Notes under the pieces: model-generated
Seen by the model: the letters and a program-made list of their open reading frames with translations, nothing else
What the model was told of the DNA's origin: nothing
Database searches by the model: none
Program-made: the position numbers and the translations under genes
Virus record (IMG/VR): IMGVR_UViG_3300037010_003311
Span: 124,001 to 188,000 of that record
Length of the DNA stretch: 64,000 nucleotides
DNA from: a virus
Direction: 5' to 3' (one strand)
Part shown: positions 1-64,000 of the stretch, one piece after another
Numbering within the stretch: position 1 is the first letter of the stretch
Layout of the letters: every line of letters starts with the position of its first letter

Positions 1-1555
1 TTATGAGGGCTAATGTATATAATTTAACTGGTTGTACAATAGGGTCAAATATACTTGTTCCATACGGTGCATATTTATTAATTGGTGCTGAAAAGTTTAC
101 TAAGTGGTTACTAGATAAGAATCTAAATTTTAATTTAGATTTCTCTTTAATTTTATTATAAAGAATAGATTTAATACTATATAGAGAATCATCTGGTAAT
201 TTTAACTCATCAAAGTTAAAATTTTTATTCATTGTCTTAGAACGGCTTACTCGGATAATTTCTAAAATATTATCAGTAATAAACTTTGTCATTTTATCAA
301 TGGCTTCTTTGGTATTCTCTCTTCCATCTTTAGTTGCGTTAGTTTTACCATCAGATAGGAAACGTTTATAGACATCGATTTCATTAGATTCTTTAGAAGT
401 ACCATTATCTTCAATAATGATATAGCCATAAAGAATTGATTCGTCTTCAACTATAATAACTTTAGATGGATCAATACCGCGGAGCTGAATATCTTTTAGT
501 TTATCTATATCTAAATCTTCTAGATCTTCAAAATTGTAATCTTCATCCTCTGGGTTGGCATTGTTATCTGTACGGTATTGGTCATTCAAGAATGAAAATA
601 TATTATTCTCTTCTAGTAATACTTTTGGTTGGTTAGTTTTTAAAAAGGATTTTAATTTTAAACTGAAATCTGTTTCCGTAACGGCGCCACCATTCATACC
701 AACGAAAGCGTTTTCGAGCAGCATAGGTTCATCCCCACCATCAACATTAAAACCAATAGCTTCAAATTCAAAAAGATCTTTATAATATGCATGCTCTTTT
801 TTCAACTTTTCTGGAAAACTAGATTCCTGCAATAATTTGCTAGTATTAATAAAATTTTCTAGATTAGAAAAATTTACAATTTCCATAAAATAATTACCAT
901 ACTTTAATGTTTTGGGGATAATAAAATTCTTTAACTTGTTTTCTAATTCATAATAAGAAAACATGGTTTTTAAAAGATTTTCATAATGTTTTTTAATCTG
1001 AGTTTGTTCATCGCGAAAAACCATATTTGGATTATCACCAATAAATAAAAATCTTTTGGTCTGAATATTCTTCACGAAGATATTTTGGATATAAACATCC
1101 TGCATACGGAACGCTATATAATTCAAATCTGGAATTTCATCGTAAATCTGATAACGATCTTTTCTGTCACCACTTATAATGAAATCATTAAAATTACCAA
1201 GTAAGTTACTACTACTAGTGTTTAAAAATTCTCTAGTCTGATCTTCTTCTTTTGTAATATTTGCATTAGTAGTTAAACCATTGCTAGTGCGAATTTGTTG
1301 TATAGATTTACTAAAATCTTCTATTTCAAATCTCTGTACTTTATTAGCTACCGAGGAAAATGAACCATTATTCGATATGACATCTTCATAAACCGATTTT
1401 AACGACTTATCAATATTATCAATAAGTTTCATAGAGTTAAGGCTATTTAGTATAGTTTGATGGGTTGGTATTGGATTACCATTAGCATCAACACCACCAC
1501 CACCAACACCAACATCGCCCAAACTATCATCACTTCCCAAATCTCCAAAACCCAT
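1..1555 (-). CDS. Putative portal vertex protein (T4 gp20-like), C-terminus cut by the window edge
   Basis: An open frame of 518 codons starts at ATG 1555 and runs off the left edge without a stop. In tailed phages the portal is the dodecameric head vertex through which DNA is packaged. The N-terminus is acidic and glycine-rich (a run of Gly around residues 16-20), followed by a mixed alpha/beta body. The visible end carries a stretch with NKYAPYGTSIFDPIVQPVK, resembling the part of gp20-like portals where the chain enters the channel region. It closes a run of virion genes headed by the terminase, 4 bp after the previous stop, a typical place for a portal. The assignment rests on overall look and context; no catalytic motif exists to confirm it. 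It could be another large head or tail protein. Confidence 0.55.
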   Translation of the reverse strand, partial: MGFGDLGSDDSLGDVGVGGGGVDANGNPIPTHQTILNSLNSMKLIDNIDKSLKSVYEDVISNNGSFSSVANKVQRFEIEDFSKSIQQIRTSNGLTTNANITKEEDQTREFLNTSSSNLLGNFNDFIISGDRKDRYQIYDEIPDLNYIAFRMQDVYIQNIFVKNIQTKRFLFIGDNPNMVFRDEQTQIKKHYENLLKTMFSYYELENKLKNFIIPKTLKYGNYFMEIVNFSNLENFINTSKLLQESSFPEKLKKEHAYYKDLFEFEAIGFNVDGGDEPMLLENAFVGMNGGAVTETDFSLKLKSFLKTNQPKVLLEENNIFSFLNDQYRTDNNANPEDEDYNFEDLEDLDIDKLKDIQLRGIDPSKVIIVEDESILYGYIIIEDNGTSKESNEIDVYKRFLSDGKTNATKDGRENTKEAIDKMTKFITDNILEIIRVSRSKTMNKNFNFDELKLPDDSLYSIKSILYNKIKEKSKLKFRFLSSNHLVNFSAPINKYAPYGTSIFDPIVQPVKLYTLALI

Positions 1556-1559
1556 ATCA

Positions 1560-1988
1560 TCAGCTTCCCATAATCGCATCAATCATCCTTCTATTTATTT
1601 TTGCACTAGCTGTACCATTTGTATTATCTTTAAAATGCTCCATACTTTTATTGAATAGAGTTAAAAAGGTTTGGTGTATATATAATTGTAAGCCAGCTTT
1701 CGTATATACTTGTGCTAGGTTATCGATCAGTCTTTCATTAAGACTTGTACTAACATCAACAAAAAACCGTTGTTTAATCTCACTTAATACATTCTGGCTG
1801 ATATCTCGATCCATAATAATATTGGCTAAAAAATCATTCAATAAATAAAATTCAAACTTAGTCTTTAAATATCTATCAAAAAACTGCAAACTATTTTGAA
1901 GACTGGTATCGAATATCATACCCTCATGATATGGTAGCGGTTGAGGTTTGGCTCGATTAGAACCCCAAATTTTTTTAAAAAATTCCAT
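1560..1988 (-). CDS. Small virion-cluster protein of unknown function (142 aa)
   Basis: A 142-codon frame ending in TGA four bases before the putative portal start. It is mostly helical by composition, with a basic, proline-containing N-terminus and no cysteines, signal peptide or membrane segment. I recognise no family. It lies between a 95-aa acidic protein and the portal in a tightly packed block, so it is probably co-translated with them and could be a neck, connector or head-completion factor. That role is inferred from position only. The ATG at 1988 follows AAAAGGTAATTTTA, a usable ribosome site. Confidence 0.6.
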   Translation of the reverse strand: MEFFKKIWGSNRAKPQPLPYHEGMIFDTSLQNSLQFFDRYLKTKFEFYLLNDFLANIIMDRDISQNVLSEIKQRFFVDVSTSLNERLIDNLAQVYTKAGLQLYIHQTFLTLFNKSMEHFKDNTNGTASAKINRRMIDAIMGS

Positions 1989-2005
1989 TAAAATTACCTT
2001 TTGTA

Positions 2006-2293
2006 TTAGTTGAATAATTTATCTACATCTAATGAAGCTATAGTAAAACTATTATGTATGTTGAAGTTTTTTTGGTTGCTTATACTACCGGTACCACCTA
2101 CCGTAGTTTCGGTGGTTGCGTCCAACAATGTAACTTCATCTAGTTCATCTAGTTCGTTTAGTGGACTAATCTCATTAATCTGTTCGTTTAACTTTGTTTC
2201 AAAATTATCAGATTCCTGATCTCTGAAATCATAATTATCTACTATTTCATCTTCGAAATCATCTAGGCCCTGTAGGTCATCATCGAAATCCAT
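2006..2293 (-). CDS. Acidic small protein of unknown function (95 aa)
   Basis: The frame is open from ATG 2314, but I prefer ATG 2293 (MDFDDDLQGL), because the upstream ATG has no ribosome site while the inner one is preceded by AGAGAGAAT. The protein is very rich in Asp and Glu, especially in its first 60 residues, with a short hydrophobic C-terminus. Such acidic proteins in phage structural blocks are often assembly or scaffold helpers, but nothing here proves that. It sits between the baseplate-like 416-aa gene and the 142-aa gene, about 17 bases before the latter. Confidence 0.55.
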   Translation of the reverse strand: MDFDDDLQGLDDFEDEIVDNYDFRDQESDNFETKLNEQINEISPLNELDELDEVTLLDATTETTVGGTGSISNQKNFNIHNSFTIASLDVDKLFN

Positions 2294-2322
2294 TACTTTT
2301 ATTCTCTCTTTCATTTTAAATT

Positions 2323-2330
2323 TATTTATA
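2323..2330 (-). promoter_or_regulatory. Possible T4-type late promoter box TATAAATA
   Basis: The minus strand reads TATAAATA here, the consensus of T4 late promoters. It overlaps the stop codon of the 416-aa gene and lies about 30 bases before the preferred start of the 95-aa protein. In so AT-rich a genome one octamer can occur by chance. Confidence 0.25.
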
Positions 2331-3576
2331 TAAATAAAGTTTGCTTCTTTATATCCTTACTAATCGCCACCAGATTATTAATACTATCTTTCTCAGCTGG
2401 CCCATTAGGAATATTACTAGTATCTTTACTCATATCCGTAGCTCCACCAATACTAAAAATAATATCAGAAGGATCGGTCATACTATAATCTTTCATTTTA
2501 CCTTGTGCAAATCCATCATTGATTGGAACAATAACTAAACGAACATCAACGTTAAGTGGTTCATCATACTTATTATAAATAGTTTCTACCCCACCTCTTG
2601 TAATATTAATGGCATTTATAATACCATATTTAATATGCATAATACCATAAGCGTTCACATTCCAAATCATTGGATAACCATAGGTAAGACCATCGAAAGT
2701 AACTGGTGCGGCCGCTCGCAAAAGTATCTCTAATGGATCCTTAATATATTGTTGGATACTATCAGGATCACCACTCGGAGAAACTAGTTTAATATTTAAA
2801 TTTAGAGTACTACTATAATCAGTATTCGACCAAACTTTAGGTAGTTCAATTTTGACACCTTGTACTAAACCAGATAATGCCCCAAGTAAACCAAACTTGC
2901 CCTGTATTGCCAGCATACTTATACCAGCGTCTGATGTATATGATTTATACATCCCAGTTAGTAAACCCGCGGCTTGACCAACCGATGATTGGCTAATACT
3001 GTTACCAATTCCTTCAGCATACGCCTGTATCTTATTTTTTTCAGTATGATTAGAAATAACTTCGTTTGCTGTACCATCAGTTGTACCAAATACCATAAAC
3101 CCATTTCCAAGCGCTTTAAAGTTTGGAGGGTCTTTTAAGGTGCGGCCAAGATTTAGTAAATATGACCATTGATTTGTAGCTTTAAATGAAGTAACGGTTA
3201 GTGTAGCTATACCAGATGTGGTCTCCTCCAATTTGGTGATACTATCCGAAAACTTTTGCGTCCAACTTTCGCCGTCATTCTTTGCACTATTAGCTAGTGC
3301 GTCATATAAGTTCTTTATGAGTTCGGTTAAATCGGTTATAGTTTTACTTATAGCTTGCTCAGTGGTATTGTCTTTACCATCTGTTAAGGTTTTACCAATA
3401 TCAACCAGGTCCCCAAGCAAACCACCAGCATTCATTTTATAACCGGTTGGTATAAATTCTATCATCGATAAATTTTTTAATAGTCGGTTAGTGTAGAGGC
3501 CAGCTTTGCCGGCTTCAGGTAAAATTGAGTCATTATACCCTGGCATTTTACCTATTACATATTTACCATTTGCCAT
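2326..3576 (-). CDS. Putative baseplate / tail-tube-cap protein (416 aa)
   Basis: A 416-codon frame with a strong ribosome site (AAAGGAGATATC before ATG 3576). The first half contains a variable, helical Thr/Lys-rich segment. The last 150 residues hold a pattern seen in baseplate hub and tail-tube-initiator proteins of the T4 gp48/gp54 kind: a Trp-containing strand (YPMIWNVNAYG), an IxxINITRGG strand and a terminal beta strand VDVRLVIVP. It follows the tape-measure-like gene after 11 bases, again where tail initiator proteins are encoded. The family link is pattern-based and not certain; it may simply be another virion protein. Confidence 0.45.
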   Translation of the reverse strand: MANGKYVIGKMPGYNDSILPEAGKAGLYTNRLLKNLSMIEFIPTGYKMNAGGLLGDLVDIGKTLTDGKDNTTEQAISKTITDLTELIKNLYDALANSAKNDGESWTQKFSDSITKLEETTSGIATLTVTSFKATNQWSYLLNLGRTLKDPPNFKALGNGFMVFGTTDGTANEVISNHTEKNKIQAYAEGIGNSISQSSVGQAAGLLTGMYKSYTSDAGISMLAIQGKFGLLGALSGLVQGVKIELPKVWSNTDYSSTLNLNIKLVSPSGDPDSIQQYIKDPLEILLRAAAPVTFDGLTYGYPMIWNVNAYGIMHIKYGIINAINITRGGVETIYNKYDEPLNVDVRLVIVPINDGFAQGKMKDYSMTDPSDIIFSIGGATDMSKDTSNIPNGPAEKDSINNLVAISKDIKKQTLFI

Positions 3577-3587
3577 GATATCTCCTT

Positions 3588-6500
3588 TTAATGTTTTGTA
3601 TACAATGGTGCAAATTGTACATCTTTAAATTTAGGATAACTATAAACCTTTTCAATGTAATCCCATAATGTTTCAGAATTCTTTTGATTATTTTTAATCT
3701 GTTCAAGCTGTTGGGCTAAAACATTTAATCCTTGGTTTGCGGTGTTTGCTGCAGCCAGGGCAACAGCATTCGACTGCTCTAGCAATTGGTTGCTAGCCTT
3801 TAATTGTTCATTATGTGTTTTCAATTGTGCCATAGTTTCTTCATGTTGTGCTTTAACCTGTTTATGCGAATCAACTACCGCTTTTTTAACTTTATCAACC
3901 CCTGAACTTGTTGTATCAGTCGCACTAGTTCCACTACCATTACCAGAAATACTAGTAACTAAAGAATCTATAGTTGATGTTGTGGTTTTAATCGCATCAT
4001 CGGTTGCTTTAGCTTGAGCAGTTACTCCACCTTCTATATAACTACCAGTTAAATTTAAAATGGTATTGCTTATTATTTTATCGAGTGCGGCATCTAAATC
4101 ACCACTAGAATAATGGCTCTTAAATGGCACATGTTTTTTCAGTTGAGCTCGTAAATCATTGATTTCTGCTCTTGTAATTTTTCCATCGGCTGACGCCTTT
4201 TTATACCACGGCCCAGTTACTCCATTCATATAATTGTATTCTGAAGTTAAATATTGTTGAAGGGATTTAATCTTTTTATCTGATTGATTAGAGGTTACAA
4301 AATTTTTTAAAGATGCTGGCATATTAGAAAAATAGTTTTGTTCCCAAAAATCTTCTTGTATTTTGCCAACCCCTTTCATATTTAATAATTGTTTTAACCA
4401 GGCTCGTTGGGAGTTAGATAAAACTTTACCATTTTTTGCAGCATCTACCGCATCATCTATTAATGATTTATGTTGTATATAAAATGAGTCGTTTTGAATA
4501 CTTTTATCTGCTAAAATTTTATCTAATACTTGTCCAGCCACTCCAGCTTTTCTATCAAATTGGTAGGCACCTATAGCATTTAAAGTGCCTTTATCATCCC
4601 CCGATTCATTATAGCGAATGTTTCCATAATCGGCATTTGCTGTTCCAGTTTCTCGTAAATGTAATATCGATTTAAAATCACCTTTACCAAATTGTGCAGT
4701 AAATTGATCAATTCTCTTGCCACTGACTACAGCATCTGTATTCGTTTGCCCAGTACCTAAACCGGCTGCATCTTTTATAGTAGATGATATCTGTTCACCC
4801 ATATAGGTTATAACTTTACCGAGTGATAAAAATGGACCAAATATAACTGAACCAAGAATACCACCAATCAACATACCAATAATACTATCTTCCCCAAAAA
4901 TCATACTTGATACTTTCATACCCTCTTTTACACCAGGCATATTTTCTTTAAGCCAACCACCAGTTTTTTTAGCAGCTCCTTTAAAATCAAAATTGCTAAT
5001 AGCTTTAGAAATTTTTACTATACCAGCTTCTGCATAATTACCTAAGATACCACCAATACCTGCTCCAAGTACTGATCCAAGACCTGGCAGTAAGTATGTA
5101 CCAAGTATACCACCAACTCCAGCTCCAATAGTAATTCCTAGATTATTTTTTACCATATTACTAATAGCTTCCCAAGTGGTAGCTTCAGAACCATCACTAT
5201 TAGTTTCAAATTGTTTAAACCAGTCTTGGAATTTATCTTGCGCTAATTTACCAATCATTGATCCTACCATCATGCCCGGATAACCACCAATTGCAAAACC
5301 TGCTGCACCACCAAGTATTGAACCAGCGTCTTTAATTAGGTTCCCACTAACCGATTTTATTTTATCTAAAAAGCTACGGTCTTTACCAGTCTTTGGATCA
5401 GTATCTGGTTCCATTAAATAACCAAGTACAGCATCACCACCAAGAGCTAGTAACCCAGCTTTACCCATACCAGCAACCTTACCACCAAGATATGAATTAG
5501 CAGATACGGCAGCTCTACCTGCCGCCCTACCCGCTTCTTTTAAAGTCGCTTTAGTATTAGTACGGACTTGTTTAAACCAGTTCCCTTTTTCTTTATGTTC
5601 CTCTAGCTTTTTAACATTTTCTCCATGCGCGGATGCTGCTTCACTCATTTTAGCTTTAGCTTCATTTAACTGAACATTGGCATCAAATATTGCTTGCTGT
5701 TTAGCTTCCTTAGCTGCTTTACTTTTAGCTTCGGTTGCATTAACCCTATCCAGATGGTCTTGTGCACTATTAATCGCGTCCATCTTACCTTTTAAATGTT
5801 CTTTAGTTTTATCGGCTTCTGCTTTAAGAGTAGCTTCTTTAATATGTCTGGCATTAACCATATCCATAATGGAGCCACCAAAATTTTTAAGACCTGGTAT
5901 TTTATTAACTAGGAAAGATGCAGTCTTACCAACAACGGCAGCTAGAATCATACCAGATACCGCAAGATGACCCCTCACCATGTCGGTTAATGATTTATAT
6001 TTATCATTCATTTTAGATAAAGCCGCAGCCAGCCCGAAAGCACCAAGCATTAAAGGCATTGATGTTAAGAAATTATCATCACCTCGTTCTTTCTTAGTCT
6101 TTGGATCGAGAAAACTAGCTATTCTAGCTAACCAGCGGATCTGTTCAGTTTGAGCCGTATTATTTTTCTTTAATTCCTCGGTCTGAGCTTCTTCATTTAT
6201 AAAAGCTTTAGCTTGAGCATCCTTTTGTTCTTGTGCTTGGGCTTTCTGTAAGTCAGTTTCATTCCCCCCAGCTAGACCTAGATGGTTGCGGCGATCAGCT
6301 TCTAAGAATGAAACCATCTCTGGAAATTTAGAAACTTGCCATTTAGGAATAACATGTTCGTCTTCGTGGACTACCCCAACTGGTTTTTCACCAGAGCTAT
6401 CAGGTTTAGTACCAGGTTTTGCTTTACCAGTATCACCCCCATCATTAAAACCTCTTCCGCCAGAGGCCATATGTGCCATAAGGGGATCAAATTCGTTTAC

Positions 6501-8573
6501 TAAATCCCGAATATGATTAAAATTATTATAAGCATATTCTCTAGATCTACTTACCGCGCGCCTACCAGCTAATTGTTCAAAGATCATACCCATAGTACTA
6601 TTTGGGAGGGTTTGACCTAACTCTCGTCTAAGTTTATCTTTAATAGTTTTATTACGAGCTCGTATTTCGTCAGCTGTCATAAGTTTACCGCTGAACTCGT
6701 CCATTGTTCTATCTTCGTCAGCTTGGAAAACACCAAGTTTATTACCGCGGCGTTGACGCTTAGATTCCATCTCAGCTAGGAATTTTAAATAATGGGCCTG
6801 TTCCGCATTATAGTTAACTAGTTTAGTAACTTGGTTAACGAAGTCCCCACTTAAGTAACTAGACATTAAATCAGATTTACTTAAACGATTTGCTCCAATA
6901 GCTGTGCGTAAGGTTCCTTCATCTTGTTCAGGATTAGAGTAAGTACTAGCCATATAGTTCTTGAGTTCTTTTTTTGCTCTATTCCAAAACGAGTCCGTCG
7001 GGTTACCGTCGCTGTCTACACCTTTCCAAGCATTATGTATATTCTTTATCCCTTTCCGACCCATTTTAAAGCCGCCAGATAGCGTATGCCATCCAGGAAT
7101 ATAACCAAGCATTTCATCTAAACCTTGCCATAACGATTCGAATGGCATATCTGGGTGGTCTTCTTCTTGTAAGGTTCTCTTTAAAAGATCTCCGGCATGA
7201 CCAGGTCTAGCTATACCAAAACCATCTTTACGAATACTTAATAATTCGTGACCAAGATACCTAATACCCTCATACATACCAGCAGCGAGCGAAATAGATT
7301 TAGAATAGTAAGAATCACTCGATTGAAGCACTTGGGCAGCACTAGTATGTAAAAGATCAGTAAATGCTACACTTATACTAAATTTTTCACTAAACTCTTG
7401 CTTAGCGTCCATTTCATGACGTTTACGATTTGCCCTATTAAATAACTCAACGCTACTTTTACCAGACAAAGTATTACCAATTTGATCACCAATAGATACT
7501 ACTGATTTAAGGTTTTGCCCAAATTGTGCAAAGCTTTGAGCAGCTTTCTGTAACATGTTTGGTGCCCGGCGAGTACCTTTTTGGTTATATATAGCAGCAT
7601 AACCATCTTCGCCAAACTTTTCGGAAGCTACATTTTGACCAGAGTTTGCTCCACCAACATCCTTATATTCTCTAGCATTAATAACTTCCTCAGCCATCGG
7701 TGCCAATACGCTTGTATGGCTCTCGATTAGCATTAAGACGTTAACCATTAAAGCTTCAGCTGGTGTTAATTGGCCTAACCCTTGGAGCAACCGTAATTGG
7801 CCTTGGATCTGAATCATATTACTATGTTGAATTTCTAACTGCATACCATTATGCAGTTGCATATTAGTATTAGCTGTAAACCGCTTAATATTATATGAAC
7901 CAGCGGCATCCATCATTTTAGACAGTTTACCCCCAGCCATATTAAGGGCCATCATAGTCATAATACCCATCAGTGCTGGTGGCATACTGCCAAGTAGTGC
8001 GCCTTTTGTTCCAGCACCTAAGAGAGAACCTATATTACCAGCTCCACCCATCATACCAGCGGAGAACATACCTAGGCCCTTGCCACCCGACATAGCACCC
8101 ATAAGGGTAAGTGGACTAACATCATGTAAAATATCTGGCATATAACCTAGAGCACCAGCTGCTTTAATAGCTGCACCAGTCGTCCCAATAGACTTACCAA
8201 TGTTAATTAAACCCATATTAGATAAAGCAGCTATATCTCCACCGGAATTTTGATAGCCTACTCTAGAACGGAGAGTAGCAATAGTCTTAATGTTTGCTTG
8301 GTTTTGTTGTTGTGTTTTATAACCGGTTGCCAAATCTCTTAAAGCTGTTGCCCCCATACCAACTGCACCCATATGTTGCATTATTGGACTACTGGTAGCA
8401 TTAGCAACTCCGGGTAATGCTGAATGGCCCATAGCGGAAAGCATTTTAAGCAGACTTAATTTTTGAGCAAGTGAACCCGCACTATCCATAATTGTAGAAG
8501 CTATTTTGCTCTCTTCCATCTCGCGTAACTCGCGCTCATATCGAGCACGTATTTCGTCTATATTTTGGCTCAT
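3588..8573 (-). CDS. Tape-measure-like virion protein with a lysozyme-like segment (1661 aa)
   Basis: The longest protein of the tail block (1661 aa), with AGAGG before ATG 8573. The N-terminal 250 residues are Gly/Ala/Met-rich with hydrophobic helices. A long charged helical part runs through the middle (coiled-coil-like, about residues 850-1000). Glycine-zipper-like hydrophobic stretches follow (about 1040-1260). At about 1290-1500 comes a globular segment starting LRETGTANADYGNIRYNESG, in which the Glu of RETG and the following GAYQFD resemble a lysozyme or transglycosylase core. A last coiled coil ends the protein. Tape measures set tail length and often carry peptidoglycan-cutting domains used at infection. 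The size, hydrophobic zippers and location between terminase and baseplate-like genes support this. The enzymatic domain is a resemblance only. Confidence 0.6.
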   Translation of the reverse strand: MSQNIDEIRARYERELREMEESKIASTIMDSAGSLAQKLSLLKMLSAMGHSALPGVANATSSPIMQHMGAVGMGATALRDLATGYKTQQQNQANIKTIATLRSRVGYQNSGGDIAALSNMGLINIGKSIGTTGAAIKAAGALGYMPDILHDVSPLTLMGAMSGGKGLGMFSAGMMGGAGNIGSLLGAGTKGALLGSMPPALMGIMTMMALNMAGGKLSKMMDAAGSYNIKRFTANTNMQLHNGMQLEIQHSNMIQIQGQLRLLQGLGQLTPAEALMVNVLMLIESHTSVLAPMAEEVINAREYKDVGGANSGQNVASEKFGEDGYAAIYNQKGTRRAPNMLQKAAQSFAQFGQNLKSVVSIGDQIGNTLSGKSSVELFNRANRKRHEMDAKQEFSEKFSISVAFTDLLHTSAAQVLQSSDSYYSKSISLAAGMYEGIRYLGHELLSIRKDGFGIARPGHAGDLLKRTLQEEDHPDMPFESLWQGLDEMLGYIPGWHTLSGGFKMGRKGIKNIHNAWKGVDSDGNPTDSFWNRAKKELKNYMASTYSNPEQDEGTLRTAIGANRLSKSDLMSSYLSGDFVNQVTKLVNYNAEQAHYLKFLAEMESKRQRRGNKLGVFQADEDRTMDEFSGKLMTADEIRARNKTIKDKLRRELGQTLPNSTMGMIFEQLAGRRAVSRSREYAYNNFNHIRDLVNEFDPLMAHMASGGRGFNDGGDTGKAKPGTKPDSSGEKPVGVVHEDEHVIPKWQVSKFPEMVSFLEADRRNHLGLAGGNETDLQKAQAQEQKDAQAKAFINEEAQTEELKKNNTAQTEQIRWLARIASFLDPKTKKERGDDNFLTSMPLMLGAFGLAAALSKMNDKYKSLTDMVRGHLAVSGMILAAVVGKTASFLVNKIPGLKNFGGSIMDMVNARHIKEATLKAEADKTKEHLKGKMDAINSAQDHLDRVNATEAKSKAAKEAKQQAIFDANVQLNEAKAKMSEAASAHGENVKKLEEHKEKGNWFKQVRTNTKATLKEAGRAAGRAAVSANSYLGGKVAGMGKAGLLALGGDAVLGYLMEPDTDPKTGKDRSFLDKIKSVSGNLIKDAGSILGGAAGFAIGGYPGMMVGSMIGKLAQDKFQDWFKQFETNSDGSEATTWEAISNMVKNNLGITIGAGVGGILGTYLLPGLGSVLGAGIGGILGNYAEAGIVKISKAISNFDFKGAAKKTGGWLKENMPGVKEGMKVSSMIFGEDSIIGMLIGGILGSVIFGPFLSLGKVITYMGEQISSTIKDAAGLGTGQTNTDAVVSGKRIDQFTAQFGKGDFKSILHLRETGTANADYGNIRYNESGDDKGTLNAIGAYQFDRKAGVAGQVLDKILADKSIQNDSFYIQHKSLIDDAVDAAKNGKVLSNSQRAWLKQLLNMKGVGKIQEDFWEQNYFSNMPASLKNFVTSNQSDKKIKSLQQYLTSEYNYMNGVTGPWYKKASADGKITRAEINDLRAQLKKHVPFKSHYSSGDLDAALDKIISNTILNLTGSYIEGGVTAQAKATDDAIKTTTSTIDSLVTSISGNGSGTSATDTTSSGVDKVKKAVVDSHKQVKAQHEETMAQLKTHNEQLKASNQLLEQSNAVALAAANTANQGLNVLAQQLEQIKNNQKNSETLWDYIEKVYSYPKFKDVQFAPLYTKH

Positions 8574-8601
8574 ACTACCTCTTTAAAAAAATTTTTTTAA
8601 C

Positions 8602-8679
8602 TTTTATTTCAAAAGTTTCTAGAAATCCTATAGCTTCAAAGCTATAAAAACATGTGTAATATAGAAATATACCTCTATG
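8602..8679 (+). repeat. Left copy of a 78-bp inverted repeat flanking the terminase gene
   Basis: This segment is the reverse complement of 10874-10951, with 70 of 78 positions identical by my count. It contains an 18-bp hairpin (TATAGCTT-CA-AAGCTATA) and the decamer TATAGAAATA, which here points rightwards on the plus strand (8660-8669), away from any plus-strand gene. The copy lies in the 161-bp gap between terminase and tape-measure genes. Confidence 0.85.
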
Positions 8680-8734
8680 ATTGCAATTATCTCTAAGCAG
8701 CTATAAAAAATATTTCTAATATGATCGAAATTTT

Positions 8735-10660
8735 TTACATAATAATAAAGCTATTGAAATCGAAATCTTTGCTCGAACTTTTATTACGCTTAGCATCAAT
8801 TTTTTCAGCATGTGTTAGAGCTGAATCATCAGACTCATATATAATTTTATTTGCTCTGGATTTAACAACCAGGTTTTCATCTCTAGTTATAAGAGAGATA
8901 GATAAATAATCTTTTATATTTGCTGGGTTAAGCCCATATACTAATTGATTTTCTTCGATCTGTAAAATATTTTTCTTAATATTATATTTTCTTACCCAGA
9001 GTGTGAATCCGTAAGCTAAAACAACGTCATCATGTGAATTCTTACCTGCTTCGATTCTACCATTACGTTTATTCTCTAGGGTCCTAAGATCTTCTATTAA
9101 TAAGTCACCATGTATATATTCTGGATAAGTATTAACCATATACATAATTTCATTAAACATTTCATCCCGTTTACCACTACCTATATTTCCAGAATTGCTA
9201 GTATAGAAGCCATATACTATATCATCAGTATCACCAATGTGTTCTTTATACATATACTCGGAATAATCGAAAGCATCATATAATGGATCGGTATATAATA
9301 ATTCTTCTACTACTTCTTTACCAATACTATTTCTTTCGATAATAACTAAAAGATTCATTGGTGAAAGCTTATATTCAAGCGTTAAACCTTTAATACAACT
9401 TTTAAGTAGAGCCGCAAAACGTTTAACTACTGAAAACTTACCCTTCCATTCACCAACTTGTTGCCCAGATCTGGCATCTATTAAAACTAGAGCACTGAAA
9501 TCCGAATGTGGTCCAGCCGACATAGCGGTATCCACCCCTAGATAATATATTCCAAAAGGATCTAGTGGGGCAAATAGTTTAAATTTATTACCAAATGGTA
9601 ACACTAGTTCACTATCTGGTGTCTTAGCTATAAGTTTCATAATAACTTCATCTTCGAATAACGAAGTAGTTGAACCAAGGAAGTTAAGGTCAAGCTCTTG
9701 GTTAATTTTTCTGGTATCGAAGTTAAGTTCGCGTTTTTGTTCTTCATACCATTCTTGTGATCTAAATTCCGACCAATGTAATCTAAGACTAATGAAGTTA
9801 TTTCTTGACTTATCCCCTAACTCATCCATATAAGTTGGATATAGTTCTTTATTTTCATAATCGTATATATTATCAAAATGGGTACTGTTCTGATATATAT
9901 TATGGAAAAAGTTATCGCCGGCACCATTTGGAGTACTAGTAAATATAATACCATTTGGATAACCAAATTTTTTAGCAAAAATCTTAGCCGCAGAAATAGA
10001 TGGTTGCATAGCACCCCATACAGTTTGGGCATGTGGGATAAAAGCAGTTTCATCTATAAATACTAAGGGATTAGAAAGACCCCGACCTACCTTATCTGGA
10101 TCATTACTACCCGAAACAAAGCTAGCGGATATCTTACTACCATTCTTTAATTGTAAATAAGTTAACCTTTCCGCACTATTAGCATTTGGTACTTGTAACC
10201 AGATTGGTAAAGAATCCATCATCTCTTTCATACGGGAAATCATATCCAAAGCTCTCGTCTTATCCAGTGTTAAATAAGAAATTTGTAGTTTAGGGTAGAA
10301 TATCATACAATATAGTAAATAGAGGGCAGAAGTAGTTGTTTTACCTGATTGACGAGAACTCATATAAAGTACAGCATCATGCTGGTGAAACAGTTCTATT
10401 AATATTCTATACTTATTAGTGGAATTCCATTGTTCGGATTCCGCCATTGGAATACGTCCACCTGGTACCGGAATACTAATATAGTTTTCTATAAAATATA
10501 ATGGTGACATTTTACATTTGAACCATTCAATAGTTCTTTCATATGGGTTAAATGAATTTTTTTGTTTTTCAGTTAAGTAAGTATGTACTGGTAATGTATC
10601 AGTAGATTCTATAATTATTTCTGGATTAACGATTGAACGAATATCCTGTTTTCCAGACAT
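8735..10660 (-). CDS. Terminase large subunit (T4 gp17-like packaging ATPase/nuclease)
   Basis: This 641-aa protein pumps DNA into proheads and cuts concatemers. The ATPase half shows a Walker A loop SSRQSGKTTT (101-110), a Walker B strand ending LVFIDE (199-204) and a coupling motif TSTPNG (241-246). The nuclease half has the acidic residues expected for the RNase H-like fold: Asp377 in YLGVDTAM, Glu442 in VIIERNS and the Asp pair 544-545 in NSHDDVV. The length is close to T4 gp17 (610 aa). The start ATG follows AAGGAA. It is the first gene after a 460-bp gene-free stretch with a promoter-like TATAGAAATA, and is flanked by inverted repeats. This is the safest call in the left part of the window. 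Confidence 0.95.
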   Translation of the reverse strand: MSGKQDIRSIVNPEIIIESTDTLPVHTYLTEKQKNSFNPYERTIEWFKCKMSPLYFIENYISIPVPGGRIPMAESEQWNSTNKYRILIELFHQHDAVLYMSSRQSGKTTTSALYLLYCMIFYPKLQISYLTLDKTRALDMISRMKEMMDSLPIWLQVPNANSAERLTYLQLKNGSKISASFVSGSNDPDKVGRGLSNPLVFIDETAFIPHAQTVWGAMQPSISAAKIFAKKFGYPNGIIFTSTPNGAGDNFFHNIYQNSTHFDNIYDYENKELYPTYMDELGDKSRNNFISLRLHWSEFRSQEWYEEQKRELNFDTRKINQELDLNFLGSTTSLFEDEVIMKLIAKTPDSELVLPFGNKFKLFAPLDPFGIYYLGVDTAMSAGPHSDFSALVLIDARSGQQVGEWKGKFSVVKRFAALLKSCIKGLTLEYKLSPMNLLVIIERNSIGKEVVEELLYTDPLYDAFDYSEYMYKEHIGDTDDIVYGFYTSNSGNIGSGKRDEMFNEIMYMVNTYPEYIHGDLLIEDLRTLENKRNGRIEAGKNSHDDVVLAYGFTLWVRKYNIKKNILQIEENQLVYGLNPANIKDYLSISLITRDENLVVKSRANKIIYESDDSALTHAEKIDAKRNKSSSKDFDFNSFIIM

Positions 10661-10751
10661 CTGTATTCCTTATAATTTTTAATTATTTTTATACCATTTG
10701 TTAAAAATATGTACTTTAGTATCGATTTTAGTTACATGCAACTAAGCTCAT

Positions 10752-10782
10752 ATGGGCTTACGAGCACCACTCGTAAGCCCAT
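10752..10782. other. Perfect 13-bp hairpin in the terminase leader
   Basis: The arms ATGGGCTTACGAG and CTCGTAAGCCCAT surround a 5-base loop. It is G+C-rich against an AT-rich background. Neither side has a T-run, so it is not a standard terminator. It lies about 90 bases upstream of the terminase start and about 100 bases downstream of the promoter-like box, so it would be in the 5' leader of the transcript. Confidence 0.6.
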
Positions 10783-10873
10783 CTAAAGCAAAAATTCCAA
10801 GCACCCTCAACTAGTATAAAAAAATCAGTCGTTTATAAGTGATAAAAAATCTAACCTTAGCTATAATCCTAAA

Positions 10874-10951
10874 CATAGAGGTATATTTCTATATTACTTA
10901 TGTTTTTATAGCTTCAAAGCTATAGAATTTTTAGAACTTTTTGAAATAAAA
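10874..10951 (-). repeat. Right copy of the 78-bp inverted repeat, with promoter-like TATAGAAATA
   Basis: Partner of 8602-8679 in opposite orientation. On the minus strand it reads hairpin (TATAGCTTTGAAGCTATA) and then TATAGAAATA (10884-10893), so this copy faces the terminase gene 224 bases downstream and could drive it. Confidence 0.85.
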
Positions 10952-11071
10952 ATCAAAAATTCGAAATCACCAACCGGAAATGTACTAAGTATCCGTAAAT
11001 ATCTAGTGAAAAATTTTGAAAAAATAAATTTAAACTTACTGTATTAAGTGGGCTCATCGATTGTAGTTACT

Positions 11072-11118
11072 AATATCTTTATTTGAGCGACAGGAAAAGT
11101 TACTTAGGCCATGTGGCC
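11072..11118 (-). repeat. 47-bp direct repeat, copy downstream of a homing endonuclease gene
   Basis: Identical over 47 bases to 12744-12790. This copy carries TTTTCCTGTCG (11088-11098) but only the distal arm of the hairpin that precedes it in the other copy. It begins two bases after the endonuclease stop codon, so the 1.6-kb endonuclease gene is bracketed by the two copies. Confidence 0.9.
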
Positions 11119-11120
11119 AT

Positions 11121-12686
11121 TTAATCTAATTTATATGTAATAGACCCGGAATCATAAATTATAGCAAATTTATTATCTATTATAGTTTGAAGTTCATTAT
11201 TTGTAGATAAATTTTTTTCAAAACCAAATTTAGTTTTATGATTTTGAAATTCTGATTCGGAAAATAAAACATTACTATTATTGAGATGCCAATAAAAAGG
11301 TTCTGGTTCATTAATTGTAAATTCTTTAAAACCCAGCGTTTTATATAAATTATCGTTATCCCAACGTCTATCTATAGTAGTTTTAATTGACCCAACATAT
11401 TTTTCTCTAAAATTATTTAGTAATTTGCTAGCAGCCTCTAGTATATTATAACCAAGTTTGTTACAAAATCTTACTAATAACCATTCGTTGTCATTATCTG
11501 AGTTATTAAAAACCATTAAACTCATTAATTCTGCATCTTTATATAAACCATACGCTAGTGTACAATTGGTATAACCTTGTAAATGGTTATATTCTAGAAA
11601 AGTTTTTGCTTCTAGCTTAGATACATTCTTAATTTTTAAATCATTAGCATCAAGTTTTATACCTTTATCTAAAGTACCAGTGATTATAGATTTCCAGATA
11701 TTTTGTTTAATTGGGTTAATCCATTCTGTTTCAAATATATGTAATAGTTTTATGCCTTTGCTTTGGCAGGCATTGGTCTTTTGTAAGTGCCTAGATTGAC
11801 ATGTATATAATTGAGTCTGTTTAGTACATGATGCTCTTTTCTCAGACATATAACTGTGCCAATAAATACCATTATATTCAATTGCTAGTTTATAGTCTGG
11901 TACGTAAATATCTAATTCGTATGGTTTAATAACATCTCTTATATTTTCTTGGATTAAACTTTCTGGGATATTTATTTTAATTATATCAAGTACCTGCTTT
12001 TCAGAAATACTAATAAATGATAACCGGTTATAATCAATTTTTAATTCTTTAATTTTTTGATGTGTCCTAGCTTCCGAACAATTGAAATAAGTTTGGCATT
12101 TGATATAATCAAATCGTTTATCTTTATCAAGAAACTCTTCTATCCAGAATTCTTTATTATTCCAATTTTCAAAATTTAATAAATGACTATTTTTAAAATG
12201 CGAGCTTCCATATTTTTCTAAATTTTTATCCCTCATTTTAGATTTGGATGCTTCTAGCATATTTGGGTGCTTAACTCCATATATAAAAAGACAGGTTTCC
12301 CTACGTTTTCGAATAACTTCCGGGTTACTGGCAGCACAATTATAACCGGTCCGTTCAAAATAAGTTTCTTTTGCCTTAATTCTGGTTTCTTTTATTTTAC
12401 TTGGGTGATTAACCCCATATTTTTGCATACAAGTATTAATAGTATTGGTTTGTTTAATCCGAGCTCTGATTTCTTTAGTATTTTGCTTACAATTGAGATG
12501 CCCACATGTTAAACCATATCCCCGAGTGGTAGTAAAGAACTTTCTTATATTATTACAATCCATATTCAAGCATTTTAAATTCTCCAGATTTAAATTAAAT
12601 TTAAACTGATATTTAATAGCTTGTTTAATATCTTTAATTGTAATATCTGGAAATTGTGTTAATAATTCTTCTTCGGTAATGGTCAA
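11121..12686 (-). CDS. Homing endonuclease, Vsr-like nuclease fold with KYG-repeat and C-terminal domain (521 aa)
   Basis: Probably a free-standing homing endonuclease. In order: a short N-terminal helix pair; a zinc-ribbon-like element with CxxxxC pairs at Cys39/44 and Cys61/66; about four copies of a roughly 22-residue motif around KYGVxHPxK (80-160), likely DNA-binding; a nuclease core LDIYVPDYKLAIEYNGIYWH with Asp259, Glu270 and His277, of the Vsr-like/EDxHD kind; and a C-terminal domain with FCNKLGYN and DRRWDNDNLYKTLGF shared with the 435-aa relative. The start is TTG 12686 preceded by AGGA. It sits between tail tube and terminase genes, bracketed by the 47-bp repeat, as expected for a mobile insertion. 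Confidence 0.8.
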   Translation of the reverse strand: MTITEEELLTQFPDITIKDIKQAIKYQFKFNLNLENLKCLNMDCNNIRKFFTTTRGYGLTCGHLNCKQNTKEIRARIKQTNTINTCMQKYGVNHPSKIKETRIKAKETYFERTGYNCAASNPEVIRKRRETCLFIYGVKHPNMLEASKSKMRDKNLEKYGSSHFKNSHLLNFENWNNKEFWIEEFLDKDKRFDYIKCQTYFNCSEARTHQKIKELKIDYNRLSFISISEKQVLDIIKINIPESLIQENIRDVIKPYELDIYVPDYKLAIEYNGIYWHSYMSEKRASCTKQTQLYTCQSRHLQKTNACQSKGIKLLHIFETEWINPIKQNIWKSIITGTLDKGIKLDANDLKIKNVSKLEAKTFLEYNHLQGYTNCTLAYGLYKDAELMSLMVFNNSDNDNEWLLVRFCNKLGYNILEAASKLLNNFREKYVGSIKTTIDRRWDNDNLYKTLGFKEFTINEPEPFYWHLNNSNVLFSESEFQNHKTKFGFEKNLSTNNELQTIIDNKFAIIYDSGSITYKLD

Positions 12687-12743
12687 ACTAAATTCCTATA
12701 TATTTATTACTTTAATTATATACTAAAATTCTGAATAATAATA

Positions 12744-12790
12744 AATATCTTTATTTGAGCGACAGGAAAAGTTACTTAGGCCATGTGGCC
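12744..12790 (-). repeat. 47-bp direct repeat, copy upstream of the endonuclease gene
   Basis: Exact match to 11072-11118. Here the repeat overlaps an intact terminator hairpin (12771-12798) behind the tail tube gene, so this copy looks like the original and the other like a partial duplicate. Confidence 0.9.
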
Positions 12791-12798
12791 TAAGTAAC
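12760..12798 (-). terminator. Terminator: 12-bp hairpin plus TTTTCCTGTCG after the tail tube gene
   Basis: On the minus strand GTTACTTAGGCC, loop ACAT, GGCCTAAGTAAC, then TTTTCCTGTCG. The stem is perfect over 12 bp. It lies 36 bases after the tail tube stop codon and is one of a series with the same trailing heptamer CCTGTCG. Confidence 0.8.
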
Positions 12799-12833
12799 TA
12801 TCTGTTACAATGTTCTGGTCGGGATAATTAAAA

Positions 12834-13613
12834 TTAACCAACAATACCATTTTGAACATTAGTATTTGAAACCAACTTATTGTAAATTAATTCAGTATTA
12901 TTGAATATTTTTGCACTGTTTAATATTGCTACAGCTGTAGCAACTACAGTATCGTTAGTTTCAGTTAATGGATAACCATCAAATCTATACTGCACTTGCG
13001 GACGAACAATGGAGTTATCCATAATATTACTATCATACGCGCTGTTAAGGTCAGTTAGACATTGAACACCATCATAGTATGCAACTTTAATTATATCACC
13101 TGTCGTCCATACTTGTGGGGAACCACCAACTTGACGAGCTACTGGTTTAGTTTGAATAACCATACAAGTTCCTTTATATTCAGAACTTGAAAAGTCTTTG
13201 GCAGCAATTGATGTACCAAGATATGGATCAAGGTATCCAGTCCAAGTACGGTGAACTCTCATAATTGGAGCTCCCCAATAATCTTTATATTGAATACCAA
13301 ATTCTCGAGTGATAGTTTGGCCAGCGAGGAAACTTGCTCCACCAGCTCCACCCATACCTTGTGTATCTTGTAGCATCATCTGTCTATCAGCATGAGGTGT
13401 ATAACCTTCAGCTGAAGATAATAGGTAGTTTTTAGCATTAGATCTGGTTATACCATCTTCCGTGAATAGAACATTTGGTAATCCAAAAAATACATAAAAA
13501 TAACCTTTAATAAATGGGTGGTCGGACGCAGTACGACCAGCCCCACCCGTATAACGATCAGCAGACGCTGTTGATGAATCTTTTATAGCAATTGTATTTA
13601 AAAAAGAGCTCAT
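12834..13613 (-). CDS. Probable tail tube protein (T4 gp19-like)
   Basis: A 259-aa protein encoded 19 bases after the tail sheath gene, the standard sheath-tube order of contractile phages. It is Gly/Tyr-rich with beta-strand composition, has aromatic segments such as YFYVFFGLPNVLF and a motif WTGYLDPYLG, and lacks cysteine-based or enzymatic motifs. T4 gp19 is shorter (163 aa), but tube proteins of large phages are often longer. It has a strong ribosome site (AAAGGAAAA) and its own terminator, as expected for an abundantly made subunit. The call rests mostly on position. Confidence 0.65.
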   Translation of the reverse strand: MSSFLNTIAIKDSSTASADRYTGGAGRTASDHPFIKGYFYVFFGLPNVLFTEDGITRSNAKNYLLSSAEGYTPHADRQMMLQDTQGMGGAGGASFLAGQTITREFGIQYKDYWGAPIMRVHRTWTGYLDPYLGTSIAAKDFSSSEYKGTCMVIQTKPVARQVGGSPQVWTTGDIIKVAYYDGVQCLTDLNSAYDSNIMDNSIVRPQVQYRFDGYPLTETNDTVVATAVAILNSAKIFNNTELIYNKLVSNTNVQNGIVG

Positions 13614-13632
13614 TTTTTTCCTTTCTTATTTA

Positions 13633-15966
13633 TTATATAACGATAATTGGAATATCGATTACTTCGATAGTGCCAATAGGATTAACAGTAATACTCAAGC
13701 GGAGTGTGTATGTTGACTCGTTATAAACTGCATTAATATTTACAGAACTAAAAATACCATCTTTAAAGTTTTCATTAGAAACTTTATATTTCGACATGTA
13801 CTTATCCACACGTTCAACAGCAACATCAACTACATTAGAAGTCTCTTTACGTTGGACTAAATCTTTCAATAATTTAGGAAGATCTTTTCTTATACGGTGA
13901 ATAACTTTAACCACAGAACCTCTACTTAATTTGGAAGCTTTTTTATAAGCGGTTAATTGATCTATGAAATAAGTACCTTCTGGTTCAACTATGATAGTAT
14001 TAATTTGCATATTTCTTAATTTTGCAATTTGTGATGCACCTGGTTCATAAGCTAGGTTCTGACGAGTAGCATTCAGTAAACCACCTTTAGCGATATTAGC
14101 AACTGGTTCAGTTATACTATAATCTCTATCAGTTTTCAAGTGAGCCATTAAAGCATAATAAGAGGTTGGCATACGTAGACGCTGACCGTTAGTTAAACTG
14201 ATATGCTCTTTGTTAACTTGTGAACTATAAATCATAGTGTTATAAGAACTTAGGCTAAGTACCGAGTTTCTGATATCATAATCAGATTGTACAGCAGTTT
14301 CGTTGCTAGTGTTTGTACCAATATTATAGTTTACTGGTGGAACACTTACTAGTGGCATTGTTATACCAATACTATCACCAAATAATGTAATAGCATTAAT
14401 GACGTCAACATTGTTAGACCAATCTGGAACATAATCAAAATCATATTTTGGATACATTACTTCACGAATCTCTTTTGTATTATTAAAGAAATCAACTAGG
14501 ATATCTCTAGCTTTACAGGTTTGAGCCATTGATGGTAAATATAAGTATCCAGCGCTATTAAATAATGGATTAGTAGCTGTAGCACTATCGTCTTGTCCAC
14601 TCTCCATTTTAATATTGTGGTTTAGTAAATAGTTATAAATATACCAGCGTAAGAAACCAACTTGGTTATAAACTAGTTTACCCTCAGTATTTATAGTTAC
14701 TTGATAGTAAGAGTTATCACCATCAAAATATTTTATAGATGGAATATCTGTTGTAGCTGGATTAGCTATTAAATTATAACCAAGAGTCACTTTCGTTGCC
14801 GGAACTGAATTAGCATCACTCACACCACCAACTGGAACCCATACTAATTCTGCATAACGAATAGTACCAGTATTATCAACGAATGAAATGTATTGGATAT
14901 AATCTTTTGTATCATAATAAAAATTATCTGATTTAACTTGACGTGATATACTATATACTGTAGCTAATGAACCATCAGCTTGAGCAACAATATCACTCGT
15001 TCCAAATATTTCATATTTTTTACCAGCATCAATAAGTATTAAGCGGTTTGCTTGCCCCATTTCTGAATTCAATTGATCAATAGTTGCATATTTTCTTAAT
15101 TCATCACGGATCGTGCTTGAATTTAGATTAACGTCTGCATCGATATCAATTGCCATACTAATGAAATCATTTTTTAGTTTAGAGATTTGATTAACAAAAA
15201 GCTCTTCACCATTATACATATCCACTATTATTTTACCAGTTTTGTTATCTTGATCAATTAATGAAAAAGTAAACGAGTCACTCATAGATTTAACAGTACC
15301 ATTAGAATTTTCAAAAATTCCAGTTTTAATATAGTTAAATTTATAGTTAGTTTCACCATCGCGGTTACTATCTAGTTTTTCATAATCAGTAGCATTACTA
15401 AAAGTCATGAAAAGGTCATTGTACCCGATACCAGGTGCTTGAGCCAAGATACTAAATGCAATTCTACTATTATTAGGGTTTGGTATTGTTTTAGTATGAT
15501 CATGTGGATCAGTAATATAATCAGCACTTAAAGAATCAATAACTGAAACGTATTCATCTTTACTATTAATCTCTTCAAATGTTGAAACTTTAATAACTTT
15601 ACTATTACTATTATTATCTAATGCTTCATCTGCTAACTGATCGTACTTAGATGGTGCATATTTAGTTTTATCAATAGATATACAGTAGTTTGCATACGTA
15701 GCATCTGGTGATTTTAAACAGTAAGTTAAAACTTTATTAGTGAATTGGAATGCATCGTTTGCATACTCTAATCCAAGTCCATAACGATTAACATCAATCG
15801 CACCGTGTTTGTATTTTAGTTCAGATGGAGTTGTACACCAATTAAAACCTTTTCCGTACTTAGCGAATAAAGGTATAAACGGGACTCTACCACCAGCTAC
15901 AGATACTTCAGTAGTCGGTTGATCAATTACCGACGTTGTAATACCTGGTATTATATCATTTGCCAT
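13633..15966 (-). CDS. Contractile tail sheath protein (T4 gp18-like)
   Basis: A 777-aa protein with the hallmark sheath N-terminus (PGITTSVIDQPTTEVSVAGG, then VPFIPLFAKYGKG) and a C-terminal sheath domain around 620-777 containing FIDQLTAYKK and a closing pair of beta strands (NPIGTIEVIDIPIIVI). In the virion it forms the contractile cylinder around the tube. The length is near T4 gp18 (659 aa), with a larger inserted middle domain. The start follows AAAGGAGAC. The tail tube gene follows 19 bases later, and a hairpin terminator lies upstream, so sheath and tube probably form one late unit. Confidence 0.9.
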   Translation of the reverse strand: MANDIIPGITTSVIDQPTTEVSVAGGRVPFIPLFAKYGKGFNWCTTPSELKYKHGAIDVNRYGLGLEYANDAFQFTNKVLTYCLKSPDATYANYCISIDKTKYAPSKYDQLADEALDNNSNSKVIKVSTFEEINSKDEYVSVIDSLSADYITDPHDHTKTIPNPNNSRIAFSILAQAPGIGYNDLFMTFSNATDYEKLDSNRDGETNYKFNYIKTGIFENSNGTVKSMSDSFTFSLIDQDNKTGKIIVDMYNGEELFVNQISKLKNDFISMAIDIDADVNLNSSTIRDELRKYATIDQLNSEMGQANRLILIDAGKKYEIFGTSDIVAQADGSLATVYSISRQVKSDNFYYDTKDYIQYISFVDNTGTIRYAELVWVPVGGVSDANSVPATKVTLGYNLIANPATTDIPSIKYFDGDNSYYQVTINTEGKLVYNQVGFLRWYIYNYLLNHNIKMESGQDDSATATNPLFNSAGYLYLPSMAQTCKARDILVDFFNNTKEIREVMYPKYDFDYVPDWSNNVDVINAITLFGDSIGITMPLVSVPPVNYNIGTNTSNETAVQSDYDIRNSVLSLSSYNTMIYSSQVNKEHISLTNGQRLRMPTSYYALMAHLKTDRDYSITEPVANIAKGGLLNATRQNLAYEPGASQIAKLRNMQINTIIVEPEGTYFIDQLTAYKKASKLSRGSVVKVIHRIRKDLPKLLKDLVQRKETSNVVDVAVERVDKYMSKYKVSNENFKDGIFSSVNINAVYNESTYTLRLSITVNPIGTIEVIDIPIIVI

Positions 15967-16059
15967 AAAGGTCTCCTTTAAATATTTTGCGCAAAATATT
16001 GTATTTTTTTGGGTTTGAATATTTCTGACGGTTTACTATAAACCTATTCCATAAAAGGC

Positions 16060-16085
16060 TATAAAACTTATACCGAGGTATAAGT
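16060..16085 (-). terminator. Hairpin terminator between the 255-aa gene and the sheath gene
   Basis: The minus strand reads ACTTATAC-CTCG-GTATAAGT followed by TTTTATAG, an 8-bp stem with a short U-tract, seven bases after the stop of the upstream gene. A second small hairpin (GGTTTATAGTAAACC) follows. This one lacks the CCTGTCG tail found on other terminators here. Confidence 0.6.
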
Positions 16086-16091
16086 AGTGGC

Positions 16092-16859
16092 TTATACCAA
16101 AATAAACCACTCGATCATAAGATCGTCACTAGCTTCTAACCACTTATTTAAAGTAGTGAATCTAGCAAAAATTGAACTATCAGCATTAAATTTTTCAGCA
16201 TCCGTAGCACCGAATGGTACATCTGGATTACCAATTTCGGTATTAACCATTAATAGAGAGGCTTCATTAAATCTAAATACCCTAGTTGGATAATTTGGAT
16301 TTTGATTACATTCATCTGCTAACACATACATAGTAAATTTAACAGTAGTTTTTGCACTGATATCTTTGAACACTTGATTTCCAGTGCTATCTATAGTACT
16401 GATATGATGTGTTTCATCAACTATCTCTATCTTACCACCATCGGCAGTAATAAGTTTTGATTTACCATTATGTATATAACGATAAATACCATTATCTAAA
16501 CTATTACCAGCACTAAATGGGACCGGATCAAATAAATCAGTATCATCATCAAATGGCCCTATTTTAGATGGTGTCTGACCAACATCACAACCACCAGAAC
16601 CAACGCGGAAGTATCTTATATTAAATTCTGCTCCATTTTCTTGCCCGACCAATTTTTTTAATAATTTTTCGCGACCCGCCAATACAACAAGATTGTTTTC
16701 AAGGATTGGTTCTCCCGTTCTAAGATTAGTAACTCTTACCCTACCAATCTCAGAATGGTTATGATCTAGATCTGGCCAAGTAGCCCAGGTCTCGTCGGCT
16801 GGAGAAAGATTACTACTATCTATTTCGGTAAATGTGGTTAATCTATTTTTTCTTTGCAT
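16092..16859 (-). CDS. Virion structural protein, possibly baseplate (255 aa)
   Basis: A 255-aa protein with mainly beta composition. Noticeable are FRVGSGGCD (around 85-93) and the closing segment with RFTTLNKWLEASDDLMIEWFILV-like alternation (quoted in part), a pattern typical of virion proteins that end in a long beta strand. I recognise no named family. It lies in a run of four overlapping or closely spaced genes between the sheath and the endonuclease pair, so a baseplate or tail-end role is plausible. The start is preceded by AAGGAAAT. Confidence 0.55.
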   Translation of the reverse strand: MQRKNRLTTFTEIDSSNLSPADETWATWPDLDHNHSEIGRVRVTNLRTGEPILENNLVVLAGREKLLKKLVGQENGAEFNIRYFRVGSGGCDVGQTPSKIGPFDDDTDLFDPVPFSAGNSLDNGIYRYIHNGKSKLITADGGKIEIVDETHHISTIDSTGNQVFKDISAKTTVKFTMYVLADECNQNPNYPTRVFRFNEASLLMVNTEIGNPDVPFGATDAEKFNADSSIFARFTTLNKWLEASDDLMIEWFILV

Positions 16860-16875
16860 TTAATTTCCTTAAAAT

Positions 16876-19113
16876 CTATAAATCAATAATTACACCATTA
16901 CGGTATACGCTTAATGTTACATCATCATTTATAAAAGAACCTGAATTTTGGTCTTTTATTTGTTTCACAATAGTAGTTCTATTGCTACCTTTTTTAGCAT
17001 CCACTCCGCTTGGTTCACGATTTAATACAATATTTCTGCTTAATTGCTTTGTACCAACTGCCGACTGATTTATAACCTTTAATGGTATAAAATTCATTTT
17101 ATCTTTAATTTTTAAAATCTGGGTATCGTCATTCATATAACTTTGATCAATATTAAAAAAATAATTTTCAAAAAGATTTATTATTGGATTAAAGAACTCT
17201 TTCTTAAACGTATCACTTAGTATGAATCGACTAAACATATCCCTAATAAAAATTTTAGATATTTTATCAGTTTTAGATACATCTGGATCAACTTGTCGGT
17301 ATAGATTCAAAAACGTTTCAAAATATATTTTATCACCAAGTGGTGGATCATTTGGATTTAATGGATCAATAACCTTTGCTATATCTTTTAATCTTTCAAT
17401 CTCTTGTATTAGCCTTGGATACTTAGATATAATCTTTTGTCTAAATAAAATATAATTTGATTCAGAATATGTAAGTAATAGATTAATAAAAGTATCTCTA
17501 TCTAATTCGGTGAGATTCCACTCATTTTTAATAAATGTTAATTCATCTATCGCGGCTGTGGCCACAGCCGCATCTAATATACCATTAGCTTTTTGTTCGT
17601 TTAAAAAGCCAGTTAATAGTTCAATCAATGGGGTTAAAGTCTCTGGCAGATTACCATATAACTTAGCCCTGAGATCAGCACTAGTAAATACTGTGTTTAA
17701 GTCTATATTTTCTTGAGTGCTTAGTAATGAATTAAATTTAAACTTAAATTCTTTTAACTGGTCATATGGTGCTAACTTTTTAATATATTTACCATTTTCT
17801 AGTACCCAAGTATCTGAATTATCGATCAATAGATTTTTATAATCCTGGATCAGGGTTTCAATAGTTGGTAACATAGTTAATGGATATTGGAAATAACTAT
17901 AATAGTTAGGAATAACTTCGTTTCGATCAAGTTTAGAATTAAATCTATAAACCGTAGTATCAAAATCCCAACCAGGATTCCGAAATTTAAGTTCTTCTAT
18001 TTTTATATAAGTTAGAATATTTAAGTAGTCACCAAGAGGTATACGATTACTATAATTACCAATATTTATATAAAACTTATTATTCTGTAAAGCTGTGGTA
18101 CCATACATGCGGACCAGATCTGGATACATGGACATAGTATCATAAATATCATCACCAGTATTATACTGTATATATAGTACATTAGTATGAACTGGAAAAA
18201 TGTTACGTTTAGTAACTCTATCATTTCTACTAATATATTGCTCAAGTCTCATAAAATATTTAGAAGTAACAATATTTGCATCTAAATCAGTAATTAACTT
18301 TTTTGGATCCATTATATAAACCGGTTTTAGTTTATAGGCATACTTCTTAATACCATGAGTCTGGGAATCTGATATACTAAGATCAGTCTTTATGGATCCC
18401 GTGAGATCTGAACTATCAATAAAAATTTCAAAAGGTTCACTATTTGCTGGATCTAGAGCAATTTGCTCAGCCGTTGGGGCAAGTGTAAATTTTATTTTGT
18501 ACCAAGGTTTAACTTTTAAAGTGACGGTGGTTACCTTTTTCATATTTGCGTAATCAAATGAAATAGTAAGATGTGGTGTCAAGGTTGGATAATGAACAGC
18601 AACTCCGATATTGCTAATATCTTTAGCATAATACTTTTCAATTGGATAATATTTACCATCATCTTCTAAGTATTCAATTTTATCTATAACTGGTACTTGG
18701 TATTTAGCATTCACATACTCATCAGTCTCTTCGACTACAACATTATAAAAATTTATATCACCAAGTACATCTTCCATGACCTGAGCAAATAGTTTATAGA
18801 TTTGGGGAGTACCTCTTTTCTCAAAGAGTTGGTTTAATATATATATTATTTTTGCTTTGTAATCATCTGGTATTGTTTTAGTAATATTATCATCTATACC
18901 AAATTGCATAAAATAAAGAGTCAAGAATTTTTTACTTGGTTGATTCTTTAAAAAATTTATTATGTCTTCTGGTATAGTCTGGTATAAATCGGATAATACG
19001 GTACTAAATAACTGTTTAATATCATTAGTATTATTCAAAGTATTAAACATTGGTAAAGTGACTAATAACTCGCTAAATTCATTGATAAGTTTATCATCTA
19101 TAAGCGTATTCAA
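16876..19113 (-). CDS. Large virion protein, baseplate candidate (745 aa)
   Basis: A 745-aa protein starting at TTG 19113 behind AAAGGA. The N-terminal 150 residues are helical and include the phrase EKRGTPQIYKLFAQVMEDVLG, reminiscent of phage tail/baseplate proteins of the P2 gpI type, in which a helical repeat is followed by strands. The middle has mixed strands with aromatic residues, and the last 250 residues are charged helices. No enzyme motif is seen. With its neighbours it probably builds the baseplate or wedges. The function is inferred from position and a weak pattern. Confidence 0.45.
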   Translation of the reverse strand: MNTLIDDKLINEFSELLVTLPMFNTLNNTNDIKQLFSTVLSDLYQTIPEDIINFLKNQPSKKFLTLYFMQFGIDDNITKTIPDDYKAKIIYILNQLFEKRGTPQIYKLFAQVMEDVLGDINFYNVVVEETDEYVNAKYQVPVIDKIEYLEDDGKYYPIEKYYAKDISNIGVAVHYPTLTPHLTISFDYANMKKVTTVTLKVKPWYKIKFTLAPTAEQIALDPANSEPFEIFIDSSDLTGSIKTDLSISDSQTHGIKKYAYKLKPVYIMDPKKLITDLDANIVTSKYFMRLEQYISRNDRVTKRNIFPVHTNVLYIQYNTGDDIYDTMSMYPDLVRMYGTTALQNNKFYINIGNYSNRIPLGDYLNILTYIKIEELKFRNPGWDFDTTVYRFNSKLDRNEVIPNYYSYFQYPLTMLPTIETLIQDYKNLLIDNSDTWVLENGKYIKKLAPYDQLKEFKFKFNSLLSTQENIDLNTVFTSADLRAKLYGNLPETLTPLIELLTGFLNEQKANGILDAAVATAAIDELTFIKNEWNLTELDRDTFINLLLTYSESNYILFRQKIISKYPRLIQEIERLKDIAKVIDPLNPNDPPLGDKIYFETFLNLYRQVDPDVSKTDKISKIFIRDMFSRFILSDTFKKEFFNPIINLFENYFFNIDQSYMNDDTQILKIKDKMNFIPLKVINQSAVGTKQLSRNIVLNREPSGVDAKKGSNRTTIVKQIKDQNSGSFINDDVTLSVYRNGVIIDL

Positions 19114-19152
19114 AATTTTCCTTTCAATCTAAATATCCATGACCGTATGGAT

Positions 19153-20130
19153 CTAAACTAGATCCAATGTTATGTTAATGAATGGGCTATATAACTCATA
19201 CAATGTTGCTACTGCAACATATAGCGCCGAGGCAGTTTGGGTTGTACCACTTGTTACTGCGGGCACTACCGCTACAATTGGATAACCATTATCATTAGTT
19301 TGGTATTTATAATTTAGTATGACTGGTAGATCTACTTTAGCTAATGTTTTTAAAGCATGTATCGTACGATTTACCAAAGTTTGATCATCTGCAGAAAGAC
19401 TAATATCACTAAAAAGGCACTTGGTTGGATTATAAAAACTTTTAATTGTTTTAATGAGATTAGCTTTCTGATTAATTAATCCAACGAAATTACTATAGTA
19501 ATGGCTTGGGTACCAAATATCAAATTCATTATTAAAGTAATATGTTTCATTAACTTGTACTAGGTCCAAACTACTTTTAACGAGTGGAGCGTTTTCATAA
19601 GTTATTTGGTATAGTTTTAGATCTTTATGTACGCTTTGAATATATGTTACCCCGAGTACCCGGAATATTTCATTTGGTTCGGAATAGAAGCTAAATAGAT
19701 CATCTGGTAATGGTTCAGTCATTTGAAATATAGTCATAGTGCTACTAGAATTAATATCATAACCAAATCTATCATCATTCCTACCAATTTGGTAGGATAA
19801 TGGATTATTGTTAAACGATGGGCAGAATTCATAAACATTATAAACGGAATCTTCTAATTTTTTAACATTATGAATACTTGTTTCATTATCGAAGTTACTA
19901 TTCTTTGGAATATAGTTATGGTAAAATTTTACAACAACCGAATCCTTTTTAGAGTTCAATAAATAATAGTTTAAGTTCTTAATATACTCTTTATATATAG
20001 AATACTGATAAAAATCTTGGGTTAATAAAGTAGCTCCTGATTCAAATATACCACCATCACTTGGTAGGTTCGGAAATGCTTTATTAACCGGATTATCAAT
20101 ATTTGCTTGATTCACTCGAGGAGTTGGCAT
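19153..20130 (-). CDS. Virion-cluster protein of unknown function (325 aa)
   Basis: A 325-aa protein, polar at the N-terminus, with a beta-rich middle (EIFRVLGVTYIQSV, then YQITYENAPL) and a hydrophobic, Ala/Thr-rich end. The strand pattern in the middle recalls neck or tail-terminator proteins such as T4 gp14, but I would not assign it. The start follows AGAAAGGAACC. It lies 39 bases upstream of the 745-aa gene, and a GGATCTA-GTT-TAGATCC hairpin overlaps its stop codon. Confidence 0.5.
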   Translation of the reverse strand: MPTPRVNQANIDNPVNKAFPNLPSDGGIFESGATLLTQDFYQYSIYKEYIKNLNYYLLNSKKDSVVVKFYHNYIPKNSNFDNETSIHNVKKLEDSVYNVYEFCPSFNNNPLSYQIGRNDDRFGYDINSSSTMTIFQMTEPLPDDLFSFYSEPNEIFRVLGVTYIQSVHKDLKLYQITYENAPLVKSSLDLVQVNETYYFNNEFDIWYPSHYYSNFVGLINQKANLIKTIKSFYNPTKCLFSDISLSADDQTLVNRTIHALKTLAKVDLPVILNYKYQTNDNGYPIVAVVPAVTSGTTQTASALYVAVATLYELYSPFINITLDLV

Positions 20131-20160
20131 AATGGTTCCTTTCTGATTCGATCATCTAAT

Positions 20161-22158
20161 CTAATTAGCTACGACGTCTAAACTTAACAATTCGTTATTA
20201 ATACTAATAACTATTTGTAAAGTAACTTTTACAAACATACCATTATCCTGACTAATAGGGGTAATAGATACTAAATTAAAATTAGCCGAATACAATATAT
20301 TTAGCTGTATTATAAATTGGCTAAGTTCTTCGGTTATGAAAGTTACATTAAATGCTTTAGTTTGTATAAACTGTTTAATATATGATTTAAAGCCACCACT
20401 AAATGGTACTATGTTTTCTGTTAACCGTAAGTATGTACCAAATTGTGTAACAAAGAACTCTTTAAAATTATAAATTTTATTGAAATGGCCTTGGTTAAGG
20501 TTTATATCCAATAATGAAGTTGTTTGTAATATATATGGTTCGGCTCTTTTATTATTACGGTTAATCTTATAGAAGAAAACCATTAGAATCTGGTTAAGAT
20601 CCGCAGCCGATATAACAGCGGTATCTATAAAATTAATAAGTGGCTTATAATTTTCATATGCTAAATCACTATTATCAATATTACCTTCCTTATCATATAA
20701 TAAGAACTTCTCTAATTCCTTACAATGATTATAACCAGATGTGATACTAATATTAAATATTGTATTACTATCTGGAGCATCTGGGAATAGGAAGCCAGGA
20801 GCATTCATAAAAAGCTTTTTGTAATCACTACCAATGTTTGTTTTATTATACTTGCGGTCGTAAGTTTCATCAAATATATAAACCTGATTACTAATACTTT
20901 GTACCGGAGCATTACTAGTCGCACCAAAACCATAAAATATACTATTGTTAAAACGGAACGATTTATCTATTTCTTTAACGATTATTGAACTAGTCTTATC
21001 TATAGAAACATTAAAGTAATGTCTCTTTTTATTAGTAATAATAAAATCTAAAAATAAAGGATCAATTTTTCGTTCGTGTGAAGATGTAAAGGTTTGATAA
21101 TAATAATAGTTATATGTTGAATTATACTTTATTGTATGATTTTGTAAATAATTATAATCTGGATTCTGTAAAATTTCTGGTTTGAAAACAGCTTCGGTTC
21201 TACAAATGTTTACCGATAATATTATATTTCTTATATCTGGACTAATTTCAATATCTAAAATATTAGAGTTGGTTAAATTATAATAGAAAATTATATCTTT
21301 ACTAATTGAGTTATCTCGGGCCGATAAAGCTACTTCATAAATAACTGGTTCGAGATTATCGTTTTCAATAAACACTTTATTGAACTCTAAATGTAAACGA
21401 TTTGGAAACTTAGTATATAATGAATCTGGTATATTGCTATTACGACAAGCCTTATAAAAAATTGGATGCAAATTAGAATTATCGCGAAAGAGTGAAAGTA
21501 TTCGATCTTTATAAAAATATAATTTATTAGCACTCTCTTTTACATAGCTATTAAACAGCATAAACCGGAGGCCAATCTCGTTTTGAATAGCTATTGGCAT
21601 TTCTGCTAGTAGTATTGATTCTTTATTATTAAAACTAGATACTGGAATAAAATCTTTTAAATTATAAGTAATATAATCATTTTGGGTAATATAAACATCA
21701 TTCTCGAAACTATTAATTCGCTCTTTATAATGTGCCAAATCTTTTAGGCTTAATGATAATAGAGCTGTACTGGTACCAGCGGATTCCCAACCAGGGACAC
21801 CAGTGTTAGAAACTGGTTCTTTATTAACGATTGGTAAAAAGTTAACCAAAGAACTATAATCCGGTATAGTAACAACTTGTTGAGGTTCTATCCCAGTCGC
21901 TAATGGGATAGCGACTGCTGGCGTATTTGGTTCAATTAATGGTTGAGCTTGGTTAAGATGTGTATTAACCGTAGTATCAAAATTATTAGATACCAATTCT
22001 GTTATAGTTAACCATTTTACAATCGGGGTTGTTTTTATTGATGTAGTTGGAAAGTACTGGTCGTGAAGGTTAACATTAATTGTACCAGATATAATATTAC
22101 TCAATTTAGTAATTAAGTAAATCTGTAAAAACCCTTGATTGGGCATTGTATTAGCCAT
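20161..22158 (-). CDS. Virion-cluster protein of unknown function (665 aa)
   Basis: A 665-aa protein rich in Asn, Ile, Tyr and Phe, with long beta-prone stretches, no cysteine motif and no signal peptide. Nothing in it identifies a family. The C-terminal 100 residues form alternating strands, as in many baseplate and fibre-connector proteins. It is the first gene of the four-gene block running to the sheath, beginning after a terminator and an endonuclease gene. Its ribosome site is weak (GGTGA close to the ATG), so expression may depend on a promoter I do not see. Confidence 0.5.
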   Translation of the reverse strand: MANTMPNQGFLQIYLITKLSNIISGTINVNLHDQYFPTTSIKTTPIVKWLTITELVSNNFDTTVNTHLNQAQPLIEPNTPAVAIPLATGIEPQQVVTIPDYSSLVNFLPIVNKEPVSNTGVPGWESAGTSTALLSLSLKDLAHYKERINSFENDVYITQNDYITYNLKDFIPVSSFNNKESILLAEMPIAIQNEIGLRFMLFNSYVKESANKLYFYKDRILSLFRDNSNLHPIFYKACRNSNIPDSLYTKFPNRLHLEFNKVFIENDNLEPVIYEVALSARDNSISKDIIFYYNLTNSNILDIEISPDIRNIILSVNICRTEAVFKPEILQNPDYNYLQNHTIKYNSTYNYYYYQTFTSSHERKIDPLFLDFIITNKKRHYFNVSIDKTSSIIVKEIDKSFRFNNSIFYGFGATSNAPVQSISNQVYIFDETYDRKYNKTNIGSDYKKLFMNAPGFLFPDAPDSNTIFNISITSGYNHCKELEKFLLYDKEGNIDNSDLAYENYKPLINFIDTAVISAADLNQILMVFFYKINRNNKRAEPYILQTTSLLDINLNQGHFNKIYNFKEFFVTQFGTYLRLTENIVPFSGGFKSYIKQFIQTKAFNVTFITEELSQFIIQLNILYSANFNLVSITPISQDNGMFVKVTLQIVISINNELLSLDVVAN

Positions 22159-22259
22159 AAATCACCATCCATATAAAATTACCAATTTGTTTTTGTATAG
22201 AAATTTGGTACAGTTTGGTCTCTGCCATTACTTCGATCGCAGATGAAAGATTTTTTTAA

Positions 22260-22293
22260 CGACATGAAAAAGTTGGGCCACCTGGACCACAAC
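22260..22293 (-). terminator. Terminator variant after the 435-aa endonuclease-like gene
   Basis: On the minus strand an imperfect stem (GTTGTGGTCC-AGGT-GGCCCAAC, with two unpaired bases) directly follows the stop codon and is followed by TTTTTCATGTCGTTAAAAAAATC (quoted in full only to 20 bases elsewhere). This is the one copy of the motif with CATGTCG in place of CCTGTCG. Confidence 0.6.
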
Positions 22294-23601
22294 TTAATCT
22301 ATTTTAAAAACAAAATTACCGGAATCAAAAATAGCTTTATAACCATTAAGGTCTATAACTAGTTCTTTTTCAGTTAAATTTTCTTTATATACTTCAAGCT
22401 TTGTTTCAAGCTTATGTTTTTGGAAACTCTGTCGACTATGAAGTTTTGGTAAATTGTAATTATCAGTAATGTCTTCTCGCCAATAAAAATAATTTGGCTC
22501 AGCAACCTTTTCTTCATGGAATCCAATCTGTCTATATAAGTTTCCTTCTGACCAACGCCTATTTGCATATGATTTAATACTACCTGTATATTTAGCTTTG
22601 AATGCTTTGAGTAACCTGCTTGCACCACCTACTACACTATAACCTTTTGCATTACAAAACCGCATAAGCTCCCAATCTGTATTCTTATCAAATCGGCTTT
22701 TACTAAATGTCATAATAGATACTAATTCTTTTTGGTAGAATAAAGCAAATCGAATAAGTGCTTTACCAGTTCCTTGCAAGTGGTTACTTTCAACGAACTG
22801 ATTGCTTATTTTTAATAAACCTTTATGAGCCCGGTTGCTAGAATCAATCTCTATAATATCACATTTCCGAGCATAAATTCTATTAGATAAACCAAGAGCA
22901 TTTATTATCATGCTTTTCCAAATAAGTTGTTTGTTAGGATGTAGCCATTCTATATCATACATATATAGTACTTTTATACCAGTTTCAAGGCCACGATTAG
23001 TTGTATTCAAAAAATTATTTTTTTTGGATTTAAGATTACTTCTGGCTTCGATAATTGATTCGGCATTTGGAGTGATTGGGGTAAGCTTAGTAGCTAATTC
23101 TTTACTAATAAGGCTATCATTCAATAACTCGACTATTACTATCGAAACTTGTTGGTCTGGGAAATATATATCATTATCTAAAATATTAGCCTTATCACCA
23201 GCTAATACATAGTTAAATGATCTAGCCTCCAGCCACTGTACAATACTAGCAATAATAGTTTTTTTATTATTATATGTAGCCTCAGCTGGTAGAATATTTG
23301 GGATGGTTGGTACCTCTGGTTCCACAGCTTGAGTTATATGTTTCTTTTTAGATATAGTATTTACAATTTTAGTGATTTTCATATCTTTAATAGTACTAGC
23401 CATTTTAGCTTGGCAAGAATCACTACAGCAATATTTAAAACCAGCATCCGAATTTTTCCAAGCTTTTAAATTACCGCAATCCGGATTAATGCATTCTAAA
23501 TTATCTAAAGTTAATTGGAACTTATCCTTGTATTTTAGAATTCGTTTTATATTGAATTTATCTATGTTTGGATAATACTCTTTAAGTGTCGCTTCCGTCA
23601 T
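22294..23601 (-). CDS. Homing-endonuclease-related protein with a degenerate nuclease core (435 aa)
   Basis: I place the start at ATG 23601 behind AAAGGGAT; the open frame extends further upstream but into the previous gene. The N-terminus matches the family (CxxxxC pairs at Cys37/42 and about Cys58-63), but the KYG repeats are missing. Where relatives have LDIYxPxxKLAIEYNGxYWH, this protein reads NDIYFPDQQVSIVIVELLND. The first Asp (144) survives, whereas the Glu, Asn-Gly and Trp-His are replaced. The C-terminal domain (RFCNAKGYS, ANRRWSEGNLYRQIGF) is well preserved. It therefore probably binds DNA without cutting, or helps the neighbouring active-looking endonuclease, from which it is separated by one base. 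Confidence 0.7.
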   Translation of the reverse strand: MTEATLKEYYPNIDKFNIKRILKYKDKFQLTLDNLECINPDCGNLKAWKNSDAGFKYCCSDSCQAKMASTIKDMKITKIVNTISKKKHITQAVEPEVPTIPNILPAEATYNNKKTIIASIVQWLEARSFNYVLAGDKANILDNDIYFPDQQVSIVIVELLNDSLISKELATKLTPITPNAESIIEARSNLKSKKNNFLNTTNRGLETGIKVLYMYDIEWLHPNKQLIWKSMIINALGLSNRIYARKCDIIEIDSSNRAHKGLLKISNQFVESNHLQGTGKALIRFALFYQKELVSIMTFSKSRFDKNTDWELMRFCNAKGYSVVGGASRLLKAFKAKYTGSIKSYANRRWSEGNLYRQIGFHEEKVAEPNYFYWREDITDNYNLPKLHSRQSFQKHKLETKLEVYKENLTEKELVIDLNGYKAIFDSGNFVFKID

Positions 23602-23602
23602 T

Positions 23603-24790
23603 TTATCCCTTTTTAATTTTGAGTTCGTGTGGGTCATCTGTTCGCAGCTGTAATTGTCCAGAATCATATACCTGGAATTGAGTAGATTCAGTTTTAATTT
23701 TTGGCTCAATTATTAAATATTCTTCTAGGTTTATAGATTCTAGATAGCACCCATCGTCCAAAACATATGAAAAAGCCACTTCCGTAGCCCTTGGTTCTAA
23801 TTTAAATTTTATTGCATTCTGGATTTTAGAAATATTTTTTTCATAAGTATCTGTTTCATAAAGGTGTACTAAGCTAATACCAGCAGCAATACAAGCTAAT
23901 GATTTCTGCTGATGGTAGTACTTATCTGTACCAGCTTCAGTACTATGCCAATATAAACCATTATATTCCACGGCAAGTTTTAATGCCGGAATATAAATAT
24001 CCAACTCTAGTGGTTTAATTATGCTACGGTTGTTAGTATTGACCTCGTAGCCTAGTTCTTGTATGTAGCTAGCAAGCTGCTGCTCTTTTAAGCTGGAACC
24101 TTTAAACTTTTTATATTGTATGTTTAATCGCTTAGCTCTTTGCCATAAATGACCAGAGGTACAATTAAAGTGGTTCATACATTTTTCAATATTTAAATAA
24201 CCATCAACCATTAAAAAGTTTTCTGCCCAATATTTAGCATCATCCCAATGTACAAAGTTAGTAATATGCTTATTTAGATGGTTTTTACCAGCACCATATT
24301 TATTAGAGTTTGTATCTTTTGCTTTCAATATTGCTTCTGGATTCGAGGTAGTATGTTCATAACCAGTTCTAGTTAAATAAGTTTGTTTAGCTTTTAATCT
24401 GGTTTCTTTAATTTTACTAGGATGTTCAACTCCATAATTTTTAAGAGATGTTAATTTCTTCTTCTCTTTAATTAATGGGCTACAGCTATTGTATTCAAAT
24501 CCAAATCGTTTGAGGTTAGTAGCTTTTTGTTTAGAAAACATTATTTCTAAAATTTTGGGCTTAGAAACATTTTTACAAATGTCGCTACCACAAGTATGAC
24601 CGAATCCTTGCGTAGAATTTTGCCACTTCCGTAACAAACCGCAACTAGGATTAATACATTTAATATTGGCTACAGTATATTGGAACTTAGTTTGGTATTT
24701 GATGGATCGTTTCAAATCTATTAGCTTGGCATCAGGGAATTGGGCTCGTAACATTTCTAGGGTTAATGACATTGTTACAGAATCTGACAT
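23603..24790 (-). CDS. Homing endonuclease, Vsr-like fold, lacking the C-terminal domain (395 aa)
   Basis: Same family as 11121-12686. The zinc-ribbon-like CxxxxC pairs are at Cys45/50 and Cys67/72, KYG/NYG repeats occupy about 80-170, and an intact nuclease core LDIYIPALKLAVEYNGLYWH has Asp264, Glu275 and His282. Unlike the 521-aa relative it stops soon after the nuclease (395 aa) and lacks the RRW domain, which is instead present in the next gene. It lies directly downstream of the capsid gene terminator and has its own promoter-like TATAGAAATA and a good ribosome site (AAGGAA). Homing endonucleases next to capsid genes are a common arrangement in T4-like phages. Confidence 0.8.
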   Translation of the reverse strand: MSDSVTMSLTLEMLRAQFPDAKLIDLKRSIKYQTKFQYTVANIKCINPSCGLLRKWQNSTQGFGHTCGSDICKNVSKPKILEIMFSKQKATNLKRFGFEYNSCSPLIKEKKKLTSLKNYGVEHPSKIKETRLKAKQTYLTRTGYEHTTSNPEAILKAKDTNSNKYGAGKNHLNKHITNFVHWDDAKYWAENFLMVDGYLNIEKCMNHFNCTSGHLWQRAKRLNIQYKKFKGSSLKEQQLASYIQELGYEVNTNNRSIIKPLELDIYIPALKLAVEYNGLYWHSTEAGTDKYYHQQKSLACIAAGISLVHLYETDTYEKNISKIQNAIKFKLEPRATEVAFSYVLDDGCYLESINLEEYLIIEPKIKTESTQFQVYDSGQLQLRTDDPHELKIKKG

Positions 24791-24828
24791 ATATTTCCTT
24801 ACTAGAATATTGTTACAATCTACCTTTA

Positions 24829-24838
24829 TATTTCTATA
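24829..24838 (-). promoter_or_regulatory. Promoter-like TATAGAAATA before the 395-aa endonuclease gene
   Basis: The decamer lies 39 bases upstream of ATG 24790. It is enclosed by a 10-bp inverted repeat (ATATTGTTAC at 24807-24816, GTAACAATAT at 24869-24878), which could act as an operator or a leader fold. Confidence 0.5.
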
Positions 24839-24916
24839 CTAATTAAAATAGTACTGGGACTATAAACTGTAACAATATCCCTGTCGTAGGTGTTGCTAAA
24901 TAAAAGATTTTTTTAA

Positions 24917-24953
24917 CGACAGGAAAATTTTAGAGGCTTACGCCTCTAAAATT
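24917..24953 (-). terminator. Terminator of the major capsid gene with the CCTGTCG tail
   Basis: A perfect 12-bp stem (AATTTTAGAGGC, loop GTAA on the minus strand, GCCTCTAAAATT) that begins within the capsid stop codon and is followed by TTTTCCTGTCGTTAAAAAAA. A strong terminator directly behind the most abundant virion protein is expected. Confidence 0.8.
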
Positions 24954-26607
24954 ATTGTTGCATTGTAGCAGAACCAGTATCTAGTGTTGATACAGCGTTA
25001 TTATCTGGTGTAGATAATTCACCGAAGTAAGTAACTCCAGATGTTTGACCTAGTGAATCATAGTTGAATCCTGAGATTCCAGTAATTTTGATTGTAGCAA
25101 TACCTTCAGAACGAACAATACCAATCCAGTTTCTTGATTTGATGAAAGTACGGTTGATAGAGTTTGTAACCTCGCGAATTACATAGAATGGTTTATGAGA
25201 CACTTCCAAAATTGTACTTTGGCTTAATGTTTCAGATTTTGTTACAAGGTGGATTAAATCATCAGCTACCGCAAATGATGAAATGATTTGTAACTTAGCG
25301 AAATCACCAGTTGTACCATTTTGACCCATTTCTCCAACAGCACCAGAAAATTTCATTGTAAATTCTTGAAGAGATTTCAATAATGCAGCTGCTTTAATTC
25401 CACAGATAACATAAGAGAATTCTAAACGAGTGTTTTTACGTACAATTTCTTGTAGCATTGTAATTACTGGTAAAATGTTTTTGAAGATATCAGCAAATGA
25501 TCTAGGGTTAGTACCGAAGTCAGCTTTGATTTTTGAAAAATCGACTTCTGCATAGTGACCAAATTTTTTAGCTGATGGAATGTTTGTTTCCAAAAGTTCA
25601 GCAATTTCATAATCTTTGTTCAATTTCATTTGATCTTTTACATAATCTTTTACTTGAGCAATGATATCTAGATTGTAAAGTGATTTCCAATCTTGGATGA
25701 TTTCTTCAATGTTTTCGATTTCGAAAGAATCTTCAACGTCTGCATTGATATCGATCATTGATTGTTCTGGTCTTGCTTTAACAACACCTTTACCATTACC
25801 AACACCAAAGATACGTGTACGGAAAGTAATTGAACCAGTTGTAACTGTTCCAAGGAAAGAGATATTTACTATACCATAAGTAACTTGACCATTATCAAAG
25901 TTTACTGAACCAGAAACACGGATAACACCAAGAGAACCACCATTAGCATCAGTTAAAGTAATATCTTCATCAAAATTACCACGAGCATCAGCAATAATGA
26001 TAACAGCCATATCATGTTGAGTATCTGTAGTACCATCATTAGTTGTGAAAGTGATGTTAGTTATTTTGAAATTTCTTTTATTGATACGGAATTGATCAAC
26101 ATTAGTTGTAATACCAGCCAAAGTGAAAAGATTTGAAACAGCTTTATAAGAAACTAGTGTAACATAACCAGGACGAACGATTTGGTTAGCATTTGGGAAG
26201 TAAACTTTAGTTTCAGCGCCATCAAGACCAATAATTTTAGCAGTCCATTTAAGACGTGGAATAGACATTATTGGTTTATCAGATGGATAAACTGTAACAG
26301 CTTGGCTTAATAGAGGCTCTGCATAAATATCAAGTAGCATAGGGAAAGATGTTACTGAATAAGAGATCGCTTCAGGTGATCCCAACATTGTTGTACCCTC
26401 TTCGATAATCATTTGACGTTGACGATCAAAAAGTGATTGGAAGAATGGTTTTTGACTCTCTTCAAAACCTTCTAAAAGCTTTTGAGTATAAGACTCATAA
26501 TACATATCATCAGTAATTACTGATGTTGATGTTAATGCATCATCAAAAATAACAGAGTTATCAGCAACGAATGCACCAAAGTTTTCTAAAATTAGACCTT
26601 CTTGCAT
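24952..26607 (-). CDS. Major capsid protein (T4 gp23-like)
   Basis: A 551-aa protein with features of gp23-type capsid proteins. The helical N-terminal region (about 1-90, with an acidic ESQKPFFQSLFDRQ segment) would serve as scaffold/delta domain. Next comes the E-loop region with PRLKWTAKII, and a long HK97-type spine helix around 330-345 with QVKDYVKDQMKLN. The C-terminal A-domain includes SYVICGIKAA and ends with a beta tail (about 470-551). T4 gp23 is 521 aa. It is encoded directly downstream of the prohead protease, has a good ribosome site (AAGGAT), a T4-type late box upstream and its own terminator. The N-terminal region is probably removed by the protease during head maturation. Confidence 0.85.
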   Translation of the reverse strand: MQEGLILENFGAFVADNSVIFDDALTSTSVITDDMYYESYTQKLLEGFEESQKPFFQSLFDRQRQMIIEEGTTMLGSPEAISYSVTSFPMLLDIYAEPLLSQAVTVYPSDKPIMSIPRLKWTAKIIGLDGAETKVYFPNANQIVRPGYVTLVSYKAVSNLFTLAGITTNVDQFRINKRNFKITNITFTTNDGTTDTQHDMAVIIIADARGNFDEDITLTDANGGSLGVIRVSGSVNFDNGQVTYGIVNISFLGTVTTGSITFRTRIFGVGNGKGVVKARPEQSMIDINADVEDSFEIENIEEIIQDWKSLYNLDIIAQVKDYVKDQMKLNKDYEIAELLETNIPSAKKFGHYAEVDFSKIKADFGTNPRSFADIFKNILPVITMLQEIVRKNTRLEFSYVICGIKAAALLKSLQEFTMKFSGAVGEMGQNGTTGDFAKLQIISSFAVADDLIHLVTKSETLSQSTILEVSHKPFYVIREVTNSINRTFIKSRNWIGIVRSEGIATIKITGISGFNYDSLGQTSGVTYFGELSTPDNNAVSTLDTGSATMQQ

Positions 26608-26717
26608 AAATATATCCTTAAAAAATTTTTTTTGAAGTTGTATAGTACCAATATAATATACGAAATATCATATAATTTTAAAATAACTAGCTCTTCAACT
26701 AGATATTTGTTTATCAG

Positions 26718-26725
26718 TATTTATA
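26718..26725 (-). promoter_or_regulatory. T4-type late promoter box TATAAATA upstream of the capsid gene
   Basis: The minus strand reads TATTATAAATACTG in the 171-bp gap between the protease and capsid genes, about 110 bases before the capsid start. TATAAATA is the T4 late promoter consensus. No gp55-like sigma gene is in this window, so use of this box is inferred. Confidence 0.5.
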
Positions 26726-26778
26726 ATATGGTTTTTATCTTTGAATTTTGATTTAAGAGTTTTGTAAACGACTATTCG

Positions 26779-27594
26779 TTAGATTTTAAAACGAATTGCG
26801 TTGGCTTTACTATTTTTACTATTATCATTCAAAGTTCTAAACAATGAATCTATTAAAAAAGTAGTTGTTTCTTCAAGAGTACCTTTAATACAAGATGTAC
26901 CATCGCAAACAACTCTTTCACCTTTACTATTAACTGGAAAATACCCAAGATTTGAACTCTCAAGTAATACTTCAGAGCTAACAATCTCTTGTTTCATGCG
27001 GTTTAAGTTACTAATCTGTTTAAGCAGATTTGTACTCTCGTCGAAGAATTCAGTAATAACAGCATTACTATGACTTGGATTACTAACGACGTCAAAGGTT
27101 AAAGCTTTAAGACCTTTACCATCAACAATAACTGTACCATTTGGTTGAGTCGTCCCAGCTCCAAATGCTCTTAGGCTAAAACCAATACCAATTTTATCTT
27201 TCAATAAACGATAAAGATTCATTCCTGGATCATTAGTTAGTGTTTCACAATCAGCAACAATAAATTTACCATCAAATGTCAGATTAGTATAAACAATACA
27301 AGCATCTTTCAATCTAATAGTACTAGAACGTTTCATTCTTGACTCAAAATCTCCTTGTGGAGTTGGATGATCCATTTCACCAAGAAGTTTTCTTTCTAAG
27401 GCTTTTTGCTGTAATTGATCAATTATAGTTTGGAGTGCAAAAGATGTGTACATTCTACCATTATTATTAAGTACATTGGCTTCTTGCAAATATGCTCGAA
27501 ATCTAAGTTTAAATGCATTACCTACTTGGGATTCTTCTAATAGAGTAATTTTCGTAGGGACATAACTCTGTTCCTGGATTAAATCTATTTTCAT
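26779..27594 (-). CDS. Prohead maturation protease (T4 gp21-like serine protease)
   Basis: A 271-aa protein of the gp21 / peptidase S80 type, which digests the scaffold and trims the capsid protein before DNA packaging. The catalytic elements are visible: His76 in LLGEMDHPTP and Ser140 in IGFSLRAFG, with the GLKALTFDVVSNPSH segment that follows in this family. T4 gp21 is 212 aa; the longer C-terminus here (about 190-271) is charged and may be self-cleaved. The start is ATG 27594 behind AAAGGG. The gene order protease then capsid matches T4. Confidence 0.85.
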   Translation of the reverse strand: MKIDLIQEQSYVPTKITLLEESQVGNAFKLRFRAYLQEANVLNNNGRMYTSFALQTIIDQLQQKALERKLLGEMDHPTPQGDFESRMKRSSTIRLKDACIVYTNLTFDGKFIVADCETLTNDPGMNLYRLLKDKIGIGFSLRAFGAGTTQPNGTVIVDGKGLKALTFDVVSNPSHSNAVITEFFDESTNLLKQISNLNRMKQEIVSSEVLLESSNLGYFPVNSKGERVVCDGTSCIKGTLEETTTFLIDSLFRTLNDNSKNSKANAIRFKI

Positions 27595-27671
27595 TTATAG
27601 CCCTTTCATTAATTTGTAATTTGTTTCATGCTTTAATTTTAATTAAAATAAATTATTATGAAAGGCATTAA

Positions 27672-27707
27672 GAGACAATAGCTATTTAACTATCGTCTCA
27701 CTTTTTT
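27672..27707 (+). terminator. Hairpin with T-run on the plus strand between two minus-strand genes
   Basis: GAGACAATAG, 8-base loop, CTATCGTCTC, then ACTTTTTT on the plus strand (one G-T pair in the stem). The T-run is on the non-coding strand, so in the direction of the genes it is only a hairpin between the 1319-aa gene and the protease gene. It may block antisense transcription or work poorly both ways. Confidence 0.4.
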
Positions 27708-27709
27708 CA

Positions 27710-30700
27710 TTATGCATTAAACTCGCTATTAATACTTAAAATATTTAAAATATTATTATCTCTGTAATTCTCTATAGCCAGTTTTATAACACTTATATCA
27801 TTAAATATTTTTAAACTGAAGTTATTTAGTACTTGAGTAAGTAGATGACTTCTTGTTTCAATAGTACTTGTGCGGAACGAACTGGTTAAACCATAAGTTA
27901 TAAGCTGAGTATCCGTTATATCTAAATTAGTAAGATTTGTCTTATCGCTAGTTTTATTCATAATATCTATAACTATGTTTAAATTATTACGATTATCAAT
28001 AAAGTCAGTATATGATGTAGCAACCCGTGTTATTAAATCGGTATAACTAGTATCAATAACTGGTAATGAAATATTTATTTCACTACTATAATCAGTTATA
28101 ACTATACTATCTAAACTACTAATATAACCATTAAGAATTGTAGTTATATTCAATATCTCTTCTTTTTTCAAGAAATAATCAACAAAAGAAACGTAGGAGA
28201 CCATATAATTAAAATCTTCACTAACTGATTTAACTCTAGCCTCGCGTACAAACCTAGTAAGTTCTTCGGTATTCAAATCTACTGGTACTAGTGATATAAA
28301 CGATTTTACATCCTCTTTATAAACATAAAAGTTATCACCAATAACTGGAATATCAACATTTGTAGTAACTGCATCATTAGAACGATAGATTAAATTTTTA
28401 CTTCCATTAATAGCAATTATATCACCATGGGCATTACTTATAGCACTGAATGGAGTAATATTATTAAAATCTATATCCGGGAACGTTGTTGATCCTGCTG
28501 GTTTGCTACCAAGACTATCATAAATAAAATATTTACCATTATATTCATAACATATAACTTGTACGTTATCAAGCATTATATAAAAATATGGATTAGTAGT
28601 ATCCATATTATAATCATTTAGGAAGGTTAATGTTTTAAATGAACTAGTTTTAAAATCTGATGCTTGTAAACTTGAACCATCTATTTGGTAAACAGCCGGT
28701 AGTAAACGATTTGGAAACTGGCTCCTTGTTATAACGTTATCTCTAAGATCTAGTATTTTTAAGCGAGTAACTTCTTTGAAAGCTTCATTAATTAAATACC
28801 TTTCGTTATTAGTACCAATTGGTCCTAAATCAACACCAAATCTATAATTATTAACATCAGTATTTAGTAAAATAGTATCTATTATAAAATTTTTATCATT
28901 TAGTACAATAGGTGGTTTATTAAAATCCAACAATATTTTATTAATTTCATCTGTATAGTTAATAATATTTTTTTGATTATTATTAATCCTAGATTCAATT
29001 CTAACTATATCTAACCGAGCAAGTTCTGTATCATAACTATTTGACCCCCCAGTAAGCAATGCCTGATATCTACTTTTTGAACTAGCTAGTTCGCTTTGCA
29101 ATTGATCAGTTAAACTAAACTCATATGTGAGTCTATCCACCAAATAAGTATAATTAAACCGCTTCCTTTCATAATTGCTAAGATAGAAGATATCTAAAGC
29201 TAACGTTTCATTATTTTTTGTACGTTGTTTATCAGCTAGAGCTTTTGAATTCTGGTAACCTGTAATAAGAGTTTTATTATTATAAATTGTTTTATTGAGA
29301 TCTATAATTTTTTGCTTAACGAAGTTAATTATAATTTCCGTATAGTTTAACATGTTTGATAGCTTATGATTAAGAATCTGTAATGTGGTTAACAGATTTG
29401 TATAATAAATATTTGCTAAGTTAAGGGCCTCTATACTACTTTTATTGGTATTCAGTTCTTTAATAAGGGTATCAGCTTTAACCTGTCTGGCAGTTATTTC
29501 TGCTGCTGTATCAATTCTAGTGTTAACACTATAATCGATGGTCTTATTATTTTCATCGGTATACATGACACCAAGATTTGCAATTAGGTTAGTTGTAATA
29601 TCTTCTAGAACATCATTGGTATTATCTGGATCATCACCTAACGCAAGTTGGGTAACAGCTACCAATTTATCTAAATCAGATTGTATATTACCAGTGGCCT
29701 TCGTTAAAAGATCGTTTTTGATATTATTGATAGTTTCCAGTAAAATGTTAATAATTCTATTATTATTAGCAATGATAATGGATAATATAGCATTTTGGCC
29801 ATAAACGGTTTCTATACTGTTTAAGACTCGCGCTTTTAGATTGTTGCTCGCGGTCGAACCAGCTACAGAACCAGAAGCTACACAAAAGGTGTTATTAAAG
29901 AAGTGTACCATACTATCAGTATCTGGTTCTGTAAATCTAAGGGCTAGAATATCATTCTTATAAAGTGTATCTCCAGATGGGAACACTATATCTTTAATTA
30001 GGTAATTACTAAACCAAATACTAAAGTTTATGAAATCGGGAGTATCATTATTAGTATAATCTATAGTATATGGTACACCATTACTATCTAGGCTAATATT
30101 TGGAAGTTCACTGAAATCTAAAATAGTACCAAGATAATTACTATAATTCGTAACAGTGTTAGCCAAGGCAGTAGTACTAGTAAGCATATTATTAGCCAGT
30201 ATGTCATTACTATAATAAGAATTTACTGCTAGATACTCATCGGAAAATAGTTTATGGTTCCCATATAAATCTACCGCATTCGACCAATCAATTTCATTAC
30301 TATGATTAATGTTTAATAATAATTTAGTACGACTAACAGCATTTCCAACGGAAACCGCACCTGGAAAGTATCTGGTACTAATAAAACCACGAGTATCCCA
30401 TTCAATATAATTAGCAAGATCATACATAAGAATAGAACCATTAAAATAGTTGCTATCATCCTCTAGGTAGTAAATATTACCAACTTCGAGATTGACTAAT
30501 GGATGGTTATAAGTTAAACCATATCTATTAGTAAACGTAAATATCTTAACTGAACCATCAGCTTGTATTTCTTTTACAAGTTTCTGATACTGCATATCGA
30601 GCAAAACATTATCTGGATCCAAATCAATTAAACCACTAAAAAATACAAGATGAGTATCATTAATATTATCATAAAGATACAAGCCATTAACTTTATCAGT

Positions 30701-31669
30701 TTTCTGTCTTGAACTCATAGCTGGTTTATAAAGTTTATCTCTTTGATCGAAATAAACCATAGTTCCAGACTTTAATCCAATTTGGACATCAAGACTGGTG
30801 ATAGTTGTAAAAATAGATTTGCTTAAGCCTGCATTATTAAAGACCGAAAACATTTGATCTTGAATATTAGAGAATAGACTTTTAAAGTTTGCCATATACT
30901 TTTTAGATAACTGCTGCGGATTAATCCCTCGCTTATAGTAGCTAATAGTATTATCACTATTAATAATACTAACTAGTTCACCACTATCAATTAATGATTT
31001 TAAATCGCTACTATTAATGTTATTATAAACTTCGGGAGCGCTGCGAATAATATTACCATTATTATCTGTGGAAAATGTAGCTATCTCAAAATATGGTATA
31101 TTTTCAGTATCATAGTTATAAAGATTTTTATTAGCTATAATTTTAATTCTAGCTCTTTGTGCAGGTAGTTGTTGTAACCAACTATATTCAACTATAATTT
31201 TATAATCTAGATTTTTAAAAAGTTTAATCTCTTGTCCATCAAAGTTTGGATTAGTAAGATCTTGAACCGAATTTATAGAATCTAAATTTTCAGTAGGCGC
31301 TTCAAACAGAAAAAGAACTGGTTTCTTGAACTCAATAAACTGGTCATCAATAAAACAAGCACCTGGATTAACTCTAAAGATATGGTAAATTTTATTTAAC
31401 TTAACGTATTTCGTAACATCTTCTATAGTAAGGTACTGTGTAGCATTATTACTATCGACTAAAAGATAATCTACCGAAAACCCTTGTATATATGATATGG
31501 TATTTCCATCAATAGTTGTCTCTTTAAAGGCGGAAAACGTTTTCGAAACCATCTTTAGATAATCATGTGGGTCCCTAGCATCAGGATCAAGACCCCTAGT
31601 TTGGATGGAATCTTGTAAAGAGATGCTCGCATTTAATATATAACTATTATCAACTATTAAGGTTTGCAT
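27710..31669 (-). CDS. Giant virion-type protein with long coiled coils (1319 aa)
   Basis: The open frame reaches 31717, but ATG 31669 (MQTLIVDNSY) has a good ribosome site (GAAAAGG) and overlaps the previous gene by only 20 bases, so I use it. The N-terminal 450 residues are beta-rich with aromatic repeats. Residues about 620-980 are long polar helices with heptad character (for example LNTNKSSIEALNLANIYY and LADKQRTKNNETLALDIFYL), probably coiled coils. The C-terminus is mixed. No enzyme motif, signal peptide or membrane segment is seen. It stands between the 1914-aa protein and the protease. A baseplate, fibre or internal virion role is likely but unproven. Confidence 0.5.
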   Translation of the reverse strand: MQTLIVDNSYILNASISLQDSIQTRGLDPDARDPHDYLKMVSKTFSAFKETTIDGNTISYIQGFSVDYLLVDSNNATQYLTIEDVTKYVKLNKIYHIFRVNPGACFIDDQFIEFKKPVLFLFEAPTENLDSINSVQDLTNPNFDGQEIKLFKNLDYKIIVEYSWLQQLPAQRARIKIIANKNLYNYDTENIPYFEIATFSTDNNGNIIRSAPEVYNNINSSDLKSLIDSGELVSIINSDNTISYYKRGINPQQLSKKYMANFKSLFSNIQDQMFSVFNNAGLSKSIFTTITSLDVQIGLKSGTMVYFDQRDKLYKPAMSSRQKTDKVNGLYLYDNINDTHLVFFSGLIDLDPDNVLLDMQYQKLVKEIQADGSVKIFTFTNRYGLTYNHPLVNLEVGNIYYLEDDSNYFNGSILMYDLANYIEWDTRGFISTRYFPGAVSVGNAVSRTKLLLNINHSNEIDWSNAVDLYGNHKLFSDEYLAVNSYYSNDILANNMLTSTTALANTVTNYSNYLGTILDFSELPNISLDSNGVPYTIDYTNNDTPDFINFSIWFSNYLIKDIVFPSGDTLYKNDILALRFTEPDTDSMVHFFNNTFCVASGSVAGSTASNNLKARVLNSIETVYGQNAILSIIIANNNRIINILLETINNIKNDLLTKATGNIQSDLDKLVAVTQLALGDDPDNTNDVLEDITTNLIANLGVMYTDENNKTIDYSVNTRIDTAAEITARQVKADTLIKELNTNKSSIEALNLANIYYTNLLTTLQILNHKLSNMLNYTEIIINFVKQKIIDLNKTIYNNKTLITGYQNSKALADKQRTKNNETLALDIFYLSNYERKRFNYTYLVDRLTYEFSLTDQLQSELASSKSRYQALLTGGSNSYDTELARLDIVRIESRINNNQKNIINYTDEINKILLDFNKPPIVLNDKNFIIDTILLNTDVNNYRFGVDLGPIGTNNERYLINEAFKEVTRLKILDLRDNVITRSQFPNRLLPAVYQIDGSSLQASDFKTSSFKTLTFLNDYNMDTTNPYFYIMLDNVQVICYEYNGKYFIYDSLGSKPAGSTTFPDIDFNNITPFSAISNAHGDIIAINGSKNLIYRSNDAVTTNVDIPVIGDNFYVYKEDVKSFISLVPVDLNTEELTRFVREARVKSVSEDFNYMVSYVSFVDYFLKKEEILNITTILNGYISSLDSIVITDYSSEINISLPVIDTSYTDLITRVATSYTDFIDNRNNLNIVIDIMNKTSDKTNLTNLDITDTQLITYGLTSSFRTSTIETRSHLLTQVLNNFSLKIFNDISVIKLAIENYRDNNILNILSINSEFNA

Positions 31670-32249
31670 TTTTAACCTTTTCAAAATTTGCATTTTTTGC
31701 TTTAATTCTAGCATCAACTTCTTTTAAAAATTGCGTTAGATCTATTTCAATTTGACCAACTAGCTGATAGATAACATTAACATCCATTACAAAGATAAGT
31801 TCGTTTAAGATATTTACATAATCCGTAAAACTTTCTAAAGTATTGACTTCTGTATTGTCCAATACAGAAAGGTTTTGTAAATTTTTTATCATATCTTGTA
31901 ATTCGTTAATTTTATCATACAACCTGAACTGAATAAATTTCTGATCGGCTATATCGATACTCTGTCCCATAATTGCGGCACTTGTATCTGGATCTGCGGT
32001 ACTAAGATCCCCATCACTAGTACCAAGATCACCAGACCCATCTAAACCATCTGAACCATCTGAACCATCGGACCCATTATCCTGAGAGCTAGATGACCCA
32101 TCTGAACCATCAGACCCATCATCTTGCTGGTTAGATGAACCAGATCCTTGCTGGTTAGAGCCACGACTGGCGCCATCTTCCAGTAGTAGCAATAAATCTG
32201 TATTATTTTCAAGTAAGAATTGTCTTGCTTGTGGTGATAATTTTAACAT
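31650..32249 (-). CDS. Virion-cluster protein with a Gly-Ser-Asp low-complexity stretch (199 aa)
   Basis: I start it at ATG 32249 behind AGGAAAAAT; the frame is open 13 codons further but overlaps the previous gene. After a helical N-terminus (MLKLSPQARQFLLENN) comes a linker of repeated Gly-Ser-Asp units (about residues 36-85). A helical C-terminal part of about 110 residues follows (FRLYDKINELQDMIKNLQN onward), resembling small helical proteins that accompany baseplate or fibre genes in large phages. The linker is encoded by imperfect tandem TCTGAACCATC-like repeats. The role is unknown; it probably links or chaperones the giant proteins encoded on both sides. Confidence 0.5.
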   Translation of the reverse strand: MLKLSPQARQFLLENNTDLLLLLEDGASRGSNQQGSGSSNQQDDGSDGSDGSSSSQDNGSDGSDGSDGLDGSGDLGTSDGDLSTADPDTSAAIMGQSIDIADQKFIQFRLYDKINELQDMIKNLQNLSVLDNTEVNTLESFTDYVNILNELIFVMDVNVIYQLVGQIEIDLTQFLKEVDARIKAKNANFEKVKNANLNS

Positions 32250-32262
32250 TATATTTTTCCTA

Positions 32263-35200
32263 TTATAAAATTTCTTCACTCGTTTCATGATAAGTAGTAT
32301 TCGTTACATAATTAGAAACTGGCTTTACCAAATTAGAGAATGATTCCATTACATAAGTAGCACCAACTTTTAATTTAGTATCAGTATTGTAATCTGCGGC
32401 AACATCTAATGTTCGATTAAATAAATCGGCACCATTTATAAAAGCACTATTTTTAAAGTTTGTAACATTCGTAGAAACAACTGGGTCGGTATCTTTTTTG
32501 ATTAGATATTGATAATTAACTTCATCGAAATTAGTATAAATTAATCCAGGTAAGTTAAAGGTTGCTCTAATCGTATCTATATTGGTTTGGGTATAACTTA
32601 TCCCTGTACCAGCTAAATAAATGTTCCAACCAACTATGCCATAATTAGTACCAAGATTAGATACTGCATTGATAGTTAATGGATTAAATGAAAGATCTAA
32701 ACTGGAACCAACTTGTGATCTTTCTAAAAAGGTATCATCCCAGTTATCCTTATTACTATCATTAAATAAGGTTTGTAATATTGCCCAACTAGCCGAGGTA
32801 GCTTCTGGCCATTGTACAATACCAGCTTCATAGTATTTATTAGCCGAACCACCTATACTGGTAGCTAAACCAGTTAAAGACGTAAGCTTATTATTTTTAG
32901 CAATATAATTCCCAAAGACTGTGGTTGGACCACCAACTAAATCAGTAAGCATATTATTATTGCAACGAAAGTTGCCTTTTATAGTTGTAGGCAAACGATT
33001 ACCTATAATTGTAGTAAGACTTTTTAACTGGTTATCTTCAATAAAGAAATCTGATTCAGCTGTTGTATCCCAAATCCATTTAACATACTTACCAACTAAA
33101 TCTTTATATTTAGTAGCAGCTGTACCATTATTAGAAAGAATTTTATCTAATGTAAGATAGTTTCTAGATGATATAGAGGTAGCATTATCTATATTATCTA
33201 AGTGTACCCAGATAAAACTTGGTAAATGATTACTTAACCTGGATTCTTTTTCGATATTTATAAATTCGCGGGTACCTGGATCAACTAGGTTATTATTTAC
33301 TATCTCTTCATATTCAAAATAACGATTACTTAAATATACCGGACCGGTTGCTTTAATAATATAAGAATCAGTTACTTGATTGTAAGTTATGGTACAGCTA
33401 TCTTGTAAGCCATAGTAGCCTAAATCGCGCACAATAGTTTGTGGTGCACTAATATTTAATTCATAAATTTTATTTGCTCCATACCTCGATAACTGATCTA
33501 GATTCTCTAGCCCATTTATATATGTTGGCTCATTAAAAGAAAAATTATTATCATTTGGGTAAATGTTAATTGATTCGTTATTTAGTGCTGAAGTGAAAGT
33601 ACCAAAATCAGTTATTATCTCAATCTCATTATCAGTAACATTTTTATCATTTGGTGTCATAGCTTTGTAATTGATACCATTGAAGCTATTAGTGCGAACC
33701 GAATCGAAATAGTTATCAGTCACATATTCACTTTTAATAAAATTTATATCCCCAATCGGAGTACCATCATAATTAGTAATATCAATTATTTTAAAATAAT
33801 TTAATTCATACTCTGGTAAATAATCATGAGTGAATGTAGTAGAAATCTGGGAAAGAGTAGTACTAAAACTTATTTTAATATCTAAAGTAACATTATGTAA
33901 ATCTTCATACAACACTGGATTAGATATAAGATATGGATAAATTCTTATTTTATCACCAGGCATATTTTTATCTAACTTACTATTATAATTAATCCGGAAC
34001 ATATCCTGGAAAGGTACCCCGTTATCATTAATTATTTCTATTGCCGTCATTGTAGCACCAGTTACTGAACCAAAACCAAAATCAAATTCATTTAAAGTAG
34101 AGTATAGGTACTGTTTTGTTCCATCCATCTGAGGCCCACCAACCGAACCAGTTACTAAATTATATGCTGTAAACGGGATACGCTTAATAGTATAAAAATT
34201 AATAGTATAACTACCAGTTACACTAGATCTAGTTATAGTGTAGTTAATTTTATCAGTTGTTCCTGTGGATACTTGACTAGATACTAGTTGTAGGTCAGTA
34301 CTTATAGTTGACATATTGATCCAAGAGAAATACTTAATGAAAGAGTTATCTATTGGCTGGTATGGCTCTATTGGTAAAATTAAAGTATTACCAACATTAT
34401 GATTAGCCAGAAGCTTATCATTATAAAACATATTTAGTTTTATAATAACTGGGGCGCTCGCTTGGATTGGATTATTTTCACTATCGATTAATGAAAAACT
34501 ATATTTACCATTCTGGGTATCAGTGTGGTTTATTCTATTGAATTTAACATACTGACCAGTTACTGGCTTAGAAACTATTTCGAATGTTTCAGTAAATGGA
34601 AATATTGCCGGAGATGTTAATAATTCGGTTTCTGGTTGATAGTCTAAGATAAAGTCTTCAGTATAATATTTATTCTGGATTGCATCAAGCCCTATATCAT
34701 TATTGATCTCCATTATAAAATCAATTGAATTCTGCCCAGCGAAAATAATTAAATACCTTTCGATCTGTATAATTGCAGCCCTGGAATAATTAGAATAATC
34801 ATTACTAATAATCTGATAACTCGTAACTGGTTTCTGTATAGAAGAAGGGGTAATTATATATTCACCATTTCCGCGAGAACCAAGTATCTGATTAGTAAGT
34901 ACTTCTATTGCCCCACCTGTTGCAATGGACCCTAGAGATGGATCAACTTTAATAAGTTTAGAATCGGTACCATATACTAGTTCTCCTGTGCTATTATCAA
35001 CAGTTATAGATATAGTTCTATAATATAATGAACCATCAGTTCCATACTCAGGGAAAATATAACCATCGTTATTTTTATAGTAACTATAATCAAAATATTT
35101 ATTAACCGATTTCAAGTAGCAGAATTTACTAGCTATAGTTTCATCACTAGGAGTTTGGATTTCCGTAATAACTGCTCGGTTCTTATCAAATTGTGACATA

Positions 35201-38007
35201 TAAATTGTTTCAGTATGGAAGTTACTATTATTTGGAAGTTTCATAGTTCTAGTTAATGGTAAAGTAATTAGAGTATCTTGTGACCAAGCTCCAATATTGG
35301 TACCACTAAATTTAGGATTATTATCATCAATAGTATCCCCATTATTAATGACTCGGTTACCAAATCTAGTATCATTAATTATAAGTTTAATAATTGGTGT
35401 AAATGGTTGTGAATAATCAAGATTATCTACAATCTGTACTAATGGATTATTAGTAATACTTCCACTACTTATACCTTGGTTAAATACACCATTTTGACTA
35501 TATACCGATTTATCTCTTAAGGTAATAAAGCCATCGTTATAAACAACATTATAATTATCAGTTAAAATTACATAAAATTTGTAAGTAATATTATCTGCAG
35601 TAGTTATAGGCCTGGTATCATCGAAATAACATTTTTGAAATATTAAATCGTCTTTAGTGAATCCATAAACTGGTTCTGAGAACGTAAGAGTTACTATTTT
35701 CGTACGATTCGTAGTATCAGTAGTATCCACTGCGATACTAAAACTTGCGGTTGGCGTTGTTTTTGCAACAATCGATAGAGTTTTAGTAAGTACTACTTGC
35801 ATATCAGTTACATCAGTTAGTGTTATAGTTAAATGGTTATTACCAAGGGCAAATAGATATTCGATTGACCAAGTACCATCGGTATCTGAAATCGGTTCTG
35901 CTAAAATAGTTCCGGTATCTGAATTTTTAATTGTAATTTTAGAGTTTGGCTCAGTATCGGTTCCATATAGAGTTAAGTATTGTTTATTACTATAATCTTC
36001 GGCTATTGTTAAAATTGTAGCATTAGTAAGTTCTTGATATGGGGTAACCGGATTCAATTCATCATAAACATAAATATGATTAGACGTATTTTGATTTTGC
36101 TCATATATAATGAAAGCTGCATTAGAAAGTGCACTAGGAGTACCTATTGCATCAATAATACTATATTGTATAGTATTAGCCCCAATATTAAGATTTGGTA
36201 ATTGAAATATAAAACCATACTCATTTTCTGCTCTAGCATCAACGTTTAATGATTTAGAGAAAGCAAGAGTCGTACCAACATTTACACCATTTAAAAATAT
36301 ATTAACTGATGGTAGATCTCTAACTCCATTTTTATCTAAAATAACAAGAGGATCAATAAAACCAAGAATAAAGGGTTTCTGGTTACTAGTTGTACCATAC
36401 ATTTGCATCCGATGCAATTCATTAAAAGTTTCCCAACTATTTAAATTAGCTATCGTTTTAATATTTGGTACATAATAACTAGATATAATTGGAGCAGCTG
36501 GTAAATTACTCTGTACTGTAAAGTTTATAGCTGGTGAAGCTTTGCTTTCAAAGTTAGTATCTTTTACAGTGAAATAAATACTATGACTACCATCGGTTAA
36601 AGGATTAAATAAATATGTTTCAAAGCTACCATCCTGGTTAATAGAAGTTTGACCAAGTAAAGTCCTAACCCCAGCTATATCTTCGTAAATATTAATTAAA
36701 CTTTGATATTCGGAAATATTAATATTATAAGCTATTTTGGTAGCATATTCATTTATAGTTAATTTTTCTTTATTTTCATATATATGTAATAGTGTTGGAT
36801 CAATTATAGCGTTATTATCAATTACCATAGTTTCTGAAGAACTTGAAGCAGCATCTACTATGTCGGTTGGTATTGGAAACTGATTTAAATTAACAATACC
36901 ACTATTTATAACAGTTGGATCGAAACCAGCAACCGATGTAACCGGACTAACATTATTGACAGATGGTAACCTATTAATAAGACTATATAAATAAGTACCT
37001 TGTGTACTACCTTTTGGAATATAAATATTTTTAAGATTCTGCATCTTACAAACTATATCATGCCCAGAATGATTGATAGAATTTGAATATAATGTGAGTC
37101 TATCATAAAAAGTTAAACCCGTATATATTGGATCAGATTTTAATCTAAGAATATTATAATCACCAGTGCTAATATTAACTATTTTAAAGTCGTTGCTATA
37201 ATTATAAATATTTGGGATTACTTCATTATCTTTATAAATATAATTTACTAAGGTTGGAATAGTAAAAGTTTTAAATAGTTTTGGTATTACTATTCTTGAA
37301 TAAATATAAGTGGTGCCCACTATATCATAGGTTACAGCATTATCAATACTAAGAAACCATCTATTAATATTTATTGTCCCGGATGTATTGTAGGTAGCAT
37401 TATGTTTTTTTAGATTTAACTTATTATAGTTAGTTTGCGAACCTATATTATTGACACTAGTATCATTTAGAGTTATATAAAAATAACTATCGAAGTCAGT
37501 ATTTTGATGCAATAAATCTATAAAGTTACTAACTAGTGTACCAGCTGGTATCGTAAATGGTTGCTCATATACAACTATGGTTTCTAAGTTTACTGCGACT
37601 GGTTTATTAATTTCGATACTATTTAGTAATAGCTTAATAGTATTAGACCCTGAGGTCTGGGGAATTTGGAAAGTGATATCAGTTATATTTTCTCGGATTG
37701 CAGTAACTGGTGCAACCGTTTTAGTATCAACTGTATTGTAAAGTTGTACTCCTGTTTCGGCATTAACTACTCTATCACCAGATATATCTAAAACAGGTAT
37801 GGTAGTAAACCTATTCAGGTTCGCAGTAATTGTAACAGTATCTGAATTATCTAATAAGTTAGCATTAGGGATAAAAATATAATTGCTATCTCCATATCTA
37901 GGATAACTATTAGTGTTTAAATAATCAACCTCTTTTGCTGGATTAAAGGCATTGGTTAAGGTGAGATTCGCTAATTGCGAAATGTTAGTTATTGGTGTAG
38001 TTGCCAT
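32263..38007 (-). CDS. Giant fibre/baseplate protein with Ig-like and leucine-rich segments (1914 aa)
   Basis: A 1914-aa, Asn/Thr/Ile-rich, almost entirely beta protein with few charged helices. About residues 440-560 and 660-750 look like bacterial Ig-type modules. A segment near 754-800 (RTKIVTLTFSEPVYGFTKDD) matches the Ig-like repeats of bacterial adhesins. Near 1660-1790 there are leucine-rich-repeat-like units (NNKLTSLTGLATSIG, LDLSFNPLT). Such modules bind ligands, so a host-receptor or virion-surface role is likely. It is the first gene after the terminator at 38.06 kb and begins the structural run towards the protease. Ribosome site GAAGG. I see no chaperone domain and no signal peptide. 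Confidence 0.6.
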   Translation of the reverse strand: MATTPITNISQLANLTLTNAFNPAKEVDYLNTNSYPRYGDSNYIFIPNANLLDNSDTVTITANLNRFTTIPVLDISGDRVVNAETGVQLYNTVDTKTVAPVTAIRENITDITFQIPQTSGSNTIKLLLNSIEINKPVAVNLETIVVYEQPFTIPAGTLVSNFIDLLHQNTDFDSYFYITLNDTSVNNIGSQTNYNKLNLKKHNATYNTSGTININRWFLSIDNAVTYDIVGTTYIYSRIVIPKLFKTFTIPTLVNYIYKDNEVIPNIYNYSNDFKIVNISTGDYNILRLKSDPIYTGLTFYDRLTLYSNSINHSGHDIVCKMQNLKNIYIPKGSTQGTYLYSLINRLPSVNNVSPVTSVAGFDPTVINSGIVNLNQFPIPTDIVDAASSSSETMVIDNNAIIDPTLLHIYENKEKLTINEYATKIAYNINISEYQSLINIYEDIAGVRTLLGQTSINQDGSFETYLFNPLTDGSHSIYFTVKDTNFESKASPAINFTVQSNLPAAPIISSYYVPNIKTIANLNSWETFNELHRMQMYGTTSNQKPFILGFIDPLVILDKNGVRDLPSVNIFLNGVNVGTTLAFSKSLNVDARAENEYGFIFQLPNLNIGANTIQYSIIDAIGTPSALSNAAFIIYEQNQNTSNHIYVYDELNPVTPYQELTNATILTIAEDYSNKQYLTLYGTDTEPNSKITIKNSDTGTILAEPISDTDGTWSIEYLFALGNNHLTITLTDVTDMQVVLTKTLSIVAKTTPTASFSIAVDTTDTTNRTKIVTLTFSEPVYGFTKDDLIFQKCYFDDTRPITTADNITYKFYVILTDNYNVVYNDGFITLRDKSVYSQNGVFNQGISSGSITNNPLVQIVDNLDYSQPFTPIIKLIINDTRFGNRVINNGDTIDDNNPKFSGTNIGAWSQDTLITLPLTRTMKLPNNSNFHTETIYMSQFDKNRAVITEIQTPSDETIASKFCYLKSVNKYFDYSYYKNNDGYIFPEYGTDGSLYYRTISITVDNSTGELVYGTDSKLIKVDPSLGSIATGGAIEVLTNQILGSRGNGEYIITPSSIQKPVTSYQIISNDYSNYSRAAIIQIERYLIIFAGQNSIDFIMEINNDIGLDAIQNKYYTEDFILDYQPETELLTSPAIFPFTETFEIVSKPVTGQYVKFNRINHTDTQNGKYSFSLIDSENNPIQASAPVIIKLNMFYNDKLLANHNVGNTLILPIEPYQPIDNSFIKYFSWINMSTISTDLQLVSSQVSTGTTDKINYTITRSSVTGSYTINFYTIKRIPFTAYNLVTGSVGGPQMDGTKQYLYSTLNEFDFGFGSVTGATMTAIEIINDNGVPFQDMFRINYNSKLDKNMPGDKIRIYPYLISNPVLYEDLHNVTLDIKISFSTTLSQISTTFTHDYLPEYELNYFKIIDITNYDGTPIGDINFIKSEYVTDNYFDSVRTNSFNGINYKAMTPNDKNVTDNEIEIITDFGTFTSALNNESINIYPNDNNFSFNEPTYINGLENLDQLSRYGANKIYELNISAPQTIVRDLGYYGLQDSCTITYNQVTDSYIIKATGPVYLSNRYFEYEEIVNNNLVDPGTREFINIEKESRLSNHLPSFIWVHLDNIDNATSISSRNYLTLDKILSNNGTAATKYKDLVGKYVKWIWDTTAESDFFIEDNQLKSLTTIIGNRLPTTIKGNFRCNNNMLTDLVGGPTTVFGNYIAKNNKLTSLTGLATSIGGSANKYYEAGIVQWPEATSASWAILQTLFNDSNKDNWDDTFLERSQVGSSLDLSFNPLTINAVSNLGTNYGIVGWNIYLAGTGISYTQTNIDTIRATFNLPGLIYTNFDEVNYQYLIKKDTDPVVSTNVTNFKNSAFINGADLFNRTLDVAADYNTDTKLKVGATYVMESFSNLVKPVSNYVTNTTYHETSEEIL

Positions 38008-38056
38008 AAAAATCGCCTTCGTAATAAATTACCGATTTGTTGAATTAGTATTTTAA

Positions 38057-38096
38057 CGACAGGAAAAAGCTACTATGTTGTACAACATAGTAGCTT
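38057..38096 (-). terminator. Terminator after the PIG-L gene with the CCTGTCG tail
   Basis: A nearly continuous palindrome, AAGCTACTATGTTG-TA-CAACATAGTAGCTT (arms of 14 bases), four bases after the PIG-L stop, followed on the minus strand by TTTTCCTGTCGTTAAAATAC. It separates the accessory genes from the structural block. Confidence 0.8.
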
Positions 38097-38100
38097 AGGA

Positions 38101-38769
38101 CTAATTTAATGGAGACCGATTATAATTAATGTTTAAGATTTGCGCATATTTATAACCATACATATGACCATTTACTTTTAATGTGTTTAATGTAGCATCG
38201 ATTGATCTTAAATCTGGATTAGGTTTAGTTTCTTGGTTAACCACTTTTAAACCATCCATTATAAAACTTATATCTGATTCATTTAATTCATATGCTTCCC
38301 AACCACTAGATGGTTGACATTTGAAATTCCAGTGGTTAGAGCTAAGGATTGAATAGGTTCCGGCTTTTATTATTTCACCACCCCAATTACCCCACGCCTT
38401 AGGTATTGGTCTACTAATAATTTTACCAATATTATTCGCGATACCATGATCTGGATGCAGATCACTTTCCGGAAATAGTACTATTTCCGGTTTATAAGTA
38501 GACATCAAAGAACTCAAATCAGTTACAATTGCATGAATATCATTATTAGTAAGTTCTGTATCAAAATACAATGGATGGTTCATAACAATATTTAAACTTG
38601 CATAAAATTCTTTGACCTCTTTAAACCGATTATCAGTATCGTGCCTTCTACCAGAACATAAGGTATAAATCATTATTCTATATCCAGCATCCATATATTT
38701 TTTTATAATACCGAAGCATCCAAAAATTGCATCATCTAGATGAGCTTCAATTATTAGAATTGTTTTCAT
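38101..38769 (-). CDS. PIG-L/LmbE-type N-acetyl-sugar deacetylase
   Basis: A 222-aa protein of the zinc-dependent PIG-L family, which removes acetyl groups from GlcNAc-type sugars. The motif AHLDD (His10, Asp12, Asp13) corresponds to the AHPDD metal site, and HPDH (105-108) supplies the other zinc ligand and catalytic His. Length and fold pattern are normal (family about 220-270 aa). There is no signal peptide, so it acts in the cytoplasm. It is the last gene before a strong terminator, downstream of small accessory genes. A link with the sugar genes 5-15 kb upstream is possible; the substrate is unknown. Confidence 0.8.
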   Translation of the reverse strand: MKTILIIEAHLDDAIFGCFGIIKKYMDAGYRIMIYTLCSGRRHDTDNRFKEVKEFYASLNIVMNHPLYFDTELTNNDIHAIVTDLSSLMSTYKPEIVLFPESDLHPDHGIANNIGKIISRPIPKAWGNWGGEIIKAGTYSILSSNHWNFKCQPSSGWEAYELNESDISFIMDGLKVVNQETKPNPDLRSIDATLNTLKVNGHMYGYKYAQILNINYNRSPLN

Positions 38770-38774
38770 TTATA

Positions 38775-39107
38775 TTAAACCTTTTTTCTTTTGTCCCAGT
38801 AACTAAAAAACTTAGGATCAGTATATCTAAAAATATCGGAATGTAATTCCTCGATTAAATTATCATTCGGATGTATAAATGGATGAACCGTATTCTGGTA
38901 CCATTTTTTTTCAACTAATACATACAATTCAATTATTGAATAATATTCAAGCCAAACATATTGCAGTTTGTCTAGATTATTACCAGTTAATGACTCATTA
39001 TATACTTTAGTAGGAAACCAAGCAAATTTCAATCGGGCTCGGAAGCAGGTTTCTTTCTCTTTTGCTAGCATCCGGATCTCTTCTGAAAATACAAAACCGA
39101 GATTCAT
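38775..39107 (-). CDS. Unknown small protein (110 aa)
   Basis: A 110-aa protein rich in aromatic residues (Trp, Tyr, Phe) and charged residues, with a helical middle (DKLQYVWLEYYSIIELYVLVEKKW, quoted only in part: LQYVWLEYYSIIELYVLV). The start overlaps the end of the 137-aa gene by four bases, which implies coupled translation, and the PIG-L gene follows five bases later. I recognise no family. It may be part of the same small-gene unit as the deacetylase. Confidence 0.5.
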   Translation of the reverse strand: MNLGFVFSEEIRMLAKEKETCFRARLKFAWFPTKVYNESLTGNNLDKLQYVWLEYYSIIELYVLVEKKWYQNTVHPFIHPNDNLIEELHSDIFRYTDPKFFSYWDKRKKV

Positions 39108-39517
39108 TCTTTAACCTCACCTCTAGTGCCTAACTGTAGTACCATCGAACATTGTTCTATATTATTATGTAACTGATCGAAAATGCGATGCACTAATATT
39201 TCATCTGCCTCTCTAGTTTCCCCTGGTTCTGAAGAACTATTCGGCTTCCTCCCCTGATTCAAATATTCTATCGCTTTAATCAGGTTATCATAAATTTTGG
39301 ACTTACCGCCTCGGTTGGCAAGCATGACTAAATCTATTTCGCTATGTGGAATAGATTTAGCCAACTCCTGGATCATGGTTTGATATGGTAAATTAACTGT
39401 TTCCGCTTCTGGCCCTAGGTATGGTAAATTAACTGTTTCCGCTTCTAACCCAGCCAATTCAAGATACTCAAAAAAATCTGGAGTATTATTATCCTTTGGA
39501 TTAATTGGATTTGGCAT
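39104..39517 (-). CDS. Unknown small protein with a 12-residue tandem duplication (137 aa)
   Basis: A 137-aa protein with EAETVNLPY present twice near residues 25-45, produced by a 36-bp tandem duplication in the DNA. The rest is helical and charged, with LMANRGGKSKIYDN in the middle. There are no enzyme motifs. It overlaps both neighbours by a few bases. The name is left open; the duplication suggests a flexible, tolerant region. Confidence 0.5.
   Translation of the reverse strand: MPNPINPKDNNTPDFFEYLELAGLEAETVNLPYLGPEAETVNLPYQTMIQELAKSIPHSEIDLVMLANRGGKSKIYDNLIKAIEYLNQGRKPNSSSEPGETREADEILVHRIFDQLHNNIEQCSMVLQLGTRGEVKE
39384..39446. repeat. Tandem repeat, two 27-bp identical units with a 36-bp period
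   Basis: The units at 39384-39410 and 39420-39446 are identical over 27 bases (each contains GGTAAATTAACTGTTTCC), separated by nine unique bases. The period is a multiple of three, so the reading frame is kept. Confidence 0.9.
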
Positions 39518-39941
39518 CTACTGTACCTTCAGCTGGGACATCTTTTAAAGCTTCGGTAACCATTGTTGCTAACTCAGGGTTTGATTCAATAACTTCCAGT
39601 TGCTGTTTAGTATTAGCAATAACTGTTTGTTCCTTAATTAACCATAATTTAATAACTTTGGCGCTGAGTTCAGATTTATTTAGATTTCTTAATCCATCAA
39701 GTTGTTGTTTACTTAGTTTAGTTAAAGATAATTCTTTAATTTTTTTAATTAGTACAGATTTAGACTTTGGTTTAAAATATTTTTTAGCTTGGAGCAATTT
39801 AGCCTCTAGCGTAAGTTGATTACTATTCTGTTTAACTTGGTTTTTAAGCTTCTCCGCCCAATTCTGATCATCTGAGATTACTTCATCTTGCGCACTCGTC
39901 ATAACATCTAACTTGTGGTTTTGTACATCTTCATTCATCAT
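39501..39941 (-). CDS. Unknown charged helical protein (146 aa)
   Basis: A 146-aa protein that is almost all helix by composition, very rich in Lys, Gln, Leu and Glu (for example KSVLIKKIKELSLTKLSKQQ), with no Cys and no aromatic core. Start ATG 39941 behind AAAAGGAAA. It overlaps the next gene by 17 bases. Lysine-rich helical composition would fit a nucleic-acid- or protein-binding accessory factor, but nothing specific can be said. Confidence 0.5.
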   Translation of the reverse strand: MMNEDVQNHKLDVMTSAQDEVISDDQNWAEKLKNQVKQNSNQLTLEAKLLQAKKYFKPKSKSVLIKKIKELSLTKLSKQQLDGLRNLNKSELSAKVIKLWLIKEQTVIANTKQQLEVIESNPELATMVTEALKDVPAEGTVDAKSN

Positions 39942-39972
39942 ATTTCCTTTTAAAATTTAATTTATGTTATTG

Positions 39973-39990
39973 AGACGATCTACGTCTTTT
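39973..39990 (+). terminator. Small hairpin with T-run on the plus strand
   Basis: AGACG-ATCTA-CGTCT-TTT on the plus strand in the gap between the GGDEF gene's downstream end and the 146-aa gene. The T-run is opposite to gene direction. The stem is only 5 bp, so this is weak. Confidence 0.25.
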
Positions 39991-40020
39991 TAATTATTTT
40001 GATAATACTTAGTGTATCAG

Positions 40021-40548
40021 CTATTTATTCTCTCTTCTATCATGAATCAATAATTTTTTATTTGTAACTATTTGATCAGTCATTTTAAATAATTGGCTTG
40101 GGCTAAAAATATTATCATGTGGAAGACAACAAGTTGAATAACCGTAAGTAATATTATTTATAGAACTTAATTTATCTTCTAATTCCGAAATTTGGAATTC
40201 TTTTAATAATATTCCAAATTCGTCACCACCAATACGAAATATTTCCGAGCCGATACAATCTCTAAATGTGGATTCTATATTACTAGATACCTCTTTTATT
40301 AATTTATCACCAGCGTCGAAACCATCTAAACGATTAATATTATGTAAATTATTAATATCAATCAGCACTAATAAAAAATTTTTCTTCTCATAAGTACATT
40401 GTTCGTATAATGTATTAAGATAATTATCAAAATCTTTACGTAATTTAAAACCAGTAAGAAAATCATATTTATAACGTTTAACTTCTTCTTTTAGATATTG
40501 TACTTCATCTATTAAATTAAAGAAATTTTGTTCATTAAATTCAATCAT
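40021..40548 (-). CDS. Phage GGDEF-domain protein (diguanylate cyclase-like, 175 aa)
   Basis: GGDEF enzymes make c-di-GMP from two GTP. I use ATG 40548 (MIEFNEQNFF) behind AGGGAG; the longer open frame would start inside a terminator hairpin. Residues 10-30 form a short helix and the GGDEF domain fills the rest: YDFLTGFKLRKDF (28-40), metal Asp64 in VLIDINN, base-contact residues in INRLDGFDAGD (71-81) and an intact GGDEF at 107-111. The inhibitory I-site (RxxD five residues before GGDEF) is absent; the position reads CIGS. No sensor domain is attached. It could change c-di-GMP level in the infected cell. Activity is inferred from intact motifs. Confidence 0.8.
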   Translation of the reverse strand: MIEFNEQNFFNLIDEVQYLKEEVKRYKYDFLTGFKLRKDFDNYLNTLYEQCTYEKKNFLLVLIDINNLHNINRLDGFDAGDKLIKEVSSNIESTFRDCIGSEIFRIGGDEFGILLKEFQISELEDKLSSINNITYGYSTCCLPHDNIFSPSQLFKMTDQIVTNKKLLIHDRRENK

Positions 40549-40573
40549 ATAATACTCCCTATGACAAGAAAAA

Positions 40574-40642
40574 TAGATTAACCAAGCAGTTGTTGGATCT
40601 GATGGGGAAGAATGGATTGTCATCAACTGCTTGGTTAATCTA
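40574..40642 (-). terminator. 19-bp hairpin with a 31-base loop before the GGDEF gene
   Basis: The arms TAGATTAACCAAGCAGTTG (40574-40592) and its exact complement (40624-40642) enclose 31 bases. On the minus strand the stem is followed by TTTTTCTTGTCA, like the TTTTCCTGTCG tail of other terminators. On the plus strand the loop contains GGGGAAGA-ATG, a ribosome-site-plus-start look-alike. It lies directly upstream of the GGDEF start, so it may act as an attenuator. Confidence 0.65.
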
Positions 40643-40654
40643 TCTAAATTCGAG

Positions 40655-40680
40655 GGGGACCTAGTAGCTACTAGGTCCCC
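40655..40680. repeat. 26-bp perfect palindrome GGGGACCTAGTAG / CTACTAGGTCCCC
   Basis: Two 13-base arms with no spacer, G+C-rich compared with surroundings. It lies just upstream (in gene direction) of the 19-bp hairpin and follows the 121-aa gene by 160 bases. No T-run follows it. It could be a protein-binding site or a second stem of the same RNA structure. The remaining 40681-40843 has only very short frames (a 23-codon one near 40740 with no clear ribosome site). Confidence 0.7.
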
Positions 40681-40843
40681 TGGTACATATGTTTATACTC
40701 TAAAACAAACTCCGTACCACTTCTAAAGGCATGAACTAACATAAGGATGCTCGTTCATCTACCTTTGGCCAAAGATTATAGACTAGCTTTAGGATTTTGA
40801 ATTGGATCACTAAATCCATCGTCGCTACCCGGACTTATAATTT

Positions 40844-41209
40844 TTAAAAAATATTTTTGATTAAATTACTAGTAGGAACTAAATCCGATTTATTCATAAT
40901 AATAAATGGTCCGCGTTCATCACTCGTAGTATTAATTGTTACGCGATTCTCTTCCATAATTTCGCGATACTGATTAGTCTTAGCGACCGCCTCATCACGA
41001 ATGGTAAGTAAAAAAGCATTTTTACATTTTAAAATTTGATAAGAGCTTCTAGTGTAAGAAGTCCCACCTTCCGAAAATACATATGGATATCCCTCACTAT
41101 CATAACCAGCAAAATGCCCTTCATTAATACCAAATTCGGTATTGTGTTCTTGGTACATAACTGGATCATTAAGTTCCAAAACTATTTCATTATACCTGTC
41201 GCATCTCAT
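40844..41209 (-). CDS. Unknown accessory protein (121 aa)
   Basis: A 121-aa soluble protein. Its N-terminal half contains FAGYDSEGYPYVFSEGG, which looks like a small beta domain, and the second half is charged helix. Start ATG 41209 behind AAAGGATTA, 30 bases after a promoter-like TATAGAAATA, so it probably has its own early or middle transcript. I recognise no family. Its location next to Tad2-like and GGDEF genes suggests a host-interaction role. Confidence 0.5.
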   Translation of the reverse strand: MRCDRYNEIVLELNDPVMYQEHNTEFGINEGHFAGYDSEGYPYVFSEGGTSYTRSSYQILKCKNAFLLTIRDEAVAKTNQYREIMEENRVTINTTSDERGPFIIMNKSDLVPTSNLIKNIF

Positions 41210-41238
41210 TTCTAATCCTTTATTTTTAATTATTTTAA

Positions 41239-41248
41239 TATTTCTATA
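41239..41248 (-). promoter_or_regulatory. Promoter-like TATAGAAATA before the 121-aa gene
   Basis: The box is 30 bases upstream of ATG 41209 on the minus strand, in a 118-bp gap of almost pure A+T. The position matches the other copies of this decamer. Confidence 0.55.
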
Positions 41249-41327
41249 ATAATTTAAATATAATATTGGCTAACAATAAATACAATGATTGAAACTAAGT
41301 ACTATTAAAAAAAAGTTTTCACATGAT

Positions 41328-42065
41328 TCATACTATACATCTTGGTTTATTCGTTTTAACCGATCCAATATTAAGTATTTTATACAATTCGTTATCTTGA
41401 GTCATTATGTGAGTGCACCCTTCATCGATGGCAATTGCTAATTCATTTTGCCAAATAGTACCATCCCAAGCGTTAGTCTCTGGTAAATTAACAGAAGCCA
41501 TAAAAATACGTTTAGTTTCATCGTTTGGTGAAACTTCATCATTGTTGTCTTCTACAATGTACCAATCTTCAGCAAGTACATCGGTTTGTGATGCTAACCA
41601 CGGTACAATTTTGTTATCTGCGGTTTTCATATCAATATGGGCATTGTAATTGATTTCGGTACCTTCCGGATAAATACCAAGTAACGGTGCACGATTCACT
41701 TTAAACGTACTACCGGGTACAAGAAATAAAAACATACCTTTGCCATTCCAGCCAGTTCTAGCAACTTTATTACCCGTCTTTAATGCTTGGATGGCTTCCC
41801 CAAAATTTAAACCACTTGCAATTGGACTAGGTTCTGATTCCACAAATGGTTCAAAATTAGCATGGAAGTATTCTTTTGTCACTAACCATTGATCATCATG
41901 ATTCCTTGGGTTACGAGCTACCATGTCTCCCTGTTTAGGTTTATTGCCCACTGTGTCTACTGGCATCGAAATCGTTGATATATCTAATCCAAACATAACT
42001 TCTTCAAAAGTTACTGGTCTAAGTTCAGCTATTGCTGATCTTTTATATTTTTTAAAATTTTTCAT
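41328..42065 (-). CDS. DUF2829 protein, Tad2-like Thoeris anti-defence candidate (245 aa)
   Basis: Residues about 87-171 match the DUF2829/Tad2 family well: FGEAIQALKTGNKVARTGWN, then MFLFLVPGSTF and IVPWLASQTDVLAEDW. Known Tad2 proteins bind the cyclic ADP-ribose signal made by Thoeris and so stop that defence. Here the domain sits between an N-terminal segment of about 80 residues (containing KQGDMVARNPRNHDDQWLV, often seen before DUF2829 in phages) and a C-terminal part of about 70 residues not found in minimal Tad2 proteins (about 100 aa). Start ATG 42065 behind AAAAGGAAA. It lies in a group of small accessory genes. The family call is firm; ligand binding is inferred. Confidence 0.8.
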   Translation of the reverse strand: MKNFKKYKRSAIAELRPVTFEEVMFGLDISTISMPVDTVGNKPKQGDMVARNPRNHDDQWLVTKEYFHANFEPFVESEPSPIASGLNFGEAIQALKTGNKVARTGWNGKGMFLFLVPGSTFKVNRAPLLGIYPEGTEINYNAHIDMKTADNKIVPWLASQTDVLAEDWYIVEDNNDEVSPNDETKRIFMASVNLPETNAWDGTIWQNELAIAIDEGCTHIMTQDNELYKILNIGSVKTNKPRCIV

Positions 42066-42135
42066 TATATTATTTCCTTTTAAAATCTAAGTTCATATGC
42101 TAGAACTTTAGTAGCTGATAATAAAGCATTGGTTC

Positions 42136-42231
42136 CTAATTATGGTTTGTGGTGACACCAATTTTATCTTGTATTAAACCATCAAGTGTATCTCGATCAA
42201 AATCGCGCAAATTATTTTTCATATTATCCAT
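42136..42231 (-). CDS. Small protein, 31 aa, unknown
   Basis: A 31-codon frame (MDNMKNNLRDFDRDTLDGLI...) ending in TAG, with an excellent ribosome site (GGGAGG seven bases before the ATG) and a promoter-like TATAGAAATA 33 bases upstream. These two signals make it a likely true gene although it is too short to classify. It is acidic, soluble, and precedes the Tad2-like gene by 70 bases, so both may be on one transcript. Confidence 0.6.
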   Translation of the reverse strand: MDNMKNNLRDFDRDTLDGLIQDKIGVTTNHN

Positions 42232-42263
42232 CTTATGTCCTCCCTTTTAATTAATTACATAAA

Positions 42264-42273
42264 TATTTCTATA
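42264..42273 (-). promoter_or_regulatory. Promoter-like TATAGAAATA before the 31-aa gene
   Basis: The decamer lies 33 bases upstream of ATG 42231, just after the terminator at 42336-42401. It would start the transcript for the 31-aa and Tad2-like genes. Confidence 0.6.
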
Positions 42274-42335
42274 TTAGAAAAAATAGTAAAACAACTATTG
42301 ATAAAATGAGGTACGTCTCAAAAATTAGGATTTTC

Positions 42336-42401
42336 GCGACAGGAAAACTTGCGACTACTAACATAAAGTGAGGAGACAATATGTTAGCAGTTGCAAGTTT
42401 T
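42336..42401 (-). terminator. Long hairpin plus TTTTCCTGTCG after the tRNA genes
   Basis: Arms of 21 bases (42344-42364 and 42381-42401), 19 of which pair, enclose a 16-base loop. On the minus strand the stem runs into TTTTCCTGTCGCGAAAA. It closes the tRNA transcript. On the plus strand the loop reads GTGAGGAGACAAT-ATG, a ribosome-site look-alike followed by a nine-codon frame. Confidence 0.75.
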
Positions 42402-42410
42402 CAATATTAA

Positions 42411-42486
42411 TGGTGGAGAATAGCGGGGTCGAACCGCTGACCTACTGCTTGCAAGGCAGTCGCTCTCCCAACTGAGCTAATTCCCC
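42411..42486 (-). tRNA. tRNA-Ala (anticodon TGC)
   Basis: A complete cloverleaf on the minus strand: acceptor GGGGAAT with ATTCTCC (one G-T pair), D arm GCTC/GAGC, anticodon stem ACTGC/GCAGT with loop CTTGCAA, T arm AGCGG TTCGACC CCGCT. The CCA end is encoded. It is 76 bases long. It reads GCA codons, which are frequent in AT-rich genes. Confidence 0.9.
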
Positions 42487-42506
42487 ATTAAAATATGCAA
42501 TTCAAG

Positions 42507-42618
42507 TGTCTAAGTATAACTTAATCATTAAGAATTTTATACAACAAGGAAATCATAAAGGAGGACAAAGAATGGGAAATCAAAGAACGGCAACATGGAT
42601 TAAGGTTATACTTAGACA
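42507..42618. other. Large hairpin between tRNA-Ala and tRNA-Val with an SD-like sequence in the loop
   Basis: A 14-bp perfect stem (TGTCTAAGTATAAC with GTTATACTTAGACA) continues for 5 more pairs after one bulged G and encloses about 73 bases. The plus-strand loop carries TAAAGGAGG (42556-42564) seven bases before an ATG. The minus-strand loop therefore carries CCTCCTTTA, identical to the anti-Shine-Dalgarno end of 16S rRNA. In the gene direction this would be an RNA processed together with the tRNAs. Confidence 0.6.
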
Positions 42619-42640
42619 ACTATTTGTTATCACTATTTAA
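42572..42640 (+). CDS. Possible 22-codon plus-strand peptide
   Basis: ATG 42572 follows TAAAGGAGG with ideal spacing. The frame gives 22 residues (MGNQRTATWIKVILRQLFVI..., basic and hydrophobic) and ends in TAA. It is the only plus-strand frame in the window with such a start signal, but it lies inside the hairpin between minus-strand tRNA genes and no plus-strand promoter is visible. It may be a by-product of the RNA structure. Confidence 0.25.
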   Translation: MGNQRTATWIKVILRQLFVITI

Positions 42641-42696
42641 AATACCAAGCAAGTGCAACTTAGGTCTTATTTTGTGTAGGAACTATTTAAACATGG

Positions 42697-42772
42697 CTGG
42701 GGAATGTAGGATTCAAACCTACAATCTCTATATTGTAAATATAGAGCTCTAATCATTTGGAGTAAATTTTCC
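42697..42772 (-). tRNA. tRNA-Val (anticodon TAC), acceptor stem irregular
   Basis: Minus-strand cloverleaf with anticodon stem CTATA/TATAG, loop TTTACAA (anticodon TAC) and T arm GTAGG TTTGAAT CCTAC. The D arm pairs CTC/GAG. The acceptor strands GGGAAAAT and ATTCCCC pair only with one mismatch and one extra base, and a clean CCA is not encoded (AGCCA follows). The gene could be functional with sloppy ends or partly decayed, so the ends are uncertain by one to three bases. Confidence 0.65.
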
Positions 42773-42781
42773 CATTATTGG

Positions 42782-42854
42782 ATCGGAGTGGAGGGTTCGA
42801 ACCTCCGACACGCAGCGCCAAAAGCTGCTGTTCTACCAACTGAACTAACTCCGA
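42782..42854 (-). tRNA. tRNA-Gln (anticodon TTG)
   Basis: Minus-strand cloverleaf of 73 bases: acceptor TCGGAGT/ACTCCGA with the T1-A72 pair typical of glutamine tRNAs, D arm GTTC/GAAC, anticodon stem GCAGC/GCTGC with loop TTTTGGC (anticodon TTG) and T arm GGAGG TTCGAAC CCTCC. CCA is not directly encoded after the discriminator base (TCCCA follows). It is the first of three tRNAs in transcription order; 42855-43045 upstream of it holds no gene I can see. Confidence 0.85.
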
Positions 42855-43045
42855 ATAGGAGATAGCCGCGCCATCATTGATTACACAGTAGAGGTGTTTT
42901 AACTTATCTAGTATATTAAACTGGTTCACATATCTGCTTCACATTTTTACATCATGACTTCTCACCCCGGTCTGATATAACGCTGCTAAATAACGATTTT
43001 AAGTTTAATGGCATTCATCATCTGGCCAAGATTAGATATTAGTTA

Positions 43046-44050
43046 TTAACGAGTTTGATAATTTACCATATCCGAAATGAGTTCATCTAACTTTTTATTA
43101 TATTTCGATATAGTTAATGGAATAAACATATTTTTAAGCATCCGTTTATTAATCTCTTCTTTGTAAACTTTAGTGTACTTAATCATATCTAAGTTCGAAT
43201 ATAAATCTTCTTTTTTACAAATTTTTATAATTTTACTAAGAACCTCTGTTAAATAATTATCACAAATATTTTGATCAGTTACTGTAAAACCAATATTAAA
43301 AATTAAGTTTTCTCGGTTTTTTGAACACTCAATAATTTTTAATAATTCCGGTTTAACATATTTTGATTCTATATTTGTGAACACTCTACGGATTTTTGGA
43401 TTTATAATACACGGTTTATTATTGATAACATTATGAATTAAAGTTGGTAATACCATCCCTGATTCTGGCTCATGGCCTATTCCAGTAATATTAAAAAATC
43501 TTACTATTTGTACATTAGGCAATTCTCTAAATAAGAACTCGGATACTAATTTTTGGCTCGCGTAGCCACCACGTTTGCTCAAAAGCGGGTTACTTATAGA
43601 TATTGGGGAATTATCAATTATATCCCCATTCTCTCCAAATACTTCGCTACTACTAGCAAACACTAATGGTATTTTACTCTTTTCAATAAAGTTATACACT
43701 TTAAGATTAATAGTTAACGCATCAGCAATTGTATTTTGATTAAGAATATTATTAACTCCAACTGGACTAGCAAGATGTATACAACAATCAAAAAAATGTT
43801 TCTTAAACTTAGGAAGTTTCTCTTTTACTAAATCTATATTATAACGAATAAGATTTTTATCATTGTAGTTATCTAAAAGGCGGCTACGACCATAATGCGT
43901 AATAACCTTAGGTTCATCCCCACCAATCATATAATTATATTCTTTATCAATTATATGAACTCTATAATTAAGATCTAATAGCCATTTAGTTATATGACTT
44001 CCAATAAAACCAGCTCCTCCAATAATTAAAATATTTTTCTTTTTTTTCAT
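43046..44050 (-). CDS. NAD-dependent epimerase/dehydratase (extended SDR) for nucleotide sugars
   Basis: A 334-aa extended short-chain dehydrogenase. It has the NAD-binding glycine motif GGAGFIG (11-17), an acidic residue after the second strand (IIDKEY), a Ser-rich strand FASSSEVFG (131-139) and the catalytic pair Tyr163/Lys167 in YASQK. Such enzymes epimerise or dehydrate UDP-, GDP- or CDP-sugars. Length is normal. It is the last gene of the sugar/radical SAM island in transcription order, and has its own promoter-like box 35 bases upstream and ribosome site AAGGA. The sugar substrate cannot be read from sequence. Confidence 0.8.
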   Translation of the reverse strand: MKKKKNILIIGGAGFIGSHITKWLLDLNYRVHIIDKEYNYMIGGDEPKVITHYGRSRLLDNYNDKNLIRYNIDLVKEKLPKFKKHFFDCCIHLASPVGVNNILNQNTIADALTINLKVYNFIEKSKIPLVFASSSEVFGENGDIIDNSPISISNPLLSKRGGYASQKLVSEFLFRELPNVQIVRFFNITGIGHEPESGMVLPTLIHNVINNKPCIINPKIRRVFTNIESKYVKPELLKIIECSKNRENLIFNIGFTVTDQNICDNYLTEVLSKIIKICKKEDLYSNLDMIKYTKVYKEEINKRMLKNMFIPLTISKYNKKLDELISDMVNYQTR

Positions 44051-44084
44051 TATTAGTCCTTGGTATTAATTGAATTTATCTATA

Positions 44085-44094
44085 TATTTCTATA
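44085..44094 (-). promoter_or_regulatory. Promoter-like TATAGAAATA before the epimerase gene
   Basis: Lies 35 bases upstream of ATG 44050, in the 79-bp gap between two epimerase-like genes. Confidence 0.55.
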
Positions 44095-44129
44095 ATAGGT
44101 TAAATCGTTGATATCCGAACTATCAGTAA

Positions 44130-44918
44130 TTAGAACCAACCCAATGCTAACATAGTTTCTAATTCTACAATTGAATAAGATTGTAGGTTATCATACCTAT
44201 AAATACTTTTTTTAGAAATCAAATTATTTAAAAACATTTTAGTTACTTGGCAAGTTTGTTTAATAAAGTTTTCCTTATTAATAATGAAATTTACAATTTG
44301 ATCTTTGTCACCAACAAAACTACCATTCTTTAATTGAAATATTAAACCTTTATTTCTTGTACTATCATATACACGTGGAATATTTAAAATAAGATATTCT
44401 TTGATATTAGAACGAATATATCTTTCCATTGCTAATTTAAATACCGCATAATTATTAAATTCTTCTATATCAACCGTTGGTGCACTAAAACCTAGATTAT
44501 TAATCTTTACTGGTATCTCCTGGAATGTAGCCATACTACTAGCAAATATTAGCTTACATTTTAATGCTTTAGCAAGTTGTACGATATTAATAGTACCATC
44601 AATCATGGTTTGGCTAGTTTTAACTTCATTTTGGAAATCAAACTTATCACTAGGGCTTGCAAAATGAATAATGCAATCAACATTTTTAAATGACCGGTAC
44701 ATACTAACGATTTTCGAATCGCGTATATCTGAATCAATATAAATAATTTTATCAAATCGTTTAGTAAGTTCTGGCTTTAGTAATCCAATAAGATAACCTT
44801 TGCCACCAGTTATTAACGCTGTACCCATTATCCGTTTATTAATTTTCTTTTGTTCATCTTCAAATATAAATGTATTGGTGTTTACTATTTTGATATCATT
44901 TTGTTTCTTGGAGTTCAC
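44130..44918 (-). CDS. Short epimerase/reductase-like SDR protein (262 aa)
   Basis: A GTG start at 44918 behind AGGAAAAG. A 30-residue N-terminal tail precedes a Rossmann strand with an altered glycine motif GGKGYLIG (38-45), then FASSMATF (125-132) and an intact Tyr157/Lys161 pair (YAVFK). The protein is shorter than usual extended SDRs and lacks much of the C-terminal substrate lobe, so it may be a sugar reductase or a divergent epimerase. It overlaps the end of the transketolase C-half gene by 23 bases, indicating coupled translation. Confidence 0.65.
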   Translation of the reverse strand: MNSKKQNDIKIVNTNTFIFEDEQKKINKRIMGTALITGGKGYLIGLLKPELTKRFDKIIYIDSDIRDSKIVSMYRSFKNVDCIIHFASPSDKFDFQNEVKTSQTMIDGTINIVQLAKALKCKLIFASSMATFQEIPVKINNLGFSAPTVDIEEFNNYAVFKLAMERYIRSNIKEYLILNIPRVYDSTRNKGLIFQLKNGSFVGDKDQIVNFIINKENFIKQTCQVTKMFLNNLISKKSIYRYDNLQSYSIVELETMLALGWF

Positions 44919-45369
44919 TATCTTTTCCTAATCTTATATAAAATATTCCATTTGGATAACTATTTATTTCGGCTAAATTATTTTTAAACTCATATAATGT
45001 TTCTGGATCATAAAAAGGAATATCCAGCATCTTCATTATTTCGTAATCATCATCTAATTGATGACCAATACCAAATTTTTCATAACCATACTTACCAGCA
45101 TTACAAATTATAATTTTACCGAAGTGTGATCCAAAGTGTTTACAACTAAATTTTAACTGTTCGAGCCTATGAATAATAAATCCGGCAACACCATAAATGT
45201 AAACGGTGTTACCTTCCGAAGCAATACCAGCTGCTACATTAACTAAATTGCTTTCACCAAGATTACAATTTATAATTTTAGCTTTAGATGGAAATCGTTC
45301 GGTATTCCACATATCTGCATGCAGTAGGTAATCAGTATCTTTTAAACTATCAGCAAAGGTCATGCGCAT
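44896..45369 (-). CDS. Transketolase C-terminal half (pyrimidine-binding domain)
   Basis: A 157-aa protein corresponding to the central Pyr domain of transketolase/DXS enzymes. The segment LGESNLVNVAAGIASEG (37-53) contains the conserved Glu39 that activates thiamine diphosphate, followed by the typical strand VYIYGVAGFI and, further on, ICNAGKYGYEKFGIGHQLDD. The last transketolase domain is missing. It is encoded 54 bases downstream of the N-half and has its own ribosome site (AAAAAGG), so the two probably form one enzyme, as in bacteria with split TktN/TktC. The reaction would move a two-carbon unit between sugars. Confidence 0.75.
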   Translation of the reverse strand: MRMTFADSLKDTDYLLHADMWNTERFPSKAKIINCNLGESNLVNVAAGIASEGNTVYIYGVAGFIIHRLEQLKFSCKHFGSHFGKIIICNAGKYGYEKFGIGHQLDDDYEIMKMLDIPFYDPETLYEFKNNLAEINSYPNGIFYIRLGKDSELQETK

Positions 45370-45396
45370 AATAATTCCTTTTTAAGGCAAATATAC

Positions 45397-45406
45397 GATT
45401 TCTATG
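45397..45406 (-). promoter_or_regulatory. Weak promoter-like box CATAGAAATC
   Basis: Eight of ten bases agree with TATAGAAATA. It lies 28 bases upstream of ATG 45369, the same spacing as the better copies, in the gap between the two transketolase halves. Confidence 0.3.
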
Positions 45407-45423
45407 TTCGATATAATTTATCA

Positions 45424-46161
45424 TCATTTAATAAACCTTTCCAGAAACTTCATCTTTTTTAATTTATCGCTAATGGTAAGTCCATTAAGATGTTTTAAAC
45501 TTTCTAGATTTTTATAGTGCCATTTAACCGAATCAATTTCCATCTCTAGTACTCCATCACCCTTTATCGTATGAATAAAGATAACCACTGGTTTTACTTT
45601 CAGTTCCTGACAATTGGATACTTTTTTAAATTGCTCATCAAAGCTTCGTACCAAATTTATTTTTGGATTAATATATATATCCCAGACCTCCCAATCATTT
45701 ATTTCAAACAATTGTATGTATGAGGAATGTAACTTATTGTCAGCGAGAGGGCCAGTTAATTGCATTTTATTAAAATCTATAGTTACTACCATTTGTAATT
45801 GGTTTTGGCCAATGAACTGGATCGCTTCATATGTAGGCCCCATCTGTAAAGCGGCATCGCTAATATTAACCCATGTTGGTTTATCGGATACTAGACTAAT
45901 TCCAGCCGCTACCCCTAAAGCGTTACCAAGAGTCTCTTCGCTGAAATTTACAAATGGTAACTCTTTATGCTTAATACCATAAGAATATTCAGAAATTGGT
46001 TTAATTGTGGTATCTAACCAACCATTCTTTTCCCAAGTATAATAATAAGCTTCTGCCCCAAACGGTTTACCAATTACTATATTCCAATCTTTAGTTACTA
46101 ACCCATTACTAAATATATAATCTAAATAGTATAATTGTGAAAGAGCACTAGGTATATGCAT
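45424..46161 (-). CDS. Transketolase N-terminal half (thiamine-diphosphate-binding domain)
   Basis: I use ATG 46161 (MHIPSALSQLYYLDYIFSNG), one base after the previous stop; a TTG four codons upstream is possible but lacks a ribosome site. The 245-aa protein has the PP domain of transketolases: GNALGVAAGISL (79-90), the cofactor motif SDAALQMGPTYEA (101-113; Asp kept, first Gly changed to Ser) and the closing DFNKMQLTG (129-137). Together with the following gene it would make a two-subunit transketolase or a relative that builds branched or long-chain sugars. Confidence 0.75.
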   Translation of the reverse strand: MHIPSALSQLYYLDYIFSNGLVTKDWNIVIGKPFGAEAYYYTWEKNGWLDTTIKPISEYSYGIKHKELPFVNFSEETLGNALGVAAGISLVSDKPTWVNISDAALQMGPTYEAIQFIGQNQLQMVVTIDFNKMQLTGPLADNKLHSSYIQLFEINDWEVWDIYINPKINLVRSFDEQFKKVSNCQELKVKPVVIFIHTIKGDGVLEMEIDSVKWHYKNLESLKHLNGLTISDKLKKMKFLERFIK

Positions 46162-46162
46162 A

Positions 46163-47026
46163 TTATAACCCAAACAATGATTTTAAATCTTCTGTTATGG
46201 AATACCCAATTGAATACTCCATCGGTGTATATTCATTTAAAATTTTTATTAACTTAGTATCTATTTCTCTATTAAAGACTGGAGCGATTAATTTATATGA
46301 ATCATTCATACCAAATAATTTGCAGTTAAATATTTCATAATTTAACCGAATCATAATTCTTTTATGATTAAACAGTTTTAATTTATTATTTTGATCGGTC
46401 GTGTCTAATATACAACTATTTTCGTAAATATTTGGGAAATAGCTAAAAATATTATTTTTTGTATATAATGGAAATTCATAAAATCTTTTATATAAATCAA
46501 TTATTAAATCAATATCATTTTTAAGTAGTGGCTCAAAAGGTTTCCAAATAGAACCAGATAAAGCACTGGTTCTATAATATGGTCTCGGCCCATCTTTTAT
46601 TTCAAAATCATTAACGGTAGGATTCGTTTTCGAAAGTACTTTAACCGCTTCAATATACTCACTAAAACTTGGAATATATGGTTCATTACTAGTAGCAGCT
46701 GCAATTAAAGCTTCATGACAATTAATCATCTGCTTTAAATCAATACTACACTCAATTTCCAAATCTTTAAGTAACTTATTACTAATTTTAAAATTTTCAA
46801 TTATTTCAGGTGTAATATTTGCTGCATTATAGAAGTTATTATTATAATGATCTTCTAAACTAGCAAGAGATTTATAATAATAAGTAAAGTTAATATCGCG
46901 GAATACAAACCCCGCCGAGTCATCTATAAATATTATAGGATTAAGAGCCGTTGCTGCATCATCAGCGTACAGCTCATTAATGTATTTCGTTTCCGCCTCA
47001 ATTATGGCTTGCCTCGATTCGTTCAT
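46163..47026 (-). CDS. Unknown protein in the radical SAM island (287 aa)
   Basis: ATG 47026 (MNESRQAIIE) has a very strong ribosome site (AAAGGGGG), so I prefer it to the longer frame. The protein is soluble, rich in Asn, Ile and Tyr, and mostly helical, with four cysteines scattered over the last two thirds. No domain is recognised. It lies between a radical SAM gene and the transketolase N-half with one-base spacing. It may be a partner, scaffold or substrate of these enzymes; this is a guess from context. Confidence 0.5.
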   Translation of the reverse strand: MNESRQAIIEAETKYINELYADDAATALNPIIFIDDSAGFVFRDINFTYYYKSLASLEDHYNNNFYNAANITPEIIENFKISNKLLKDLEIECSIDLKQMINCHEALIAAATSNEPYIPSFSEYIEAVKVLSKTNPTVNDFEIKDGPRPYYRTSALSGSIWKPFEPLLKNDIDLIIDLYKRFYEFPLYTKNNIFSYFPNIYENSCILDTTDQNNKLKLFNHKRIMIRLNYEIFNCKLFGMNDSYKLIAPVFNREIDTKLIKILNEYTPMEYSIGYSITEDLKSLFGL

Positions 47027-47067
47027 GGTTTCCCCCTTTAAATAGATTTGAATCACAGTTAAGCGAA

Positions 47068-48042
47068 TCAATAATTACATATACTAAATGTTAATAATTC
47101 GGAATCCGAAACATTTGAATTATCTATTTTTATTTCAGAAAGAATAGTTTCAATCTCTTTTATTTTAATAGTTTTTGTTTCGTTTTCGTAATGTATTTCT
47201 ACTTCATCTTTATTTATAAAAAATGATGCTGATGGGTTATAGTTCAACGAGGTTTTATCTAATTTCGAAGTATTGTACATATCAAATATTTTTTCTATAT
47301 CGGAAAACTTATCGATAATAGGTTCCCGGCCATAATTAAGAAATTTAAAATTATCTCGAACAAAGTCGAAGCATTCTTTATAGCTTTTAATAAATGTTAT
47401 AGTTTTATATATTTTGAACTTATTTAATACACTTGCTTCAGTAATATTAAATGGTTCAAAGATTCTATAATCGAACCCAATATTAATATAGATATTCTCT
47501 AAATTAAGAGTTTTTAAATACTCTAAAAATCCTAAATACTTTTTAGGATCTTCTGTAACAACTAAATTCAAATTAACATAACCATAATATTTATATGTTG
47601 TTATAATATTTTGAATTATAAATTTTAGTGACCATCTTGGTCCGTTTGTACGTTCTGGGTCCTCGATATGTGGACTAATAACCATATCAACATTCTCTAT
47701 TTTATAGAGCTCTTTAATTATAGTATTAAACTTTTTTATCGGTATTTCACCATTAGTGAAAACATAACCTTTATAATTTTCAATGACTTGTTGCTTATAT
47801 CGCATTAGCTCAATAAAATATGGAGCTAATAATAGTTCACCACCAGCTTCCATAAATATTTTACCTTGCTTTGGCATTACATGATTAAAGTATGGTACTA
47901 TATCGAAGTTTCCAGAATGGTTTTCGGTTATTGTATTATTTAGAAAATTATAACAGAAGTCACATTTTAAATTACATTCGGTGTACCACTCGACACATAT
48001 AATAATATCATCTGGATCAATACTGATTCGGTGGGAACTCAT
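47068..48042 (-). CDS. Radical SAM protein without auxiliary cluster (324 aa)
   Basis: Radical SAM enzymes use an iron-sulphur cluster to split S-adenosylmethionine and start radical chemistry. The cluster motif CxxxCxxC is at Cys23, 27 and 30 (TECNLKCDFCYN), followed by a GGE-like SAM motif (MEAGGELLL, near 75). The C-terminal third has no cysteine cluster, so no SPASM or twitch domain is present, unlike most neighbours. The start codon shares one base with the stop of the previous gene. The substrate is unknown. Confidence 0.8.
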   Translation of the reverse strand: MSSHRISIDPDDIIICVEWYTECNLKCDFCYNFLNNTITENHSGNFDIVPYFNHVMPKQGKIFMEAGGELLLAPYFIELMRYKQQVIENYKGYVFTNGEIPIKKFNTIIKELYKIENVDMVISPHIEDPERTNGPRWSLKFIIQNIITTYKYYGYVNLNLVVTEDPKKYLGFLEYLKTLNLENIYINIGFDYRIFEPFNITEASVLNKFKIYKTITFIKSYKECFDFVRDNFKFLNYGREPIIDKFSDIEKIFDMYNTSKLDKTSLNYNPSASFFINKDEVEIHYENETKTIKIKEIETILSEIKIDNSNVSDSELLTFSICNY

Positions 48043-48626
48043 TAATAATCCTTAATTATAAACATCGGGTACTTAGGAGCTTTCATTTGGAAAGCATAAT
48101 CAACTAAAAATTTTTTTTCATCTTCGAAATTATTAAGAAATGGTTTTTGTACAAAAATATAATTATTAAAAATTAAAAAGGTATCTATCAATGGTACAAT
48201 CCCAGTAGTTAAAACATGATCGAATAGTAGATCGGCAAACTTAATACCACAATATTGTTTAATAATCAAATTATCTTTATTTGGATAGTTCTTTATAAAC
48301 TCTATAATATCTTGATCAGGTAAAGCGTTAGGATTTATTATGTTAGTATAATTATTATTAATTTTATAGAAAAAGTTTTTATCCTGGATGCGTGGGGTAA
48401 ATACTTCTAATTTAGTATGATCGCTTGCAACCTTAAAGCCATAATGTTCGTGAGCAAGAAGTGTACTAACTACATCAGACTGCTTGAAATCAAGAATCTT
48501 TTCTATAAGTGGTTCATAAAAGCCATAATCATCTAAAAATTCTTGAATCTTTCTAGTTTTAATATATTTAATTTTTTCTTCATTGCTAAAAATTTCATCA
48601 CCTTTTATTTGAATAATATTTCCCAT
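48042..48626 (-). CDS. Unknown protein between two radical SAM genes (194 aa)
   Basis: ATG 48626 (MGNIIQIKGDEIF) has a good ribosome site (AGAGG), so the 12 codons before it are excluded. The protein is soluble, rich in Ile, Asn, Phe and Lys, with one cysteine. Helical first half, beta-prone second half. No family is recognised. Both ends overlap or abut radical SAM genes, so co-expression with them is certain enough; its task is not known. Confidence 0.5.
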   Translation of the reverse strand: MGNIIQIKGDEIFSNEEKIKYIKTRKIQEFLDDYGFYEPLIEKILDFKQSDVVSTLLAHEHYGFKVASDHTKLEVFTPRIQDKNFFYKINNNYTNIINPNALPDQDIIEFIKNYPNKDNLIIKQYCGIKFADLLFDHVLTTGIVPLIDTFLIFNNYIFVQKPFLNNFEDEKKFLVDYAFQMKAPKYPMFIIKDY

Positions 48627-48636
48627 ATTAATACCT

Positions 48637-49485
48637 CTAATTTTCCCAAAACTCATTATCAAAATAACAAAAATTATTATGACATTGAGATATTATATAT
48701 TCGTTACCACTAAAATTAAATTCCGAAAGTTTGATGCCAGTTTTATTAGTAAATATATCATTAAAACATTTATATACTACATTATCCTGAATAAATAAAA
48801 CGAAATTTTTAATATGGCACCGTTTATTAAAACTAGAGGTATTATTTTTCCATATTTCATAATTACTTAATTTATTAAACCGATGCGGTATAAATGCCCA
48901 ATCATTTTTTAAATACTTAAAATTTTTATCTTGTTCCAAAGAAACTAAATGTTTACTACTTGGACTAGCATCAAGTTTTTTTGGTAATAATGGATAGTAT
49001 TGAACTTTGTCTTTATAAATCAATTTTAACTTTTTATATAATTCGATATTTGACCGAGGTAGATCCATTATGGAGATTTCGTTAAGATTTGAACTAAATG
49101 TATTAATTGTTTTTAGTAGTTCAATAAATTTAGTTTCAGTATAATGAAAAGAGTAATTTAATTTTATATCAGGGTATGATGCTACGGCTGCTTCGACTAC
49201 CGCGGGGTTAGAACCATTAGTCTGCAAAATTATAGAACCAAAGTAACTTTTAGCTAATAGTATTAAATCTATAAGTTCTGGGTGCAAAGTAGGTTCGCCT
49301 CCAAATATAAATAAAATATTATTATCAATACCTGATTCTTTAACCCTAAGTTTATCGAAAAAATTTTTTAGATTCAAGAAATCTATTTTTGTATAGTCTA
49401 TAGATGATTCAAGCGATTTATGCATATCCTCACAATACGGACAATTGTAATTACAACTTTCAATTAATCGGTACTCTATTTTCAT
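48637..49485 (-). CDS. Radical SAM protein with C-terminal cysteines (282 aa)
   Basis: The motif CxxxCxxC begins at Cys11 (ESCNYNCPYCED, Cys11/15/18), close to the N-terminus, followed by FGGEPTLHPEL, the SAM-binding GGE motif. Three or four C-terminal cysteines (FNKRCHI, VYKCFND, SQCHNNFC) suggest a small extra iron-sulphur site like a twitch domain. It overlaps the upstream radical SAM gene by 26 bases. Ribosome site GAGGG. Length is short for the family but complete for a core barrel. Confidence 0.8.
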   Translation of the reverse strand: MKIEYRLIESCNYNCPYCEDMHKSLESSIDYTKIDFLNLKNFFDKLRVKESGIDNNILFIFGGEPTLHPELIDLILLAKSYFGSIILQTNGSNPAVVEAAVASYPDIKLNYSFHYTETKFIELLKTINTFSSNLNEISIMDLPRSNIELYKKLKLIYKDKVQYYPLLPKKLDASPSSKHLVSLEQDKNFKYLKNDWAFIPHRFNKLSNYEIWKNNTSSFNKRCHIKNFVLFIQDNVVYKCFNDIFTNKTGIKLSEFNFSGNEYIISQCHNNFCYFDNEFWEN

Positions 49486-50596
49486 TTGGCCCTCTATTTT
49501 TTACTTTTAGTGTTTTTAGTAAACCATCGCAGAAGCACCCATTATGAGGGCAACACTTAGGAATAATAGCTTTAATATTTTTGAAAAAATTAAAATTTGT
49601 AGTAAGATCAGCCCGTATATTAAAACAAAATTGTTTTACTTCTCCACGAAAGTTAATTTCATAATTATTATTATAACAATCCCAACCTTTAAAATGTGCA
49701 AATTTTTTAGAATAGATATCATAATCATTTAATAATAGTGGAGTCTCTATATCTGGTTCGGACCAATAGATAATATTTGGTTTATATAAAGCCTCTTGTT
49801 CTAGGTACTGGAATTCATTATAAAATTCTTCTGTATAATTATGTAGTTTATGCATATCACCATCATCATATAAAAAATGTGGATGGATTTCTATCCCATT
49901 GGTTATCAATTCGCGAATTATATTCTTAATAAATGGCCAATATTTTTTATCTGGGTGCAGCATCACATTTACTTTATTTCTATAACCTTTATTTTGCATA
50001 GTTAAAATTTTATCAATGAACTGATTATATTTATCTATATATTCAAAATGAATGCTCCATAAAAAATATATTTTTGGACCACCCCTAGTATCATTAGAAG
50101 TTTGTTTTATAGAATTTTCATAATGATCAATATCTGGTAAAGATTCAAAGAACTCTAAAGGTTGGATGGAATTAGTAGTTATATATAGTCTAGAATCCGG
50201 GTGCCGGTTAATAGCTTTCCAACTTAATTCCATTAATTCCAAAAACCTAGGATGGATGGTTGGTTCACCACCTTGGAAACCTAAAAATATTGGTAGGGTG
50301 CTGCGCTCTAAAGCCGCTATAACTAGCTTTTGCCGGTTCCAAGTATCTTGCTTATTCCATAAACCATCTGGGGAATATTGTTTAATTGCATAACAGTAAG
50401 CGCAATTCAGTTGACACTTAGTACTAACGTCCCAGTGGATATATAACCGGTTAACTTTATGAATATGTTCTACTGATATGGCTTCTGGAGCAGTCGATAC
50501 AATATTTGTATTACCGTGACCCAATAGTTTAAATTCATTTAGTTTGTCTAAGATATCTATTTTTTCCATATTTAAGTAGTTCCATTTCATTTTCAT
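49460..50596 (-). CDS. Radical SAM protein with SPASM-like C-terminus (378 aa)
   Basis: The cluster motif is at Cys61/65/68 (TKCQLNCAYCYA) after a 55-residue N-terminal extension. FQGGEPTIHPRF is the SAM motif. The C-terminus is rich in cysteine (GWDCYNNN, KQFCFN, then KCCPHNGCFCD), as in SPASM proteins that hold extra Fe-S clusters and act on peptides or sugars. The start overlaps the upstream radical SAM gene by 62 bases, one of the longest overlaps here; a later ATG (MEKIDILDK) has no ribosome site. Confidence 0.8.
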   Translation of the reverse strand: MKMKWNYLNMEKIDILDKLNEFKLLGHGNTNIVSTAPEAISVEHIHKVNRLYIHWDVSTKCQLNCAYCYAIKQYSPDGLWNKQDTWNRQKLVIAALERSTLPIFLGFQGGEPTIHPRFLELMELSWKAINRHPDSRLYITTNSIQPLEFFESLPDIDHYENSIKQTSNDTRGGPKIYFLWSIHFEYIDKYNQFIDKILTMQNKGYRNKVNVMLHPDKKYWPFIKNIIRELITNGIEIHPHFLYDDGDMHKLHNYTEEFYNEFQYLEQEALYKPNIIYWSEPDIETPLLLNDYDIYSKKFAHFKGWDCYNNNYEINFRGEVKQFCFNIRADLTTNFNFFKNIKAIIPKCCPHNGCFCDGLLKTLKVKNRGPNENRVPIN

Positions 50597-51377
50597 AATT
50601 TATTTCTCTAAAGTTTTCTATTTCTAGTAGTGAGAGTTGACTCCAGTCTAAATCCTCTGAATAAGGTTTAAGTAGTCGTAGTTTAAAAATAGATAATGGG
50701 GTCTTTGTTAAATTATCAAAAAATCCATTTTTATTATATATATAATAATAAAAATTCTTAGATTTATATTCGTTTGATCCATTCCAATCATCAATAAAAT
50801 ATAAAATATCATATTGATTGAAAAAATTTATAAGTCGTTGATAATCTTTATTATTTGGATCAAGTATTGAAACTTCTAATATAGTATTTTTAGATTGTTT
50901 TAAATAATCTTGCAAGTCTAAAAATTTTGATTCAGTTTTAAGTTTCAATAATTCTGGATGAATACTTATATTTAAAATTAGTAATATATTAGTATCTTTA
51001 AATATATCTATTACATACTTATAAAAACTTAAAGACCCTGAAAAATTTGTAGGTATTACTAAACGAACAGCTTTGTCGGCAAACATATTCTTTATAAGAT
51101 TAAGATATGGTATAACAGTATCTTTAAATAATGATAACTCTCCACCTTGTATAATTAAAAAGAATTGTTCGATCTCGTTTTTCTTACATTCTAATAAAAA
51201 GAATTTTAGATTATAAGTTAATGTTTTTAAATCAATAAGCTTTTTTTGTGAAGTTTCTGAACCCTGTGAACAGTAACTACAACTGAAGTTACAATAACTA
51301 GTTAATTCTATTGTTAGATTCACACTTTTTAATTTTGGGTTAATTTTTAACCGTTGTATTATTGAGGAATCTTTCAT
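50535..51377 (-). CDS. Radical SAM protein without auxiliary cluster (280 aa)
   Basis: Motif at Cys29/33/36 (TSYCNFSCSYCSQG) and a GGE motif in LIIQGGELSLF. There are no cysteines after the barrel, so only the SAM cluster is present. The N-terminal 25 residues are basic. It overlaps the GT2 gene upstream and the next radical SAM gene downstream, so translation is coupled on both sides. Ribosome site GGAG. Substrate unknown. Confidence 0.8.
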   Translation of the reverse strand: MKDSSIIQRLKINPKLKSVNLTIELTSYCNFSCSYCSQGSETSQKKLIDLKTLTYNLKFFLLECKKNEIEQFFLIIQGGELSLFKDTVIPYLNLIKNMFADKAVRLVIPTNFSGSLSFYKYVIDIFKDTNILLILNISIHPELLKLKTESKFLDLQDYLKQSKNTILEVSILDPNNKDYQRLINFFNQYDILYFIDDWNGSNEYKSKNFYYYIYNKNGFFDNLTKTPLSIFKLRLLKPYSEDLDWSQLSLLEIENFREINYENEMELLKYGKNRYLRQTK

Positions 51378-51999
51378 CTTTATTATGCTCCGGAAAACTT
51401 ATATTATCTAAACCATCACATGTTTGGATAAACATTTGTTTTTTTATTAAGGTTATTTTGCCATCCGAGCCATCCACGGATTGTTTAAGTATTTGAAAAA
51501 GTTTCCAATCATTATCTAGGTGATTATTTAATAACTCAGATGGAAAACTAGGTAATAATTCTTTTTTAAAAATAATTTGCGAAAGTTGGAATAAATCATT
51601 TGTAGTTTCTATTTTAAAATTATTTCTATAAGTTAGTTGTAGTAACCGATCTTCTAATTTAGCCGGTTTGTAATTCATATAAATTAATGAAGAATCTAAA
51701 ACTAAATGTTCAACAAAAGATGATGATAAATAATCATCGTCTTCTAAAAAGTAAATGTATTCACCACTAGCTAAATCAAATAAATGTTTATATAAATAAC
51801 CTAAATTATTATTACTATAATATGAATATCTAATCGGGTAAGAATCGGAGTATATTTCCTGAATATCTTTACTATCGTTATTAACGAGAACTTCTATATT
51901 AAATGAAAATTTAAACTGTAAAATACTATTAATACACCGTTCAAATAACTTTGGTCGGTTATGAGTTAAAATCAATATGCTCAATTTGGGGATAGACAT
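51340..51999 (-). CDS. GT2-family glycosyltransferase (GT-A fold)
   Basis: A 219-aa protein that starts with the GT2 signature LSILILTHNRPKLFERCINS (7-26). The metal-binding acidic motif is EDDDYL (86-91), preceded by an aromatic strand YIYFL. These enzymes transfer a sugar from a nucleotide donor. The protein is shorter than typical GT2 enzymes (about 250-300 aa), with a reduced acceptor lobe. It is encoded between radical SAM genes with overlaps of 38-41 bases, so it works in the same unit. Ribosome site AAAAGGAAA. Donor and acceptor are not known. Confidence 0.8.
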   Translation of the reverse strand: MSIPKLSILILTHNRPKLFERCINSILQFKFSFNIEVLVNNDSKDIQEIYSDSYPIRYSYYSNNNLGYLYKHLFDLASGEYIYFLEDDDYLSSSFVEHLVLDSSLIYMNYKPAKLEDRLLQLTYRNNFKIETTNDLFQLSQIIFKKELLPSFPSELLNNHLDNDWKLFQILKQSVDGSDGKITLIKKQMFIQTCDGLDNISFPEHNKDERFLNNTTVKN

Positions 52000-53014
52000 C
52001 TTGCTTTCCTTTTAATTGTTTTTCTATACCATCACATTCTTTAAACCATTTACATTTCATACACTCTTTTGGCTTATAATAAGTGTATTCTCTAGATCGT
52101 TTTGCTGCATTCCATCCTAATTCTAAAGACTCGGACCAAGTATATTGTTTATTATTATCAAATTTATAATCTCCATTATAAACTTCTTTATTCCAATCAG
52201 TTGTATCAAATACGTGCTGAAACTGACCATAAACTAAATCTGTAAATTCCCCAGCAAAGCAAAAGGGCAAATACCGAATACGAATATCAAATTCTGGATA
52301 ACTAACTTTAAGCTGGCGTATAGTATTCAAAACTGGAACACTAAGCTCTTCGTATTTAATTATGTTGGATTTTGCATTATCATCCCAATAATTATGAAAT
52401 ATGAAATTTACTTGTTTTAATCCAAACTTGATAAAATGGTATATTACTTGTAAAAAACTATTATCTATACAATTACGGTTACTAGTTGTAATAGTGCAGT
52501 TAATACGGGTTATAATACCATTAGATAATGAATTGGTAATAGCTTTAACTAAGTTTTTATAAGCTCCTGGTTTACCAACTATTTCATCATGATAATGATC
52601 GGTACCATGCATACTGAATAAAATCTCTTTTAATCCATAATCTTTAGACTTAAGAAGGAAATCAAGATCTTTAAATTTTTGACCATGACTAAGAGTACTA
52701 ACATGATCAAATCCTTCGTTACAATATTTTAAAATCCTAAACCAGTCTGGGTGAATACTACTTTCTCCACCACTAAGTTCGATTTCTTTAATAAGGCTAT
52801 AACTGCTAATATAATCAATACGGTCTTTAATAATTTTAAAATTATCCATCTTATCTAAACGATCTTTATAATAACAGAATGTACAATTCAGATTACAAAG
52901 AGTTCCGGTATCCAATTTTGCTCGCTTACAAAGAGGGTTAGTTTGTTCGGACCATAATGGATTAATTTCTGGCGTAGCAATTAAATTATAATTCATTTTA
53001 TCCCTTTTTTCCAT
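51959..53014 (-). CDS. Radical SAM protein with C-terminal cysteine cluster (351 aa)
   Basis: Motif at Cys40/44/47 (GTLCNLNCTFCYYK), SAM motif LSGGESSIHPDW and a terminal CMKCKWFKEC typical of an auxiliary Fe-S site. Two starts are possible: ATG 53014 behind AAAGG or ATG 52996 (MNYNLIATPE) behind AAAGGGATAA; the second gives 345 aa and is just as likely. A 9-bp hairpin lies just upstream. It is followed by the GT2 gene with a 41-base overlap. Confidence 0.8.
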   Translation of the reverse strand: MEKRDKMNYNLIATPEINPLWSEQTNPLCKRAKLDTGTLCNLNCTFCYYKDRLDKMDNFKIIKDRIDYISSYSLIKEIELSGGESSIHPDWFRILKYCNEGFDHVSTLSHGQKFKDLDFLLKSKDYGLKEILFSMHGTDHYHDEIVGKPGAYKNLVKAITNSLSNGIITRINCTITTSNRNCIDNSFLQVIYHFIKFGLKQVNFIFHNYWDDNAKSNIIKYEELSVPVLNTIRQLKVSYPEFDIRIRYLPFCFAGEFTDLVYGQFQHVFDTTDWNKEVYNGDYKFDNNKQYTWSESLELGWNAAKRSREYTYYKPKECMKCKWFKECDGIEKQLKGKQDVYPQIEHIDFNS

Positions 53015-53025
53015 TAATAATACCT

Positions 53026-53075
53026 TTGTGTAGATAATTGATTTTTCTCTTAAAGATAGTAGTTACTCTACACAA
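53026..53075. other. Hairpin just upstream of a radical SAM gene
   Basis: TTGTGTAGA and TCTACACAA (9 bp, loop 32 bases) in the gap between the GT-B-like gene and the radical SAM gene. On the minus strand the second arm runs directly into the ribosome site AAAGG, so folding could limit access to it. Confidence 0.35.
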
Positions 53076-53079
53076 TTCG

Positions 53080-54066
53080 TTATTTTTTACCAAGAATTTG
53101 TCTTATCGTTTCGATAATTATATCCGAATCATCCAAATATAAGCTATCGAAATTATTTTCTATATCCCATTTTCTAACCATCAGACCAGTGTCGATTTTT
53201 AAATAATCTTCGTCAATATCATTATCGTAAATTACTGGAATACCAAAATATTTACATTCCGCAATCATACGAGGACTACAATCCCATTTACGATCTATTG
53301 GTGTATAGATATATGCTGACATAATTTCAAAAATATTATGGATTGGTACTACTCTATAGCAAACTTGTTTATCAATAATAGGATTATCAAGTAAAGGGCT
53401 CTCTTTATTAATAAGAATAAGTAAGCGTTCGTGGTTATTCAAATTAGATAAATGTTTTTTAATAGTACAATTATCGATCAGTTTACAATTACTCGTAGCA
53501 TATAATATTACATTCTTTGGTAATTGACTTTCCATATGATTAAAGCTATCAGTTTTTAATATTGGATTTAAAGCATTAAAGTTTAATTTTTTAACATAAT
53601 TAAGTTTCTTTGCATTGAGTGGTAATTTATAATTTAATCGTTCATCCACCATAAATAATATTTTATCAATTAAGTTATTATACAACTGGAACTTGGAGTA
53701 ATCTCTAGTCCCACATGGAAATAAAATCAAACCTTTTACATTATATATATTTACCTCATTAAGTAAACCATCGGTAAAAATTAGAATGGAGTTAGGACAA
53801 TTATAAATTCTTGGCCTACTAAATTTAATTTTTAAATCTTTTACTAAATTTGGATCATACTTAGATAATGCTATTTCCATTTCTTCTTTACTAATATCCT
53901 CACCAAAAACTATTTCAACTTTATAATATTTATTTAGTAAGATATAATATTCGATTACTTCAAAAAAATGGCCACAAATTCCATGTTTATTATCATGACT
54001 ACTATAAGTAAGTATTACTTCTGCATCCGAAGTAAAAGCCAATTGCTTTTTAATTTTATTTTCCAT
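53080..54066 (-). CDS. GT-B-like glycosyltransferase-related protein (328 aa)
   Basis: A 328-aa protein with alternating strands and helices. An N-terminal region with GHFFEVIEYYILLNK (about 32-46) and a C-terminal half containing SPRMIAECKYFGIPVIYDN (about 272-290) resemble the nucleotide-sugar-binding half of GT-B glycosyltransferases, where an Arg/Glu-containing helix precedes a GIPVI strand. The 280-aa protein at 57074-57916 shows the same layout, so the two seem to be related. No signal peptide. It overlaps the upstream radical SAM gene by 11 bases. The family call is moderate. Confidence 0.5.
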   Translation of the reverse strand: MENKIKKQLAFTSDAEVILTYSSHDNKHGICGHFFEVIEYYILLNKYYKVEIVFGEDISKEEMEIALSKYDPNLVKDLKIKFSRPRIYNCPNSILIFTDGLLNEVNIYNVKGLILFPCGTRDYSKFQLYNNLIDKILFMVDERLNYKLPLNAKKLNYVKKLNFNALNPILKTDSFNHMESQLPKNVILYATSNCKLIDNCTIKKHLSNLNNHERLLILINKESPLLDNPIIDKQVCYRVVPIHNIFEIMSAYIYTPIDRKWDCSPRMIAECKYFGIPVIYDNDIDEDYLKIDTGLMVRKWDIENNFDSLYLDDSDIIIETIRQILGKK

Positions 54067-54874
54067 TATTATTCCAGTTTTGTTTACATATATTAAAGTT
54101 TTTTAAACTATTAATTGTTGGCTGAAATTGATTAGAACTAAATGAGGTACATGTTTTGCATATATCTGGAGTGATACCATCTTTAAAATCTTTAAATAAT
54201 TTATATCGTTTACCATCTAAATAAAGATCTTTAAAATTGGTTTTATAAATATTTCCAAGTATAGCATCTTTAGTGAGATCGGTTGGTTCTCCGGAACAAG
54301 TGCAATAATTGAAATCACCATTTGATAAAATTCGTGGTACCCATAGATTTGAACACACTCCAGTTATTTTTGGAACATTTATTCGGGATTGAGTTTCACA
54401 ATCATAATCATAAAATCTGTTCCGATTACTTAATTCGATATTGATACCATATTGTTTTGCAAGTTGAATATTTTCTTCAATCTTATAAAAAAATTTATCC
54501 TTAGCTCTTGTCTGGTATTTAAATTCTTCTATCCCATCGCATCCATAATGAGAAACATGAATTTTTAATTTTTTTAAATTAATACCATTCGTAGTTAACT
54601 TATCGAAATTTATTTTAGAAAAATTTGTATGAAATTCAATTGTTTTAAGATTTGAATTGGTGAATAATTTTAGAATTTCATATATATCTGGGTGCAAAAA
54701 TATTTCACCTCGACTTGGAGTTAATTTTAAATATGTTATTTTTAGTTCATTGATATCTTTAATTAAAGTTTTGATTGTGTCGAGGTTAATTATTTCTAAT
54801 GGTTCTTTTGTATTACCCGCCCCACAAAAATAGCACTTAAAATTACACTGATTAATGATCTCAATTGCCAACAT
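54056..54874 (-). CDS. Radical SAM protein with SPASM-like C-terminus (272 aa)
   Basis: Cysteines 10, 14 and 17 form the cluster motif (INQCNFKCYFCGAG). The usual GGE motif is changed to PSRGEIFLHPD. The C-terminal part has several cysteines (GVCSNLW, NYCTCSGEPTDL, ICKTCTSFSS) in the order of a SPASM/twitch region (CSNLW... in a strand followed by GNI). It is the first radical SAM gene of the island in transcription order, overlapping the 121-aa gene by 14 bases. Ribosome site AAAAGG. Confidence 0.8.
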   Translation of the reverse strand: MLAIEIINQCNFKCYFCGAGNTKEPLEIINLDTIKTLIKDINELKITYLKLTPSRGEIFLHPDIYEILKLFTNSNLKTIEFHTNFSKINFDKLTTNGINLKKLKIHVSHYGCDGIEEFKYQTRAKDKFFYKIEENIQLAKQYGINIELSNRNRFYDYDCETQSRINVPKITGVCSNLWVPRILSNGDFNYCTCSGEPTDLTKDAILGNIYKTNFKDLYLDGKRYKLFKDFKDGITPDICKTCTSFSSNQFQPTINSLKNFNICKQNWNNNGK

Positions 54875-55226
54875 CTATAAGACCTTTTCGATTATCAGAA
54901 GCTATGGTTTTACACACTCGATAATCAAGTCGTTTAATCTTTCTGTAAACGTTAGGGTAATCCATTTTCAGATTATCTAAATAAATTTTAAAACAATCAA
55001 GTTCGAATTCAATCTCGGAAAAGTATTCAGTGGTTTGATTAAAAAAGAGTTTCGTGGCTGGATCAGCAACCGTTTCAATACCTACCTCAAAGTTTTTACT
55101 TCGGCCACATAACATGTAGTTATATGTGGCTAGTTGTGGTATAGTATTAGCTATATTAACAGACCGTAGATTATTGGAATTTAACTGAGATGATTCTTTA
55201 TCACATTCGTATTTTGGATCTGGCAT
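54861..55226 (-). CDS. Unknown small protein at the head of the radical SAM island (121 aa)
   Basis: A 121-aa protein with three cysteines, mixed charge and an EIEFELDCFKIYLDNLKMDY helix. No family is recognised. Start ATG 55226 behind AAGGATTAG, 13 bases after the helicase stop. Because it is the first gene of the overlapping run that leads into six radical SAM genes, it could be a substrate or regulator, but it may equally belong with the helicase gene. Confidence 0.5.
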   Translation of the reverse strand: MPDPKYECDKESSQLNSNNLRSVNIANTIPQLATYNYMLCGRSKNFEVGIETVADPATKLFFNQTTEYFSEIEFELDCFKIYLDNLKMDYPNVYRKIKRLDYRVCKTIASDNRKGLIDVGN

Positions 55227-55239
55227 TAATCTAATCCTT

Positions 55240-56766
55240 TTAACTTTTTAATATATATATTTGTCTACCACGAGTAATAGCAACATATATTAATCGTAGC
55301 ACTGTATCTAAATCTTTACGTAAGAATGCAATAAGTTCATCACCATTAATGAAAACGTGGTCATACGTGCTCCCTTGTAGCTTATGGAAAGTATTAGCAA
55401 ATACTGGTCTAACGAAAGCGTATTTCTTTTTGAAATCATAGAACTTTGCCCAAGCATCCCGTCTTTTGCTACCAACTTCTTTAGATGCTATATCAGCAAG
55501 TTGTTTTAGTTTCTCTTGGTACTTCTTAACATATTTTGAATCTAGAATATTAAATGTTAAACCATCTTCGTCGGTACAGTACCAATACTCATACTGTTTA
55601 TCGAATGTTTGCTTATGTTTAATTTCAGCTATAGTAACTATATCTCCATTATTGTATTGGATACCACCATTTTTATCATATGGTTTTAAAAAGATAATTT
55701 TTTCACCAGGGATATATTCTGGAATAATACCATCTGGATAATCATTAATGTTATTCATATATCTAATATAAGTATTATACTCTTGTACTAGTCTATTAGT
55801 ATAGCATCCAATAATTTTATCTTCGGTCTCTATTTCAAAGTACCTTTTCATAAACTGTCCAGCATCGGAAAAGCATTCTATATCTGGTTTAGGAGTAGTC
55901 ATGAATTCCATCAATTTAGATATGTTGTATTGCTCATTATCATTGATGCATTCAATAAGCCATAAAGCAAAATGGGTAATACTCGAATCTTCTTTTTGTC
56001 GTACAACTTGCTTAAGTTCATATCTATTTACTAATGGGTTTCGTTTATTAAAAATAAAATTCATTTGGCCATTTACTGGCTTAATTTGATAACTGTCCCC
56101 AATAAAGATAATCTGTTTCCTGACACGGTTAGAAAGCAGTTCAAATAGCATCATAGCCATATCATGATTAATCATACTAGACTCATCCACAATTAGATAA
56201 TCGCAATAAATAATGTCTGCTCTAAGGTCTACTTCATTATTTACAAATATTTCGTTACCATCGTCGTCTATAGCGTGTTTTAAACCAAGAAACGAATGTA
56301 ACGTTTTAAAATATAAGCGTCTACTCATTTCGAGGTCAAAATCGTCCATTTCAAGCTGACGTTGAATCATATTCTTAATGACTTTTAAAGCCTGGTGTGT
56401 TGGAGTGATAATTGCTATAGTTGGATAACTTTCGCTTTCATAAAGTCGTTCGACCACATTACTAGTAATTGTACTTTTACCGGTCCCGGCAAAACCTTCA
56501 ATACTAATAACTTGTTCGGTTTTATCTTTATTTTCTAAAATATTAGTAGTGACGTATTCTTGGATCTCATTTAGATCAATTTCTAATTTTTTAGGTTTAA
56601 CTTTCTTTGGTTTTGGGGCTATATCCCACCCACCCAAATAAAACTCTTCTTCTACTATAGGGACCGTAGGCATTTGTGGTGGATTTGGTGCAGTCGTTAC
56701 TTCAACTGCTTCTTGTGCCCCAATTACTTCACCCTCTAACTCGGTATCTAATATTATTGATTTCAT
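55240..56766 (-). CDS. dda: Dda-like SF1B DNA helicase
   Basis: A 508-aa 5'-3' DNA helicase related to T4 Dda (439 aa). Walker A GFAGTGKST (91-99), Walker B LIVDESSM (191-198), motif III IFIGDSYQIKP, and the C-terminal motifs FANTFHKLQGSTYDHVFING and AITRGR are all clear. Dda helps to start replication and strips proteins from DNA. A 60-residue Pro/Glu-rich N-terminal tail is extra. I use ATG 56766 behind GAGGAG; the upstream frame starts inside a hairpin. It is the only clear replication gene in the window and lies between the 49-aa gene and the radical SAM island. Confidence 0.9.
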   Translation of the reverse strand: MKSIILDTELEGEVIGAQEAVEVTTAPNPPQMPTVPIVEEEFYLGGWDIAPKPKKVKPKKLEIDLNEIQEYVTTNILENKDKTEQVISIEGFAGTGKSTITSNVVERLYESESYPTIAIITPTHQALKVIKNMIQRQLEMDDFDLEMSRRLYFKTLHSFLGLKHAIDDDGNEIFVNNEVDLRADIIYCDYLIVDESSMINHDMAMMLFELLSNRVRKQIIFIGDSYQIKPVNGQMNFIFNKRNPLVNRYELKQVVRQKEDSSITHFALWLIECINDNEQYNISKLMEFMTTPKPDIECFSDAGQFMKRYFEIETEDKIIGCYTNRLVQEYNTYIRYMNNINDYPDGIIPEYIPGEKIIFLKPYDKNGGIQYNNGDIVTIAEIKHKQTFDKQYEYWYCTDEDGLTFNILDSKYVKKYQEKLKQLADIASKEVGSKRRDAWAKFYDFKKKYAFVRPVFANTFHKLQGSTYDHVFINGDELIAFLRKDLDTVLRLIYVAITRGRQIYILKS

Positions 56767-56815
56767 TTTTACTCCTCTATTTTCTTTAACCTTTATTTTT
56801 AACGCGTGAGAAATA

Positions 56816-56835
56816 TAGCGGTGGTTTCCCACCGC
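56816..56835 (-). other. Stable GNRA-loop hairpin before the helicase gene
   Basis: On the minus strand AGCGGTGG-GAAA-CCACCGCT, an 8-bp G+C-rich stem with a GAAA tetraloop, overlapping the last base of the 49-aa frame's stop. No T-run follows, so it may stabilise or process the mRNA rather than terminate it. Confidence 0.55.
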
Positions 56836-56984
56836 TATTTTAAACCTTTTGATTTTGCCAGAATATAATCATCGATTATGGTTGATTGATTATATATACC
56901 ATTTGTATTTCTAGAAGCATTTGAACCACGCTCCATCATAAAGACCGAGACCATTCTCACTTTTGATAAAATATATTTTAACAT
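56835..56984 (-). CDS. Small protein, 49 aa, unknown
   Basis: A 49-codon frame from ATG 56984 (MLKYILSKVRMVSVFMMERG..., then STIIDDYILAKSKGLK) ending in TAG. An AAAAGGAT ribosome site lies about ten bases upstream and a promoter-like box 44 bases upstream. The N-terminus is amphipathic and basic. No family. It fills the otherwise empty gap between the helicase and the GT-like gene, which supports it being real. Confidence 0.5.
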   Translation of the reverse strand: MLKYILSKVRMVSVFMMERGSNASRNTNGIYNQSTIIDDYILAKSKGLK

Positions 56985-57027
56985 TGTTGGTGAATCCTTT
57001 TCTTTTAAGAATTACAAGTTGCTTATA

Positions 57028-57037
57028 TATTTCTATT
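57028..57037 (-). promoter_or_regulatory. Promoter-like AATAGAAATA before the 49-aa and helicase genes
   Basis: One base differs from TATAGAAATA. It is 44 bases upstream of ATG 56984 and would also serve the helicase and the genes after it. Confidence 0.45.
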
Positions 57038-57073
57038 ATTACTATTTAATAGTTTTAGACCGATGCATGATTG

Positions 57074-57916
57074 TTAATCATTTAAAAAATCTTTTATAAG
57101 AATATCATTTTCCGTTAGCCAATATTCATTTAAATCGTTGGATGTGTACCTATCATAAATACTATCATTTTTATATTCATCTTTCACAAATATAACGTTC
57201 AAATTTTTTTTATAGAATTTAGCTTCCGGGATCAATCTATTATTAGTATCTAGCGCACCATTATGAACATAAAGAATATTATTAACCGTATCATATATAT
57301 TTAAATTTTGAGTATGTGTCTTAAAAATATAATCGGGTGGTAAAAATGCTCGTATATCGTTAACGGTTGATGACAAGCTAGAAACATAGGTTTTATTATT
57401 TTTTATATCGGATTGTAGTTCTTTAAATATATCGAATTTTAATTTAAGACGAGTTCGTTTAAAAAATTTCTGATAATCATAATAACCATATATAGTAGTG
57501 ATTGGATAGGGAATACCCAATTTCATATCTTTAGTATTATTACAATAAAGATATTTAATACCATTTGGGTTGAGCCAATAAATTTCATTATAGCTTTTTA
57601 CATCAAGAAATAATACTTTATCCAATTTCAAAGAATAACAATCAAGTCTAGAAATAAATTTAATATTATCTAGCACTTGTTCTATGATTTCCGGTTTATA
57701 TTTATTATTATAAAGTGTAAGAACTTTTTCTTTGATTTTAGTATCATTTGGATCGCAAACTATATAAAAATTTATCGTCGCATCATTATTTTTGCCAATA
57801 ATTTGGAATAATTGGTAAAAATATTCAAATGTATAAAGTAAGGTGCCATTAATTTGATTATATTTTTGCCAATAATAAACCACTCCATATTTTATCTTTG
57901 AATCAGATACTAACAT
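57074..57916 (-). CDS. Glycosyltransferase-like protein, relative of 53080-54066 (280 aa)
   Basis: I start it at ATG 57916 (MLVSDSKIKYG), overlapping the previous gene by 14 bases; the longer frame overlaps by 98. Layout: an N-terminal helix TLLYTFEYFYQLFQIIG, Rossmann-like strands, then NRLIPEAKFYKKNLNVIF near residue 230-247, matching the PRMIAECKYFG element of the 328-aa protein, and a closing acidic helix. This suggests a GT-B-type sugar transferase, though a catalytic site cannot be pointed out. It is downstream of the fibre-endonuclease block and ends before a promoter-like box. Confidence 0.45.
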   Translation of the reverse strand: MLVSDSKIKYGVVYYWQKYNQINGTLLYTFEYFYQLFQIIGKNNDATINFYIVCDPNDTKIKEKVLTLYNNKYKPEIIEQVLDNIKFISRLDCYSLKLDKVLFLDVKSYNEIYWLNPNGIKYLYCNNTKDMKLGIPYPITTIYGYYDYQKFFKRTRLKLKFDIFKELQSDIKNNKTYVSSLSSTVNDIRAFLPPDYIFKTHTQNLNIYDTVNNILYVHNGALDTNNRLIPEAKFYKKNLNVIFVKDEYKNDSIYDRYTSNDLNEYWLTENDILIKDFLND

Positions 57917-58562
57917 AACCAGCTTTTGATATCCAATCTTTTTTAAATCTATTATAAATCTCAGTTGATTCTTCCAATGTATCAGCGTCACGAATCTCAT
58001 TTTTTAGTTTACAATAATTATCGTATGCGGCAAACGCTCTAGATATTTCATCCTTATTCATTAGATACTTTTCTAGAAGATCAATAAGTTCATCATTTTC
58101 TTTTTCTAATATTTCAATATACTTTTCTTCTTTATTTGCATCAGTAATAAAATAACCTTGTTCCATAAGACTATTATTTAGTACTATAAATTCATAATAG
58201 GTAAGATTTGCAACTGTATTAATTTTTTGATCAAAGAATCTTTCTGCTTCAAGTAATATGTTTTGCTTCGCTTGTTCAAGCAATACATCAACGTGTATCT
58301 CTGGTAAAGAATCTTTTACAACTATATCATATGGCTCGAGTTTTGTTAAACCTCTAAATTCGGTTATCAATACCGCTTTATCAAGTTTTAGGTATTTGTC
58401 TACTTTTGTAGCACTTGCTTTAGTTAATGGTGCAATCCTATACCCAATATCATAATCCTTAAGTTTACTACTAGTTTGATCAATGATTTCGATTATTTGA
58501 TATAGGCCAATCTGTATTTTTTTACATAATGCAAATTTTGCTGCATTTTGATTTTTTTCCAT
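57903..58562 (-). CDS. Unknown protein downstream of the fibre block (219 aa)
   Basis: ATG 58562 (MEKNQNAAKFALC) is preceded by AAGGAAAA, so I do not use the longer frame, which would overlap the endonuclease gene by 119 bases. The protein is helical and charged, with heptad-like Leu/Ile spacing in residues 155-205. Its size and place two genes after a tail fibre recall fibre-assembly chaperones, but there is no clear motif. Unknown. Confidence 0.5.
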   Translation of the reverse strand: MEKNQNAAKFALCKKIQIGLYQIIEIIDQTSSKLKDYDIGYRIAPLTKASATKVDKYLKLDKAVLITEFRGLTKLEPYDIVVKDSLPEIHVDVLLEQAKQNILLEAERFFDQKINTVANLTYYEFIVLNNSLMEQGYFITDANKEEKYIEILEKENDELIDLLEKYLMNKDEISRAFAAYDNYCKLKNEIRDADTLEESTEIYNRFKKDWISKAGYVSI

Positions 58563-59868
58563 TCGAATTTTCCTTAATTTTAATTTTACCAGCGTTCCAT
58601 AAGGCGCGGGTTTTGTGCACCATCCGGCTTTCTGGTTCAAGTATTTTATAATCTACACCAAGTGGATAGCAACCAGAATCCAAGTCATATATATCTATCA
58701 CAGTGTCTGGATCATAAGCTATAAATTTATCTATTTGCTCTTTCCAATTGCTTAAGTTTATATCTTCATATAACTGAAGCAACCGAATACCGGCCTCTAA
58801 GCAGGCTAAAGCTTTTCGTTGGTGTCGGTACTTACAAAAATCGTAATCTAGTTGTTGTGAGCTGATCCCTATGGTTTCGTGGTAGCTATGCCAATAACTA
58901 CCATTCCATTCTATTGCCAATTTTAAGCTAGGTATCCAAATGTCTAGCTCCTGATTTGGTATTATGGTCCGTTCATTTGCTACCGCTGGAACACCTAAGC
59001 TTTCTAAATATGGTATTATAGCTTGTTCCTGTAAACTAGTTGCTGCGGTCTTGGTATATTTTATACCAAGTTTTTTAATTTGGGTATGGGTAGCTGGTTG
59101 TTCACAATTAAAATAATCCATACATGTTATATAATCAAAATAATTATCGTTTGTTATAAAATTTCTTTTCCAGAATTCGATATCGTTCCAATATTTAGCA
59201 TTAGTATAATGTTTACGTTTTGGATTACTTACCCCATATTTTTCGATATTATTTTTAATCATCTTTTCTTTAATATCTTTATTTTGTAAAGGTTTTGATA
59301 CACCATACTTAATTAAACTTGATTCCTGTTGTTTACGTTTAATTTCTGAATTAGAATTTGGACTTTTGGTACCATATTTTTCGATATTATTTTTAATCAT
59401 CTTTTCTTTAATTGCCGGATGTTGCATAGAAGTTGTATAACCATATATTTGTAAACAAGCTTCTTGTTGCTTACGCTTAATTTCCGGGACCGAATTCGGG
59501 CTGCTGGTACCATATTTTTTAATACTGTTTTGAACCATTTTTTCTTTAACCACTAAACTTTGAATAGGGTTTTCGACACCAAATCTATCTAAACTAGTTT
59601 GTTTATATTTTATTTTTCTTAATCTAATTATTTCCGGCCTCATTATATTATAGCATTCGGTTGAACAACAATATTTGAGCCCAGATTTTGTAGTACCTTT
59701 CGATTTCAAATTTTTACAATCCTGATTTAAACACTTTATATTTTCTAAAGTTAACTCAAATTTTAATTGATATTTTACTATAAAATTTAATTGTCGGATT
59801 GTTAAATTTTTTGCTTCTGGATACGCATCTTTAATTAATTCTGGGGTTAATTTATGTTTCTGTAACAA
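58522..59868 (-). CDS. Homing endonuclease, Vsr-like fold, with long KYG repeat array (448 aa)
   Basis: TTG start at 59868. Same family as the other three: CxxxxC pairs at Cys46/51 and Cys68/72, then six units of the KYGxxxPxxxxxIKxK type (about 90-220, some nearly identical in DNA), a linker, and an intact nuclease core LDIWIPSLKLAIEWNGSYWH with Asp309, Glu320 and His327. The RRW C-terminal domain is missing, as in the 395-aa relative. It sits directly after the fibre gene (2-base gap) and runs 41 bases into the next gene, as expected for an inserted element. Target unknown. Confidence 0.8.
   Translation of the reverse strand: MLQKHKLTPELIKDAYPEAKNLTIRQLNFIVKYQLKFELTLENIKCLNQDCKNLKSKGTTKSGLKYCCSTECYNIMRPEIIRLRKIKYKQTSLDRFGVENPIQSLVVKEKMVQNSIKKYGTSSPNSVPEIKRKQQEACLQIYGYTTSMQHPAIKEKMIKNNIEKYGTKSPNSNSEIKRKQQESSLIKYGVSKPLQNKDIKEKMIKNNIEKYGVSNPKRKHYTNAKYWNDIEFWKRNFITNDNYFDYITCMDYFNCEQPATHTQIKKLGIKYTKTAATSLQEQAIIPYLESLGVPAVANERTIIPNQELDIWIPSLKLAIEWNGSYWHSYHETIGISSQQLDYDFCKYRHQRKALACLEAGIRLLQLYEDINLSNWKEQIDKFIAYDPDTVIDIYDLDSGCYPLGVDYKILEPESRMVHKTRALWNAGKIKIKENSNGKKSKCSKICIM
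59234..59412. repeat. 41-bp direct repeat inside the endonuclease gene
   Basis: Positions 59234-59274 and 59372-59412 are identical over 41 bases and encode the same IKEKMIKNNIEKYG unit. The DNA identity shows a recent internal duplication (period 138 bp, in frame). Confidence 0.85.
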
Positions 59869-59870
59869 TC

Positions 59871-60773
59871 TTAAACTCTATTAATTTTAGCTTCTAAGTC
59901 AATTACTTGTTTAGTTAAACTAGTTACTTGTTGCTTTAAGTTTTGGACTTCTGCTATTAGTGGACCAATTAACTGTTGATAGTTTACCATATAATAACCA
60001 TCTAAGTCTTGGGTTAAAGCCTCGGAATCGCGTAATTCGGTGTTTAAGAGGCTTTGAGCAATGATACCATAATGCTTTTGTGGTAGAGCCGTAACTTTAT
60101 CCGCAGCTAGGTACTGGAACTTAACTGCTCGAACATTATCCAGAATGCCAGACTCGAGAGTCTGAATATTTGCTTTTAGTCTTTCATCCGAGTAGTTACA
60201 ACCACAGTTACCATTACACGAGCATACTACGTTGCACTTGCAGTCTTGGTCACAACCGGATTGATTAATTACCGTATTATTTAAATTATCTATTATTGAT
60301 CTAATGAAAGCCGCATTAATGATATCGGCGCCATCAGATTTATCTACTGGTGAGGCTGATAGTGTAGATGGTTGTTGCCAGGCATTTTGTAAAGCTTTGA
60401 CTCGGTTAACTACATCTAACCATAACTGACCATAAACTATATGCTTATCAAATGGGGTCTGCCCATTCGCATCAAGATCGATAGTCTGCATCAGCCCTCC
60501 ACCAAGATATGGTAAAGCATTACCAGCAGCATCGTGGAGAGGATTATTTATATATCTATTAATCTCTTCGTTAACAACGTCTACCAATGTTTTAATTATA
60601 TCGGTATCGTAAATAATATGTTGAGCTATTGGATTGCTATCATTTAAAGCCGAAAGTATTGTTGCTGACGTTGGCCAATTTACAACTTGTGCGTCGTCAG
60701 ACCCAGACCCTAAAGCATGTGCCGGGTCATGTGCATTTATATGGCATAAACCATTTGGTGTATTATCTGCCAT
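59871..60773 (-). CDS. Tail fibre/appendage protein with a seven-cysteine cluster and S74 chaperone domain (300 aa)
   Basis: A 300-aa protein in three parts. Residues 1-170 are a structural head. Residues 174-192 hold seven cysteines (174, 178, 180, 184, 186, 190, 192; CDQDCKCNVVCSCNGNCGC). From Ser195 (SDERLKANI) there is an S74-type intramolecular chaperone, which helps trimeric fibres fold and then cuts itself off just before that Ser, ending in a coiled coil (270-300). After cleavage the cysteine cluster would be the C-terminal tip of the fibre. The gene start shares its A with the stop of a SPASM radical SAM gene, so the two are translated together. The cysteines may bind metal or be modified. 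Confidence 0.75.
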   Translation of the reverse strand: MADNTPNGLCHINAHDPAHALGSGSDDAQVVNWPTSATILSALNDSNPIAQHIIYDTDIIKTLVDVVNEEINRYINNPLHDAAGNALPYLGGGLMQTIDLDANGQTPFDKHIVYGQLWLDVVNRVKALQNAWQQPSTLSASPVDKSDGADIINAAFIRSIIDNLNNTVINQSGCDQDCKCNVVCSCNGNCGCNYSDERLKANIQTLESGILDNVRAVKFQYLAADKVTALPQKHYGIIAQSLLNTELRDSEALTQDLDGYYMVNYQQLIGPLIAEVQNLKQQVTSLTKQVIDLEAKINRV

Positions 60774-62083
60774 TAATTCTCCTTTAACATTTTATGTAGT
60801 ATTCTATCTATACTACCAAAGCTTTTATAGAATATACAATTATTGAATTCATTATCGTTATTATATAGATTTTGTATCTGGGTGCTTGATGACTCGGGTA
60901 TTTCGGATGTACTCTGGTTACCAGTTCTAGCTTTATTTAATGAATAGATAGCAGCTGGGCACATCGCACAATACGTAGCGGCACAATCCGTACAAACTGA
61001 GTTCAAATTTTCAACATTATAATTTTCAGCTATTTTATAACGTTCTAAGAAAGCTACTATTTCATTGTATCCAGTTTCCATCAATGGCTCCATAAAATTT
61101 AAACTCATTTTTAAATCTTTGCTATCTTTAATATATAAAGAACCATGGCAGAAGTTTAATGAACCATCCACGTTAAGAGCAATAAGATTTGAACCAGCCG
61201 AACAATGGCTGCGATGACTAAGATTATTATAACCTGAGGTACCAGCCTTAAACCAACTCATAATAAACGAATTATACTTTTTATAAAATTGGTATTCTTT
61301 TTTAACTATTTCCGTAATTGCGGTAGTAAAATGTTTTACTAACTCTAGTTTTTTATTTACCGGTAAAATATTAACATAATCCAATGTTGGTGAGTACTGT
61401 ACATTAATATTCTTTAAATTTGGGTATTTAACCCGTATTAAATTGTCTATCTGATAGAACTCATCCCAAGTGTCGATTAAAGTATCTACCGTCTCTAGTG
61501 CTTGTAATGGTATCGTAGCTTTTAGGCTAAGAAAGTTCAAACCCGTAGTACCGGTACTACCAGTATCACAATAATCTTTTACTATATTTAAAAAATTATT
61601 CAATACTTCCTTTTTAGTGGATGTCCCGGTTTTGGTTAACCGGTATTGATCATTAATTACTTTACCATCATACGATACTTGGATAGTTAAACGATTTAGT
61701 ATATCCAATGATTTAAAGTGATCCAGTATCCGGTTAAGGTTCTTTGCATTATAACCATTTGTATAAATCATGAACTTAATACCATAATTTAGTTTAAAAG
61801 CGTTTGCTGCTCTAATTATGATATCTGGGTTAAGTGTAGGTTCTCCACCCCAGAATGTTATACATATGGAATCAAACCGCTCCATAAAGTAACTACTCCT
61901 TTGTAAAAATTTAATATTTTCAAAAATGGTCTCATAATCTGTAAGCTTGGTTCTATCAGTCTTTTCCCCCTCGAAGCAGTATGTACAAGCTAAGTCACAT
62001 AATGCCGTGGTGGTAATCTCAAATACAAACTCTCTAAGTACTTTGGGTTCAGGTTGTATGATTGATTCTACTATCTCTTTCAT
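60773..62083 (-). CDS. SPASM-type radical SAM enzyme coupled to the fibre gene (436 aa)
   Basis: A 436-aa protein with the cluster motif at Cys29/33/36 (TALCDLACTYCFEG), SAM motif FWGGEPTLNPD and a full SPASM region: HCSAGSNLIALNVDGSLNFC (about 295-314), then VCTDCAATYCAMC and a last Cys near 418. This is the arrangement of peptide-modifying maturases (anaerobic sulphatase-maturing and sactipeptide types). Its stop overlaps the start of the cysteine-cluster fibre gene by one base and its start overlaps the 100-aa gene by four, pointing to a shared task. The ribosome site is weak, so translation is probably coupled. Confidence 0.85.
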   Translation of the reverse strand: MKEIVESIIQPEPKVLREFVFEITTTALCDLACTYCFEGEKTDRTKLTDYETIFENIKFLQRSSYFMERFDSICITFWGGEPTLNPDIIIRAANAFKLNYGIKFMIYTNGYNAKNLNRILDHFKSLDILNRLTIQVSYDGKVINDQYRLTKTGTSTKKEVLNNFLNIVKDYCDTGSTGTTGLNFLSLKATIPLQALETVDTLIDTWDEFYQIDNLIRVKYPNLKNINVQYSPTLDYVNILPVNKKLELVKHFTTAITEIVKKEYQFYKKYNSFIMSWFKAGTSGYNNLSHRSHCSAGSNLIALNVDGSLNFCHGSLYIKDSKDLKMSLNFMEPLMETGYNEIVAFLERYKIAENYNVENLNSVCTDCAATYCAMCPAAIYSLNKARTGNQSTSEIPESSSTQIQNLYNNDNEFNNCIFYKSFGSIDRILHKMLKEN

Positions 62084-62382
62084 TTTAAATCATTTAGAAA
62101 GTTTTCTGCCATTTCCGTTAATTTGGAAAGATTAACATCCGGTTCGGACTCTATATTAGAAGACATTATAGATTCTAAAATGTCTTTCATCTGTTCAGGA
62201 TCTATTCGGTAATCATTATCATCTACTTGCTTAAGTAACGCTTCCAAGGTACTCAGTAAAAACATATCTAAAGTGCGGTCTTCATCTTTTATATTAGCAT
62301 ACGCTAAAGCTATACCAACTGCGGCAAGAAAATACTTTTGATTTTTCTTTTTTTGTAACTCTATTTCATTTAACGGTTTCAT
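62080..62382 (-). CDS. Small helical protein between two SPASM enzymes (100 aa)
   Basis: A 100-aa all-helical, acidic protein (ALAYANIKDEDRTLDMFLLS in the middle) with no cysteine. It does not look like a PqqD-type peptide-recognition domain, which has a beta-winged helix, nor like a precursor peptide. A good ribosome site (GGAGAG). Gaps of 1 base and an overlap of 4 bases tie it to the radical SAM genes on both sides. It may be an adaptor for one of them. Confidence 0.55.
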   Translation of the reverse strand: MKPLNEIELQKKKNQKYFLAAVGIALAYANIKDEDRTLDMFLLSTLEALLKQVDDNDYRIDPEQMKDILESIMSSNIESEPDVNLSKLTEMAENFLNDLK

Positions 62383-62383
62383 T

Positions 62384-63526
62384 TTAACTCTCCATTTCTA
62401 TTATTGTTTTTAGTTGATTTTTTATATTTGTATTTGTTGTACCCTGCGATATTATGGCTAAAGCGTACTGATTTAACCTTTTGAATATATTGCACAGGTT
62501 TTCTTCTGGTACGAAGTCGTTTGTGACAATCTGTGCTAAACAACCTTTATCACATACATTTTTAATACTGCATGCCTGGCAAGTAGGATTGTTTATAGCC
62601 TGGTCATAATCTTTGACTGTAAGTTTTTTATCCATGAAGGAGTTACATGAATATATTTCATTATCTGGTCCTATAAGTAACTTATTCGATGGGGTGGAAT
62701 TATCAGAAACTGGTAGAACACCACAACTTGAAATACTAACTGATTTCATTTTGTAAATTATATTTTTAACAATCCATTCCCGGAATATACTTGGTATTCT
62801 ACCAGAATACATAGGGCTCAAAATAAATTGATATAATTCCAATAACTGCTGGAATAGTTCAGATACTGATTCATTATCCCAAATACCATTGTCGCGTACT
62901 AAAGTTAAATGTGGTTCTAAATTATAATTATCCTTAATCCATCTATAATTCTTTAAAATAGATACCCGCTTAATACCAGTTGGATAAATCATTGTATGAC
63001 AAAATGGTGCACAATACTTTAGTAAAGTTTTAAATTCTGGAGCCTGGTATTGTTCCAATACCCTAGTATTACCGCGCTGTGGTCGCTGTATATCAGTCCA
63101 TAAACCATCGAATGAAAATATGACTTGCACTGGAGACTTACGATATGTTTTGTCCGTTAATCGTTTTAAGTTTTCTTCCGTTGCTAGAAGCATATTACTG
63201 GGTAACTTATAATATACCTGATATGGTGGATGATCTGATGCCGAGAATAGTTCATCTAAACCATCTAGTATTTCTAAAATAAGATTGGTCTTCAATAATG
63301 GTTCTCCACCAAAGAAATCAATATATATTTTATTAGTATTTAAAACTTGGGTTGCTGGTTGCTTTGGATGGTTTAGCTTTTCTAAGTATTGTTGTATGAA
63401 CTCTATGGTTCGATGAGGTTCAATTGCCTGGTGGTTGCTATTATCAAAATTATAACAATAACTACAATTTAGATTACATTGTTTGGTTAGCATAATAGTT
63501 ATATAAATATTTTCTTTCACGTACAC
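62384..63526 (-). CDS. SPASM-type radical SAM enzyme (380 aa)
   Basis: Motif at Cys17/21/24 (KQCNLNCSYCYN), SAM motif FFGGEPLL, and a C-terminal SPASM region with YSCNSF, then CQACSIKNVCDKGC and a final LCNIF. This is close in layout to maturases that act on Cys-rich or Ser/Cys-type peptide substrates. The start is drawn at GTG 63526, but GTG 63520 has the better-spaced AAGAG ribosome site and may be the true one. It is the first gene of the unit enzyme - 100 aa - enzyme - fibre and has a promoter-like box 28 bases upstream. Confidence 0.85.
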   Translation of the reverse strand: MYVKENIYITIMLTKQCNLNCSYCYNFDNSNHQAIEPHRTIEFIQQYLEKLNHPKQPATQVLNTNKIYIDFFGGEPLLKTNLILEILDGLDELFSASDHPPYQVYYKLPSNMLLATEENLKRLTDKTYRKSPVQVIFSFDGLWTDIQRPQRGNTRVLEQYQAPEFKTLLKYCAPFCHTMIYPTGIKRVSILKNYRWIKDNYNLEPHLTLVRDNGIWDNESVSELFQQLLELYQFILSPMYSGRIPSIFREWIVKNIIYKMKSVSISSCGVLPVSDNSTPSNKLLIGPDNEIYSCNSFMDKKLTVKDYDQAINNPTCQACSIKNVCDKGCLAQIVTNDFVPEENLCNIFKRLNQYALAIISQGTTNTNIKNQLKTIIEMES

Positions 63527-63553
63527 TCTTTTGGTTTTTGATAATTTAATTAA

Positions 63554-63563
63554 TATTTCTATA
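63554..63563 (-). promoter_or_regulatory. Promoter-like TATAGAAATA for the radical SAM/fibre operon
   Basis: The decamer lies 28 bases before GTG 63526 and about 40 bases after the terminator of the gene to the right, as expected for the start of a new transcript. Confidence 0.6.
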
Positions 63564-63603
63564 ATATAGTTTATAGTGCTTGTGCTAGATCTGTGTTGAT
63601 CCA

Positions 63604-63638
63604 GCGACAGGAAAAGTGATTGGGCATAAAGCCCAATC
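63604..63638 (-). terminator. Terminator with the CCTGTCG tail after the right-edge fibre gene
   Basis: On the minus strand GATTGGGC-TTTAT-GCCCAATC (8-bp stem), then ACTTTTCCTGTCGCTGG, one base after the stop of the partial gene. It is the rightmost of the series. Confidence 0.75.
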
Positions 63639-63639
63639 T

Positions 63640-64000
63640 TTAAACTTTTAATTCTACGATTCCATCAACTGAATCACTTAAAGCTATTCCAATAAATGAA
63701 AATTGATAATTGTTTGGTAGGTTCCATCTTTGATAACCAACTGCTTTGCCACCATTACTTGCTAAAAGATATTCACCTTTAGCAACTGGTGCCGCAACTT
63801 TAACTGGGATACGACCTTTTAGTGCAATAAATGGATTATACAGATCATACATCTTACCGGTAGTTTCTAACTCTTCTGGTGATAGAGTACCAAGATTATC
63901 ATTCATTCTAAATGCTGGTTTCTTAGAAACTACTCCAGCTAGTGGCATACCTGGTTCAAAAAGAGTTACCTCCTGGCTTCCACCTATTGCTAATATAGTA
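63640..64000 (-). CDS. C-terminus of a fibre or virion-surface protein, cut by the window edge
   Basis: An open frame of 119 codons enters from the right edge without a start in the window. The end contains PGMPLAGVVSKKPAFRMN, then NPFIALKGRIPVKVAAPVAKG and a closing IGIALSDSVDGIVELKV. This is the usual C-terminal beta domain of phage tail-fibre and virion proteins (seen together with peptidase G2-like self-cleaving ends), in which GRVPVKV and IGxAL strands recur. The rest lies outside the window, so the whole product cannot be named. It ends at its own terminator, separate from the radical SAM operon. Confidence 0.6.
   Translation of the reverse strand, partial: TILAIGGSQEVTLFEPGMPLAGVVSKKPAFRMNDNLGTLSPEELETTGKMYDLYNPFIALKGRIPVKVAAPVAKGEYLLASNGGKAVGYQRWNLPNNYQFSFIGIALSDSVDGIVELKV

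Follow-up and report, generated by a model that had tools for sequence, protein, structure and literature searches.

Two SPASM radical SAM enzymes encoded beside a cysteine-tipped tail fibre: a probable radical maturation of a phage virion protein

Introduction

Peptide-modifying radical SAM enzymes are familiar from bacterial RiPPs and from a few enzymes. QhpD, the maturase of quinohemoprotein amine dehydrogenase, already makes thioethers by radical SAM chemistry in a protein that is not a small RiPP, but it belongs to a single cellular enzyme system, with no phage and no repeats. What purpose, then, is served by two enzymes of this type encoded directly upstream of a phage tail fibre? The question is raised by a 64,000-nucleotide stretch of viral DNA (hereafter the window; positions 124,001 to 188,000 of IMG/VR record IMGVR_UViG_3300037010_003311). 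We consider it highly probable that the operon in question encodes a maturation of the tail-fibre tip, in which both enzymes modify the cysteine repeats of the fibre in a RiPP-like step, while stressing that no biochemical or mass-spectrometric evidence supports this. In our literature search we found nothing linking peptide-modifying radical SAM enzymes to a virion protein.

Results

Organization of the operon

Four genes form a tight operon on the minus strand (63526-59871), in the order RS1, a 100-aa gene, RS2, S74 fibre. RS1 (62384..63526) has a GTG start and encodes 380 aa; the small gene (62080..62382) encodes an acidic, cysteine-free protein; RS2 (60773..62083) encodes 436 aa and abuts the fibre gene (59871..60773; 300 aa), whose product matches PHROG tail fibre families with E-values down to 4e-14. 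A prior sequence-only reading had described these as four genes, two of them SPASM radical SAM genes, joined by gaps or overlaps of 1-4 bases. All four are in place on the minus strand, and the junctions measure a 1-base gap (RS1/small gene), a 4-base overlap (small gene/RS2) and a 1-base overlap (RS2/fibre). The 3' end of the next gene upstream, also on the minus strand, occupies 63640..64000; its 620-aa product (G000:C1, L012 3640-5502) is tail-fibre-like. By eye, its C-terminus is resembled by that of a gene lying directly upstream of a cysteine protein in another record, L033.

The radical SAM enzymes

Both RS1 and RS2 meet the membership criteria of the SPASM radical SAM superfamily, a core motif and a seven-cysteine C-terminus. 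The cluster motif CX3CX2C is formed by C17/C21/C24 in RS1 and by C29/C33/C36 in RS2, and is invariant in the family alignment of each enzyme, as are the seven C-terminal SPASM-type cysteines: C268, C294, C316, C319, C325, C329 and C345 in RS1, which contain CX2CX5CX3C, and C294, C312, C364, C367, C372, C375 and C416 in RS2, with the variant CX2CX4CX2C. The Pfam Radical_SAM profile scores 43.4 bits with RS2, above the cut-off of 29.5, and a sub-threshold 26.3 bits with RS1, for which Fer4_12 passed.

Among curated families the best match is PapB (NF047865) for all five phage radical SAM enzymes tested, with scores of 54-132 bits (RS2 55.8, RS1 54.1) that do not reach the cut-off of 340. For the anaerobic sulfatase maturase (anSME) family TIGR03942, as which some phage homologues (CP20, JWF) are annotated, the cut-off is 349 and the scores are 34.9 and 31.6 bits; the SCIFF maturase family TIGR03974 yields 26.3 bits with RS1 against a cut-off of 425 and is absent from the best 25 curated-family matches of RS2; matches to TIGR03906 (QhpD) are likewise sub-threshold. 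The predicted model of RS2 matches SPASM structures, the closest solved one being CteB (PDB 5wgg), which is also closest to RS1 by sequence; the nearest structures to these enzymes further include ChlB, anSME, SuiB, SkfB and EpeE. No curated maturase cut-off is even approached, so family membership does not reveal which type of bond the enzymes would form.

The cysteine tip of the fibre

The fibre has cysteines at residues 174, 178, 180, 184, 186, 190 and 192 (CDQDCKCNVVCSCNGNCGC; 60198..60254, minus strand), bearing out the earlier count of seven in 19 residues just before the serine of the S74 domain. They follow a hexad repeat CxCNxx in the register SGCDQD / CKCNVV / CSCNGN / CGCNYS. Such a density was never reached by position shuffling (0/200,000), cysteine makes up 1.0% of the coding sequence of the window, and no other convincing coding cysteine cluster was found there. 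The S74 intramolecular chaperone domain extends from Ser195 (SDERLK) to the C-terminus (59871..60191, minus strand); Peptidase_S74 (PF13884) begins at S195-D196 and its 32.3 bits exceed the cut-off of 22. No second S74 gene was found in the virus record, which is 226,657 bp long. By inference from the S74 family, self-cleavage before Ser195 is predicted to leave a new C-terminus ending in CGCNY.

Cysteine-repeat fibres in other viruses

A close-relative scan of viral_contigs returned no relatives of RS1 or RS2. Because the two enzymes are too divergent for such scans, we used DNA patterns for the cysteine repeat instead. The first pattern gave eight matches, of which three were full in-frame fibres (L016, L018, L019) and one a contig-end fragment (L020), the rest being due to chance; with a loose hexad pattern the matches listed were mostly due to chance, and we retained four that were in frame, three of which come from records with a radical SAM gene. 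Cysteine-repeat fibres are a large, hitherto unrecognised family, built either on the heptad CTC[ND]CNY or on the hexad CxCNxx, the latter also present in L381 and L016. In repeat units with N/D4-N6-Y/F7 the three cysteines are never replaced (275/275, with no His or Ser in their place); Asn or Asp follows 754 of about 815 CxC, and Thr, Asn and Tyr/Phe account for most of what remains of the units. The highest cysteine load among these proteins is 90 in 346 aa.

A survey of whether cysteine-cluster S74 fibres and SPASM genes occur together had been proposed as a check, with the proviso that the idea of a modified tip would fail if such fibres were common without SPASM genes nearby. They are not. 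When whole records are considered, radical SAM genes adjoin 45 of 48 dereplicated cysteine-repeat proteins, two more being at contig ends and one, in the 43.8 kb fragment L031, lacking any radical SAM gene, which counts against our interpretation. Only 1 of 108 control S74 fibres without a cysteine cluster has such a neighbour, and at that locus the radical SAM gene is abutted by a CxCxCxCxC peptide of its own. Within 3 kb, radical SAM genes are found for 35 of 43 dereplicated clusters whose flanks could be used (in 24 of these the distance is at most 600 bp and the strand is shared) and for 0 of 71 dereplicated controls, or 1/108 in all (Fisher p about 2e-25).

Specificity of the enzyme clades

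The radical SAM enzymes that track cysteine-repeat proteins include two clades, A and B, to which RS1 (clade A HMM, E=3e-43) and RS2 (clade B HMM, E=2e-64) belong; the window, where an enzyme of each clade is encoded next to a CxC-repeat fibre, meets our definition of a clade A/B system. Probes for the two clades match 15 of 50,697 phage records, and these are exactly the 15 Campylobacter phage records that carry the cysteine protein gp140. In L381 the gene order is the same as in the window (A, small gene, B, hexad cysteine fibre), and its A and B enzymes are the closest relatives of RS1 (29%) and RS2 (33%), with SH-aLRT values of 75 for the A pair and 100 for the B pair; the enzymes have co-diverged with the repeat type. 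Heptad fibres have a third clade, C, as neighbour; scans of the window and of other stretches of the genome recognised no member of it.

The 100-aa gene is the positional counterpart of a 72-aa gene in L381 and of a gene of about 125 aa in heptad-type phages. Homology to the conserved ~125-aa gene is not supported, HMM and profile scores lying within those of shuffles; in the comparison with the L381 gene, shuffled sequences did equally well in 1.5% of cases. AlphaFold modelling of this small-protein family gave a structure of unusable quality (pTM 0.35).

Discussion

As the pairing of radical SAM genes with cysteine fibres recurs in dozens of distant viruses, we favour modification of the fibre tip. 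This had been the central suggestion of the sequence-only reading, and the survey, the clade specificity and the kinship of the enzymes with peptide thioether maturases support it, while the chemistry is unproven. The role of the fibre as substrate is a strong inference. Of a would-be RiPP pathway, the sequence shows enzymes linked to the fibre gene and a domain predicted to cleave itself; modification and trimming are only inferred. We envisage that RS1 and RS2 act on the CxC repeats of the fibre, the final gene product of the operon, probably in its unfolded state and perhaps with help from the small acidic protein, to introduce covalent modifications involving cysteine, most likely intrachain thioethers from each cysteine to a nearby residue. 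The fibre would then trimerise under the S74 domain, which would cut itself off before Ser195; the modified repeats would now form the very C-terminus, the part of the tip that contacts the host. One caution comes from CP220, in which none of the 11 identified gel bands is the homologous cysteine protein CPT_0180, so its presence in the virion has not been shown (PMC2853527).

The cysteines could instead be metal ligands, the CxC repeats of three chains binding Fe, Zn or Fe-S at sites along the axis of the fibre while the enzymes act elsewhere. CxC is a metal-binding motif, repeats suit a fibre, and xHxH motifs comparable to the xCxC of our fibre hold iron at the tip of T4 gp37, and predictions place such sites in further phage fibres (PMC11705849). 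The window fibre, however, has CxC and no HxH, the cysteines of the 275 consensus units are never exchanged for His, and radical SAM enzymes adjoin it; a metal site would explain neither the location of clades A and B next to cysteine proteins of distant phages, a neighbourhood missing from other S74 fibres, nor the divergence of the enzymes in step with the type of repeat. This explanation is weakened but not excluded, and we regard it as improbable. Still less credence can be given to the proposal that RS1 and RS2 are part of the other radical SAM and sugar module of the window (43046-54874), acting on glycans, nucleotides or host metabolites, with their proximity to the fibre a matter of inherited synteny. 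Six of the eight PF04055 matches in the virus record do lie outside the operon, several with relatives in other cysteine-fibre phages, and because these phages carry other radical SAM genes some of the neighbourhood could reflect shared ancestry; but the enzymes of that module fall in separate clades, it is A and B that adjoin cysteine genes in Thermoplasmata, Campylobacter-phage and L381 contexts, and A and B are most closely related to peptide maturases.

If the fibre tip is indeed modified by RS1 and RS2, the nature of the bond is undetermined, and a thioether is most likely given that the nearest relatives are PapB and CteB. PapB, a ranthipeptide maturase, is likewise a SPASM enzyme with a cysteine-rich substrate; it links Cys to Asp/Glu and accepts Cys-Xn-Asp with n = 0-6 (PMC9413430), but its substrates are short peptides, whereas here the putative substrate is a phage fibre with mostly Asn after CxC. 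SCIFF, the substrate of CteB, is dense in cysteines and ends as a thioether product; RS1 and RS2, however, start at the radical SAM core without a long N-terminal domain, and the fibre is not a SCIFF peptide. A variant of the same explanation, whose likelihood overlaps with that of the whole, is that the same enzymes act on the same substrate without forming thioethers, by converting Cys to formylglycine, by crosslinking Tyr/Asn (cyclophane-like), by epimerisation or by another change with Cys as helper. This we hold possible though doubtful: anSME, SuiB and EpeE are structural neighbours too, and Tyr/Phe and Asn are conserved in heptads, yet nothing in the repeats is as invariant as cysteine, PapB outscores anSME in every enzyme tested, the fibre has no CxPxR sulfatase motif on which anSME acts, and its hexad does not have a Tyr in each repeat.

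Phages thus very probably modify their own fibre-tip cysteines with radical enzymes, for which we found no earlier description. The cysteine protein of CP220, with its 21-bp repeat, and 11 radical SAM genes were published in 2010 with no link made between them (PMC2853527). That protein (PHROG 26958), annotated as unknown, shows a match to heptad proteins of other phages over their repeats. The pairing, being common and recurrent in genomes, suggests a function for the Campylobacter-phage genes called 'highly unusual' since 2010 (CP220/CPt10), and modification can be tested in the cultured phages CP220, IBB_35, JWF and 2-1 and in the isolate Clostridium rectalis Marseille-P4200, the proteins concerned being CPT_0180 in CP220, AEF56812 in vB_CcoM-IBB_35 and PJWF_00028 in JWF. 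The enzymes may act on long regular cysteine repeats, which could be of use in making crosslinked protein fibres.

It remains an evenly balanced question whether tailed phages have repeatedly evolved radical maturation of virion proteins, in the form of SPASM-crosslinked ultra-cysteine repeats whose covalently locked tip is exposed by S74 or Hint domains. If they have, viruses would have a new class of protein post-translational modification and a thioether fold that is new and polymer-like, and many phage radical SAM genes that so far lack an explanation would gain one. Other pairings of radical SAM genes with cysteine sequences were observed. No YDDY or CNCNC peptides were found in cultured phages by tblastn; elsewhere, YDDY...CxCxCxCxRG peptides have a radical SAM gene nearby in 36 of 41 in-frame cases, and in all 10 with full flanks. 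In Achromobacter phages JWF and 2-1 the cysteine run precedes a Hint-like self-processing domain, and L254 and L330/L331 provide further pairings.

The operon and its virus

All four genes that the sequence-only reading had placed in this operon were confirmed on the minus strand. RS1 lies at 63526-62384, the small gene (for a 100-aa acidic protein without cysteine) at 62382-62080, RS2 at 62083-60773 and the fibre at 60773-59871. RS1 and the small gene are separated by one base, the small gene and RS2 overlap by 4 bases, and RS2 and the fibre gene share 1 base. The cysteine cluster was confirmed as well: 7 of the 8 cysteines of the fibre fall within 19 residues, and none of 200,000 position shuffles gave so tight a clustering. 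The C-terminal part of the protein is a Pfam S74 domain that begins at Ser195, immediately after C-x-C-N-Y. The window is positions 124,001-188,000 of a 226,657-bp virus record which encodes a terminase, a tail sheath and a major head protein. The virus is therefore a contractile-tailed phage. Across the record there are eight matches to radical SAM (RS) and one S74 gene.

Other genes of the window include a GGDEF (diguanylate cyclase) domain gene (40021-40626) and a PIG-L/LmbE-type deacetylase gene (38101-38769); Campylobacter phage IBB_35 is likewise reported to carry an LmbE-like gene (PMC3322345). In a second module with radical SAM genes (43046-54874), about six RS-like genes are interspersed with two NAD epimerases, a transketolase-like pair and a family 2 glycosyltransferase. 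Several of the genes have relatives at 28-48% identity in other phages with Cys fibres; the module perhaps makes a surface or DNA sugar.

Association of Cys-repeat proteins with radical SAM genes

A genome survey of the kind that the sequence-only reading had called for supports the pairing. It used two DNA patterns, neither of which selects for RS genes: CxCxxSDERLK, which yielded three complete Cys fibres in frame plus part of a fourth, and C[ND]CN[YF]CxC[ND]C, which yielded 61 stretches, almost all with in-frame Cys-repeat proteins. After dereplication at 90% identity (48 clusters), an RS gene was found within 3 kb of the Cys gene in 35 of the 43 clusters whose flanks reach 3 kb or more, and in 24 of these 35 it lay no more than 600 bp away and in the same orientation; the corresponding figure for control S74 fibres, collected with the pattern SDERLKxNI, was 1 in 108 (0/71 after dereplication, 0/9 in records >60 kb). 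When whole records were searched for the thirteen clusters without a near RS gene, ten proved to have one next to the Cys gene; two other Cys genes are at contig ends, and a single record (L031) had no RS gene at all in this search. Some of the phages are related to one another, so that the clusters cannot be counted as wholly independent, and control records tend to be smaller; among 16 control records searched whole, three, all >130 kb, had an RS match over the cut-off, none of them near the fibre. In L172, the only control to have an RS neighbour, the gene for a 71-aa peptide that ends in CECQCQCACSRGTV overlaps the RS gene. RS/Cys-protein pairs also occur in a genome collection, in a Thermoplasmata MAG (twice), a Chloroflexi MAG, an uncultured bacterium and the isolate Clostridium rectalis.

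The putative substrate

The repeats are of two types, hexads (CxCNxx), as in the window, and heptads (CTC[ND]CNY). Among 384 heptads, position 4 is N/D in 348, position 6 is N in 343 and position 7 is Y/F in 334; the three cysteines do not vary in any of the 275 units that fit all three preferences. Out of 43 non-redundant Cys-repeat proteins, 6 have a full S74 domain, 23 have none and 12 stop 12 residues into it (YSDERLKxxIxYL); one (L079) also has a tail-fibre assembly domain. Judged by sequence, these proteins are fibre-like, with repeats at or near the C-terminus either natively or after predicted removal of S74, with exceptions such as gp140 of phage CP220, in which further sequence follows.

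The exact stop after YSDERLKxxIxYL is seen in L018, L020, L032, L039, L048, L057 and other stretches, and this conserved remnant may serve the enzymes as a recognition tail. L019 (2648-3459) has its S74 domain divided between two ORFs: the fibre ends in SDERLKTNIVYIGVF, and an overlapping ATG opens a separate ORF for the remainder, which could reflect reinitiation, a frameshift or a sequencing error. In L039 (4721-7285) and L049 (7386-9443), a single enzyme set is followed by three or four Cys-fibre paralogues in tandem.

The enzymes and their likely chemistry

In a tree built from 110 RS proteins of the surveyed loci, clades A, B and C, associated with Cys-repeat fibres, are resolved, and the other RS genes of these phages fall in separate clades. 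RS1 groups with clade A (SH-aLRT 93) and RS2 falls inside clade B (SH-aLRT 97), in agreement with HMM matches (E=3e-43 to A and E=2e-64 to B, respectively). The CX3CX2C motif and seven SPASM cysteines are invariant in the alignments. PapB is the top NCBIfam model for RS1, RS2, gp136, gp023 and one clade C enzyme, with all five matches far under its cut-off; the structures nearest to the predicted model of RS2 (pLDDT 82) are CteB, ChlB, anSME, SuiB and SkfB.

We regard it as very probable that the radical SAM enzymes act on the fibre Cys repeats. If they do, a thioether is the likeliest product, on account of the kinship with PapB and CteB, the invariance of the cysteines and the N/D that follows CxC, and we give it roughly an even chance; PapB is known to tolerate Cys-Xn-Asp substrates with n = 0-6 (PMC9413430). 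Formylglycine, Tyr or Asn crosslinks and epimerisation on the same repeats remain open. We found no publication, in the open-access literature, that connects the maturation of phage fibres with radical SAM enzymes.

Related phages

The closest relative is L381 (IMGVR_UViG_3300024324_000425), whose A and B enzymes are the best matches of RS1 and RS2 and where the window's gene order recurs as A (3262-4254), small (4247-4465), B (4455-5570) and fibre (5572-6240), the last with an S74 domain and hexads (CICNSD/CACNNV/CACHND/CACNYSDERLK); the divergence of the hexad fibre has thus gone along with that of its enzymes. What usually precedes the fibre in heptad phages is a clade C enzyme and an acidic helical protein of ~125 aa.

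Full-length distant homologues of both RS1 and RS2 were found only in Campylobacter Firehammervirus phages, although Erwinia phages and faecal contigs gave further, partial matches to RS2. The CP220 homologue of RS2, gp136, is encoded 2.2 kb away from gp140, whose 534 aa include seven repeats of the CDCNYCT type. Among 50,697 phage records gp140 is present in 15, and clade A and B probes match exactly the same 15; since all are of one genus, this counts as one event. The 2010 description of CP220 called the phage's 11 radical SAM genes highly unusual and pointed out a repeat of 21 bp within CPT_0180, its Cys-repeat protein, without linking the two (PMC2853527). CP220 gp020 (L010 4488-4865), near the clade A enzyme, ends in KCDHESCGCKDSKGI, and its alignment to the small L381 protein beats 99.8% of shuffles.

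Other pairings of radical SAM genes and cysteine runs

The pattern YDDYxxxCxCxC retrieved 41 in-frame peptides of 57-93 aa, mostly with a CxCxCxCxRG end; RS genes are in the fetched stretch for 36 of them, and for 10/10 where flanks are full. Peptides of this kind (L172 4570-4785, L332-L377), ending in YDDYxTxCxCxCxCxRGxL, often overlap an RS gene and have as many as three RS genes after them, a separate and apparently common phage rSAM-peptide system. Cys-run proteins in L254 and L330/L331 are paired with another RS type. In Achromobacter phages JWF and 2-1 (L378 3844-5295, L379 3853-5295) the fibre sequence NCNCDCNC(NC)SCFPAGTMV places a Cys run immediately before a Hint-annotated domain, and an RS gene follows two genes later. 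The combination of a Cys run with a self-processing domain and a SPASM enzyme thus recurs, made up of different parts.
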